A stretch of 64,000 nt of DNA, from assembly GCA_029582155.1 (NCBI GenBank), contig CM055898.1:25087339-25151338 (forward strand), read 5' to 3'. Source of the stretch: Panopea generosa (lineage: Eukaryota > Mollusca > Bivalvia > Adapedonta > Hiatellidae). Of the stretch, positions 1 through 64,000 are shown in pieces (positions within the stretch are counted from its first letter, which is position 1; the number at the start of each line of letters is the position of its first letter). The position numbers and the translations under genes were made by a program. A model generated the notes under the pieces. It was not told the DNA's origin, made no database searches, and saw nothing but the letters and a program-made list of their open reading frames with translations.

Positions 1-195
1 AGGTTATTTCATATTGTATGAGAATGAAAACATTGTTTAGACGATCGATGTAAGTGGGTAATCATGTTGAATACATACTATTCTTTATGAAACCGAATGA
101 ATATTCAGAACCGTTTGTAACATCCAATAATTTCAAAATGTTTTATCATTGGAACGATGATATTATTTTGTTATTGTTGCCATGACAACAGTACT

Positions 196-236
<41 letters not shown>

Positions 237-467
237 GTCTCTCTCTCTCTCTCTCATGCTTATAATTGTATCTTTATATTCTTACTGCTTCAACATTTTT
301 ACAATATGCAGACGGAATATTTCATAGATACTAAAGAATGAACAAAAGTCAGCATTTTTATCAACCAAATGCAATTATCTTTTTATCAATTTACTAGGTT
401 CTTGGGATGCATTTTCGAAATGTAAAATAATTTAAAAAGAATCGCTTGAACGAAAGGTGTTCGTTAC
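1..467. repeat. Intron after exon 22, with a (CT)n microsatellite at 194-257
   Basis: Downstream intron of the astacin gene. It holds an almost pure CT/GT-interrupted dinucleotide run and otherwise AT-rich sequence. No coding exon was seen before the window edge. Confidence 0.7.
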
Positions 468-1438
468 CTGACATGCAGGCATCACAGTTTTGTCTCTCAC
501 ATAATTCTGAATTCGTGTAACACCAAGGCTGAGTGCCCAAGACTACATTACGGCAGTAGTTATGCAATGTCAAACCGGCACCCGCAGTCCTGAAATGTTT
601 ATGAATTACAACAAAGGAATTTTTTGATTATAATATCAAACAAATTTATATATATATGACAGTCTTCTCCCCTCTCCCACAAATCCATCCACATTTTGGA
701 AAACCAGCAAAGAATTCTAAAGTTAAGGTTCGTCTTACTTTGTTGTGTGTATTTATTTGGCTGATCCACTTGTTTTTATCCGACAGATTTCCATTGATAT
801 TCTTTTTTTCAATTTTTGACATGTCAATCCAGTAACAATAAAACATATGATCATAATTATTACGTCACTTTTTCATATTCGACAACGTGATTGTTTCCGT
901 TAATCTCGCTGTGATTGCACCAAACCAACAATGTGACACACTCGACAAAATAAATCTTATGTTAAATCCTAGTGAATCCGTTTCAGCATGTTTATAAAAG
1001 CGAACAGCAGCATTTACTAATATGTTGTTTTGTGTAACATTGTAATTTTTACAGAAACAAAATACCATTATGATTTATTATCAAAATATTGATAGGTTGT
1101 CTGATATTGATAAGAATATAAGCAAACATATATTTATTCTTGCCATCAGTTTCATTAACCAAAAAAACAAGTAAATGTATATTATTTCAATACCCATGTA
1201 TAGTAACACTTTTGAATTAAGATATATATATAGACGGCAAATACATATTTTGTATATTTCCCGTATATTCAAATATCTTATTTTTATATATTCTAATTTG
1301 CTTACCTTGAATCAAATGCTGCGTACGGACAATGGGCGACTTCTGCCCATGGGAGACATGGTTCCAAGCTTTTGGTATAATTAACAGGTCCCGCATAGCT
1401 ACCGTCAATTCCATCTTTTGTATAGCACAATGCTTCAT
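468..1438 (-). CDS. Astacin gene exons 21-22: kringle domain; gene continues past the left edge
   Basis: Exon 21 (1306-1438) reads DEALCYTKDGIDGSYAGPVN, then YTKSLEPCLPWAEVAHCPY. Exon 22 (468-589) reads AGAGLTLHNYCRNVVLGTQP then WCYTNSELCERQNCDACMS. The chain CY...G..Y.G....T.....C..W ... NYCRN....PWCYT......C..C fits a kringle. Exon 22 ends in phase 1 (TCAG|gtaacg), so at least one further exon lies outside the window. Kringles are disulfide-stapled binding modules; with an astacin, ApeC and CUB this order is unusual. Confidence 0.82.
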
Positions 1439-4400
1439 CTGTAAAAAAAGGTATGGTTAACTCCTGAACCTTCTGTTATGACGGCCGCTGTCATTACTGT
1501 ACCAAATTTAAATTCCTTACAGGTATATCAGATTCAAGCTTTAACTGAGCCTGTCTGAGCATAGTTCACACAATACTCATGTACATACCACTGCAATTGA
1601 TGATCTGATGCGAGGACAACTATCACCCAGTCCAACGACCATTGCATTGTTTGTAAATACAATAAAAATTTTAATTGGACATTGTTAGCATAACTAAAGA
1701 TGATGGCTGCGTAGCATCCAATAGGATTGAATTGGATTATCGACTCGTTTGATACACAACCATTTTCAATTGTAGAAAGCCGGTATACTGGGGATACCTT
1801 TATACATAATGTCTCTTTTGTCTCATTTACTGATGTGGTTACGACGTGGGGCCTTGTTTAAAGTGAATATATCAAATTTAAAAAAATAAAATTGACTAAA
1901 ATATTTCCCCAGAATATATCATGCTTATATATTAAACTCCGAATTACCAAAATAAAGTTTTCAAACGCCAAAATAATACATTGAAATGGAATTTCCCTAT
2001 TTGGGCTATCAAGTTGTAGATATATTTTCACTTAAACAAATTTCTGAAAGTTACTTATCTGCATGATATAAATGGAGTTAAAATACCTCAAATACATTTT
2101 ATTTAAATCAGTTTTATCTGATATATGATAGAAAAGTATCCAATGAATATCAATTTGTTTTCATGAGAAATTTTAAGTATTTGAATTTATCATGAAACAA
2201 GTCCTAAACACATCTTTGATAAAACATGTGCAAAACCATTTGTTTTACCTTTATATATCTGAATAGTTGCTTGAAATCCTTTGAACGACGTTGAAGATAC
2301 GTCACTTACGAACTTGATGGTGAGGTAATTGTATAAAGTCCAAGTTGTTTTACGGTAGTTGTGTCCGCAGAACCTGGAGTAATGAATAAATGCATGCTGT
2401 TTGATGCGATGTCGGCAGATTAAAAGGTCATTGTGTGGTAGATGACGATTAAAATATAAACACCAGTCTAAATAAACATTTTAAGAAATATATTTATGTA
2501 TCGGGACAGGAAAGAGTGAGGAAAAATTAATAAAATGATAACAGCAGATATTTATAAGATTATTGTACGTTTTAACATTTTTTTACAAAAAAAAAAACAA
2601 CGTGTTTCGTATTTTGGAAAAGTGTGGGAAAATAGTTATTGTATGAATTGTTGTTTCTGTAAAACATTGATATAAATTAATTTTTAATTAACGTCATTAT
2701 TTTGCAATAATGATATTTTCATTTTCGTTTAAAAATATATAGGACGTAAAGCTACTGTATCGCCTTGTGTATGATAACAACAACTATTACTTTGACTGTG
2801 CCGTTTCTGTTGGAAATCATTCAGTGTTATTCAAAATAGAATTCCTGTTTAAAACGGCTTTGCTAACGGATTTTAAGGATGATGCATGTGCCATTATCCC
2901 GTATAAACAGACTCGATAGCTCTTGTCGTAGTACCATTTTATCGGATAGAATCGTGGAAGCATATGACGCGTCCTGAAAAAGATCGAAAATGGCTCGGTT
3001 GCACGTAACAAACCGAGTCTGCTATCTTTTCTTGGACGCATCAAATGCTTTCACATGTTGTTTTATATCCAATGTTATTGCTCTAACCCAATTGATACGA
3101 TTTATGTTGAATACGTACTTGTAACCAGGCATTCCGGGTAAAACAAATTTAACCTCTATATAAGATTTGCAGGAGGAATCGCTCTCAGATGAAACCTCGA
3201 AGCCGCTGGCAAAGTCAAGCTGCATCTTGGTACCTTCTGGACTCTGGTGGATGAACGTTGATAAAGCAAAATATGACTTTTTTTGTGGGTGTTGGGGGTG
3301 TTGTGGGGAGACACAAGATTGATATTTTTAAATTTGATATTTTTATATACAATTTCAGTGGCCTATTTGTAAATTAGATGTCAAGTGATTCACCTTTTTG
3401 AGTGGAAAAAGTGTTATAATTTTGAGCATTATTATATGTAAAGCAAGTTTTGCCAATTTTGTGTAATAAACTTTTAGATATTTAACAATAACTTAAAAGA
3501 AAAATTGTACTTCTTAATTTCCATCCACCACAAATCTGTATTGAAATTTGTCTTAAATCATTGTGTTATATAAAACATCAGCTGAATTAGAAAAAAAGTT
3601 CGTTTGACACTACAAAAGACTGTTCAACTAATACATAATTTATGTTATTTTTGTTTTTCTTGAAGCATGTGTTCGCATATACAAAAAACGCTAGTCACAA
3701 ATAAAAGCCTCAAACAATAATTCTTAATAACCGTTTTATGTTAAAACCGTCAATATAATAATATTAAATTATGTATATTCAATGTACAAGTCAAAACGCA
3801 ACTATAATGCTAAGGGAAATATTGAACTAACCACTATTTCAATAAGTATAGCTATTTTATTGCCATACACTGTTAAACATGGAACTCTAGAAGGTTTAGA
3901 TGTCGAAGAAGAAATAGACTTAAACAACGTTGAAAAAATAGATTAATAGTACATGTTTTGTAATTACCTTAAAGTGCCACTCGCAATCCATGTTTGGCGA
4001 GTAGTTGTTTGGATATCCAGGACTCGAGATGGTGTATGATGTTTCATCCGTAAACATTTTCACTTCTTTGCAATCTGTTTTATGACATATCAGTTTTAAA
4101 ACAAATAACAAGTTATGCAGCATGGTGTTCAGCATGCGACGCAGTATTCAAGGGACACAACCATCGGAACAGCACGAACGCAATACAAACAAAGAACTAC
4201 TATATACAGGACTACCATATACAGGATATAAAACGTACAAAAGAGGAAGTAACTTCAGGGTGACCGACTTTGAACGATCAGTAGAAAAAACCACCGGAAA
4301 GCTTAAACCATGCTTCTGTTTCACCAACATAACAATTAATTAAAAAGCTTAAACCATGCTTCTGTTTCACCAACATAACAAATACTTGCAAAGCTTAAAT

Positions 4401-7400
4401 CATGCCTCTGTTTCACCAACATAATAAATACTTAAAAAGCTTAAACCATGCTTCTGTTTCACCAACATAATAAATTCTAAAAAAAGTTTAAACCATGCTT
4501 CTTTCTCACCAACATAATAAATATTTAAAAAGCTTAAACCATGCTTCTGTTTCACCAACATAACAAATACTTAAAAAGCTTAAACCATACTTCTGTTTCA
4601 CCAACATAACAAATACTTAAAAAGCTTAAACCATACTTCTGTTTCACCAACATAACAAATACTTAAAAAGCTAAAACCATGCCTCTGTTTCACCTACATA
4701 ACAAATACTTAAAAAGCTTAAATCATACTTCTGTTTCACCAACATAACAAATACTTAAAAAGCTTAAACCATACTTCTGTTTCACCAACATAACAAATAC
4801 TTAAAAAGCCTAAACCATGCTTCTGTTTCATCAACATAATAAATACTTAAAAAGCTTAAACCATGCTTCTGTTTCACCAACATAACAAATATTTAAAAAG
4901 CTTAAATCATACTTCTGTTTCACCAACATAATAAATACTTACAAAGCTTAAACCATACTTCTGTTTCACCAACATAATCAATTCTTAAAAAGCTTAAACC
5001 ATGCTTCTGTTTCACCAACATAACAGATACTTAAAAAGCTTAAACCATACTTCTGTTTCACCAACATAATAAATACTTAAAAAGCTTAAACCATGCTTCT
5101 GTTTCATCAACATAATAAATACTTAAAAAGCTTAAACCATGCTTCTGTTTCACCAACATAACAAATACTTCAAAAGCTTAAATCATACTTCTGTTCCACC
5201 AACATAATAAATACTTACAAAGCTTAAACCATACTTCTGTTTCACCAACATAATCAATTCTTAAAAAGCTTAAACCATGCTTCTGTTTCACAAATAAAAT
5301 AAATACTTAAAAAGGTTTAACCATGCCTCTGTTTCAACAACATAAAAAATACTTAAAAAGGTTTAACCATGCTTCGGTTTCACCAACAAAATAAATACTT
5401 AAAAAGGTTTAACCATGCCTCTGTTTCAACAACATAATAAATACTTAAATAGCTTAAACCATGCCTCTGTTTCAACAACATAAAAAATACTTAAAAAGCT
5501 TAAACCATGCTTCTGTTTCACCAACATAATAAATACTTAAAAAGCCTAAACCATGCTTCTTTCTCACCAACATATTAAATACTTAAAAATATTAAACTTA
5601 AGAAATGCAGCCAGATGTATGTTGTTAAAATTTCACATCATTATGTCTAGGTCATGCAACTAATTTGAAGTTAACCACTGTCATGAAGCCAATATGGTTA
5701 GAAACCGTTCCTTGTTTGACCCTTTTCCAGTCAAGTAGATGGAAATTAAGTATTGGTCTTGAGTACGTAGTAAACTAGTAATCTAAATGCCGGATATGAC
5801 TGGCTCAGTCGGTTATGCGTCTGACTGTAAATCCAGTGGTTTTAAGTTCGAATTCCAGCACAACCACAGTCTCTGAGATTATTGGCCATGTACTTTGTTC
5901 TATGTCCATGAATGCCCCGCCGCTTGATGTGTTTAAATATTGTTAGTGGCTTGCAGAGATAAGTTTGTCTGGTACTGGTTAACCGCCTAGAGTCTCCCAG
6001 GAACGATGATTGGGTGGGATGGTCGCCGTCATATAACTGAAATACTGTTGAAAAATGCGCAAACCTAATGCAAACAAACTAAAAGAAACTCCCATTAAGA
6101 CACATTTAAATTCGTTTGAAGTCTTCATCAGATAAAAGCATAAACACTAATAAGTATTTATTTGATTTCTTTTAAATTGTTAAAGTTCGGTCTGAACGTT
6201 TTTTTTTTAATTCCTAATATAATGCATATGATAAGCCTTACATTGAATGGAGAAACTTTTTTGTTTTTATGATACTACGAGTAAATATAAATTTTTTATT
6301 TATTACATTGACAAAATCAAAATATTTTATAATAGTATTATGTGGGATGAATGTGTGTTAAACTCATGTTAAAAAATTAATAATAATTTAAATAATAACT
6401 TAAAACAATTTAACAGTATTGTATTTCAATATATTTACTACTGGCTTTAGAAATAATCATATACATTTTATAAGAAATACACTTTTTATGTATACCACTA
6501 CGCACGTTGATCTCTTTAAATATATTTTATTGGTGTACATGTACCATTACAAACAATATGCTTTAAAAGTAAAATGAAAACACCATATCATATATGATAG
6601 AAGCATACAAGAAGATATAGAATGCAGACAATATCGTTGTAGCATGGTGTTAGCATTTCAACAATTTTTCAGTTATATCACGACGAAGTCTACTTGAGAA
6701 AGTGTTCGAAGCACTGCCAGACTGGAGTAGCATTATGTCATATATGGTATGATAGCCAACCTAGTCACAATATACTGATACTGTGCCAACCAGATATAGA
6801 ATTATCCTCTAAATGCGCCAAGTGGGGAAATTTCTAGTATCAATTTTCACGTCTTTGGTAATGGCCAGACCTGGGAATTTAGAATAATAAAGTAACAGAT
6901 TAGGTTTTATCGAGTCTTATCTAGAGAGACAATCAAACATACAACATCCGTCACAAATCAGGTAACGAAATAAGGAAAACTAGTCTAATTACTTACCTCG
7001 ATTTAAGGGGAAATAGACGCAGTAGTAGCAGTTGTGAAGACTGTTACTAAACTTGTAAATATATGGAACCTGTCCGGTAATATTTACGTTTAATGCCGAA
7101 TAGTCACTTCGCATCACATAATATTCTAATTTAGAATTCATACCTGAAAAAATGCAAATGCAATCAATTTAGATGTGTTGCTTACATGCGAGAGAATTTT
7201 GGTAACGTTATTTTAATGGAACATACTAGTTATATCCCTTGGATTGTAGGAGGCCAGATTAATTATTAATATTATTATTCATTAGTGTCTGTATTTCATT
7301 TTAATACATGTCGTGGTTGAGGGTGGGGGTCAATACTATTAAATGGCAATAAAAAAGAAAATAAACCCACCTAAATTGGGAAAATGTATAGGTTTTACTC

Positions 7401-10400
7401 CTTTGTTTTATATGTATTTTTTATTCTATTCGACAGAGCATATTTTGTAAACCAATTCCTAGTCCGTAAACCATGTCTGTTCTCAACATAGCGTGGTACA
7501 TGTAATTGAAAGCAGTGTAACAAAATTGGAAATATTAAGAAAATAGTGGTGTTGATCAATTAAAATAAATACAAATCACCTTATCGCAATCAATATTAAG
7601 AGGCTACCAAGGGTGGTTTATTTAGCACTGTTACAGTTATCAAAAAAAAAATTAATATATTTTTAATTTTATATGAACGATTCGTCACGGAGGTGCAATA
7701 AATTAACTCGTGGGTTCCAGTTCATTAATACACTGAAGGGAATAAAAGGGATGTTCTTAAAAAACTATCTTACCGCAAGCGGTTATATAATTTTTAACTG
7801 CAAACCATACAGTTCCCCATACTATGTTTCTCTCTGAAGTGAATTAACCGACCGACGCGTTTCCGAATAAGTTTCGTAACTCCCCGTTTTCTGCCATAGG
7901 TGTTTATCGGTAAGAGACGAACATTAAATTGTAAACAAATTCCGTTCTTAACTATGTACTTTAATGTGCTTTATATTTGTTTTTTCGTTTGCAAAGACTC
8001 TCAGTAATCAAATGATGTATTCTTCATCTGGAAGAGTAAAACGGACTTAAATTAAAACTAAAATCGACAGTTTCGGAATGATCCTTTAATTATTTTCAAG
8101 CAGTCTACTGAACGCTACCTTAACTATTTAATATTTTGCAAATATGTGACCACATCCGTTCATTTAACATTCCATTTTAAAGTTAAGTATATAGGTATCA
8201 CATCACGTGACTTTTTGGTAATAGACATGGCTTTTTTTCTAACAGAAGATCTGGATCTTTGTAAAGATATTCCTTTAAACAAAACAGAAACGCGGTTTGG
8301 TATCACCACGTAAATTGAGTCAACTTTATAGTTTTCTGGATATATTCTTTTTTTTCTCGAAACATTCTATCATCTCAAAATTCGGAAAATGAATGATAAC
8401 AAGATATTTCGCCTCAATTAAAACGGAAATTTGTCTTAAGCATCTAGTCAAGGGAATGAGTAAAATCGGCCTTTTTAGACAGGCTGCGGCTATATACAGG
8501 TAAACATGCTCTGAAAGCAAACAATATGAAAAAGCAAGTGAGACTGCGTAAGACAAGTGGCTGCTTAATAGATGTGAACACTTACGCAGATTTGATTGTA
8601 CTTTAATCCAACATAAATAGTTATTTCTATGAACATTTTCACTGTGTTTTGTCACAATCCGTTATTATGCAAAAACATTATCTTTAACGTAATCTATTTT
8701 TTTAAAGAAAATTGGCCATGTTTGATATAAAAAATTCACGAGGTTTCAAAACTTGCATGGCATTCTCACCTTCTACCTTCTGGCAACCCTGATTACTCTT
8801 GTAATACAAGATGAAGTTGTTCGTGACAGGAAGACTGATTGGTGTTCTATAATCTCCATCATTTCTGCAGCAGAATTTGTATTCAAAGAATCGGTCATGC
8901 TGACCGTCTGGTACAACTCCCGTGGAACCATTTCTCAACTGAACATTACCGTATGTCTCTATGGTACCATTCTCAAAACCTGTAACATATCAATACATCA
9001 TATATGTCCTGTCATAAGCGTTAATACATTTACTAAAAGCATTGTTTTCTAATAATGTTAACAGAAACATACATATCACAGAAGGTTTAACATAAAAATA
9101 ATAACAATAACAGTATCTTCATTAAATTTATTTACATGCAAATATGAAATATATTTAGCATATTGTAATAAAAGTTAACACGTTTTTTCACCTGAAGTTT
9201 GTAAAACCCCTTAAACGAATAAGTTGATTCAAAGATTGTAAAGTGAAAATATCAACATGGCGAAATATGCATGGAAATAAACAACACCATAATACTAAAA
9301 CATATGCACTTTCCTTTGTCACTATAATATGCTTTGTCTCGTTGTTAATGCTTTATCAGCAGAATATCTATTTCTTTGACATTAAGATTTATTAAATAAT
9401 GCATTGTTACAGGTAAAATTTCTTAAAGTTAATACCGTTATCATTACATAATTGCATGGTCTTGCATTAGTAATCAGTATTTGTGCATGCCAGATTCATC
9501 AATCCTGTTTTGATTTCGTTCTTCTAGTTTAAATCATAAACTACTCTAGTAGCTGCAGTATCGCAAGCAATTCTCTGTTGATACCATGACTTTAATCAGA
9601 ACTTCATACTTTACATCGCGGCACACTTCATATGTTAGTAAACTGTATTCCCCCCGACCAATCCTAGTATACTAAATTCCCCTGATAACCAAGCGATACC
9701 CATCCTTGTTATCAGAATTTAATACTTTACCATCGGGGCACACTCCGCCATATCTTAGTATACAATATTCCCCTGGTTACCAAGTGATACCCATCCTTGT
9801 TATCAGAAATTAATACTTTACCATCGGAGCACACTCCGCCGTATCTTAGTATACAATATTCCCCTGGTTACCAAGTGATACCCATCCTTGTTATCAGAAT
9901 TTAATACTTTACCATCGGGGAACACTCCGCCATGTCTTAGTATACAGTATTCCCCTTTACCAAGTGATACCCATCCTTGTTATCAGAAAGTCATACTTAA
10001 CCATCGGGGCACACTCCGCCATATCTTAGTATACAATATTTCCCTGGTTACCAAGTGATATCAGAAAGTCATACTTAACCATCGGGGCACACTCCGCCAT
10101 ATCTTAGTATACAATATTCCCCTGGTGAGTAATTGATACCTATCCTTGTTATCAAAAAGTAATACTTAACCACCGTGGCACACTCCGCCATATCTTAGTA
10201 TACAAGATTCCCCTGGTGATTAAGTGAAACCCATCCTTGTTATCAGAAATTAATATTTTACCATCAGGACACACTCCGCCATATCTTAGTATACAGTATT
10301 CTCCAGGTGACCATGGGCCAGAACCAGCGCTCGTCGTTTTTGTGCACGTATCATGGGATATTTCACGTCCATCTATGTACCTTTTTAGATATGTAACTTT

Positions 10401-13400
10401 TATTTATTCCAATGTGTTATGGTTATGCAATTTCTTATATATAACCAAAACAGAAAATCACAAACTACTGCTTTCATTTTTCAAAATGCTAAGAGCGCAC
10501 TCATTTTATTGATAGTTAAGCTATTAACAATTTCCTTCTTAGATGTAAATTCATTTTCTATCGGGACAATCAAACAGCCGAGCAGCACAGTTCTATGAGA
10601 GCTCTTGATGTTACAAATGATAATAGATACATGGTATATAATTCATTTTTTTCTTTTACTTTTTGGGATTCGTATAATACAAACAATGAATGACCAGCAG
10701 TAATTAGACCATAAAACGTTTTTACTTATTATCGTTACAATATTGTCAATCTTTGTTGTAAACATGTTATTTAAGAAGTATTCATAGATTAATGGTCATT
10801 GACATATAACTAAAACTCAAATTTGAAACTTTTTTTAGGGTGTTCGAATAATTTACGCGCACGTCAGACGTGCAAACAGACGATGTACAATATAAAAAAT
10901 GTAAAAAAAAAAGAAATCGTTGTTGTTTTTTTTTGTACATCTAGTGTGACTTTAATATTTGGTTAACACGGTAAACATACACAAATAAGGGGAACATGTC
11001 ACAGTTTTTGTTCCCAGCAATCGGAACATCGCTCGTCGTGCGTAGGCGGAAATTGCCGAGCGATGTTCCGATAGTGTTCCCAGAAATAATTTTACATCAG
11101 TAGGAAATACAAAATACGTTTGCTATCTTTGCTTCAGCGATCCATTCTATTTACCCTGGGGAGTTATATTGTCCGCCATTCCACACCCACGACGAGGCCC
11201 AGTGCACCATATTTCCCTCGGCATATCCGGCTGAGCAATTTTTATCTTTCACTTTAAGCGTAGAATGTGTACCATTGGGCATCATGGTTGGGTAAGCTTA
11301 AATGAAACGAAATGAAGAATGTTTCTTGTGTGGAACTTCAGCTGCAGCTGTGATCAATATACTAAATAAACTGTGTTTAGTAAGTATGTTATTATTAATA
11401 TTGTTACAATATAAATACATGACAAAATTGATATCATGTATTTTGATATTAAACAATGCAATATAAATACATTACAAAATTATTATCATGCATTTTGATA
11501 TTTGCCAATACAATATAGATATATGACAAAATTAATATCATGTATATTGATGTTTGCCATTAAAATATGAAACATATAACAAAAATATGAACTACATAAC
11601 AAAATTGATGTCATGAATAGTGATATTTGCCAGTACATTTCAATAGCTTTTGTTTCATTTCTATTTTGCATTCTCACTCTAACCAGTCATTGCCCCTTCG
11701 TTCAAAACATTGTTTCATGAGATACAACTGGCTCTTATTAAATGCGTTCTTTCATAGGAAATAAAGGGTCACAAAAAGTCGTACAATTAGTGATACATAC
11801 TTGGGGCGTATCTGGTCGTACAATAAGTCATACATACTTAGGTCATATCTGGTCGTACAATTAGTGATACATACTTGGGGCGTATCTGGTCGTAAAATTA
11901 GTGATACATACTTGGGGCGTATCTGGTCGTACAATTAGTTGCAGAATCCAAACCATCCGGGCATCTGCAGGAACATTTCCCGTCAATTACACTTTCATAT
12001 CCGCCCATCTCACACACAGGCTTCGTATCACATGATGGAAACTCGGCTGTTATGTAATAGACACCATAACGTAGTATAAGTAAAGTTTATGTTACTTGAA
12101 ACAATTCATGAAAATAGAAAAAAATCATATAAATAATATTTTCATCAAAATACACCCTGGTTATTAATAAATCAAATAATGGATGTGTAGGTGGATAGGT
12201 ACGTCGAGCATCCTGGCGTACCTGTTGATGTGACATCTATATAATAGATATATGATTCAGGGTTTCGCTTATGTTTTAGAAACAACGCAATACAGCTTCA
12301 ACATAATCATATTACTATAGCAAAGCGCGTGGCCAAGTGGTAGTGCATCGAACCCATGACTGGAGGGTCGTACGTTAATTCCTCCGTCACGGCTATGTGT
12401 GGTGTCACTGAGTGAGACACTTTTTCCGCACATCCTTTGTACTGGTTCTATCAAGGAAATCTTCGAGCGTGATTTGCCTAAGAACCTAAGTAAAATGTAA
12501 ACGTTTAAACTAACATTACCAAACAAATATAAGAGCTTGCATCATGTCAATATCTGGCCCATTATAAAGTTACATGCGTATATTTAAACAAATGCCATAT
12601 TACGACATTGCGTTGTTTAGTTAGAGTTGATCAACATAGTAATATTTGATCATAAGATAATGTAAATTTATGAATGAAAAAAGTATAGATTTGATAGATA
12701 ACAATTTTGCAATAAAATACCTTCATCAAATTAGCTTTAAATATTTGCTTATATTAGGAAATATGCAAATCTATTTGAGCTGGATTGCGAAAACAGTTCA
12801 AAGCTTACATAAACCGCTCTCGAGTACGTTTCCTGTGTTAAACTAACACTGACTGTGCTTTTTAAGAGACAGCCTTCGAGATTTGGATCGAACCATCAAA
12901 CCTTTGATATGAGCGATTCTGAACATTCTACTGCCCGGCTCAAATTTGAATATTGCTAATATTCTAAGGAGACCTTGTTGAATTTCCAGCATAAATACAT
13001 TATAAATATAATAAATAATAATAAATAGATAAACTGATGACGCAAATATATATATATATTTTTTTTCTACTTCGATGAACAAATACCCAAAACTGCGGTC
13101 TTTGTTTGCGTGTGTGACGTCACAATGTCATGCATTGTTACGTATAGTTTTCCTCTAATTCACATAAAAATGCGTGCGTTTATTTAAATGCTGGCAATTT
13201 GACTGTTACATCAATGACATAAAAGTGTTGGTTAGCTGTGTACATTCCATTTTTTAAATGTTTATCTGAAATGGTTTGAAAAAATACAATGTAAAATGCA
13301 AAGTATTGATAGCACAATGGCATCTCGGTAAACCAAATTTTTCTTTTTTTTAACCCGATGGAATCCCATTTTTTTTTATTTCAATCCCTAAATACGGTAC

Positions 13401-16400
13401 GCATGTAGATCGACTATGCCACTTTTCAGTGACTTGAAATACTGTGTAAGTCTGTAGCTACAGTAAAATGTGTTGTATTAAACAGCCACATTTTCTATTA
13501 ACTCATTGTTTTAATCAACACGTATATATATATCCATTGAGTGGCTGCTAAGGACAGGTTTAACTGTATCTAATTCATACTTACCATAGCAATTGTGATA
13601 TTCCTGCAGTGTCTTGAACATATAAAACGTATTACCGCTCCCTATAAGGTAGGTGACGTCAGGGTCATTGGGCACCTGTGTTTTTGCATAGTTTTTATGA
13701 AAATCCTGAAATAAATTGATTATACTTAATATTAAAACAAATTACAAAATAAAATTAAAATTATTTCGAGATATTTTATGGTACGGTTAATAAAATGATA
13801 AAATAATGATTACCATAACAAATATAACACAAAATGATATGGATAAAAATCAACATATAACAAGTTAAACAATATGAAAATGGTGTTTTAAGAAGTTTTA
13901 TTTATCTAAATTCGCAAACAAGTGGTGAATTTGATTTTCATGTAATAAGCATTAAAACAATTAAAATAAATCGATACTTTTGTTTTATGCCATTATCCAC
14001 ATTTTTCAATGCACCAACGGGCTGTTATCGCATCGATATTTTATATAAGTATGTTTTTATGTGTACGTACCCATAGCCCGTAATGCATGGTAGAACTCAT
14101 GTCATAAGGCCGACCGTCATTCCATATAGATTTCAAACTACTTCGGTAATACTGCGAACGGTATTCTTAAAAACGGTAAAAACAGTATTTTTTATTATAT
14201 ATGCGACGTTACGTCATACGTCTCGAGTCGACAATGTTACTTTACTATAGTCGTATGCGAACAATTATTTATTAACCCTTCAAAACATGTGTATTTCTTT
14301 TCTGTTGTCTACCGTTCTGACGTCTGTAAGGTTTCAGTTTGAGATTGTAGTGTATCACTGTTTTCTAAGATATCTGTTTATTACACTTATGTATAATTTC
14401 TGCATGTGGTTTCTGTTTGAAATATGCCTGTTACACTTATGTATAATTTCTGCATGTAGTTTCTGTTTGAAATATGTCTGTTACACTTATGTATTATTGC
14501 TGTATGTGGTTTCTGTTTGAGATATGTCTGTTACAATTGTGTATCATTTCTGCATGTAGTTTCTGTTTGAAATATGTCTGTTACACTTATGTATCATTGC
14601 TGTATGAAGTTTCTGTTTGAGATATGTCTGTTACACTTATATATTATTTCTGTATGTAGTTTATGTTAGAATTATATCTGTTACACATTTGTATCATTTC
14701 TGTATGTAGTTTATGTTTGAAATATGTCTGTTACACTTTTGTATCATTGCTGTATGTGGTTTCTGTTTGAGATATGTCTGTTACACTTACGTATCATTTC
14801 TGCATGTGGTTTCTGTTTGAGATATGTCTGTAGCATTGACTTCTGAGATGTTCGATTTGAGATATTTCTGTATCAGTTTTCTATGATGTCTGTTTGATAT
14901 ATTAAACGGTGGTAAATAATCAGCTTATAGTATATTTAAATTTAAATGTTAAATGATAATGCATAATGTATTTACTGTCTTTCTGATTTTGATACTTCAT
15001 GGAGAGCGAAGGAAAGGAACCTGGTAACTTCTGCTCGTGCATCATTCCTAGTGCATGTCCTATTTCGTGTACAGCCACACTCTGTTAATATGTAAAAGTT
15101 TACATAATTTATTATAAGTATTAATCATAACCTTAATTGAGGAATAGTAGAAAATACATATTTTTTTCTAAATAGTTTATGTTAATTTTTCATAGGTGTA
15201 ACATAAATAACTGCAAATATAATATGTATGGACAAGCTTACTCGGTAACACGTCTAAAGGTCTAAATCATGTAGAAATTGCTTTTGTTGTTTTATTAAAG
15301 TAGAAATGTCCCTTGTATCATAACCGTAAGGTTGATTACACAAAAAAACGCGGTTAAAGCTCACCAGTGGCGGATTGGCCACTGACCGTTTAAAAGCGAC
15401 GGTAGCCCCTTACGTATCCACTTTTCTGTATATTTGTTGTGACCTTTATAATGAGCCAATAAGCTGTAAATGAATGTGTACTATTGTTTTGGCTGTGGTC
15501 GTTGAATGCTATGCTCATGTTGGACGGTTTGTTGGCAATATTGTTCAATAATCCATGTTATATAAATTGCACTATTAACACTGAATCAATTAAAATTTTA
15601 AACCAAATACATTTATCAATTATGTGTTAAAATAGTCTCTACATGCATGCATTGGCTGTCCCCGAGCTTTATTGTACGTATCCCATCTCTACATGGATAC
15701 ATTGGCTGTCCTCTAGCTTAATTGTACGTATCCCATCTCTACACGGATATATTGGCTGTCCCCTAGCTTTATTGTACGTATCCGATCTCTACATGCATGC
15801 ATTGGCTGTCCCCGAGCTTTATTGTACGTATCCCATCTCTACATGGATACATTGGCTGTCCCCTAGCTTTATTGTACGTATCCGATCTCTACATGCATGC
15901 ATTGGCTGTCCCCCGAGCTTTATTGTACGTATCCGATCTCTACATGGATACATTGGCTTTCTACTAACTTTATTTTACGTATCCTATCTATACATGGATA
16001 CATTGGCTGTTCCCTAGCTTTATTGTACGTATTCCATCTCTACATGGATACATTGGCCGTCCCCGAGCTTTATTTTACGTATCGTATCCCATCTCTACAT
16101 GGAAACATTGGCTGTCCCCTAGCTTTATTGTACGTATCCTATCTCTACATGGATACATTGGCTGTCCCCGAGCTTAATTGTACGTATGCCATCTCCACAT
16201 GCATGCATTTGCTGTTCCATAGTTTTATTGTACTTACCTCATTGCCACATACAAGCAATAAATTGTGCAAGACAACATTTTAATTTTGTTGTTGGCAAAA
16301 AGTTAAATGTAAGAAAAACAAGCACAATCTTTATATGGATTTCTCTGAAGCAACAAACGCGTTTGACATATATGATAAATGAAATATAAAGTGCAAAATG

Positions 16401-19400
16401 GAGTTTTGAATTACATCGCCACTTGTTTCGTTTTACTGACATATCTTGCCCTTAATATGTCACAATGTAGCTGCATTTGGGTAAAACTGATTGTCAAAAA
16501 TGGGTACACAATTGTACTGTTATGTTTGCGTCTTCAAATCGCAACTTTTATATATCTTTGTGGTGTCGATATACATCATTTACTTTCAAATGGACATTTA
16601 CTGAGCAATTCTTTTCATTAACAAATTCCGGTACCAAAATGATTCCATCGTCAGTGAATTTAATTGAGCACAAACAAAACGTTTAAACTAGAAAAAATAA
16701 ATAGTTATAGAATTATCAGTCAATATGTTTCTAAGCATGATTGTATTTGCCACTCATGCAAAATTGTATCGCTGTTTAGTTGACTGTATTCACCCAATTC
16801 CACAGATGCAAATAGGTTGCCCTTTATCATGATTGCACCCCCACACCCAAACCTCAACATGCAAAACGTTCTTAATTGTACTTATACCACCTCTTCATGC
16901 CAATTTGGCCATCCCCTAGCTTAATTGAACTTATACCACCTCCTCATGCCAATTTGGCCATCCCCTAGCTTAACTGTATTCATCCCACCTCCTCATGCCA
17001 ATTTGGCCATCCCCTAGCTTAATTGAACTTATACCACCTTCTCATGCCAATTTGGCCATCCCCTAGCTTAACTGTATTCATCCCACCTCCTCATGCCAAT
17101 TTGGCCATCCACTAGCTTAATTGAACTTATACCACCTCCTCATGCCAATTTGGCCATCCCATATCTTGATTGTACTAATACCACCTCCTCATTCCAATTT
17201 GGCCATCCCCTAGCTTGATTGTACTTATACCACCTCCTCATGCCAATTTGGCCACCCCCTAGCTTAATTGTACTTATACTACCTCCCCATGCCAATTTGG
17301 CCATCCCCTAGCTTGATTGTACTTATACCACATCATCATGCCAATTTGGCCATCACCTAGCTTGATTGTACACATCCCACCTCCTCATGCCAATTTGACC
17401 ATCCCTTAGCTTGATTGTACTTATACCACCTCATCAAGCCAATTTGGCCATCCTCTAGCATAATTGTACTTATACCACCTCCTGATGCCAATGTGGCTAT
17501 CCCCTAGCTTGATTGTACTTATACAACCTCTTCATGCCAATTTGGCCATCCCCTAGCTTAACTGTTCTCATCCCACCTCATCATGCTAATTTGGCCATCC
17601 CCAGCTTAATTGAACTGATACTACCTCCTCATGTCAATTTGGCCATCCCCTAGCTTGATTGTACTTATACCACCTCCTCATGCCAATTTGGCCATCCCCT
17701 AGCTTGATTGTACTTATACCATCTCCTCATGCCAATTAGGCCATCCCCTAGCTTAACTGTACTCATCCCACCTCCTCATGCCAATTTGGCCATTCCCTAG
17801 CTTAATTGAACTTATACCACCTTCTCATGCCAATTTGGCCATCCCCTAGTTTAACTGTACTCATCCCACCTCCTCATGCCAATTTGGCCATCCCCTAGCT
17901 TAACTGTATTCATCCCACCTCATCATGATCATTTGGCCATCCCCTAGCTTAACTGTACTCATCCCACCTCATCATGCTAATTTGGCCATCCCCAGCTTAA
18001 TTGAACTTATACTACCTCCTCATGTCAATTTGGCCATCCCCTAGCTTGATTGTACTTATACCACCTCCTCATGCCAATTTGGCCATCCCCTAGCTTGATT
18101 GTACTTATACCAGCTCCTCATGCCAATTTGGCCATCCCCTAGCTTAATTGTACACATCTCACCTCCTCATGCCAATTTGGCCATCCCTAGCTTAATTGAA
18201 CTTATACCACCTCCTCATGCCAATTTGGCCATCCCATATCTTGTTGTACTAATACCACCTCCTCATTCCAATTTGGCCATCCTCTAGCTTGATTGTACTT
18301 ATACCACCTCCTCAAGCAAATTTGGCCATCCCCTAGCTTGATTGTACTTATACCAGCTCCTAATGCCAATTTGGCCATTCCCTAGCTTGCTTGTACACAT
18401 CCCACCTCCTCATGACAATTTGGCCATCCCATAGATTAATTGTACTTATACCACATCATCATGCCAATTTGGCCATCACCTAGCTTGATTGTACACATCC
18501 CACCTCCTCATGCCAATTTGGCCATCCCCTAGCTTGATTGTACTTATACCACCTCCTCAAGCCAATTTGGCCATCTCCTAGCTTGATTGTACTTATACCA
18601 GCTCCTAATGCCAATTTGGCCATCCCCTAGCTTGATTGTACACATCCCACCTCCTCATGCCAATTTGGCCATCCCCAAGCTTAACTGTACTCATCCCACC
18701 TCCTCATGCCAATTTGGCCATCCCCTAGCTTGATTGCACTTATACCACCTCCTCATGCCAATTTGGCCATCCCCTAGCTTTATTGTACTTATACCAGCTC
18801 CTAATGCCAATTTGGCCATCACCTAGCTTGATTGTACTTATAACAGCTTCTAATGCCAATTTGGCCATCACCTAGCTTGATTGTACTTATACCACCTCCT
18901 CATGCCAATTTGGCCATCCCCTAGCTTGATTGTACTTTTATCAGCTCCTCATGCCAATTTGGCCATCATCTAGCTTAATTGTACTTATACTAGCTCCTCA
19001 TGCCAATTTGGCCATCCCCTAGCTTGATTGTACTTATACCAACTCCTCATGTCAAATTTGCCATCCCCTAGCTTAATTGTACATATCCCACCTCCTAATG
19101 TCAATTTGGCCATCCCCTAGCTTGATTGTATTTATACCACCTCCTCATGCCAAATTGGTCATCCCCTAGCTTAACTGTACACATCCCACCTCCTCATGCC
19201 AATTTGGCCATCCCCTAGCTTGATTGTACTTATACCACCTCCTCATGCCAATTTGGCCATCCCCTAGCTTGATTGTATTATTACCAGCTCCTCATGCCAA
19301 TTTGGCCATCCCCTAGCTTGATTGTACTTACACCACCTCCTCACGCCAATTTGGCCATCCCCTAGCTTAATTGTACACATACCACTTCCTCATGCCAAAT

Positions 19401-22400
19401 TGGCCATCCCCTAGCTTAACTCTATACATCCCACCTCCTCATGCCAATTTGGCCATCCCATAGCTTGATTGTACTTATATTACCTCCTCATGCCAATTTG
19501 GCCATCCCCTAGCTTGATTGTACTTATACCACCTCCTCATGCCAATTTGGCCATACCCTATCTAGATTGTACTTATACCACCTCCTCATGCCAATTTGGC
19601 CATCCCCTCGCTTGATTGTACTTATACCACCTCCTCATGCCAATTTGACCATCCGCTAGCTTGATTGTACTTATACCTCCTCCTCATGCCAATTTAGCCA
19701 TCCCCTATCTGATTGTACTTATACCACCTCCTCATGCAAATTTGGCCATCCCCTAGCTTGATTGTACTTATACTACCTCCTCATGCCAATTTGGCCATCC
19801 CCTAGCTTGATTGTACTTATACCACCTCCTCATGCCAATTAGGACATCCCCTAGCTTGATTGTACACATCCCACCTCCTCATGCAAATTTGGCCATCCCC
19901 TAGCTTGAATGTACTTATACCACCTCCTCATGCCAATTTGGCCATCCCCTAGATAAATTGTACTCATCCCACCACCTCATGTCAATTTGGCCATCCCCTA
20001 GCTTAACTGTGCACATCCCACCTCCTCATGCCAATTTGGCCATCCCCTAACTTGATTGTATTTATACCACCTCCTCATGCCAATTTGGCCATCCCCTATC
20101 TTGATTGTACTTATACTACCTCCTCATGCCAATTTGGCCATCCCCTAGCTTGATTGTATTATTACCAGCTCCTCATGCCAATTTGGCCATCCCCTAGCTT
20201 GATTGTACTTACACCACCTCCTCACGCCAATTTGGCCATCCCCTAGCTTAATTGTACACATACCACTTCCTCATGCCAAATTGGCCATCCCCTAGCTTAA
20301 CTCTATACATCCCACCTCCTCATGCCAATTTGGCCATCCCATAGCTTGATTGTACTTATATTACCTCCTCATGCCAATTTGGCCATCCCCTAGCTTGATT
20401 GTACTTATACCACCTCCTCATGCCAATTTGGCCATACCCTATCTAGATTGTACTTATACCACCTCCTCATGCCAATTTGGCCATCCCCTCGCTTGATTGT
20501 ACTTATACCACCTCCTCATGCCAATTTGACCATCCGCTAGCTTGATTGTACTTATACCTCCTCCTCATGCCAATTTAGCCATCCCCTATCTGATTGTACT
20601 TATACCACCTCCTCATGCAAATTTGGCCATCCCCTAGCTTGATTGTACTTATACTACCTCCTCATGCCAATTTGGCCATCCCCTAGCTTGATTGTACTTA
20701 TACCACCTCCTCATGCCAATTAGGACATCCCCTAGCTTGATTGTACACATCCCACCTCCTCATGCAAATTTGGCCATCCCCTAGCTTGAATGTACTTATA
20801 CCACCTCCTCATGCCAATTTGGCCATCCCCTAGATAAATTGTACTCATCCCACCACCTCATGTCAATTTGGCCATCCCCTAGCTTAACTGTGCACATCCC
20901 ACCTCCTCATGCCAATTTGGCCATCCCCTAACTTGATTGTATTTATACCACCTCCTCATGCCAATTTGGCCATCCCCTATCTTGATTGTACTTATACTAC
21001 CTCCTCATGCCAATTTGGCCATCCCCTAGCTTGATTGTACTTATACCACCTCCTCATGCCAATTTGGCCATCCCCTATCTAGATTGTACTTATACCACCT
21101 CATCATGCCAATTTGGCCATTCCCTAGCTTAATTGTACCTATACCACCTCCTCATGCCAATTTGGCCATCCCCTAGCTTGATTGTACTTATACCAGCTCC
21201 TAATGCCAATTTGGCCATCCCCTAGCTTGATTGTACACATCCCACCTCCTCATGCCAATTTGGCCATCCCCTAGCTTGATTGTACTTATACTACCTCCTT
21301 ATGCCAATTTGGCCATCCCCTATCTTGATTGTACTTATACCACCTCCTCATGCCAATTTGGCCATCCCCTAGTTTAACTGTACTCATCTCACCTCCTCAT
21401 GTTAATTTGGCCATCCCCTAGCTTAACTGTGCACATCCCACTTCCTCATGCCAATTTCGCCATCCCCTAACTTGATTGTACTGATACCACCTCATCATGC
21501 CAATTTGGCCATCACCTAGCTTGATTGTACTAATACCACCTCCTCATGCCAAATTGGCCATCCCCTAGCTTGACTGTACTTATACCACCTCCTCATGCCA
21601 ATTTGGCCATCACCTAGCTTGATTGTACTAATACCACCTCCTCATGCCAAATTGGCCATCCCCAAGCTTAACTGTACACATCCAACTTCCTCATGCCAAT
21701 TTAGCCATCCCCTGTCTTGATTGTACTTATACCACCTCCTCATGCCAATTTGATCATCCCCTATCTTGATTGTACTTATACCACCTCTTAATGCCAATTT
21801 GGCCATCCCCTAGATTAACTGTACTCATCCCACCTACTCATGTCAATTTGGCCATCCACTAGCATGATTGCACTTATACCACCTCCTCATGCCAATTTGG
21901 CCATCCCGTGCTTGATTGTACTTATACCACCTCCTCATGCCAATTTGGCCATCACCTAGGTTGATTGTACTTATATCACCTCCTCATGCCAATTTGGCCA
22001 TCCCCTATCTTAATTGTACTGATACCACCACCTCATGCCAATTTGGCCATCCCCTAGTTTAACTGTACACATCCCACCTCCTCATGCCAATTTGGCCATC
22101 CCCTAGCTTGATTGTACTAATTCCACCACCTCATGCCAATTTGGCCATCCCCTAGCTTGATTGTACTTATACCACCTCCTCATGCCAAATTGGTCATCCC
22201 CTAGCTTAACTGTACACAACCCACCTCCTCATGCAAATTTGGCCTTCCCCTAGCTTTATTGTACTATTACCACCTCCTCATGCCAATTTGACCGTCCCCT
22301 ATCTTGATTATACTTATACCACCTCCTCATTCCAATTTGACCATCCGCTAGCTTGATTGTACTTATACCACCTCCTCATGCCAATTTGGCCATCACCTAG

Positions 22401-23195
22401 CTTGATTGTACTTATACCACCACCTCATGCCAATTTGGCTATCCCCTTGCTTGATTGTACTTATACCACCAGCTCCTCATGCCAATTTGGCCATCCCCTA
22501 GCTTGATTGTACTAATACCACCTCCTCATGCCAATTTGGCCATCCACTAGCTTGATTGTACTCATCCCACATCGATGTGCAAATTTAGCTGTCTCTGAAC
22601 TAGATTGTACTCACCCCACCTCCACAGGCCCAAATACTCTGTCCGTTTCCTCTTAGGTTGCCTACATACGATCTACACCTGAATGCAAAATAAAGTATGT
22701 TTGACACATTTATTATAGTAAAATTTAAAATTGATTATACATGTGTTCAAATAAATTGTTTTGAAGGCTTGTTTAACGGAACGGTATTAGTAAAACCTTT
22801 TGTACACTAAATGTCCCACTTAACAATTACCTCCCCTAAAGTCCTTGTGCTAGACAAAATAGAGCCGTGGTGTGTAGTTGTGATTTTTTTTTAAAAAGTA
22901 AAATGCGTTATGTTATAGGTGAGAGGATTGGAATAATTTCATAAGTTTCAAAAAGTTTAGGTGACATGGCGTTCAGATAGTTGGAAGGTACGTAGCAACA
23001 AATGCTTATCTATAGAAACAAGGCGCATTAAAAACCAGTTGGAATGTTTTCTGTGATTTAAAAATACATTTTTATATATGTATAATGGAGCAAACTTAAT
23101 TGTTGTCTGAGACGTAAAGTTCACAGTGCAAAACACATAATAATATGGAACTATTACGTAATCCAAAAAGTATGTTATTGCAATAACCAAATTAT

Positions 23196-23271
<76 letters not shown>

Positions 23272-26200
23272 TCAATTATCTCCCTTTATGAATAAAAACC
23301 TTATGAGTTCAATGTATCTTCATGAACCTATGGGTTTCTATGTTTGTCCTTTATATAGCATGTGAGTAGTCATGCATCTTTAACAAGATCCTACTTATAT
23401 AAAGCTATCAGTTCATATGTAAATAGTCCGTCAAGTCAAGATGTGTTGCATGTAAAATCATAAAATCATAGTATATGACACCAATTCTATGACTTAGTAA
23501 AGACTTTTTTATTGTGTCTTTTTTTTATCGTCAATATATTGAAATGATTGAAATGGCGCGGCTTTTTCAGTCGCTGCTACGTTTGATTACATATCTGATT
23601 CGAATACGTCGTTGGGCGATTAATCAATTTTATTGTTGTATTTTTTCTGCGTTGCTTTATCTATGTTAAATATTGTTGCAATAATGTCGTATATTTATTT
23701 GTTATAAAAATATATCTTCTTCACAACTACTTGAAGTGCTATATAATTTCTATTCATGATTTTAGGTTAAACGTATTCTTTTCCAAATATATGAAGAATG
23801 GGTTTTCGAAAGCTCGTTTGTTCACGCAAAATCTCGAGATATGGCTTTTTTAAAAAAGTTATTGTCAAACAATAAAAACGTGGAAGTAAAGGCTACACAT
23901 TAAATGGAATATCTCAGAAATTATAACATTTTATAATTTTTTCAAGATATTATTTGCTAACAAATCATGGCTCTGTTAACTCAATGACCCCGTATTGTTA
24001 AAAGGATATCTGTTTTAACATGCCAAACTATGATAATATATTGAAAAGGGGTTTCCTAAGCTGGGCTACACGTCTAGGTTAGACTAAATAAGATTTCCCG
24101 TTTGAATTTTCAATATAGTTTGTAACGTATTGAATTAGTCACATGGTTTCATTTTGATTTCAAGTTAATCTGTCATAAGGTTTACTCGATGTAAATTCTG
24201 TTTCATGTTAGAAAGAGTTCCAGTGACGAAGTGATGGTCATCAAACAATATTTAAGTGTTGTCAATTTTTAGAATGGGAATTTTGCTTCAAATTTACTAC
24301 CTCGATTGCTTCTTCGATGTTGTCACATTTCGGTGGATTTGATATAAAAAACATTCGGATTTTATTTATTTATTAATTATATTGATAAGCTTTTTAACCG
24401 TTTAAAAAATGATTTAAGTTTTTAAAGATATTTTCAGCATTTTTTCCTGATACATTCCCTTTGAAATAATAGACATAAACAATGTTTATACTGGTTAGTT
24501 CCAAATGAGCTATGCTAATAAACTTTCAAATGAAGGCGAGGACGTGAAGATAATTTTGTTTAGTATAATTAAAAACGTACCCTTTGGTATCTCTTTTATA
24601 TATCAGATGATTTTCGTGGGGAAGTCCTAGGGCGGAGTTATTACCGTTGTAATAAGCAAATCGGAATCCAGTCCATTTTTCATAAACGCCATGTGCCTTT
24701 GATATGCCTTCTTTGTCGTTATCCGCTATAAGAAATGATAATATTTAATCAACAGTAAAAACCAATAAATAATACTTCTCTTAATCATACATGTATTGTT
24801 ATAAATCTTTTTATTTGTTATGACGTCATTCATAAACAACTTCGAAGAGCTATTTATAGATTATACAAACTTTGTCTTATTCTATGTGTGACCTCTGTGT
24901 AGAAATAAATGTTCACAAGCATCACGTACAGATGGCACCTTAAGTGCCTATCAACATTTCAATAAAGAATGAGACTAAACGAGGTGATTTAATTGTTAGA
25001 GGCCTCAGATACATAGAGAACACTCTAGTTTTGCATTTTTCAACTCCAGCGAGATTTTGGACAATTGACTGCATGATTGTAAGCAAGGATTTATATAGGT
25101 CCTTGTTGTAATCTAAGGTACAATCTAATGACCTCCCACATTTGCATGTGTTGTAACGGGGATATTGGTAAGTCTATGTCAGTGGGTGTCACATGTGTAC
25201 ATCAGCCTTACGCCAATGGATAAGCAAACAACAACCGGTAGCCTTCTCTTGACATGTGTGAGATTGTTTATATCAAATGCCTCGTGACCTAGATTCGTGT
25301 TAAGAAAAAAAAAAATTAGACAACGGCTTGCTTTTAAGTATCAGTACAAATAGGTTGTTTGACTAGAGCGAAAGTTGCCGATAAATATTGCATTGTTGTG
25401 TAATAAATTTATATTTTTGCTGGAGACATATGCAACTTTGTAAAAGTCAATATCTGATATTTGTATTCCAATCAATATTCAATCTTCATACATTTTGAAG
25501 CCAACAAACATAACTCTGAATACAATTATACAATACAAATACAAATACATACACTACATATATTTATAAACAGTGATGAATACAAATTATGTTAAGATTT
25601 ATATTTAAAAATGCTTTATGTCGATCAAGATCAAAGAGTGTTATTCGTTAAGCTTGGAGAAATTTTTTTTTTGGGGGGGGATACTTTAGAGTTAAATCTG
25701 CACAGGTAAACAGGAGTTTCTATTTACCACACACTAACCTAAAATATCAAAAAGATAAGCATATTAGATAAACCCATCATGCCATACCATTCTAGTTATG
25801 CTGTTTTCTTTTTATGGATTATTTCAGCACGACAAGGCGATGTATACGATTACAAAATATATGGACTCATTTATCAACAGCGTGGCTAATAGTCAGGATT
25901 TCATATAATTGACGTTGGTGTAAACGGAAACACACTTGGGCGATAGAAGTCACATTCATCCGATATATCAACATGACACGGAGATGCATACGATTACAAC
26001 AAGTATAGACTCATTTTTAACGGCGTGACAGATGGTCAGGGATTCATATGATGGATGTTGCTGTGAAAAACACATTGACAATAGAAGTCACATTCCTCAG
26101 AAATATGTATGAATATTAACATAAAATAAAGTAGCAAGAAGGCATGGTAACGATGTTTGTAAGGTATTAGTAACACTCTTTTATATGTATGCGTGCATAA

Positions 26201-29200
26201 GATTATTAGTTCGGTTTCGTTTAGCGAGGACAGCCTATTATGCAGCGAATATATATCATGTATGGTTAAATGTGTTTTTTAATTAAAAGTTGGCGTTTTA
26301 GTTGAAAGTGTGGACATCTAAATAAATAGTGTGTTCCAGAATCCACTTCGTTACACTTACATTTTAAGGATACTTTGTTTTCTATGGAGGTATTTGCCCA
26401 TCTCCCTGTTTCTCTATCATCCTACATTTTGATATTTATTGAAATCGGGTAATTACTTAATTTGATTTACCTAATTTGGTGTATAACATATATAGGAGTG
26501 TACTTTTGCGAAAATTAGTAAATATTCTGAAAAAAAATGCGATGGACTTTTTGAATTAAATTTTTAATATAACATGTTGTTCGGTTCCAATATTTCCGAA
26601 ATTACGGTATATCAATTATATGAAATCAGCCATGTCCGATTTCTGCCAAACAGAACAAATTATGAAATACTAGTATATTCCTTATATTTTAACTTTCATA
26701 ATAAGTGAATATAACATATACATGTAAGAAATACGATGTAAATATAGAATAGATATAAAAATGAAAAAAAAAAATATAATATCAAGATATTAAATATAGA
26801 TGCGAAAGAAATAGACTAAAAATGAAACAATATACATACAATATGAATCTAGAATTATTGAATAGAATATGCAATACATATGAAATAATATACAATTCAA
26901 ATCAAGATTTGTTAAAAATAAATTAGAAAGTATTGAATAAAAATGAAACAATATACAATCCTTACAAATATTTATTAAATATGAATTAAAATTTGTTGAA
27001 TAGAAATGAAACAATATACAATTCTAATAAAGATTTATTAAATACAAATTAGAATATAAGGAAAAGAAATAATACAACATACAATCTTAAACAAGATTTA
27101 TTAAATACAAATAAGAACGAATTGAATTGCAATGAAACAATATACACTTTAAAGGTTGACGATTGATTACAAATGCCTTCATATTGAATATAACAAAGTT
27201 TGACATGCCGCATATTTACTTACGTAAGCTGGCATCCCATTTGTATGGTATGATGCATTTATCCCATATACCAGACCCGGCCAACATGTAGGACCGTTTA
27301 TGCCGTTTGGACTTCTTCCTTGCATTCTTATTAGCATTCCGACGCTTCTTGACGTCCTCTTCGTCCATATTGTTCTCTTCCTTCAAGAATATGTTGTCTT
27401 TAATTAATATAATTATAAGGAAGACAAGCATTTAGAAGTCAAAATGGCTTTTTAATGTATTCTTGTAACGCCTGTCAGAGCTGATATGTATAAAACGAGT
27501 ATTTTTATAAGTAGATTATTGTACACTAGATAAATCGCTATATCAAGCGATCTAACGGAACAAGAATAAATCAGTTTTAGTAGACATACGTTTTCAATGT
27601 AAATAGTTAGTAATCAGGCATAAGGTACAGTAGAGTTATAAATTAATACCACGTATATTTCCAACTTTTATAACAGAACTGAGTCCGGGTATTTTATTTA
27701 GGGACCGTATGCTAAACGGTGACTAAATATTACCTTGCTTGTGAAAGAACTTTCGGAAATACCCAGTATGACTCATTTATATAGGCAGAAAATCTATTAG
27801 GATGGCGGAAACAACCAAAAGAAACACGAATTATAAATACTTGAACCAATGAAAACACGGATAGACTTCGATCCATTCTACCAAGTCGATCAGTTTTCCG
27901 CCATCTTGATAGATATTTAAACGAAAAACTTGTTTGTAACATAAACACTATGGCAAATCTAAGAAAAAAATTGTCTGTCGTGGTCCTAACCAATACCTTG
28001 GAATACAAATATCTTATTGGTATACGACGAGGTAAGGGAATATATACGAGTTAGTACATAAATCAACCGATAGAAAACTCTAACGTGACTGAGACGAGCG
28101 ATAGATATTTGAAATCTAGCGCTTTCGTAACTTTTACAATAATACATGAAACAGCTTATATTATTAAATAGTACTTGAAATTGAAAAATATGACATGTTC
28201 ATGCCGAAATGATTATATGTTAAAGAATGAGTGGTGATTACATCAGATTTCTTCAGGATAACCAGTTTCTCACAAATTAATGAGGAACGCTGAGATAACC
28301 GGAAGTGATAGAAATATTATCAAACAAATGAAACAAATGGAAGTCTGAAGTAATCGTACTCTACATTTGATAATATTTCATATACAATGTTGCGTTACAT
28401 AACTGCGAATTGCTATTGCTCATGAAATTGTGATTTAAATCTTATTCTTGTTAATGAAATTATAATAGAAACGTCTATCATGTCTATCGTGTCTATCAGA
28501 GTTCAACTAAGTCTTATAATATATCCTAACCTAGTAATTAAGTGTTCATGAGGTTGTGGTGCAAAGTCTTATTCGTATTTATTTCAATTTAATGGAATCA
28601 TGGTTAATATATTTATCACATTATGTCAAGTTTTGCAGTATATTTTCTGCTAATTTATTTAATGATGATGAATGAATAAACGATTTTGTTCTTTGAAATC
28701 GTGCCAATGACAGTTCATATAAAGTAATAAACGGACAAAGTCATCATCCAAATTCAACAATAAAAGACAGTTTGCAATAGTTAAAACTATGAATATTGGA
28801 AATGCTTTAACTGTACGTGGAATATGCCTTATCTTGCTTTTTAAGGTAATAGATGTAAATGTCACTATCACAACATTGCCTAAACTTGATTTCCTAGTTA
28901 TCATCATCTTTTGATGAACTTATTTCTGAAATCTAAAACGATTTTGCCGCCGAGAACGAATATTATATCCAATACCTTTAACATTGAGGCGGCAAAAAAT
29001 GAACGACTACAAAACACAATAAAATAGTTTTCATTTATGTACTAAAAATGATATATAAGAGACATTTTTACATCACATCAACATTGTTGAATAGAATAAT
29101 ACTAAAGAAACTAACATATCTTCTCTTCTTTTTTAAATCTTAAAAAATCTTACCCAATTTTGAATTATACATAAAAATAAACAACGTTTACCGTTTTAGT

Positions 29201-32200
29201 TATTTTATAAGATAAATTTTAAAATAAAAGGCAGCAAACTAGCCCATCTCATTTCATGTGAGAAAATGTGCCAATTATTTAGATATGAATAGTGTTTCTC
29301 TTGTTTCTCTCTCAAGTATTTCTCCACCAACAAAACTACATGCCACATATGTTCGTGATTTCCTGTCATTTTACAATATGTTTTAATATGTGATTAATAG
29401 GTTTTAAAACACAAATTAGCACTACATCACTTTAATTTAAATGTGTTTATCTCACGCACTGTCTACAATCCGTTTTTCTAATAAACAATTTGTTTTCTTT
29501 GTATGTGTAACACCATTGTATAGTCCTTGCAAGATATTCAGAAGAGAAACTTTGTGCAAGCTAGAAATTGCTCTCAATTATTTTATGTATCGATATGTTT
29601 ATGCATATGTAATACACTGATAACAAATAAATATAGTTAAAACCAATATAAATTATGCTAAGATATAGTTGTACTACATATATATATATATATATTACCA
29701 TTAATTTGCGGATTCCATCTGAGAACGGTTTACATTTAGAAATATCATCTTTCTTTTCACAATCTGAAATTCAAATTTAAAGAATATAAAATATAAAGGT
29801 TAATGATTAAAATGTTTCAAAGTAAAAATAGAAATATAAATACTTGAAAACGATATTTTGTCTTAGTTGTTGATTTTCCTGCAGCTGCTTACATTATATT
29901 TAAAAAAAATGTTTCGTTTTATTACTTACCTAAAGCACCCCTACCAACCTTCCCCGTAGTCATTGGCGGTAGAAAGATTCTTGCGAATGGATTAATAGAG
30001 TTAAATTAATCGTTTCTTTTTTAAAATAACAAATATTAATCATATTTCAGTCTTCTATAAATGACAATATTAAGCTACGTAGTGACATATTGGAATTGCC
30101 AGTTAGATTTAATAAGGCGAAAAGAACTGAAATTTGTGAACAAACACTCTTGTCGAGGTACAGTTTGTCTGGATAATATCATGAATAGATAATGTTCCTT
30201 ATAAACAATACATATTTAGTAAATGCCCCAAAAAGAACAGAGAACACTGCATCATTATTTAAAAAATTAGCCGTTAAAAGTTATATATATATATAAATGG
30301 CTACGGGATATGATACCTTCTAGCCATCCTGTAAACTCCATTTGTCTGTCAAGCAGGTTTTGCTCTTCAGCGTGATCCATTTCTTTCTCCCGTTTATCTG
30401 CCTTTTCTCTCTGAAATGATAACTCATTTTGTTTGAAAATGTAAACAAGATAGATCAGCATCACATGTACTATGTTTGAAATTCCCTTTGACACTTAACA
30501 GAGTGGAGATTCTGTAATATGTTATATATCAGCATCACATGTACACTGTTAGAAATTCCCCTTAACACTGAACAGAGTGGAGATTCTTTAATATGATATA
30601 GATCAGCATAACATGTACTATGTTTGAAATTCCCTTTGACACTTAACAGAGTGGAGATTCTGTAATATGTAAGTATACGAGTACATGTATCCCAGAGCCT
30701 GATATCTCCCGAATCAGGTATATTAACCCCAAATGGAAAAGCAAGGAATGCTATGCCTGTTTTACAATTCAATGCAATTTAGTGCTTACTAAACTATGAC
30801 GTCATTCAATCGTTTATTTGAAGCAACATACCAATCAAAGTGCATAAATGTGGCTTTCCGAACGTTGCCATTTAACGGAGCCTATCGGGAGAGCTGGGTA
30901 CATTGTACATACTAGTTATATGTATTGTTGTGATGCTAACGACTTTTGTTAACGAAATATCTCATTTAAATTTAAATAGGTTGATTCCACTTTTTCTATG
31001 AGGTAATTGCAAACAAATCTGGCAAAACTATGTCCAAGTAACAAGCCTGTTGAAACTGAAACTATCCAAACAGTACAGAGTAATGTAAATATTAGTGTTG
31101 GTGTGACCCTCTAACACCATTTTGCGTCCTTTTTGTTTTGATTATTCCCATATATATATACCAATAAGGCCTTTATTAGATTTTACCAAATTGAACAGTT
31201 TTATTCAGGAGTGAATAGTTATTTTTTAACTTTAAGGGATATCCCAACTATTTTAATGAATTAAGCAACATGGTACGTGTGGATATATTTTTGTACCCTC
31301 TTTTGCATCGATCAACATTTACTGATGTTTTGACCTCTAACTAACAGGAGACATAGCGTCCAAAAGACACAGCCTTCAAATAAGCGTGAACACGACTACT
31401 ACACAGACCATAGCAGTAAATATGTACAATGCTACTTACATGTTTCCATGACGTAACAATTTGGTTGACATTCTTAAAAGGGTTCATCTAGTAGAAAATA
31501 TGCCTATGTGGAGCTTAACTTGGTTAACAGGTGAAACATACCTAGTTCTCCCCTCTTCACATCATAAGACACTGTACATAAAAGACAGCACTTAGTATCT
31601 ACCTTTCGGTGGCACTCACGAAACATAACCCGGCTCAAGTAGATCTGCTATTTCAATATTAAGGCGATAATTTAGAAAGCATCTGGGGGAAGGAGGGAAA
31701 AACAAAATGCAATCGTCAAAACAATGAACAAACGGAGATGAAATACTTTATGTTTGTTTCTTATTTTAGTGACAATGGTGTTATGCATAATATTTTTATA
31801 TAGAGAATCGATCTAACATTTTGATTATATTGAGATAAATTTGATATTTATGTTATAGGGATCGAAAAATCGCCCAATGAATAGTGGGCGTACCGCTTCT
31901 GGTGAGGAAATAAACTAGTTTTAAACTCTTCTTTGTGGGAAGAGAATTAAAGGTGACTATTACACTTCGTCTCATTTATATGCCAGTTAGCATCTTTTAC
32001 ACGATTATAAAACGATTACCTCTATTTTTTCTTTAACCTCCTTTTCATGACCTCCTTTGCGACCTCTGTTCAACACCACGGAATCCGCAACACCACCCTT
32101 GTCATACAATAATCAAATATATATGGAACTGAAGAAAGTTTAAAATAAAATACAAACATACAAACAATTGGACATTCCCCATCAGTTCTTACTTCGGTTA

Positions 32201-35200
32201 AGAATTGGACATTCCCCATCAGTGCTTACTTCAGTTTAAAATGAAACACTATTGTCATAAAATCATAACAAAAATATGGCATTCATTATTTTCTAATGCA
32301 GTTTTAAATGAAACGAAATGAAACACTATTGTCATAAAAAACAGCAAAAGTATGGCCTTCACCATCATTTCTTACTTCACTTTTAATACTATTTATTCCA
32401 CGGATTTCTCATATGGCAGCTTATATGTTTTTCTAATACCCAGATTATGCCTGATTTGTTTTGAATGAAGGTCTATGTCTATGGATGTTAACCCAAATTG
32501 TACTAGTATTAATAATCCTTATGACCTTTCTAGCGGGGCTGCAGTAAAGTGGGTATAGTACTGGTCGCTCACACAGAAGGTAAACGTTCGGTCTCAGACT
32601 CAACCCGATGAAATTTAAAATACACTCAGTAGTGGTTCTACCTCGAAACGGATTCGAAAGCAATTGATATAAAGACTGAGCTGTTTTCGCAATCAAGCTC
32701 AAATTAATAAGTATAAACTTGGGACCCACGAACTTGAATGCCATGATGAAAGGATGGTTTGCTTATTCGAACTTTTACAGTTTTATGTACATTTTTTAAT
32801 TTTTAAAACTGGAATTTTAAAACAGCAATTGTCAATTTCTATTTTCCGTCGCAATTATGAGTGGTTTTGACAAATGAACACTATTAATTCGATAACTAAG
32901 CTTACTATTTTGCTAAGAGAGAAAAATCCACGTTGAAGAGTTCGCATGCATGGTTCTTATAACGATCTGTGTTGAGTTGCTCAAAGCTGTGTTAAAACAG
33001 ATATTGTTTTAGATTATTCATTTTTTTTCGTCGCAATTATGAGTGGTTTCAGACAAACGAACGATATGAATTCGATGACAAATCATTATATTTATGTAAG
33101 AGCTACCTTTATTGAACAAGTTCATTTTGAAGAGTACATGTCCATGGTTCTTATAACGGTCTATGCTGAGTTGTTCAAAGCTTTGTTAGCTTGACACTCT
33201 GTCAGGCGAAATCTTGCAAGTTCGATTTATTTAAAATTTTACAGTTTAAAGCTTTATTAGCTTTACACCAAGTTTAGATGAAATATTGCATGCTCGATAT
33301 ATTTTAAACCTTAGAGTTTCCATATGATGTGCAATGGGGTATAGAAGTAGAATGACAGTTAATTACTATTGGCTGTAAATTGTTAACCTGAATGTTTGAA
33401 ATCTCAAATTATCTCTATTCGAAAATGTATATTAGCACGGCGTTAACCTAACGGTGTTTTGATGAAATTTGTCCTGATATATTATTTTAAAGGGAACATA
33501 CCAGGATTTTTCCAACTTTGAAATTGGCTAAAACATTTTTTCCCCAATATAGCTTACCTATATATACACACTGACCACATATTTCCTTATGGACAAATAA
33601 TTAAACAATTGTCACGTTTTGATTGATTTAACCATTCGGATTTTATTTATTGATGCCAATGAGATGCGTTTTATCCTTTTTAAAAGTATTTTCAAACATT
33701 TATATAGCGTTTGTTCTTCACGTGTTAGTGAAGAGTAGCCATGAATTTATGTTATTTTTCACCAAACATTTATTTGCTTAAATCATTTTCATTTCTTTCT
33801 CACAAACGTTTTTTTCTCACTTGCACGATAATTAAACATTACTTACCACTTCGAATGGAACTTCTTTTTTAACCTGTAAGAATGATAATTTAATTTATTT
33901 AAAACAAGTAAAAAGAAGAATAAAATGGGTTTACTGGTGACCAAAACTTAGACTTCTCCACGTACTCTGTAACTTCCTCTCGCGTCTTATCAGTACATAG
34001 CATGACGGTGTTCATAATATATGGCTGTGATTGTCCGCCTAAATACCCAAATATGTAAACGTGTATTTAAATATGTAAGAATATGTTATTCGTTTGTTAT
34101 GGTGATATTAAAGGTATTTACTTTTGAAAATTTCTACTTAAAAATCTGCATTTTGTTTAGATTTTGGTCTTTTAAAATAAAATATACATGTATGTTTAAT
34201 TTCTTTGGGTGACGAACGCCGGATACTGTGCATATTGTGGGGATCGGATGATGGACATAATATACTAAATACCTTTCCATCATGTTTGTTAGAATTGTTT
34301 CCGTTCATGGTTCCATTTCTATTACTGTTCCCATTTCCATTACCGTTTTTATTTCCATTACTGTTCCCATTTCCATTACCGTTTCTATTTCCATTACTGT
34401 TCCCATTTGCATTACTGTTTCCGTTATTGTTCCCATTATTGTTTCCATTTTTATTAACGTTACCGTTACTGTTTCCATTTCCTTTTGGGGTTCCCTGTAA
34501 ATTTAATACAAAATAATAGTAAGTGTTTCCTGCAAAACGATAGAACAATATTGTTTTTAGGCATAGCACCCCCATTGGTTGGGTTTTCATATTTAAAAAT
34601 GCGTTGACCTTATTGTATTGCTCAATTTTGAATTTGAATCACATTATTGTTTTTTTTTACATTTGAAAAACATTATTATGATTTTATTGCGAATTAAGAA
34701 AAAGAAACGATGGTACGTTATTGGGGTATTAACACATTATTCACCTTTAACTTTGTCAACAGTGTGAACACCGAGCAGAAAAAAAACTCCCTAATTTGCT
34801 ATGTAACCAATTTTCTCATCATATTTTGATAGTGCAGAGATTGACAAACAATAAAAGAACAAAAAACAATGGTGGGTGTACTCCTTTATGGAAAAAAGTA
34901 CCGTTTTTTTTTGTTACTAGCTCATAGACAAGCTTTATGTAAGTTCACAGAGAATGTATTATAAAGATTAGTTTTGACCCCTTTAATTCATTTTTGTTTA
35001 CGTTTTTGTTGTTTAAGTTGTTGTTATTATATTTCAATTATAGAAGAACTATATTTTTTTTTAACACAAAGCAATATGGAAAATCAACAAATACTTATAT
35101 AAATAAAAATGGATGAAAATAATTTCTAAATTCTCATAGAGTACACTTCGATATGCCTTTCAATGAATAACTAAATGAGAAAAAAAAACAACAACTTCAC

Positions 35201-35742
35201 AGCGTAGTTGTGACATGTCTTAAATTATGAAATTTGTTTTCATTTGTTTGAACAAGTGATTTCATTACCTTTTAGCTAGATAAGATTTATGCATCCGAAT
35301 CGGAGCAACCTGTTTGTATTCCAAATGAAGGGACCATCCGAAACAGCGTTAACAATAGTTACCATATTTACCAGTGACATATATAGTCAAACTAGAAATA
35401 TTTTGATATATTTGTATTAGTATTTGTTTTGAACAGTGAACCTCCGTCCTTTTTGTCATTAATTAGTGTTAATTTTGTTAATTTTGTTAATTTTGTGTTT
35501 ACTGTCAAACATAAGTGGTATTTAAGGAGTTGCTTCCCTTGTATTCATATATCGGTGCACACGAACTGCTGCAACACTCGTGTTTGATCAAACAGTTCAT
35601 TCCGAGGTTTAAACTGCTCAGAAGAAAATATAAGTCAATAAGGTAAGTACAGAATGAAAAGAAAAATATTTACCTTTGCAATGGATGTCACTGTTACAAG
35701 GGTAAATATAGCAATCACGATAGCAACCTTTGTCGACAACAT
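468..35742 (-). CDS. Astacin metalloproteinase with EGF-like, ApeC, CUB and kringle domains (22 coding exons, 3' end outside window)
   Basis: A secreted zinc endopeptidase of the astacin family (M12A). I placed exons by GT/AG borders and conserved motifs, and all 21 junction phases agree: 35674-35742, 34273-34494, 33847-33873, 32020-32097, 30317-30410, 29699-29763, 27224-27380, 24581-24725, 22615-22672, 15021-15081, 14071-14165, 13585-13705, 11912-12046, 11155-11296, 10262-10380, 8770-8979, 6997-7143, 3968-4074, 3119-3243, 2249-2373, 1306-1438, 468-589. That gives at least 852 residues. The last exon ends in phase 1 with an open frame, so the gene continues beyond position 1. Domain order: signal peptide 1-23, Asn/Gly-rich 24-97, charged propeptide to about 214, catalytic about 215-396, EGF-like 398-442, linker 443-490, ApeC about 505-648, CUB 649-768, kringle from about 770. 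The zinc site and Met-turn are intact, so activity is plausible. The substrate is unknown; ApeC and CUB suggest targeting to a ligand. Confidence 0.88.
2249..4074 (-). CDS. Astacin gene exons 18-20: CUB domain
   Basis: Exon 18 (3968-4074) DCKEVKMFTDETSYTISSPG then YPNNYSPNMDCEWHFK; exon 19 (3119-3243) SPEGTKMQLDFASGFEV, SDSSCKSYIEVKF, LPGMPGYK; exon 20 (2249-2373) FCGHNYRKTTWTLYNYLTIK, FVSDVSSTSFKGFQATIQIY. All parts of a CUB domain appear in order: first Cys, SPGYPxxYxxxxxCxW, the L.F..F strand, the third Cys, FCG, the L.I.F.SD strand and GF.A.... It has the normal four Cys. CUB domains mediate protein binding and are a standard C-terminal part of tolloid-like astacins. Confidence 0.88.
4299..5592. 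repeat. 46-bp tandem array, about 28 copies, in astacin intron 17
   Basis: Unit AAAGCTTAAACCATGCTTCT + GTTTCACCAACATAACAAAT + ACTTAA, repeating every 46 bases with a few per cent divergence. I see no match to the neighbouring exons. It sits about 220 bases from the 3' end of intron 17 (in transcript sense, close to the acceptor of exon 18). Confidence 0.95.
5795..6075 (+). mobile_element. tRNA-derived SINE
   Basis: The head ACTGGCTCAGTCGGTTATGC with GTTCGAATTCC looks like pol III A and B boxes. It is followed by a conserved body, GGGATGGTCGCCGTCATATA then ACTGAAATACTGTTGAA, of the kind shared by many bivalve SINEs, and a CAAAC-rich tail. It lies in astacin intron 17, antisense to the gene. 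It is not a functional tRNA: the cloverleaf is not kept and the body extends 200 bases further. Confidence 0.7.
6997..11296 (-). CDS. Astacin gene exons 14-17: linker and ApeC domain
   Basis: Exon 14 (11155-11296) gives YPTMMPNGTHSTLKVKDKNC then SAGYAEGNMVHWASSW; it is Trp-rich and I cannot assign a family. Exons 15-17 (10262-10380, 8770-8979, 6997-7143) carry GPWSPGEYCILRYGGVCPDG, VVPDGQHDRFFEYKFCCRND, TPISLPVTNNFILYYKSN, GCQKVEGMNSKLEYY and SLHNCYYCVYF. The series W.xG.YC..R.GG.CP.GF, G.LPDG, YxFCCR.DG, PI.LP and C..V.GM is the signature of the ApeC domain (apextrin C-terminal; PF16977). In amphioxus, ApeC proteins bind bacterial cell-wall components, so this module could guide the protease to microbes; that is inference. 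Phases 2, 1, 1, 1 are all consistent. Confidence 0.8.
8424..8605. repeat. Dispersed repeat, copy 1 (second copy at 54285-54420)
   Basis: The stretch TGTCTTAAGCATCTAGTCAA and AGTAAAATCGGCCTTTTTAG matches the copy near 54.3 kb (TTTTAAGCAGTCAGTCAAGG, AAAAGTGGCCTCTGAAGACA). Both continue with AGACAGGCT-like and GCTCTGAAAGCA motifs. It looks like an old interspersed element of unknown class. The minus-strand open frame across it (8326-8655) has no recognisable protein features. Confidence 0.45.
9612..10330. repeat. 91-bp tandem array derived from the exon 15/intron 15 border
   Basis: Unit starts ACCATCGGGGCACACTCCGC and recurs at 9729, 9820, 9911, 10000, 10078 (13 bases shorter), 10169 and 10260, with a degenerate unit near 9612. 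On the minus strand each unit holds the last 48 or so bases of exon 15 (GAATACTGTATACTAAGATA, GTGTCCTGATG) plus about 43 bases of the intron including the donor. The unit nearest the exon is the real splice site. 91 is not a multiple of three, so the copies do not extend the reading frame. Confidence 0.92.
11020..11072. other. Perfect 16-bp inverted repeat (hairpin) in intron 14
   Basis: ATCGGAACATCGCTCG at 11020-11035 is followed 21 bases later by its exact reverse complement CGAGCGATGTTCCGAT at 11057-11072. GGGAAC-like bases flank it on both sides (GTTCCCAGCA left, AGTGTTCCCAG right). It could be a hairpin in the intron RNA or the core of a small inverted-repeat element. Confidence 0.8.
11779..11931. 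repeat. 37-bp tandem array derived from the exon 13 donor
   Basis: GTGATACATACTTGGGGCGT and its variants begin at 11790, 11827, 11864 and 11901, an exact 37-base period. On the minus strand each unit is the end of the EGF-like exon (ACGACCAGATACGCCCCAA) plus donor gtatgta and a few intron bases. The copy at 11901 is the functional exon edge; the other three are decoys with an intact GT. Confidence 0.93.
11912..12046 (-). CDS. Astacin gene exon 13: EGF-like module
   Basis: One symmetrical phase 1-1 exon of 135 bases encoding AEFPSCDTKPVCEMGGYESV, then DGKCSCRCPDGLDSATNC. The C..KPxCxMGG....GKCxCxCPxGLxxxxC pattern is the EGF-like module that often follows the protease domain in invertebrate astacins. 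Its last 19 coding bases and donor (CCCCAA|gtatgta) are repeated three more times in the intron at a 37-base period. Confidence 0.85.
12322..12512 (+). mobile_element. tRNA-derived SINE (family A), full-length copy
   Basis: The head GCGCGTGGCCAAGTGGTAGT is followed by GGCTATGTGTGGTGTC, TTCCGCACATCCTTTGTACT and CTTCGAGCGTGATTTGCCTA, ending in GTTTAAACTA. The same order is seen at 45146-45357, in the split copy at 40156/51429 and, reversed, at 62240-62375. It sits in intron 12. Confidence 0.75.
13585..15081 (-). CDS. Astacin gene exons 10-12: zinc site, Met-turn and end of the catalytic domain
   Basis: Exon 10 (15021-15081) reads SVAVHEIGHALGMMHEQKLP; HExxHxxGxxHE gives the three zinc His, the catalytic Glu and the family Glu. 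Exon 11 (14071-14165) continues YRSQYYRSSLKSIW and has NDGRPYDMSSTMHYGLW, the SxMHY Met-turn with the zinc-binding Tyr. Exon 12 (13585-13705) has DFHKNYAKTQVPNDPDVTYL, IGSGNTFYMFKTLQEYHNCY, which fits the C-terminal lobe and its last Cys. Right after HEQ the typical RxDRDxYV is replaced by KLPEYRSQYY, so the loop after the zinc helix is divergent. Phases 1, 0 and 1 agree with both neighbours. Confidence 0.88.
14337..14880. repeat. 60-bp tandem array, about 9 copies, in astacin intron 10
   Basis: Unit GTTTCTGTTTGAAATATGTC + TGTTACACTTATGTATCATT + TCTGCATGTA, repeating every 60 bases. It shows no clear match to the flanking exons 10 and 11. The plus-strand open frame at 14287-14520 is made of this repeat and is not a gene. 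Confidence 0.93.
15643..16240. repeat. 50-bp tandem array A, about 12 copies, in astacin intron 9
   Basis: Unit ATTGGCTGTCCCCTAGCTTT + ATTGTACGTATCCCATCTCT + ACATGGATAC with a period of 50 from 15651 on. It is clearly related to the larger array at 16860-22610 (shared CCCCTAGCTT.ATTGTAC). Open frames here at 15643-16283 only read through the repeat. Confidence 0.95.
16860..22614. repeat. 50-bp tandem array B, about 115 copies, built from the exon 9 donor region
   Basis: Unit CCTCCTCATGCCAATTTGGC + CATCCCCTAGCTTGATTGTA + CTTATACCAC, period 49-50, over about 5.7 kb. The right edge runs in register into exon 9: GATTGTACTCACCCCACCTC + CACAGGCCCAAAT at 22603-22635 is the exon's last bases and donor, 49 bases from the last array unit. 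On the minus strand most units have GAGGTGGTATAAGTAC where the exon has GAGGTGGGGTGAGTAC, so the GT is mostly gone in the copies. Confidence 0.9.
19270..21032. repeat. Two 881-base higher-order blocks in array B
   Basis: The block at about 19270-20150 is repeated at about 20151-21032. All rare variants recur in the same order: GTATTATTACC, CACGCCAAT, ATCTAGATTG, CCCTCGCTTG, GACCATCCGCTAG, ACCTCCTCCTC, TATCTGATTG and AATTAGGACATC. The shift is 881 bases (gattgtatt at 19271 and 20152). The two blocks look identical by eye, so the duplication is recent, or an assembly artefact. Confidence 0.85.
22615..24725 (-). CDS. Astacin gene exons 8-9: catalytic domain, N-terminal half
   Basis: Exon 8 (24581-24725) encodes PDNDKEGISKAHGVYEKWTG then FRFAYYNGNN and ENHLIYKRDTKG, aligning with the helix, W..TC..F and following strands of astacin. 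Exon 9 (22615-22672) encodes SYVGNLRGNGQSIWACGGG, equal to the GCWSYVGR..G.Q.VSL...C block. The acceptor of exon 9 is taken at GTGTAG|ATCG, because the AG five bases upstream would bring in a stop. Two of the four usual disulfide cysteines are absent: the one in TCxxF and the one before SYVG. Exon 9 ends at GGTGGG|gtgagt, directly against the 50-bp repeat array that fills intron 9. Confidence 0.82.
22673..24580. repeat. Astacin intron 8, with an (AT)n run at 23191-23267
   Basis: AT-rich intron of 1.9 kb with a pure AT dinucleotide tract of about 70 bases. No coding exon was found between exons 8 and 9. Confidence 0.7.
25828..26105. repeat. Tandem duplication of about 140 bases in astacin intron 7
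   Basis: Two diverged copies share CGATGTATACGATTACAA / AGATGCATACGATTACAA, GGACTCATTTATCAAC / AGACTCATTTTTAAC, GGTCAGG.ATTCATAT and ATAGAAGTCACATTC. No coding content is seen. Confidence 0.7.
26760..27155. repeat. Degenerate AT-rich tandem repeat of about 62 bases in intron 7
   Basis: The motif GAAACAATATACAAT followed by AAGATTTATTAAATAC recurs five or six times with considerable drift. It ends about 70 bases from exon 7, on the intron side. Confidence 0.6.
27224..27380 (-). CDS. Astacin gene exon 7: furin-type cleavage site and start of the catalytic domain
   Basis: Begins EENNMDEEDVKKRRNAN, runs through a very basic KKSKRHKR and then SYMLAGSGIWDKCIIPYKWD. RHKR|S is a proprotein-convertase site placed where astacins are activated, and WDKCIIPYKWDASL matches the conserved start of the mature enzyme (W...VIPY). 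The start at 27380 is chosen because it accepts the phase 0 left by exon 6; the other acceptor, at 27397, would give an early stop in that phase. The donor C|gtaagt is in phase 1. The Cys in WDKC is not at a usual astacin position. Confidence 0.8.
27381..29698. other. Astacin intron 6, no gene seen
   Basis: AT-rich sequence between exons 6 and 7. Open frames at 27730-28008 and 28659-28907 on the minus strand show no domain, splice logic or codon pattern. A loose inverted repeat (GGATGGCGGAAAC near 27800, GTTTTCCGCCATC near 27893) may be a small old element. Confidence 0.5.
29699..33873 (-). CDS. Astacin gene exons 3-6: charged propeptide
   Basis: Four short exons: 33847-33873 (VKKEVPFEV), 32020-32097 (starts GGVADSVVLNRGRKGG), 30317-30410 (REKADKREKEMDHAEEQNLL, later MEFTGWLE) and 29699-29763 (DCEKKDDISKCKPFSDGIRK). 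Phases run 0, 0, 0, 1, 0. The Lys/Glu-rich stretch suggests helix. Astacin propeptides usually hold an FxGD motif whose Asp blocks the zinc; here the nearest look-alike is EFTGWLED, so the inhibitory residue is not certain. The small two-Cys segment DCEKKDDISKC is not enough to name a domain. The exon at 33847 is only 27 bases and rests on its splice sites and phase. Confidence 0.62.
30450..30672. repeat. 74-bp tandem repeat, three copies, in astacin intron 4
   Basis: ATCAGCATCACATGTACTAT + GTTTGAAATTCCCTTTGACA starts at 30454, 30528 and 30602, an exact 74-base step. It lies just upstream (transcript sense) of exon 5. The minus-strand frames at 30267-30772 cross exon 5 and this repeat. Confidence 0.9.
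32166..33190. repeat. Short tandem duplications in astacin intron 3
   Basis: Two separate events. AATTGGACATTCCCCATCAG occurs at 32166 and 32203 (37-base step). A larger 182-base direct repeat starts GTCGCAATTATGAGTGGTTT at 32848 and 33030 and also shares CATGGTTCTTATAACG and GAGTTG.TCAAAGCT. Neither matches an exon. Confidence 0.75.
34273..34494 (-). CDS. Astacin gene exon 2: Asn/Gly-rich low-complexity propeptide segment
   Basis: 222 bases, 74 residues, flanked by TTTACAG and AAG|gtattt. After GTPKGNGNSNGN the protein is almost wholly Asn and Gly with scattered Ser, Lys and Arg, ending NGNNSNKHDGK. The DNA is a degenerate minisatellite of short ATGGRAAYRRT-like units, so length is likely to vary between alleles. 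It lies between signal peptide and propeptide and should be a flexible, hydrophilic spacer removed with the propeptide. The plus strand of the same DNA is also open in two frames (34205-34516); these are mirror images of the repeat, not genes. Confidence 0.75.
35674..35742 (-). CDS. Astacin gene exon 1: start codon and signal peptide
   Basis: Reads MLSTKVAIVIAIFTLVTV then TSIAK. This is a short basic start followed by a hydrophobic core and small residues, a classical signal peptide that would send the protein to the secretory pathway. The exon ends in phase 0 at AAAG|gtaaat. An acceptor-like TTACAG lies only three bases before the ATG, so the 5' leader is probably on an upstream non-coding exon. 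The next exon (34494 downward) also starts in phase 0. Confidence 0.8.
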
Positions 35743-35745
35743 TAT

Positions 35746-38700
35746 CTGTAAATGAACATATATAAAAAAAATCATTTAATGTGAGAAAATTGAAATCGGA
35801 AAAATAAAAGTATAAAACAATACATACATGATTTGTAACCTGGCGGCGATACTTTAGTTTCGACTCGACATATGATGTGACGGCGTAGGAAAATTAGGTT
35901 GACACCAAGGGAGTGGTTATTCCATTTTCCGTTACCATACAGTAACTCCTTTTTTTCTTGTTTTCTCCATGTTTGTATGTTCTTTATAACCATTATATAA
36001 TTATAGTCAGTGTTTGAGTTTAAACGAATAATCTGTGTGCGTCCTGAATGATGTGTTCCTATTAGACCATTTCATATTTATACAGCTCTATGGTTGTAAA
36101 ATGTCATTTGTATGAAATATACAGTGATAATATAAATATATACACACATAAATATATAAGAAATTACTGTAAAGCATTAGATTGCAAGAATAAAACCATA
36201 TTTCAAACTGATACCCTCGTTATATTGCATATATCGAAATATCAGAGATTAATATGATTATAGAAATAAGTTGATATAAAAATTCTCTCAGTGAAGTATG
36301 GTGGCACAGACCTCGACTGGCTTTATTTAAATATCATATAATATATTATGAGGAGAAGACCTCTTCGGTTGTATGATTTATGAAAAGGAAATAGGTTTAA
36401 TTTCTTTCAGAATCAGCGATATCACCAGGAGCAATGGCCAGGCTTATACTGATGCATATTATTTATATATAATAAATTAATAATTGTAAGTATTAAAATA
36501 TGTTTAAAGTAATCCATAATTACATTATAGATTGCTGAAAATAATCACTATCAAATTTCACTAAAGAATTTAAAAATTTACATTAAGTCAAGCAGAGCTG
36601 AAACGTGGCACGTGTTTTGATTGTAAATCTTCAAGTTAGATGTTATAACAATGTCATTCATAAAATGTCCCTATTTAAATCCTTCAGAATATTTTATATG
36701 ACAATGAGCCTAAACAGAATATAATATCAAAAAATATAAACATATGGCAAACAATTATGAAGATAAAATATTTGAAATGTTTCAATAAATTTTTTGGAAA
36801 ATTAATTTATATTCAAATGACATAAAATTAGTGCGTATTATAATATTGAAACGGTATTATTTTCACGTATGAAACAATTACAAGTTTGCTTGTAAAAAAA
36901 GCTTTATATAGTGAAAGAATAATTATGAATATTGAAAATATGTTTAAAATGTTCCATAACATATTAAAAATTATAGATTGCTGGAAGAAAATTACTATTC
37001 ACCTTCACTAAAAATGTGTTATATTTGCACTAAGTTGAAATAACATAAACTAGTATAACCATTGAAAATCAAAATGGTACCATTTGGACGCATGAAACAC
37101 TATTCACTTGGATTATGAGAAAAAGTACGTTAGAATCAATTCATTTGATAAAGAAGAGCAAGGTAAACTGCAAATATACACCTTGACTAAACTTGTTTCA
37201 AAAATACTATAGATTATTAGAATTTTGTAAAATATCGAAAATTCATCAAGAAATCAAGAACACATGTTGATAGAGAATTAGAATTAAACATAAAACTATT
37301 AATAACTCTATTCTTAGGCAAATCATTATTATTCTGTAATTTACGTCTATTTAGATGGGTCATAACTCTGCAATTATTGGTCTTAATTTAACTAATTTAC
37401 CAATCCGACGCGCCAGTTATATCACTGGTCAATTTGACTATAGCATTTATCAAATGAAAATATTTATGATCACCATTAATGGTCGAGGCAACGTTTACTT
37501 TTTATAATATATTAGCATGTTATTGTTGTTTTTTGTTTATGAATAAGAAAGGTATCCCGTTATTGTATGATACCTAACATAGAATGTTATTAACACAGGT
37601 GACGGCTAGCAGCATTTCGGTATCAACATTCTGATACCAAGTCAATAAAAGGTAGTCATGCTATAGTCTCTTGTAAAATAATGGTTCTGTATATATACTG
37701 ATTATGTTTATGTATATTTTAAATTGTAAGCTGATGAGATTTTAATAAAGAGTAAAACCTACAAAGAAAATCAGGCGACAGAGCAAATTATTTTTATTGA
37801 ATATTAAGTAGCAATGTTGTATACGTAATACATGTAGCGGTGACGTTAATACTACTTTTTTATCTTCTACTACAACTACTACTACTACTACTAAAAACAT
37901 AATTATAATAATGATTATAATAATAAGCATTCATTTAACGAGAGAACTCTCGTGAACAAGTCAATCGTCCATGAAGCCCTCAATATATTTACATTATTTT
38001 ACACTGATGTGCTTAATAATAAAACGAAAAACAAACTATAACAGTTCATAAAACTTTAGGAACTAGAATATGAATGATAAATACAAGAGCATTAAACACG
38101 TCTAGATTCCATCTAAATATTATAAGCATCTAGTAAAGGGATACCTTAAAAGCAGATAACGCAGTCAAAACGAAAAAAAGCAGGATCTGTTTTATCAAGA
38201 TAAACAAATAAACAATATATCTCACAACCCCTGACCATGGCTGAAGCGGTTATCTATTCTGGTACAGCACTAAATGATCCACATGATCCACGGAAACAAA
38301 GATAATTAACAACATTTAGCCAAACTTTGCAATTTTCTATTACTTTGTTAATTAGCGTATACTTATAAAGTGATACTCTAATAATACTCTAAACTATTCA
38401 AAACTTTATTTTAATCAAGTGTAAGCCACGAACACTTACCTTGCCTGTTGCTCTCGACGTTTGGTGTCAGAAGTATACAAATGAGTATTATAGTATCGTT
38501 TGGTGTCACGAAATCAATATGGTGCAGATGTGGGTAAGTACTTCAAACGGAATTCCATTTCCATATCTGATATTTATTTGATATGTATACCTGTTTCATG
38601 TTGACAGCTGCAAGCTCGCAGCGACCCGTACCTTTTGGTTGTTGACTTGCGCTGATTATTATACACTTATCCTCTGGGCGCAATTTGTATATTTTTTTGA

Positions 38701-39700
38701 TGAAGAGCTAGACCAAGGGAAAAGATCACGACACGGAGATCTGTATAGATGATGTTGACAATAAAAGCGTTATTGCCGTGCCGGCTAATAAATAAAAAAG
38801 AACACATTAGCAGGAATCTCTTTCAAAGATCTGACGTTCTTACGTCAGTCACATGTCATGCAAAATTCTGTTGACTATTTCACTGATTAAATATACTGCA
38901 ATTTTAGTATTTCCATTCGTAAACTGTACCATTTTTGACACTAACACAGAATGTTTACTACATCGTCAAATTGATAAATATTTAAATCATCGTTTTATGA
39001 TTGCCAAAAACACTATACAGTTGTTTTTTTCCCACTGTAAACAAATAGATTAATTACACAAAGAACAGGTCAATCTCACCGACTCTTCATGGAGTTTTGA
39101 ATACTCGCACAACTTAAAACCCCTCGTTATTTTCTTTGGATGAAAATGTATTTTTCTTTGAAGAGTTTGATATACATTTGAAGATCATATTAGAAAACGG
39201 AATAAACTTTGACATTATTATAGTTTCCATGCAGCTGGTTATATTCATTACTAAGCAACCGACTGTATTTAATAAAAACTTGATGTTTTGCTAGATCTAA
39301 CGACTGCCCAAACGTTTAATATACCTTTTATTAATCTATTTAATTACTCATCAAAAAGCGTCAAAAGATGTGAGGTAAAGATAAGATGCAGCAGGAAATA
39401 AACGAGCAAAGGAACATCGATGACAAAACCATAATGGCCTGAGACCATTTTAATTTCGCAGAACGTATATGCTAGTGCTATAATGAACCACAATCTTTTG
39501 GACGTTTATTTTATTCCCAATGTGATTAAGATAGATAAAGAAAATGAAAGGTCTAAGCAGATTCATAAGACTGTATTCTCCCATGATTAAATTAAATTAA
39601 GTTAACGAACAAATAGACTCTTTTCGAGTAATACAAAATACTGATTTAACTAAAGATGGGAAAAAGTCGGAATGCAAGCTTTGAAGATAAAGAAAACAAA
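35746..39700. other. AT-rich spacer upstream of the astacin gene
   Basis: Apart from the possible leader exon near 38.45 kb, this holds AT-rich sequence and a trinucleotide run (ACT/ATT type) at about 37862-37925. Small open frames at 37742-37930 and 38853-39053 are low-complexity or featureless. No RNA gene was recognised. Confidence 0.6.
38440..38500 (-). promoter_or_regulatory. Possible non-coding leader exon and promoter of the astacin gene
   Basis: On the minus strand GTCGAGAGCAACAGGCAAG|gtaagtgtt gives a near-ideal donor at 38440, and the signal-peptide exon has an acceptor three bases before its ATG, so a leader exon must exist somewhere upstream. A TATA-like ACTATAATAC lies about 50 bases before the donor. 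The pairing of these two sites over 2.7 kb is inference. Confidence 0.35.
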
Positions 39701-39714
39701 TGCATTGAATTTTT

Positions 39715-40155
39715 GTAATGGATATACAAGAAAATATTATATTTCTAAATAGAAAACATAGCACGCCGCAAAGGACATAGCCACCACACTATTATAACGC
39801 ATTCACTGTATAGACAAGAAAATATACAGCTAAATAGAAAACATCGTACGTCGCAAAGGACATAGCCACCACAAAAGTAAAACGCATTTAACATGTACAT
39901 CTAAATAGAAACCAAAGTACTCCACAAAGAACATAGCCGTCACTACATTATAACGCATTATTTTAGACAAGAAAACATATATCCAAATAGAAAACATAGA
40001 ACGCCGCAAAGGACATAGCCATCACAACTGTATAACGCATTCAATGTATTAACTAGGAAAATATATACCCAAACAGATACTATAGTACGCCGCAATGGAC
40101 ATAGTTACCACAAAAGTATAACACAGTCAATGTATAAACAGTAACATATATACCT
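39715..40155. repeat. 85-bp tandem array, left part (split by later insertions)
   Basis: Unit GTATAACGCATTCAATGTAT + AGACAAGAAAATATATATCC + AAATAGAAAACATAGTACGC + CGCAAAGGACATAGCCACCA + CAACA, about five diverged copies. The same array resumes at 51519 on the far side of the SINE and Harbinger insertions. Confidence 0.88.
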
Positions 40156-40247
40156 CAACATCATCGGAGCGCCGTGGGTTCGATTCTCCGCTACGGCCAT
40201 GTGTAGTGTCCTTGCGCAAGTCACTTTTTCTAGATATGCTTGGTAAT
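40156..40247 (+). mobile_element. SINE family A, left half (split by the Harbinger element)
   Basis: GGGTTCGATTCTCCGCTACG, CATGTGTAGTGTCCTTG and CTTTTTCTAGATATGCTTGG match the body of the full copy at 45146. The match stops exactly where the Harbinger inverted repeat begins and resumes at 51429. The tRNA-like head is missing, so this copy is truncated at its 5' side. Confidence 0.8.
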
Positions 40248-40276
40248 GGCCCCGGTTTCACGAAAAAACTTAAGTT
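40248..40276 (+). repeat. Left terminal inverted repeat of the Harbinger element
   Basis: GGCCCCGGTTTCACGAAAAA then ACTTAAGTT; matches the right end at 28 of 29 positions. Confidence 0.92.
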
Positions 40277-40527
40277 ATAACTCATGAGCTGACTCATTTA
40301 TGAACTTAAGTCCGTTAACAAACTCAACTGAGTAAGATCGTATGAGACTGTTTCATGAAACGACTTAAGTTTTGTCTCAGTTGAGTGAATTAAGCGTCTC
40401 AAACTTTATGATTATCAATAACACAAGCGGTTCCGTTTCCGGTACTCTTCATCGAAAAGGTACGAAAATGACTTAAATACGGGAAACTTTGACGTTTGAC
40501 AGATGTCGTTTGGTCTGCGCGAGAGAT

Positions 40528-43500
40528 ATGGACAAAAGAAAAAGGTCACAGAATTGGACGGAGGATGAGAGAGTTTCTGCTATAGAAGCCATACACCAAA
40601 ATGCAGAAACCCTCTTCTGCAAATTTAGAGGATTATCCCAGGGTGCAAAAGCAAAGGACGACAGATGGCAGGAGATTGCCTTAAGTTTAAATGCGTAAGT
40701 ACGTACATAGACACTGTGTCACATACGGGTCTGTAGCAGGAGATTACCTTAGGGTTTAAACGCGTAAGTGCGTACATAGACACTGTGCCATATACGGGTC
40801 TGTAGCACTGACCTATGACCGGAGAAATATCGCACAATGGAATAATAGAGCTTGAGTACCAAATTGAGAAGTTTCGTACCACATTTAGTTCCATGTATAT
40901 AAACTTTACTGTATAGTGCGCAATGGGTTATTATGAGAATAAACTATAATCAGTGACTTAATTATATAATTTATATTTTTTTATTTTATCAATTGTAGCG
41001 AATGTACATGGATCATTTACAACAGCGTCGCTGTTAAACTAGCTTTTATAGCGACATGGTTTAAGTACACTGACTGTATTGGAAGTTAAGCAACGAAGTA
41101 AGGGGTTAGTACATGGATGGGTGACCGCTGTCACTTTAAGGGTGACAAGGATTAACTATTTAACCTGCATATGCACGAATCTCTCTTTCCTTGGGATGGG
41201 GCGGGATATGGCCAGGAACTGCAGGTAGCCACGGGCTGTGCAGTTAGGGCTGAGCTCTAAAGGTTAAAGAGGGGAGGAGTGTAGTGAATGTACATGGGTC
41301 ACTTACAACAGCGTCGCTGTTAAGCTAGCTTTTATAGCAACATGGTTTAAGTGCACTGACTGTATTGGAAGTTAAGCAACGAAGTACGGGGTTAGTACTT
41401 GGATGGGTGACCGCTGTCACTTTACAATGAGAAATATTGATATCTTATAGTTTATTCCCATTGCATTTGTTTCTATTTATGCATTTTTTTATCAATCCAA
41501 TAAACTGAACAAGGATACAAATATACTTGAGATGAGGTACATGTACTGATAAGATTTTATATCCTTATTGTTTTTCCAAAAGCCAGTAGTGGTACAAGAA
41601 TACATTTTATTTCTGAAACATCATTGAATATTAGATACATATTTTCATTTCATATGTCGTTTGTTTTTATTTTACAAAGGGCCGGGAAAACATCCTGCTT
41701 GAGAAGCACTGCTGATATAAAGAAGATGTATAGCAACATGAAAAGTCGAGGTATGTTTTAATCTCAGTTTAGAAAAATGTATATGTGTAGCAGTTTCTAA
41801 ATCTAAGTGTATGTTTTTAGAGAGCGAGAATTTATTTTATACTCAATTTTATTAAACTGTCATCGTTACTTTCTAAGCTTCATATTGATAAACATATCGT
41901 GATAAATCTTCGTATAGCATGGACAAAGTTTAAAGTACACAGGGAACATATTTTTACCCTCTTTTCCCTGTGTGTAGGATTCACACCACTATTATCTCCC
42001 TTGAGTACTCCAGACCTACAGATGAAGGAGGTAGAAATAAAACTTTAGATCTCTTTTTCAGGGCTTTGTACTGCAATGGTTTGTTTTTTTGCTAGCATGA
42101 GTTAAATGGTCAGTATTTTAGAAATCACCACTGAAAATTCGATGCTGATACCAGCTTTCTGGACAATTCTGTGTCATTTCAGAATTGTTGGTTCGAACCG
42201 CATCTAGGGCGAATAGTTGACATATTATTACTCTGGAAATTGATAGGTCTCGCAAAAGCATTGAATTAAAAAAAAAACAACCTAGTCAAGATATGCTTTT
42301 TTCCTTTATAATTGCATATCTTGAACCAGTGAAGAATTTGAGCCCAGACACATGCTGCAGAATTTGATTTTTCACTCTGTTTTGGACATAAATGTTACAA
42401 TTGAGCCCTATGGGAAATGTAATAGTGGTGTGAGACGTGTAGGAAAAATATGTAAGCATAATCTTTCCCTCCTCACCAACAGTTTTATGTTTACTTTATA
42501 CATATCGCACCAAATCTCTTCCTTTGCACTTGCATATTAAGGGACTGCTAATATCAAGTCAACCAGGATCAAACCCTCATCCTCTGGCATGATGTGCCAA
42601 CATCGTTTCTGTCGCACTACCACGGAACCACCCCTTGCTTAGTTAAATATTTATCTTGCTTTCTTGAATCATTTTTCTTCCAAATGATGTAAATTGTACA
42701 TTAATCATACTTTATTTAAGTTAAAGAAAAATACGATAGGAACAAAATGGCAGGTGGTGGAGCACATGTTGGTTTAAGTCCAGCAGAAGATTTGGTGTTG
42801 CAACATCTCCTTAGTTTCAACAGGGAATCTGTTGAAGGCATTCAGCATGGGATTGATTCTTTTCAGGGTAAGTTTAATTTAAAAGAAAACAAATGTAGCA
42901 TGTTTATCAAATTCTAAAAACAGCTTTAGTGTTTTTAATTTTCATTTTATTCAAGCATTATTTGTATAAATTGTAAGAATTTGTTTCACAATTAATGTAA
43001 ACAAATGTAATAATAAGGCTAGAAAATGCCACTGTGTGTAGTGTATTGACACTTGCAGACATTTAATTATTCTAAAGTGTATTCAAAACAAAGTGATACG
43101 GCTGATGGACCATGTAAATAATGGCAAACTTTGTAATGAAATAACATGTTAAATATTCCATATTATGTGAACTCTATTTAATAACACTGTCTGTCTATAG
43201 ATCTACAACACATCTAAGTAAGGCATATTTTATATTTAAACAAGTAATTTGAATTTTAAAAACTTTAAACAAGGCAATATCCACTCATTATATGATACAT
43301 ATTATCAATACATAATTTATATACACTAATTATGAAAACTATATGAAAAAAAAAATTAAATTCAATAACTGAAAGATCATCCAACAACTTGATGACATTG
43401 AATTTTAACATTACCAACAAAGTATTGAATATGAGGACAGATCAACATGGAGGTTTGTATGGTATTTAAGAAAAAGGACCACTTTATCTTTTTTGGAAGA

Positions 43501-44869
43501 TTATTTATGATCTAAATCATTGGTATGTACAAACTATAATATCCTTGTAAAATGTATTATTTAACTTGACATGTAAGTAAAATGATTTCTTTAAAATATG
43601 TTTATTTTCTTTTTACCAGACTGTGTTGTCTCACTCCCAGATGATTTAGATGGCTTTGAAGTCTTCCCAGGCAACAACATTATTATAAGGTATATATATG
43701 TTTAGATATTAATGAATTTAGAAGATGAAAATGCTTATTCTTAATAGATATCAATATAAAGACTTCTCTTTGAAACTACACCATTAATAGTATTCACATA
43801 ATCTTTTTTGAGTCTTTAATATACATTTTGCAATAGCTTCCTTCCAGAAATGGGTCATTATTAAGGACTTTTTGTTGATGATAAACATACAATATTTGTA
43901 ATTATAGTTGTATTTTAAGGCCATTGTAAAAACTTCAAGTTGTCATTGATTTGATTGAGTCATATGAACTATTTCTTTAGCTTGAATCAACCAGTTAATG
44001 GTCAGATACTGTTTTGACAAGACTGCATTATAATGTATAAGTAGAATAATCAAATGTCCATGGCCACGAAAACTTTATCTCATTTTAACCTGTACACATG
44101 TAATGTTTGAGACAATCAATTTACCGTATACAAGTACTAGACATCTTTTACTTTATTAGTACAGAGGACAACTGGTATATATTTCATTTTTTTCACAGCA
44201 CTGCAGAACACACTGCGACAGGTCAAGGGGATGCCAGTGACGCATTCGGCTGCACACCACATGTAGATGTGCAAAGCAACAGCTGCATAACTGGTAATTA
44301 CTTACTCAGATTATTTGAACACATTGTACTTGGAAAGGGGAAATAATTAGGTAGATAAGTATTCTTTCTTAGTGTCCCTAATTCATATAATTTGTAATAT
44401 AATCATGATATATGTCATGATAATTATGATTATTTTGAAAAAAATAAATTTTACTCAAACATTAAAAAACATGTTGGAAAGATACAGTTTTCATAGCTGG
44501 ACATGGCTAGCTCAGTTGTTAATGTGTTATTTCTGGGGTCATGAGTTTGAATACCTGTCAAACCTCAGTCTCTGTCATACAATCAAAAACAAACATAATT
44601 TTCTTATTATGTTTTGCAATAATGGGCAATGAGTTAAGTCCATGTATTTCACTTTGGATTTGAACAATTTCAGGAGTTAAAAAAACAAAGTCAAGCAAAA
44701 GGCAAGTGGAAGAGAGGGAAAGTATTTGTACAATCTTGAAAGAAAACGCATTGAAGCTGAAATAAAAAAAATTGAAGCAGAGGATCTTAACTATAAAGAA
44801 AAAATGAAACGTGAAGAATTAATGTTCTCTTTAAAAAAGAGAAAATTATTAAAAGAATTAGAACAATAG
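40528..44869 (+). CDS. Harbinger Myb/SANT-like DNA-binding protein (NAIF1-like head)
   Basis: Six exons: 40528-40694, 41680-41750, 42721-42867, 43620-43689, 44199-44293, 44691-44869; 242 residues, all phases agree. The start MDKRKRSQNWTEDERVSAIE begins a trihelical Myb/SANT-like domain (LFCKFRGLSQGAKAKDDRW, QEIALSLNA, then STADIKKMYSNMKSR). This type of domain is found in NAIF1 and in the accessory protein of Harbinger transposons, which binds the element ends and helps bring the transposase to the nucleus. An acidic middle (SLPDDLDGFEVF) is followed by a C-terminal coiled coil, LERKRIEAEIKKIEAEDLNY to LLKELEQ. The last acceptor is set at ACAAAG|TC because the upstream TTTCAG would lead to a stop in the phase-1 frame. 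AATAAA follows at 44941. Confidence 0.78.
40671..40807. repeat. 68-bp tandem duplication of the Myb gene's first 5' splice site
   Basis: GGAGATTGCCTTAAGTTTAA + ATGCGTAAGTACG at 40671 recurs as GGAGATTACCTTAGGGTTTA + AACGCGTAAGTGCG at 40739. Each copy contains the end of exon 1, the gtaagt donor and the same 45 or so intron bases (TACATAGACACTGTG, ACGGGTCTGTAGC). Confidence 0.9.
40995..41424 (+). repeat. Two direct repeats with a 5S rRNA-like core, in the Myb gene's intron 1
   Basis: 144-base units at 40995-41138 and 41281-41424, 286 bases apart. Each carries GGAAGTTAAGCAACGAAGTA then GGGGTTAGTACTTGGATGGG and TGACCGC (copy 1 has ACATGG), which matches the internal promoter part of eukaryotic 5S rRNA (AAGTTAAGCAACG ... 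TTAGTACTTGGATGGGTGACCGC). The 5' half is much altered and the normal 3' end is missing, so these are not working 5S genes. They look like 5S-derived SINE (SINE3-type) units or a 5S-related repeat. Confidence 0.75.
44500..44590 (+). mobile_element. Possible SINE head, tRNA-like
   Basis: ACATGGCTAGCTCAGTTGTT, GAGTTTGAATACC and CTCAGTCTCTGTCAT resemble the head of the SINE at 5795 (GACTGGCTCAGTCGG, GTTCGAATTCC, CACAGTCTCTGAG). It has no body and is strongly diverged. Confidence 0.4.
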
Positions 44870-45145
44870 AATATGTGTCCAAACAAAATTTGATTAAAGC
44901 TGCATAACAAATAATTTTTACTTATGTTGACAAGAACAGAAATAAATGTATTGTCATGATAAAACAAAAAAACAAAATGTTATTATTTGCATGCTTATAG
45001 TTTAAATGTTGAAAATTATCGATGCCAAATTTTGTTTGAATCGAAACACTAAAAGACATATTTCTAAATGCATCCTATTACTTTTGGGACATACCTTGTA
45101 TTGCTAATATTTTATTTAGATGTGGAATACCACTGAAGCGCGTGT

Positions 45146-45357
45146 ATGGAGTGCGTGGTCCTGTGGTAGAGCACCGAACCCATGATTGTAGGGTCATGTG
45201 TTTGATTCTCCACAACAACTATGTGTAGTGTCCTTGAGCAAGGCACTTTTCCGCATATGCTTAGTACTGGTTCTAACAAGGAATACTTCGAGCGTGATTT
45301 GCCTACATTGTAAGAACTTGTTTCACAATTGAAGTAAAATAAATAAGTTTAAACTAT
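45146..45357 (+). mobile_element. SINE family A, full copy nested in the Harbinger element
   Basis: The head GAGTGCGTGGTCCTGTGGTA, the body CTATGTGTAGTGTCCTTGAG, TTCCGCATATGCTTAGTACT and CTTCGAGCGTGATTTGCC, and the tail GTTTAAACTA make this the best-preserved copy in the window. It lies between the two converging Harbinger genes. Confidence 0.8.
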
Positions 45358-45374
45358 AAACTACCACTGAAGGG

Positions 45375-45860
45375 TTATTCTATCTTATCTTGTTTCTATG
45401 TTTTGAACAGTCTAATATTGCTAATCATTTTAAAACATTTTTTACTAGTGTAGACATATTACGTTTACCTCAAAATCTGTTCAATTTAGAATCTGATTGT
45501 TTTAAACAATTTTACAGAGAAAGAAATCCTGACTGTATTAGATTCAGGCTTCACACAGTTAGTGAAGAATTATATCACTGGTTTAGATAATATCCTAGCA
45601 CGATTCTTAAATGATAAATGTTAATCATACAATGTCAAATTTCATGAACATTTCATATGGTGTTCCTCAAAGAAGTATATTAGGTCCATTGCTTTTCTTA
45701 TGTTATGTCAATGATATGAGTGTCAGCATAAGTAAAAAATGTTAATTAATCTTATATGTAGATGATAGTGCTTTCCTATTCTCTCACAAAGATCCTGATT
45801 TTAATAGAAATGTACTTAGTAATGAACTTGAAAATTATGTAACTCTTTAATACAGTGTGC
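45375..45860 (+). mobile_element. Fragment of a LINE reverse transcriptase
   Basis: Pieces of a non-LTR reverse transcriptase follow each other in changing frames: NIANHFKTFFTSVDILRLPQ, RFRLHTVSEEL, ITGLDNILARFLND, then FMNISYGVPQRSILGPLLFL and CYVNDM, and LYVDDSAFLFSHKDPDF. The VPQ..ILGPLLF and YVDD boxes are typical. Stops and at least two small deletions separate the pieces, so it is dead. It comes just after the SINE. Confidence 0.75.
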
Positions 45861-46692
45861 AATTGCAACTTACTGAGAGGACGAAATCATATGGTATAGA
45901 ACAAGCAGATTTTTTTTATTAATTATTTTAATACTTAGTCAAAATATTCAAGAATTTATTTGTGATATGTATGACATCATTCAAATCTTTATGTGATAAT
46001 TAATTTAAATATAAATATTTGATATATTCCGTGATAAAAAAAAACATACGTGAATGTTACAAAATTAAAATATTAAATGACCTACAAAGAGTCAGAGCTC
46101 TTGTGTTTTATTATAAGTAACATATACATTTTTTATATAGCTTTTCCCTGTTATATTAGGTCCATAAAGCTACTATGGTCAAATTTTGAGACCTTGATAT
46201 GTAATTTATAAGTTATATATATATGTCTCAAATATTTGTACCTTATTGTAACAGTAATATATGGTCAAAAAATTTGATTGTTAGGAAAGATTGTAATACT
46301 GTGATTTAATAATTGTTTTATTGTGATATTTATCTGTGATTATTTTGTTTTTAAGATCATTTAAACCAATGGTTCACAGAAATCCTTTTTTTTTTTATAT
46401 AATTATGCAATCAACTGAATATGTTTTAAAAACTGAATTTGAAGAACTTATAAGAAATCAAAATAAAAGTTATGAAACTAAGAATATGCTGTTTGTATTC
46501 CATTATATTTTTGAATTAATTGAATGTATTTATAAAAGTTGAATAAATGATAAAATTTATAAACTTTTTTGATTGTTATTTGAATTTATAAAAATTTCCT
46601 ACTACTTATAGGACTTCTATAGTCTTTATATTATTACATTAATTATAATGTTTGTTTAATTTATGCTATTAATGACAATTAAAAATGAACTT

Positions 46693-49600
46693 TTACGCAA
46701 AGTATGTTGCGGCCAGAATATCTCTATACTGTGGACCGTTTCCACCAGCAACATCATTGTTGGGCTGCACTAAAGGGATATCAACCCAGCGTTCTAGAGA
46801 ATCGCCTCTCTCTATCGACAAATTGTGCAATATAACACAGGCTGCTATGGTCTGGCATGCCCGGAGAGGCGACCCACGGAAACCATACGCCAGACATGGA
46901 AATCGCCTCTTTATGTAACCAAATGTCTGCTCAATTAGAACCCGCGTCTTTACTAGAGCTGCATTAAATCTGAAACAGTAAAATGACAAAAGTTGTCTTC
47001 TTCACAAAACACTGACTTATAAGTGTATACTTATGTTTTCTTATTCGATTACAAAGTAAGCTTATAGCTTATATGAATCTATCTCAAGTCCCTTTTATGG
47101 GTAGAACATTTCCTGTTATTTTTTAGCTCTATTGGTCAAAGGCCAGAAGTGCTTATGCGATGGCGCGTTGTCTGTCGTCCGTCGTCTGTCGTCTGTCGTC
47201 TGTTAGCAGCACTTTCTCCGAAACCAATAGGCCAATTAAACTGAAACTTCACATGGGTGTTTCTATTGCATAGGAGACTATACAGAAGATTTTTTTTTCG
47301 ATCTGGAGTCCTTAGGGTAAAATATGAACCCGCCCCGAGAGTTCAATTCGGGGACACATGTCATTTTAATTTTTTTTTTTTTTAAATGGAAATGATTTTG
47401 CCTATATCTTCACAGAAGCATTGTTTGTTGAAGGAGGTTCAGATTTGTAAAAATGATTGGGTTTTCACTGTCTTAAGGGGTCAAGAGAGGTCCCAAAAGG
47501 GCAAAAAGTGTTTTCTTAAGAACAGGTATGTCAGATTTGTTCATATTTTGCATAAATTATCCCTATGTGTAGGGGTTTAGATAAGAATTTAGAGGCTAAA
47601 AATTTATAGGGGCCCTGTAAAGGGACTTAAAATTTTACATAGAGATACTATGGGAAAACAAAAAATTCTCTTTTTCTTTCATCTGTTCTGAAACCACTAA
47701 GCCAATTAAACTGAAACTTTTCATGGGTATTTTCATTGCATAGGAGACTATACAGAAGATTTTTTTTCGATCTGAAATTCAAAATGGCCGCCATTACTAA
47801 AAATAGTCCAAACTTAAAAAATCTTCTTCTCATTAACGGCCCAACAGATTTTCAAAATGTTTATGTAGTAATGATGACCAACTATAGTTCTGTTAGATTT
47901 ATTCAAATGGTGTCCCTAGGGTTAAAAATGACCCTGCCCCGAGAGTTCAATTAGGGGACACATGTCAATATAATATATATATTTTTTAAATGGAAATAAT
48001 TTTGCCTATATCTTCACTAAAGCATATTTAGGTGAGGGAGGTTAAGATTTGTAAAAATGACTGGGTTCCTATGTCTCAAGGGGTCAGGAGGGGCCCCAAA
48101 AGGGTACAAATTGGGAATTAGTAAAATTGTTTTCTTAAGAACTGGTATGTCAGATTGGTACATATTTGATATAAATTATCCCTAAGTGTAGGGGTTTGAT
48201 TGCAGATAAGATTTTAGAGGCTAAAATATAAAGGGGCCCTGTAAGGGGATTTAGAATTTTACATAGGGATACTGTGGGAAAACAGAAAATTCTCTTTTTT
48301 TCATTTACATGAAACCACTAGGCCAATTAAACTGAAACTTCACATGGATGTTTCTATTGCATTGGAGACTATACAAAAGATTTATTTTTTTCTATCTTAA
48401 ATTCAGGATGGCCACAATTACTAAACATAGTCCAAAACTTGTTCAAATGGTGTCCCTAGAGTTAAAAATGACCCTGCCCCGATGTTTCTATTGCATAGTA
48501 GAATTTCAAAAAGTGCTATGGCCACTATGAGTCAGTAAAGCGTCCTCAGGCCCTCTCGGGCCTCTTGTTTTATTTTCAAGAGGACAAATGGGATAACTTG
48601 CTTTAAATTGTCAACATAATTTTTGCCCCTTTTATACTGAATTTGAAAATTATGTTTCAAGTTTATAATAAGCTATTGATTTAGTATACCTTTCTTGCGG
48701 TCCATTTCGAGGGTAGGTATGGTGTCATCAAATAGTCTTTGCACGCATAGCCCGAATCTCCCAGCAACAGTCCATCCACTTCTCCTTTATAAATCAGAAA
48801 TAAATAAATGGAAAATGCAATCTTATGTGCAAGCCTAATAAAACACACAACACAATTATGCATAAAAATTTGTCTGTCTGCTTCTCTTTCTGTTTGTCTG
48901 ACTGTATTAAAATGTAACCTTATTTTATTGTTGCTCCTGCATTCAACAACGAAAATTGCCACAATACGAAATAGAACCCGATTCTTCAGTGGATCAGGGA
49001 GGACGTTTCGATATTTTAATATCAGACTGGACTACATATTCCATGGATTTTGTCCAAGTATATGACTCACTGATTTACATACGTGTTTACATATTCTGGA
49101 AAGTTTCAGGTGTGGTGGAGGTCGTCCCTGTCTTAAATACCAAAATGTATTTGCCAAAAATAATGTTTGTCAGCTTACCTCTCTCAAATCTATTGCCCAA
49201 TTCACACTCTCTGAATATCCGACTATCGTGCACACTACCTGGCCACTTTGCCACTATGTTTCTCACTCTAAACCGTGCGTCACAAACCATCTATAAGAGA
49301 AATGGCACATTGATGCTTATATTCAAACGGTCGTATGCTGCATAGTTTCATGGAATTGTCTGTCATAACAGAAGAAAATACAACTGTATGAAAGTATGTT
49401 AAATCAATGTTTTATAAATTATTTTATAATCTTTAATTAAAATATCTAGGTCAGCAATGTACGCACAAAGGAACGAATTATACCTGTACATTTAATGAGT
49501 GAAATCCCCTCCTGTTAACGTAATCTTGTTCATTAAATGAAGGCCCTTTAATTGGAATGTGTGTTCCATCTATTAGCCCGACTACTTTGGGGAATCCTGC

Positions 49601-51226
49601 AAAGATAACATAAGTTCAATATGTAATTTTTTCAATGATATACATGTAACATTATCGGATGAATTTGTATGCACGTGGACATTTTATGAGGCCATCCTTA
49701 AAAAATGTTTGCTGTACTGTGCTCCAATCCATTATGTAGGTAGGAAGCTATTTTTTTGGGGGGGGGGGTGGGTGGGGGGGGGGGGGAACATGATTTTACA
49801 AAAAATCTTCGCATTGCATGTCAATAAAAAGTTTTGATAGCTGCAATTTTGAGTGAGTAGGTAGAAGTACGACAAACGATATTTTTAAGGATGGCCTAAG
49901 ATAAAACGTCCCATTCTCGAGGGCTAATTTTATTTGGTATAACCTATAATCGGTGAGAAAATCTAAGGACGCAAGGTGGTTGTGACAGTCGTAATACAAT
50001 TGGGAATATACATTTTTTTTAAGTCTGTCAGTTTTTTTTATTTTCGTTTTTCAAGTTTTAATATACAGATGGTATTTTGACCGTAAATGTCAGGTGAAAT
50101 CTAAGAATGGTAGCATCTATGGATATGATATTTTAGTCACTGAAATATGTGTCTTATCTTAATAGTTTGTGATTACCGTTAGGTGAAAAGATTACATCTT
50201 TATATCCGCCAATATAGCGTATTAAACTGATAATTAAACTTTAAAAAATATATACATGTATCGGACAGTATGCCGACTGTAATATAAATGTTTTCATATA
50301 AATATTGTTATAAAATAAAGAACTAATTTAACCCAGATGTTATTCCTTTAGTTAGAATGTATAATAGACTAATGTAGCAAACTTTCGAAATTATATATAA
50401 AGGTAGGTGTCGTTTTATAAGACATATTTATTTTCCTTTACTTTCGTTTTAAAGCAAGCAAAAAGAAAATCATGAATTGTTTTATCAGTTTACACTGAAA
50501 TGATATTAATAAGGGGAGGGTGGTATTTAGTGAAATAATACCAATTTTTTTAAGGTAAAGACCTACTAAAAATGCTTATCCATTACAAAATGGTAGTGGT
50601 ACAAAACTACAAACAGATCATCGGAAAAATGTTTATATAACACATTAAAATTATAAATTATTAATGATAATTGGCAGTAATAACATGGAACGGCTGTCTA
50701 TTGGTAGGCAGTTGTCCCGTTGCGTACCCTATATTTAGGGAATCATAAGTTGTCTCGCTTCGCCATATAATATGTTTACATTGGAAACCAATCAAAATCC
50801 GTGCTTACTTGCTATGTTGTAAAATTCTCTCTGAACGTCCATTATCTCGTGGCCTGACGGAAAATTTACGTATCTGTCAATGCATATACAGAGTTCTTTG
50901 GTAGTTTTTATAACAGCTTTACAAACTGATGACTTGGAAAGTCCATGGGCGTCCCCAATAATGATGTAGTGAGCGTCGCTCGCAAAAAACTGCAAAGTCA
51001 CGAGTACACACAAAAGTGGTGGCATAGGTGCAGAGTGTCTCGTTGGCGCATCTAAAGCATTAAACAGCATTCCCACGATGAAAATGATGCTCTCAGGCTC
51101 AAATCTGTAATGGTCGCGAATCTCAGACCGAGAAAGATACTCAAGAGGGTTGTTCCGATCACGTAAAACCCTCCCAATCGGTTCTCGCCGGCGCAAGCGT
51201 TGAAGACGTCGCTGAAAGTCGGCCAT
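46693..51226 (-). CDS. HARBI1: HARBI1-like DDE transposase of the Harbinger element
   Basis: Exons 50809-51226, 49484-49596, 49179-49290, 48690-48784, 46693-46969, about 337 residues, close to vertebrate HARBI1 (about 350). Exon 1 starts [20 protein letters not shown] and carries the N-terminal helical part with [12 protein letters not shown]. The catalytic residues are visible: first Asp in [12 protein letters not shown], second in [13 protein letters not shown], Glu in [35 protein letters not shown] is the conserved third block. The first four exons join in frame, but exon 4 ends in phase 0 (AGAAAG|gtatac) while exon 5 (TTTCAG|ATTTAATG) needs phase 2, so the coding sum is one base over. This is either a one-base lesion in this copy, a sequencing error, or an unseen splice choice. 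The stop is TAA at 46693-46695. Confidence 0.8.
47120..48575 (-). repeat. Bivalve-type non-autonomous repeat with internal triplication, in a HARBI1 intron
   Basis: On the minus strand it begins AACAAGAGGCCCGAGAGGGC, a terminus I recall from many bivalve repeats, and ends with GACGACAGACGACAGACGAC near 47175. Inside, a block containing CCAATTAAACTGAAACTT, TTTCTATTGCATAGGAGACT and CTGCCCCGA occurs three times (about 47200-47640, 47690-48260, 48300-48540). Open frames here (47386-48530) have no protein features. Confidence 0.6.
49757..49790 (+). other. Poly-G tract, G-quadruplex candidate
   Basis: About 34 bases made almost only of G with three T interruptions (11, 3 and 13 or so G in a row), in the intron between transposase exons 1 and 2. 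On the coding (minus) strand it is poly-C. Confidence 0.85.
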
Positions 51227-51399
51227 ATTTGAGACGTTTATTTACTTTGAGGACACTCTTAAGCTTCCTCAAAATAACGTTCTCAACTCAACATTTAAGC
51301 AAAGTACTGAGTTCACTATTTTTCGTGAAACGCTTCACAAATATCTTAATCAACTTAAGTCAGAAATTGAGCAAGATACTCAAGTTGAGTCAAATAACA

Positions 51400-51428
51400 A
51401 ACTTAAGTTTTTTCGTGAAACTGGGGCC
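51400..51428 (-). repeat. Right terminal inverted repeat of the Harbinger element
   Basis: Read on the minus strand it starts GGCCCCAGTTTCACGAAAAA then ACTTAAGTT, the partner of the left end. Confidence 0.92.
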
Positions 51429-51517
51429 TGGTTATAGCCAGGAAGACTTCGAGCGTGATCTGTCTAAGTTGTAAGAACTTGTTTCACAATCGAAATAAAA
51501 TAAATAAGTTTAAACTA
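51429..51517 (+). mobile_element. SINE family A, right half
   Basis: Resumes the SINE after the Harbinger end: TGGTTATAGCCAGGAAGACT, TCGAGCGTGATCTGTC, GTAAGAACTTGTTTCAC and the tail GTTTAAACTA. Together with 40156-40247 it makes one SINE body. Confidence 0.82.
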
Positions 51518-51518
51518 A

Positions 51519-52175
51519 CGGTATAACGCATTGAATGTAAAGAAGAGAAAATATATATCCAAACATAAAACGAATTACGCAGCGAAGGACATATTCAATA
51601 TATAGACAAGAAAATATATATATAAAACATAGTACGCCGCAAAGGACATAGCCATCACAAAAGTATAACGCATTCAATGTATAAACAAGACAATATATAT
51701 ACAAATAGAAAATATAGTACGCCGAAAAGGACAAAGCAACCACAAAGTATAACGCATTCAATATTTAGACATGAAAATATATATCTATATAGAAAATATA
51801 GTACGCCGTATAGGAGATAGCCACCACAAAAGAATAATGCATTCAATGTATAGACAAGTAAATATGTAGAAAACATAGTACGCAACAAAGGACATAGCCA
51901 TCACAACAGTATTACGCATTCTATGCATAGACAAGCAAATCTATATCCAAATAAAAATCATAGTTCGCTGCAAAGGACATAGCTACTACAACTGTATAAC
52001 GCATTCAATGTCTAAACAAGGAAAATATATATCCAAATAGAAAGCATAGTACGCCGCAAAGGACATAGCCACCACAACAGTATAACGCATTCAATGTACA
52101 AACAAGAAAATATAAATCCAAACAGAAAATATAGTACACCGCAAAGGACATAGCCACTACAACAGTATAAATACA
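51519..52175. repeat. 85-bp tandem array, right part
   Basis: Seven or eight copies of the unit seen at 39715-40155 (GTATAACGCATTCAATGTAT, ATAGTACGCCGCAAAGGACA, TAGCCACCACAACAG). Three hydrophobic minus-strand open frames in it (51510-52196) are by-products of the repeat. Confidence 0.9.
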
Positions 52176-54871
52176 GCCACTAATGAAATTGGACATTCAA
52201 AGTACACAACGACAAGAAGAGCAGCAACATAAACACATCATATAATAAACATAAATAATAATAATAATAATAAATTCACATATAGATACAGAAAACCTGT
52301 CAATCCTGATTTGAACTGTCGTGTTTGGTGATATTTAGTTGCCATTTTGCAGTTCCATGTTCAGGACCTTTTCATGTTCTTTTTTAAATAAACGGTTCTG
52401 ATCAACGCACTGTCGTGTCATATTGTTGTTTTGTTAATGTACCTTTTCATTACTCACCGTTCTAATTATTGTTTTGCATGTTTTGTACAGATGGTCATAC
52501 TTCATATATTCATATAGACAAGTTCGACATCTTTCTGTGATTGATCTGTAATCAAATCATCTTCCTGAAGGGTGTTTGAAATATGTCAAAGCAGATCAAG
52601 TGAGTTTTACGTCCATGAAAGTATCCCATCGGCAATATTTTGTGTGGAATCGATGTTGTTGGGGTTTATCATATAATTGTATATCAGGCCAAATATATGT
52701 AAAATAAATTTCATGTTTTGGTTTACAGCCGAAAAATATCAGCATTAGATATTTTCTGAAAAGATTCATTGTGAACGCTAAAATTAGACATGTTTCTATT
52801 GTAAATGCAATCTTAATATAGCCTGTAAAGCTCTTTCAGTACTTTGACTCAGGGTTGTTAGTAAATTATGTTATCCAGAAATCTTGATATGCAAATACAA
52901 TCTAAATATAGCATAGGTCATGCATAGGGCTCACTCAATATTACGGTTACTTCAAAATAGTATACAGCTTCAGTCGGTGGTACGGGCTACAAGGTTCGTT
53001 GCAAATTTCATTACCTCTCATGAACAGACCCAATAAAACTCTATAAAAACTTGCTAATACAGCATCATTTTCTATTAAATTATCCTTAAAAAAGATACTA
53101 GTATTATAATCGAATATGGTTATATAAAAAATTGGTTTATAATAAGTAGAATACTCGGAGTAAAGTTGGAGACACGGTAGGACAGATATATTTTACAAAT
53201 CTTTCATCTATGTCTTTTTATCATTGTATTCTTATAACTTGGTATAACGTTTAAAATATGAAGTAAGGAAATTATCAAAAACTTTCAACATTCACATTTG
53301 CATTTGAATTTGTTCTTAAGAAAAATGTTCTATTATCCATATGCGCTGATGTTATTTTAAAACAATTTTTAAAACGTGCATTTTTGAAAGCGACGCTAAA
53401 CACCATATAACATAAAACGTGCAAATCATATATAATATATGAAAGAAAAATATTTTGTTTCTCACTGATAACTGAAAATATATCTACCCGGAAAACACAT
53501 CAAATCCACGTTCAATAGACTAAGAAAATTAAAGTGTTTTAGTTGTATTATTTAACTTTTTTTCGAATTTTGAATTGATAACATTTTCATATTCGTATAT
53601 ACAGTATATGATGAATTTACTCAATATGTTCAATATATCAGTTGGTTACTGTTTCTATCCGGTAGATGGAGTGAGAAGGGTATCCAGTAGTTGGAGTGAG
53701 AAGGTGGAGATTTTGGTGAATTTTACCTTTTATGTAGAGATCGATTATAAATCAGTTATATCAGTCATTTATAGTTTCATTTTAAAGTAGTGCTCACATA
53801 TTGCCTTTATGAGGTGACGTGCCGTAAACGTTGTCAATTCCACCAAACTGAGTTTCAATATTAGTGTACATTTTGATAGGACATACAAACAGTTTGAGTT
53901 GGCCTGGACTTCTCCAGAAACAAAGATTATTTAACAGTTTGAAACAGTTGGCGTTCAATTTACACCGAGTGCGGGGTACAGTAGCACATAAGGTAAATGT
54001 TACCGTCTATTGGATATTTTATTTTCTAATATATGGTATTTCAGCATAGGCATCAGAGATAACAATGCCGTCACACTATGATGAATTTATAATCTGTTGA
54101 TACCTCTTCTGTATGCATGCTTTGTAAATATTATGTATTGTAATTATTATGATTATCTGATTATGTTTATGCTGTGGTGATGACTGTTTCTTTCCATGAT
54201 ACGTTTGACATATATATATAGTTTTGAGTACATCTGAGAAAAACATTGATTTTTTTTGCGATTCGTTCATACATGTACACAGTCAAATCTGTTTTAAGCA
54301 GTCAGTCAAGGGAAGAAGCAAAAGTGGCCTCTGAAGACAGCTTGTTGTTTAAGACAGATAAATTTGCTCTGAAAGCATCGACATTTAAAATAGCCACTGT
54401 GTTGTCGTATAAGTTAGAGAATAGTCTTGCGGAGATATTTTTGTTTTGTACTTGAAACAGTCTCGTTTTATGACACGATGACGGAGGAAGAGTAAGGCGG
54501 GGCGCCCCGTTAAAGATAATAGTTATCGTATTTTGCTACTGACTGTTCCATGTGACAGAGTTGGGTATCATATACTGTTTTTGTAGCATGATATTTTAGC
54601 ATGGCAGCGGTTAGACTACTGTCTCTGAAAAAAAAATGTTAAAAGCAAAAACATACATCATACAACAACATTGATTACAATAGATGCACTACTTGAAAGC
54701 TGAAGACAAGATGAATTAAAAAAATCTTGTCATATCCTGGTTTAGTTTCGGTTAAGTTTCGCCACCTTCGTTTCGCTGGGTCTGTGGAAACTCGCTAAAT
54801 ATGAACGAGCAAACGATGCAATGACGTTATGGGTCATTACTGTTTTTTTTATATTTTTTTTTATTTTACAG
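52176..54871. other. Spacer upstream of the EGF-fucolectin gene
   Basis: AT-rich, with a short (AAT)n run at about 52254-52272 and the second copy of the dispersed repeat at 54285-54420. A leader exon and promoter for the gene at 54908 should lie in or before this stretch but I cannot place them. Confidence 0.5.
54285..54420. repeat. Dispersed repeat, copy 2
   Basis: AAATCTGTTTTAAGCAGTCA + GTCAAGGGAAGAAGC and GCTCTGAAAGCATCGAC correspond to the copy at 8424. The element class is unknown. Confidence 0.45.
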
Positions 54872-54980
54872 AAATAAACTGGTAGAAAAAACAGAGCAAG
54901 CCTAAACATGAGACAAGGGTGGTTACTCGTAGTTAGTATGATGCTGTGTCTTGTATCTTCTACCTTCGGTTGTTTACAAG
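54872..54980 (+). CDS. EGF-fucolectin gene exon with 5' UTR end and signal peptide
   Basis: The acceptor TTTATTTTACAG ends at 54871 and 36 bases of 5' UTR precede the ATG at 54908. The 24-residue signal peptide ends in GCLQ and the donor CAAG|gtgagt is in phase 1. Confidence 0.78.
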
Positions 54981-57900
54981 GTGAGTTAACTCCCTTTAAT
55001 ATATCTTTAGTTCACGTCTGGTAACAACATGCACCACTATATTCATGGTGCTAGACAAAAAAAATCGACTAAGAGAGTAATATTTATTTTTCGAAACATG
55101 CTTTTTTTGTTTAAGAGTGAAGCTGTGTTTGTCTGTTATAGCTGCCTTGGAAAAGAAAGCACATGACCCGTTCTTCTCATGTCGGTTAGAAAAACAATTT
55201 AATTGCTTACGTGTTGACCAGACAATTGTAGCATATGGTTTTAAATCATCTTTGTCTATGCCTGATTTTAGGTTTTGCATGAAGGTTGACCCTGAGATGT
55301 TATTATAATTTGAAAATAGATATATTGAAATTGTAAATCAGGGTTATTGGTGATATCAGTGGTAATCTTACGTGTTGTGACTCTGTCGTAAGAAGTGCCC
55401 ACGAACTTGAACTCACTCAGTGTTATTATTATTTCTTACTTACTTCTATTAACGAGCTGTGGTTCTCTAGAGCCACATACTGATTAAGCCGAGGGAAACG
55501 AGCGACGTTGGATATATTGTTGTTATTGTATTTTTGTTAGTAGTTTCATTTTTTACTAAAAACTAAGTATGTATTTAGTATTTAGTAAAACATACATTGG
55601 TTTAATCTCAAGTTGTAATCAACTTTCTATTTCTACTTCTTTACTTAATTCAAAGATCCAGAAGATGAGTGTGATCCAAACCCGTGCAAGCATGGCTCTT
55701 GCACAGATGGCAACCGGACATTTACATGTCAGTGTGACGCCGGATACACCGGGAAAACTTGTTGTTCAAGTAGGTTATCCGCGAAATTTTCGTTATTGTT
55801 TAAACTAATTTTCACATGCATTTAACATTGCACCAAACTGTCATGCATTACACAGTCCACTTTCGAATAAACTAACATGGAAATGTGCATGGCAATGTTC
55901 ACCAGGTAAGATGCTTCAACAGAGGTATATAGCACTAGACAAATACCAAAATCTTAATTTTATTATAGTGAAGAAAATGGTAGTCATTGATATAAATACG
56001 TTTGTTGAAAGAGACCTTATAGTTACATGAAATACGAGTGTATTATACCATATGTGAACATTTTAATACATTTTTAGTAATGGAAATAATAGTATACCGT
56101 TGATGAGCCTTTCACCCTTTCTGAAATCATTTCTATAAAATCATGTCTAAGTTTTATATCAACGGTTTATTCTTTAATTACTCATTCTACCCGTGCATAC
56201 ATGTATGTATTCGGCGCATGTGCTTATAAATAAATACAAAGAACACAAAAGCCTTTAGGATTAAAAGTAAATGAAATTATACATATCAATAAAATTGTTA
56301 CAAAATCATTTTATTCGTATTTTAGACATTGACGATTGTTTGCCTCAGCCTTGCAACAATGGAACATGTCTAGACGCTGTAAACAACTACACGTGCACGT
56401 GCAATCCCGGGTATACAGGTAGAAACTGTGAAGTCGGTGAGTAAAGATAAATTCTAGAAACTGATTAAGCTACTCCTCCCATCATTGTTGAAATTCACAT
56501 GTGTCAAAAGCATTAAGCAGTTCTTAATGTTTTAGTGTCCTCCGTGGTCAATGGGATTAAAACACCGTCTCTAGATAACTTTCCTCTCGTCGCTTACGGT
56601 ATAGGTTTGAGTTCTGCTCGCTCCAAAAAACTTTATATGGGAGCGTTTGGCAGTAACTAGTGGAACCGTTAAAACTGGACATTCCAAACATAACTTGAAA
56701 TGTCTTGAAAATTGCGTTAAAATCCCCCACATAAATATTTTGGTAGTAGGATAAATTTTCCTTGACATTCAAGTTAAGTTCTCATTAAGCTTTGCCGTCT
56801 TTGTCACCGCCAAAATACAACAGAGACTGATTTCAATTCCTCGAATTCGTGTATTTTGTGAACTCAACAAACAATAAAAATACATATTGTGAACATTATA
56901 TTTTGTCATTTTTAAAAAATGTGGCAAAAACCAAATTCTACAATAATTTCAATAATACCAATCAACAATCTAACAAAAACGGAGTGTGACTATCTAAACT
57001 GTGATACTAGTAATTTTTAAAAAAAATATTCTCATTTTATTCTCACTGCGTATTTAATATAAACTAGATGTGCAAAATGTTTACAATTGATGCAGTAATG
57101 TCTGATCTAGCTAGTGATTTTACTACAGTCAGATATTGCTATTTCATATATATAAAACAGTGTGTGCCTGTTTCACTATAATTTTTATTTTACATATACA
57201 ATCTTTTAAAAGTGTTTTCTTTCGAGAGAAAGAATGTATTTCCTTAAAACACCTTAAAACACACATGAGCTGGATTGTTGACCGGCGTGCGTTTCATTAA
57301 TGCAGTGGAGTGTCAGTTTCTGTGGATTCAATGGTGTACCAACTTTGTATATATTTGTCATGACTTTGTTTAACACATCAAAAAAAAAATCATAATATAT
57401 TTGAACCACTTCGAAAATTTACCAAACCAAAAAACGGAGCACTTTTTGTTTTGGGCGGAAGAATCGCTCAAAGGGGGCATAACTGTGCAGTGAGACGATG
57501 ATTATACATTGTTCAGTGGAATGGCGGTATCAAAGATATTGGGCGTTCTAACTTTTCTTGTTACAAACAAAAAAAAAGCAATTGTGATTATTGAACTCAA
57601 AACCGTCAAATTGAAGGATAAACTTTATATATATCCATCGTTATATAAACTTTAATAAGGTTAGTGAAACGGTCCGCAGACATTTATTTGTACACAAATG
57701 GACATATACATAATAAGTATTGTTCGTTAGATTTTAATATTCTGTGTATACCCGTAATATAATTATTGGTGTTCGAATATAGTGAGTGATATAACTGTTG
57801 ACAGCCAATATCAATATATCAATAAATAGCATTGTATCCCGTTCACAAATAGTTGTACGGAGAAGACCCGAACATATTGGCAATGATTTAATGAGTGTCA

Positions 57901-60900
57901 GGTATAAACTATAGAAGTCTACACATATATCACCATGTATTCTAATATAATTGTTTGTATTTTATAGACATCGACGAGTGCGCGACAAACCAATGTATAA
58001 ACACCACTTGCACCGACGGCGTTAACTCTTACACGTGTGCCTGTCAGGAAGGGTACACGGGCAACTGCGATACATGTGAGTTTATAACAGTATACTGAAC
58101 AAATTAAGTCACGTCCGATATATTTGAGAATACATTGAAATTATCACATAAAGAGAAATTAAATCTAAGGTTCCTGATTTGAAAGTTTAGCTGAACCAGG
58201 AATATTAGCTATAGTTTAGATCGTTGTCAGAAACCGAACAAATAGGTGGGTTTCTGGTGCGAATTGCGTCGTCATTACGTCCTGTTCGGTAATGCTCGGC
58301 ATTGTGATTGTTGATTAATTGGTTGATTGAATATTTAGCGTCATTTTTATGCCATCGAGGGTTAATAGACGGTAATTGTTGAGAAAATCAAATAAAAACG
58401 GAATTTTAAACTGTTTTCTTCACATTGACATGAAAGACTGTCGGATAAAATTCATGTAAATTGGATAACAATTCCGGAAAGAAAACACATGAATTTCCGT
58501 GGCACTGCGTGTACATCTAAATCTGCAATCATTATGTACATCTTGTTTGCTGTATACCATTGGTTTGCTCGATCCCACCTGGAGTCTAAATAATTCATGT
58601 GAGAAAGTTTACCAGTTTCTTGACCTTGGTTCAACTCATATTGATTCAGTGGTCTTCCTCTACCAATAAAATTGAAAACGCAATATATAACTTGTCATGT
58701 TAAACGTCATTAAAAATCATTGACTTTAGAGCAGTTCATTTAACATGTCCTCCGACATCAGTCAACGAAATATATATGTATGGAATTCAGACGTTTCCTT
58801 TTTAGATTACTGTATTCATTATTACATCCTGAACAATAACAAGCAACGTATGGTGAGAAAAAAATGAAATATATTAAGTCATTGACATAAAAGTCAAATG
58901 TATGTTGTGTTTTATTATTTATTTTATTATTTCGTTTGATTATCAAGATATGTACATTTCAAACCAAATACATCATAATTTCTTACAAATCCGCGCTCAC
59001 TTATGTCAGGCTGTAAGTGCTTAAGCTGTGCTGTGGCGCAGTGGATAACGTATTGATAGCTCACACCAAAAGTTACAGGTGAGATAACATATTTGCCCAA
59101 TTAGCCTTTAATAAACATCATCCGTTACTATAAAAGCAATATCCAGGAATCGAACTCGGTGGCCATTCGCAAAAGCACTGGGCTTGCTTCGCAGTTGAGC
59201 TTAAAACAATTAGTGTAATTTGATATCTTCGTATTGGTTATACTTTGCCTCGAAAAGTAATAGGTTAATCTATTGCACTTTAATGAAAATACCGTAAATG
59301 AAAATTTGTATTTTGTTTGGTTTGATTTAAAAAGTAATGAAATAGTATCAGGGAATCGTTTTTAACAAAACCGACGACATACTAAACGACTGGCAAGCAA
59401 GGTTTTCATGAACCCGTTCGTGCTTCCATATTTTACGTGGTACATGCTAGTTTTTATGTTATACACGTCCAACAAATATAATCCATGCCTTAAAGGGTCA
59501 CATGACAGTTCTAATTATTGTTCACTAACTGAAATAATAAAACAATGAAAATGTTATTTCTTTTTGTAAGTTAATCGCTTAGGCATCTTGAGTAAGAAAT
59601 GCGCCTCAGCTAAATAATACACTTTGATTTTATCCTTCCAGTTGATTTAACAGTGAACAGCTGATTATGTTTGTATTTAACCTTTTAGATGGGAAAGTAA
59701 TCTGTTCCATAAAATATTACAACGATGTAAAGAGTACATTGATTGAAAACACATATCACATGTATTTGTGTATTTATGTAAAATGGATTTGTATCTGATG
59801 TGTCAATAAATTATGTTCTATTCTTTTCTGTTCTTCAAACCAGTTCTGACAATGATGAATTCACATGATATAAATATGACTTTTTAAACACCAGTACGAA
59901 CACAGACACTTTATTTTTCTCCGATTTTTTTTCTGTCATAAATAAATTTAAAATACGTAATACTTCAATCAGCATTTTGTGAAAAGTGTTTCTGCTTTTT
60001 GTTGATTATCTGTCACAAATAAATGTAAAATGCGTATCAGCTTATTATGAAACTTCTTGTCTTTGTTATACAAACATATGTTAAATGAAAATATGTATTG
60101 AATATTTGCTTTCTACAAATTAAGTATTTAACGACACAGGGAAGAAACGGTAAAACAAGTTTACTTTTGGTATTTTCTTGCAGTGCTTAACTTAGCTACC
60201 GACTACGTTAGTGTGAACCAGTCGAGTTTGTACCCGAAAGGGGAAGCGTATAAGGGCGTGGACGGAAACACGGACAGCGCGTGGGGTGGAGGTTCCTGTA
60301 CACATACATCAGCAAGCGAGTATAATCCGTCGTGGCATCTCGTCATGAAGCAGGCGTACAATGTAAAGCGTGTCGTTATAACAAACCGACAAGACTGTTG
60401 CAGTAAGCATCCAGTACTTTTATTTCCGCTGTAATTTTGTATCATATTACATTAACTATTGACATCTTACATTTACATTGAGTCAACTGTAGTTATATAA
60501 CGTATTTCAATAAAAGATAAAACATCCTATAAATATTTCCAAAATAAGAGCGTGTATGCTAGATGTTCTTAGATCAAGCGAACCAGTTCTTTTAAAGACC
60601 TACACATTAGTTATGCAACTTCTTGGACTGTCCGAATCGGATATGTAATGGTAGAGTTATGGTTCTTAGATCATCAAATAAATGCCCTATTCGACTGTGT
60701 ATGTTCTCTTGCTACACAAATTGCATTTGGTCTCTCAAGATATATACAGTTATTATATAATTACAATATCCTCGTCGAGTTCTTTAACTGGCAAAATCGG
60801 ATAATTTAGGCATTGACTAGTCAAAATATATATCAGTTTGGTATTGTCTCTCATGTCGAAGTTGAGCTATTTAGGGTTTTTATAACCCTCTTATGTAATT

Positions 60901-62008
60901 GTAATTGATTACAAAATGTTTATTTACAAACAAGACCTGCATAATATATTGACAATGATTAAATACATAACATCAGTTAACAAGAGGTTATGAGTTGTAT
61001 CCATGGTGTTAGCATTTGTAAGATTATCAACATTTCCTGATGTTGTCAAGTGATTTTATTATAATCTATGGCTTGAAAAACAAATTATCTCGATTATGCA
61101 TTAATCCCCCTGATACTACACTAGTCCCACCTGATACTACATAAGCCCCCTGATACTAACACTAATGAACAGACTTGAAGAAACCGAGTTCAGTTTTTCT
61201 GTTATTGATTTGGGCTCTGTACTTCTAACGGAACATCATTTTATCAAACAGTATAGACTTTCACAACAGTCTTGTGGTTCGTGTATGGGCGTTTTTATAA
61301 CGTCATCCCAGGCTTTGACGCAGTGTTCTTCCTGACCATTTTGGTCATGGAATTCATTGAATTTGACTCGAAAATATTGTTTTAGACCGAAGTTAGTAAC
61401 ACGTTGGGTTGTTGTATTACAAACAGACGTAAAAATAGTTTGCAGTTTCCGATTAATGGTTGCTGTCTTGGAATCCAAAGGTTCCTTTTACCAGAAACAA
61501 TAGCAGTGTTAGATGACGTGCCGATGCTGTTACGGTTGGTTGTCCATGCAAGAGTTTGTGTTTCATTTAATGTTACCTCTTAACTGACGCAGCTAACCCA
61601 TGTTTGTCACTATGTTTAATTGGTTGTGTTTTATGTTTCAAAAGGGATTCTGCATCACTGTTTTGTCATTGTTATTGATAATTATTTTTATTTATTGAAT
61701 TAATTTTGTTTAAACAACACACAATAACAACCCTGTTTATCCCATAAAACTATATGAAAACTACCCTTTGGTACTCTATATAATATTTGTTTTAATAAAT
61801 GACATTTTTATTTTCAGGTCATCGTCTGCAGTCACTTGACGTCAAGGTCGGTAACACAACTTGTGCGCATTACGCTGGACCTCCTGCCTCGGGTGAAGTT
61901 TCTGTCGATATACCATGTGGTCAAAGTATCCACGGAAACACAATCACCATTACGAAGACAAGCGGTACCATACTCACCATGTGTGAGGTTCAAATTTACG
62001 TGGCATAG
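54908..62008 (+). CDS. Secreted protein with three EGF repeats and a fucolectin-type (FTP/F5-8C-like) domain
   Basis: Six coding exons, every junction in phase 1: 54908-54980, 55656-55769, 56326-56436, 57968-58075, 60184-60402, 61818-62008; 271 residues and complete. Exon 1 is a signal peptide ([20 protein letters not shown]). Exons 2-4 are one EGF module each: [40 protein letters not shown] and [20 protein letters not shown]; the last two start with the DIDD/DIDE of calcium-binding EGF. Exons 5-6 form the lectin-like domain ([50 protein letters not shown]), matching the eel fucolectin/tachylectin-4/pentraxin-1 family. Such proteins bind fucose-bearing glycans; ligand residues were not verified. 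The start is fixed by the signal peptide and an acceptor (TTTTACAG) 37 bases before the ATG. AATAAA follows at 62030, 22 bases after the stop. Confidence 0.9.
55656..58075 (+). CDS. EGF-fucolectin gene exons 2-4: three EGF modules
   Basis: Each module is one phase 1-1 exon with six Cys, the hallmark of shuffled EGF exons. EGF1 (55656-55769) lacks the calcium Asp pair. EGF2 (56326-56436) and EGF3 (57968-58075) begin NIDDC and DIDEC and keep the Tyr/Asn sites of the calcium form. EGF1 ends CCS, one extra Cys beside the sixth. Confidence 0.9.
59025..59220 (+). mobile_element. Possible SINE or tRNA-like remnant in intron 4 of the EGF-fucolectin gene
   Basis: GCTGTGGCGCAGTGGATAAC resembles a tRNA D-arm/A-box start, and GGAATCGAACTCGGTGGCC about 120 bases later resembles a reversed T-arm. 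No cloverleaf can be drawn. The rest of this 2.1-kb intron shows nothing else. Confidence 0.35.
60184..62008 (+). CDS. EGF-fucolectin gene exons 5-6: FTP lectin-like domain
   Basis: Residues 136-271. Exon 5 (60184-60402) carries [38 protein letters not shown] and ends at the family motif ITNRQDCC. Exon 6 (61818-62008) starts [20 protein letters not shown] and ends [11 protein letters not shown] with TAG at 62006-62008. The order NLA..., VDGN, SCTHT, NP.W, NR.DCC, R...., VG, C...., LT.CEV is that of the FTP subfamily of the F5/8 type C fold. Confidence 0.88.
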
Positions 62009-62029
62009 GAGGGCATGCGAACAAACAAA

Positions 62030-62035
62030 AATAAA
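62030..62035 (+). terminator. Polyadenylation signal of the EGF-fucolectin gene
   Basis: AATAAA 22 bases after the stop codon; a very short 3' UTR would result. Another AATAAA at about 62620 is an alternative. Confidence 0.55.
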
Positions 62036-62239
62036 ACATATTCAAATGTATATCTTTAAAAGTTCGTGTTATTCTATATGGATCCCCCGATCTATTAATT
62101 TGGCAGACAGTTCACTTTCTTTTTAATTAAAATGCGTTTACTAATATATGGTTTATAAAGAAAAAAAAATACATTACTTTTGTAAACTATTTCATCGTGT
62201 GGATCAAGATTGTCTCCCATTATTTAACTTCAGTTGTAC

Positions 62240-62375
62240 AAGTTATAACAACTTGTGGAAAATCACGCTCGAAGTTTTTTTCTGAGTAGAACCAGTACTT
62301 AGCATACGCAGAAAAGGTGTCTCACTCAAGGACAGCACACATAGCCGGAGGATCGAACCCACAATGTTTTACGAC
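62240..62375 (-). mobile_element. SINE family A, partial copy, minus strand
   Basis: AATCACGCTCGAAG, AACCAGTACTTAGCATACGC + AGAAAAGGTGTCTCACTCAA + GGACAGCACACATAGCCGGA and GGATCGAACCCAC are the reverse complement of the family seen at 12322 and 45146. It is truncated at both ends. Confidence 0.72.
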
Positions 62376-64000
62376 TAATGCAATAATGAATTTACAAATG
62401 TATCTGAATTGTGTCTCGTGACAGTTTTGATTTAGGACAAAACATGAATGTAGATTGTGTTGAGTCTTTATTCCTTAAAATATAGATCTATAGAGTTTAT
62501 GAATGCAAATTATTTATTTGTGTGTTTTGTTTTGTTGTTTTTTTAGTTCAGTTCGGGAGGAAACATTAACGCTTACACATCAATCGCAGATGACGTCCTT
62601 TGTTGCGCCATTATCGAAATAAAAATGCATGTATTATATCGTCTTGTTCTGATTATATATGACTTTTAATATACATCTGTTTTGCTTATCAATATTCAAC
62701 AATTTGCAGAGTACATTTTTAATATCTATATTCGAGAGTAACTCCTTTATTGAACCTGTATAGAATAGTATCATGTCTTCCACTGAACGCTTGCCCGTGA
62801 ACGGTGATGATAACTTCGGACAACGTTTCCTAATAACTATTAGTTGCGTAGTCTGAAATAACATAAATATACACGATATCAACTCGAAAAGAAAACTGGT
62901 TCCCGATTCAATCTAACGAATAGACTCAGGTGAACAAAATAGGCATTACCTTTGCTGATACCTCAGTGAATCGAGTTACATTTTCGGATACAAAATTGAT
63001 TTTGTGCTCAATAAATAGGACATGTTGCTAAAGACAATATGCAATGATAGCATCAATATAACGACTATACTTCGTTTGTTTAACAGCCATGAGAAGATAA
63101 TGTTACATTCCACGAGTTTAACATTTTTTAATGGAGTTAAACGCCATTTTCAGGCATATCCAGTTTTATTGCTGGAGGAACAACTCAGAATGAATCTGAG
63201 TAGAACAATCGTTCATCCGCAAGTAACAAGCAAATGGTTTTGGAACAACACGCACATAATACCTAAGTGGCGAGTGGTAAGTGATCTTGAGACGGCACCA
63301 GAGACCACTCAGTCACATGATTAACGTATTTTGAACGTGATACACGAACATTGTAAGTCTTTATCCCATGAATGTTCATTAGAAAGCCATTCTTAAATAT
63401 TTTGATAGAAACTGATACAAACCTAGCCCAGCAATAGAGAGTATAACGAACAAATTTCAGTTGTCGCAAGAATAATGTAAACCACGTAAACTCCCTCTGT
63501 AATATTATTAGTAAATACTTTCTATGTTCATGCCAGTTTGTAATATAAACAAACTGCTCCTGTTGCCCTTGTCGTGTTGTTTTTAATTGACCATTCGATG
63601 CGCCTGTTGCTCCGTTCCAACCAACATTTAATTGTGAGAGTTAGATAGTCATTAGTGAAGATTATTACATGTGCGACTGCGGTCTTTATATTGATCAGTC
63701 TAGCTTACAAAAAAAACACAAAAGCAGGTTTGCTTTGCTTGGTGTAGATAGATCAACGCAATGGCATTGTTTGAAAAGTAAGCTCGTGCCGTTTGGGAAT
63801 TGCTCTCGGGTTCCTTTTCTTGGTAGAAACAAAACATAGTGTTGTTAGCCGGGCTTTCTACCAAAAGCATAGCCCTGCTTATGTCGTCGTCATCAAGCTT
63901 TGTCTTGATAACTACAAAAAAGTTGCATGAAAAAAAAAGCAAACTCTACAATAATATCATTCAATTTAGGAAAGCTTACGAATATTAATTGACACCCCAG
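62376..64000. other. No gene seen
   Basis: AT-rich sequence after the EGF-fucolectin gene. Open frames at 62634-62882, 63022-63324, 63263-63469 and 63700-63942 lack domain, signal or splice evidence. It may be intergenic or intron. Confidence 0.5.

Follow-up and report, generated by a model that had tools for sequence, protein, structure and literature searches.

Host gene and repeat arrays

The window, by which we mean the whole 64-kb stretch of DNA analysed, carries a minus-strand gene, from an animal to judge by gene content, of which 19 exons were placed, from 35742 to 3119, with consistent phases; the placement rule called for AG ahead of each internal exon start, GT past each end and agreement in phase. 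The encoded protein combines astacin (PF01400, 6.6e-26), ApeC (PF16977, 3.9e-28) and CUB (PF00431, 3.2e-15) domains. Introns 9 (7533 bp), 13 (615 bp) and 15 (1282 bp) are the subject of this analysis, together with the following exons (a slash marks the exon–intron border):

22615..22678, minus strand: exon 9, astacin domain, ending in ...CRSYVGNLRGNGQSIWACGGG; donor GGG/GTGAGT at 22614
14976..15081, minus strand: exon 10, zinc-binding motif SVAVHEIGHALG; joined to exon 9 in phase 0, no exon between
11912..12046, minus strand: exon 13; donor CAA/GTATGT at 11911
10262..10380, minus strand: exon 15, ApeC domain, ending in ...GEYCILRYGGVCPD; donor ATG/GTAAAA at 10261

Each of the three introns holds tandem repeats next to the exon that precedes it:

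16871..22570, minus strand: 49-bp array of intron 9 (TRF); nhmmer profile matches continue to 22633, inside exon 9
15636..16233, minus strand: 50-bp array of intron 9, by sequence of the same repeat family as the 49-bp array; 10 sense-strand AATAAA hexamers
16226..16249, minus strand: edge copy with an intact donor-like site, TGTGGCAATGAG/GTAAGTACAATA (+1 at 16237), read as a repeat copy
11778..11939, minus strand: 37-bp array of intron 13 (TRF); four rows with GTATGT, row 1 being the end of exon 13
9579..10319, minus strand: 91-bp array of intron 15; each unit holds 42 bp or more of exon 15, its donor and some 49 bp of intron

The first-pass annotation had described minisatellites in introns 9, 13 and 15 whose units combine the tail of the exon before them with its donor and the start of the intron, and which abut that exon in register. 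The gene model agrees with the numbering of the introns, the units (49/50, 37 and 91 bp) have the content described, and the layouts of rows and sites place all three arrays in register against their exons. Set out by 37 bp, the intron 13 array has GTATGT in the donor column of its four rows, a partial fifth row being without it. Intron 15 has seven copies of the 91-bp type, the exon's own included, at spacings of 91, 91, 78, 89, 91 and 91 bp; GT is kept at the donor column in all six intronic copies, which differ from the exon's own at 4–7 of the 42 exon-derived bases and at 5–8 of the 36–49 intron-derived ones.

In intron 9, a fuzzy 26-base pattern allowing up to 9 substitutions, which misses more diverged copies, located 126 donor-homologous sites, mostly 49–50 bp apart, the first of which is the true donor of exon 9, at 22614. 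Three 97-bp spacings among these sites suggest missed copies, and the copies at array edges look most diverged when judged by eye. The dinucleotide at the donor position is AT in 117 sites, GT in 4, AA in 4 and TT in 1; the GT-bearing sites are the true donor and those at 20212, 19331 and 16237, the first two of these intronic sites lying 881 bp apart. The 49-bp and 50-bp units align with a score of 56, against a highest score of 22 in 100 shuffles, and on this resemblance the two arrays are one family. Since they are homologous and share one intron, the number of independent cases in this gene is three, as originally claimed.

The intact copy near 16240 (GAG/GTAAGT, a Cys-x3 spacing, phase 0) was considered as the end of an additional exon lying between 9 and 10, and rejected. 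Exons 9 and 10 join in phase with a Cys-to-HE spacing equal to that of BMP1, the Cys in the exon 9 tail aligning to a BMP1 Cys; the last in-frame stop lies 42 nt ahead of the GT, and the first AG met on going upstream comes beyond that stop, at 16329. The alignment of exon 9 with BMP1 has a 3-residue gap just ahead of the Cys. A second copy of exon 9 on the upstream side of the 50-bp array was likewise dismissed: with E values up to 1 allowed, the spacer there matched neither exon 9 nor the 2 kb preceding it.

Exon-edge matches and array placement

We compared eleven array units with 38 exon edges and, as controls, with 1000 intron 40-mers taken outside arrays and exons. The 49-bp unit scored 32 with donor 9, the 37-bp unit of intron 13 scored 75 with donor 13 and the 91-bp unit scored 65 with donor 15; each of these donors ranked first among the 38 edges, and none of the 1000 controls scored as high. 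The 50-bp unit of intron 9 found its best edge in donor 11 (score 26), followed by donor 9 (21), with 0/1000 controls as high for both. We read the match to donor 11 as chance and place this unit with donor 9 by its position, its register and its homology to the 49-bp unit. A 74-bp unit, which does not form a donor array, scored 22 with donor 18, again with 0/1000 controls as high; its candidacy as a copy of donor 18 was set aside as chance, that donor lying about 26 kb off in another intron. At scores of 22–26 the 40-mer control thus lets through spurious matches among donor-like sequences, and the mutual resemblance of donors may be the reason for matches between unrelated ones.

A donor origin was rejected for the 50-bp array near 14381-14831 and for the 46-, 52-, 63-, 37- (at 32166) and 72-bp arrays, the best edge of these six units being equalled by 8–52 of the 1000 controls. 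For the 49-bp, 37-bp and 91-bp units and the 50-bp unit of intron 9, acceptors A10, A14 and A16 were absent from the top 4 of the 38 edges. In a search of the 64-kb window with eight units, these four units and that of the 69-bp duplication described below had no copies beyond their own place. An 85-bp satellite, unlike them, is not confined to its own place in the window.

Do arrays fall on donors more often than uniform placement would predict? With one ancestral unit per array placed uniformly, 0.27 of 10 intronic arrays would be expected to span a donor, and 3 do (P of 3 or more, 0.00195). Of the earlier interpretation, the derivation of the units from exon edges is supported, and so is an excess of arrays at donors over uniform placement. 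The P value stays between 0.001 and 0.004 with 10 or 11 arrays and with required overlaps of 1, 6 or 12 bases, and is 0.011–0.023 with two-unit footprints; the test was made in one gene, after the pattern had been noticed. No array spans an acceptor, against 0.26 expected (P(0) 0.77), too few to tell donors from acceptors.

A fourth case had been claimed for the Myb gene of a Harbinger-type element:

40668..40803, plus strand: two-copy duplication (68/69 bp) over the donor of a Myb/SANT exon in a Harbinger-type element

Inverted ends that agree but for 1 mismatch in 27 lie at 40248 and 51402-51428; the element also contains a DDE_Tnp_4 piece, and the exon matches PF13873 at 6.9e-10. The copies start at 40668 and 40736, 68 bp apart. 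The duplication does span the donor, as claimed; with two copies, however, it is not an array. Its borders have GCA in common, which would be compatible with, and is weak evidence for, an origin via short homology.

Donor copies and comparable human repeats

The arrays had also been described as rows of decoy donors. We scored donors with a matrix of approximate weights and an approximate U1 5' end. In exon 13 the true donor reaches 6.1, and the three copies in the intron reach 6.1, 3.6 and 6.1, two of them equal to the true donor in 9 bases and located 37 and 111 nt downstream. The donor of exon 15 scores 3.9; its six intronic copies score 1.1, 1.1, 1.1, 5.1, 5.1 and 5.1, the weak three being closest to the exon and the three that outscore the true donor lying 349 to 531 nt downstream. 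For these two introns, in which GT is kept, the description is apt. In intron 9 the true donor scores 10.9 and the homologous site is dead, having no GT, in 122 of the 125 intronic copies, although the 49-bp array has 41 other GT sites scoring at least 6. Their density is 7.1 per kb, compared with 1.73 for intron sequence elsewhere, and they include 23 of the form GAG/GTGGG and 8 of the form TAG/GTGATG; the antisense strand of the array has no GT site scoring at least 6.

Eleven unit sites, two from intron 9, three from intron 13 and six from intron 15, were joined to the next exons. Every one brought a stop, 11, 12, 95 or 107 nt past the true donor, inside the added piece for 10 of the 11 and in the next exon for the first intron 15 copy; use of the downstream donors therefore looks unproductive. 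Introns 13 and 15 are natural tests of splice-site choice: donors that equal (intron 13) or outscore (intron 15) the required one lie downstream of it, and therefore local donor sequence cannot decide.

Turri et al. (1995) are said, by their title, to have described a minisatellite supplying several splice donors in an interferon-induced human transcript, the gene presumably being IFI6/6-16. In intron 18 of human ABCA7, a 25-bp VNTR takes in the exon 18 donor (PMC5954066), so that, as in introns 9, 13 and 15, an array adjoins an exon and contains its donor. The ABCA7 array begins with the donor GT, whereas our units include exon sequence too, and its polymorphism and RNA effects were measured, whereas the host-gene arrays are known from one sequence alone. 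In that study, the donor one unit downstream is out of frame and is used at 2 +/- 1%, unchanged by VNTR length; length raises skipping of exon 19, and cycloheximide increased early-stop transcripts (PMC5954066).

Human CBS has a 31-bp VNTR of 16–21 copies at the border of exon 13 and intron 13 (c.1444_1467+7), a unit that by its coordinates consists, like ours, of an exon end and the first intron bases (PMC2630376, PMC1395315). CBS also has a 68-bp duplication of the intron 7/exon 8 junction, and so, in these sources, one donor array and one acceptor-side duplication, against three donor arrays in the host gene. As in minisatellites of the ABCA7/CBS kind, the donor lies within the unit and the copies stand in register in introns 9, 13 and 15. 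Variable internal tandem repeats in human duplicated genes are also minisatellites at exon–intron boundaries that alter splicing; they were found through differences between paralogs and are not donor-specific (PMC2812944). In the AGGT model of intron gain by tandem genomic duplication, the intron takes its donor and its acceptor alike from the duplicated unit (PMC3443670), whereas A10, A14 and A16 do not rank among the top 4 edges for our four units.

This kind of repeat is known from a few human genes, and several in one gene are unusual. By title, and mostly outside subscription papers, the literature, molluscs and bivalves included, yielded no genome-wide scan for donor-spanning arrays, which is not proof of absence. 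Should a genome-wide excess of such arrays exist, minisatellite birth would have a preferred site, which would bear on intron growth and on disease VNTRs such as those of ABCA7 and CBS.

Origin of the arrays

We propose, with a probability of roughly 0.7, that tandem duplications chanced to fall over three donors, were later expanded and were tolerated since the first donor gives the correct mRNA, the exons having come first. Short duplications across the three 5' splice sites, probably by slippage or unequal exchange, would have been followed by expansion into arrays. The donor nearest the exon would still join the correct sequence, the copies ending up inside the intron, and such duplications could be kept because the mRNA need not change. 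Transcripts that leaked to a downstream unit donor would run into an early stop and should then be removed by mRNA decay, in keeping with the measurements on human ABCA7. The arrays would have been copied from the exon edges. For exons 9 and 15 this direction is supported by the position of the repeated parts inside conserved domains, which makes the exon the likely source: the exon 9 tail carries the BMP1-like Cys of the astacin domain, and the exon 15 tail lies inside an ApeC match that exons 15–16 alone return at E 9.8e-24. The form that multiplied to more than 100 copies in intron 9 is one in which a G-to-A change at +1 disabled the donor. The loss of GT may be one old change spread by copying, hence one event and no proof of selection.

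Under tolerance one expects donor-spanning duplications to be permitted, but not to be commoner than plain intronic ones. An occupancy of 3 in 10 (P about 0.002) exceeds chance, and tolerance alone leaves this excess unexplained. It speaks for a recurrent process at exon/intron borders, with breakage or slippage favoured at donors, by which donor-spanning minisatellites would be born there more often than elsewhere. The excess persists with one-unit and, less sharply, two-unit footprints, and the two-copy case in the Harbinger-type element and the human genes with the same kind of repeat point the same way; however, the pattern was picked after the fact in one gene, and at 0 against 0.26 expected, acceptors are inseparable from donors. 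A donor-directed mutational process is possible, and we consider a recurrent border process unlikely. We regard as quite unlikely the broader proposition that, in this lineage, 5' splice sites are duplicated more than other intron positions, arrays starting as exon-edge copies and the largest expanding only after the copied donor has been disarmed.

It is conceivable that the arrays are regulatory, their copy number setting what share of the pre-mRNA goes to decoys or skips the next exon, or that additional U1-like sites act on the splicing of the long intron 9 and on its 3' processing. The equal decoys of intron 13 (2/3, 6.1), the stronger ones of intron 15 (3/6, 5.1 against 3.9), the density of sites in the 49-bp array (41 sites, 7.1 against 1.73 per kb) and, in the ABCA7 results cited, the greater next-exon skipping with a longer VNTR would suit such a role (PMC5954066). 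Yet the unit by itself accounts for the density of decoys, the donor-homologous site of intron 9 is dead in 122 of 125 copies, the three intron 15 copies nearest the exon score only 1.1, and use of the next-unit donor in ABCA7 was, in the same results, unchanged by VNTR length; we therefore hold regulation to be improbable. Very improbable is the reverse order of events, in which older intronic arrays held a donor-like site and the exon end moved into the array: the repeated part of exon 13 (TTRYAP, residue 454 on) does lie outside the domains found in the protein, but the tails of exons 9 and 15 fall within the astacin and ApeC domains.

Internal structure of the intron 9 arrays

Within the 49-bp array of intron 9, the two odd copies, at 19331 and 20212, lie 881 bp apart, and TRF lists an identical row twice, once at 19965 and once at 20846, together pointing to a larger, more recent duplication inside the array. 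On the sense strand of the same intron, 10 of the 14 AATAAA hexamers fall in the 50-bp array (15636-16233) and two in the 49-bp array; those of the 50-bp array are possible premature polyadenylation signals.

Further known and probable parts of the host gene

34273-34494, exon 2, encoding an Asn/Gly-rich tandem repeat, a coding minisatellite
460-1450, Kringle domain exons, located after the CUB part

The Kringle match (PF00051, 1.1e-10) derives from two joined pieces with the phase between them unchecked, and these exons probably belong to the same gene as the CUB part.

The Harbinger-type element and its flanking satellite

39716-40164, 85-bp satellite
40248-51428, Harbinger-type element
46693-47001, DDE_Tnp_4 piece inside the element
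51517-52169, 85-bp satellite

The transposon has almost identical inverted ends, Myb/SANT exons in its left part and the DDE_Tnp_4 piece. The same 85-bp satellite flanks it on both sides; the transposon may have inserted next to, or inside, a single satellite array. By eye, the transposon seems to be inserted in a SINE-like sequence.
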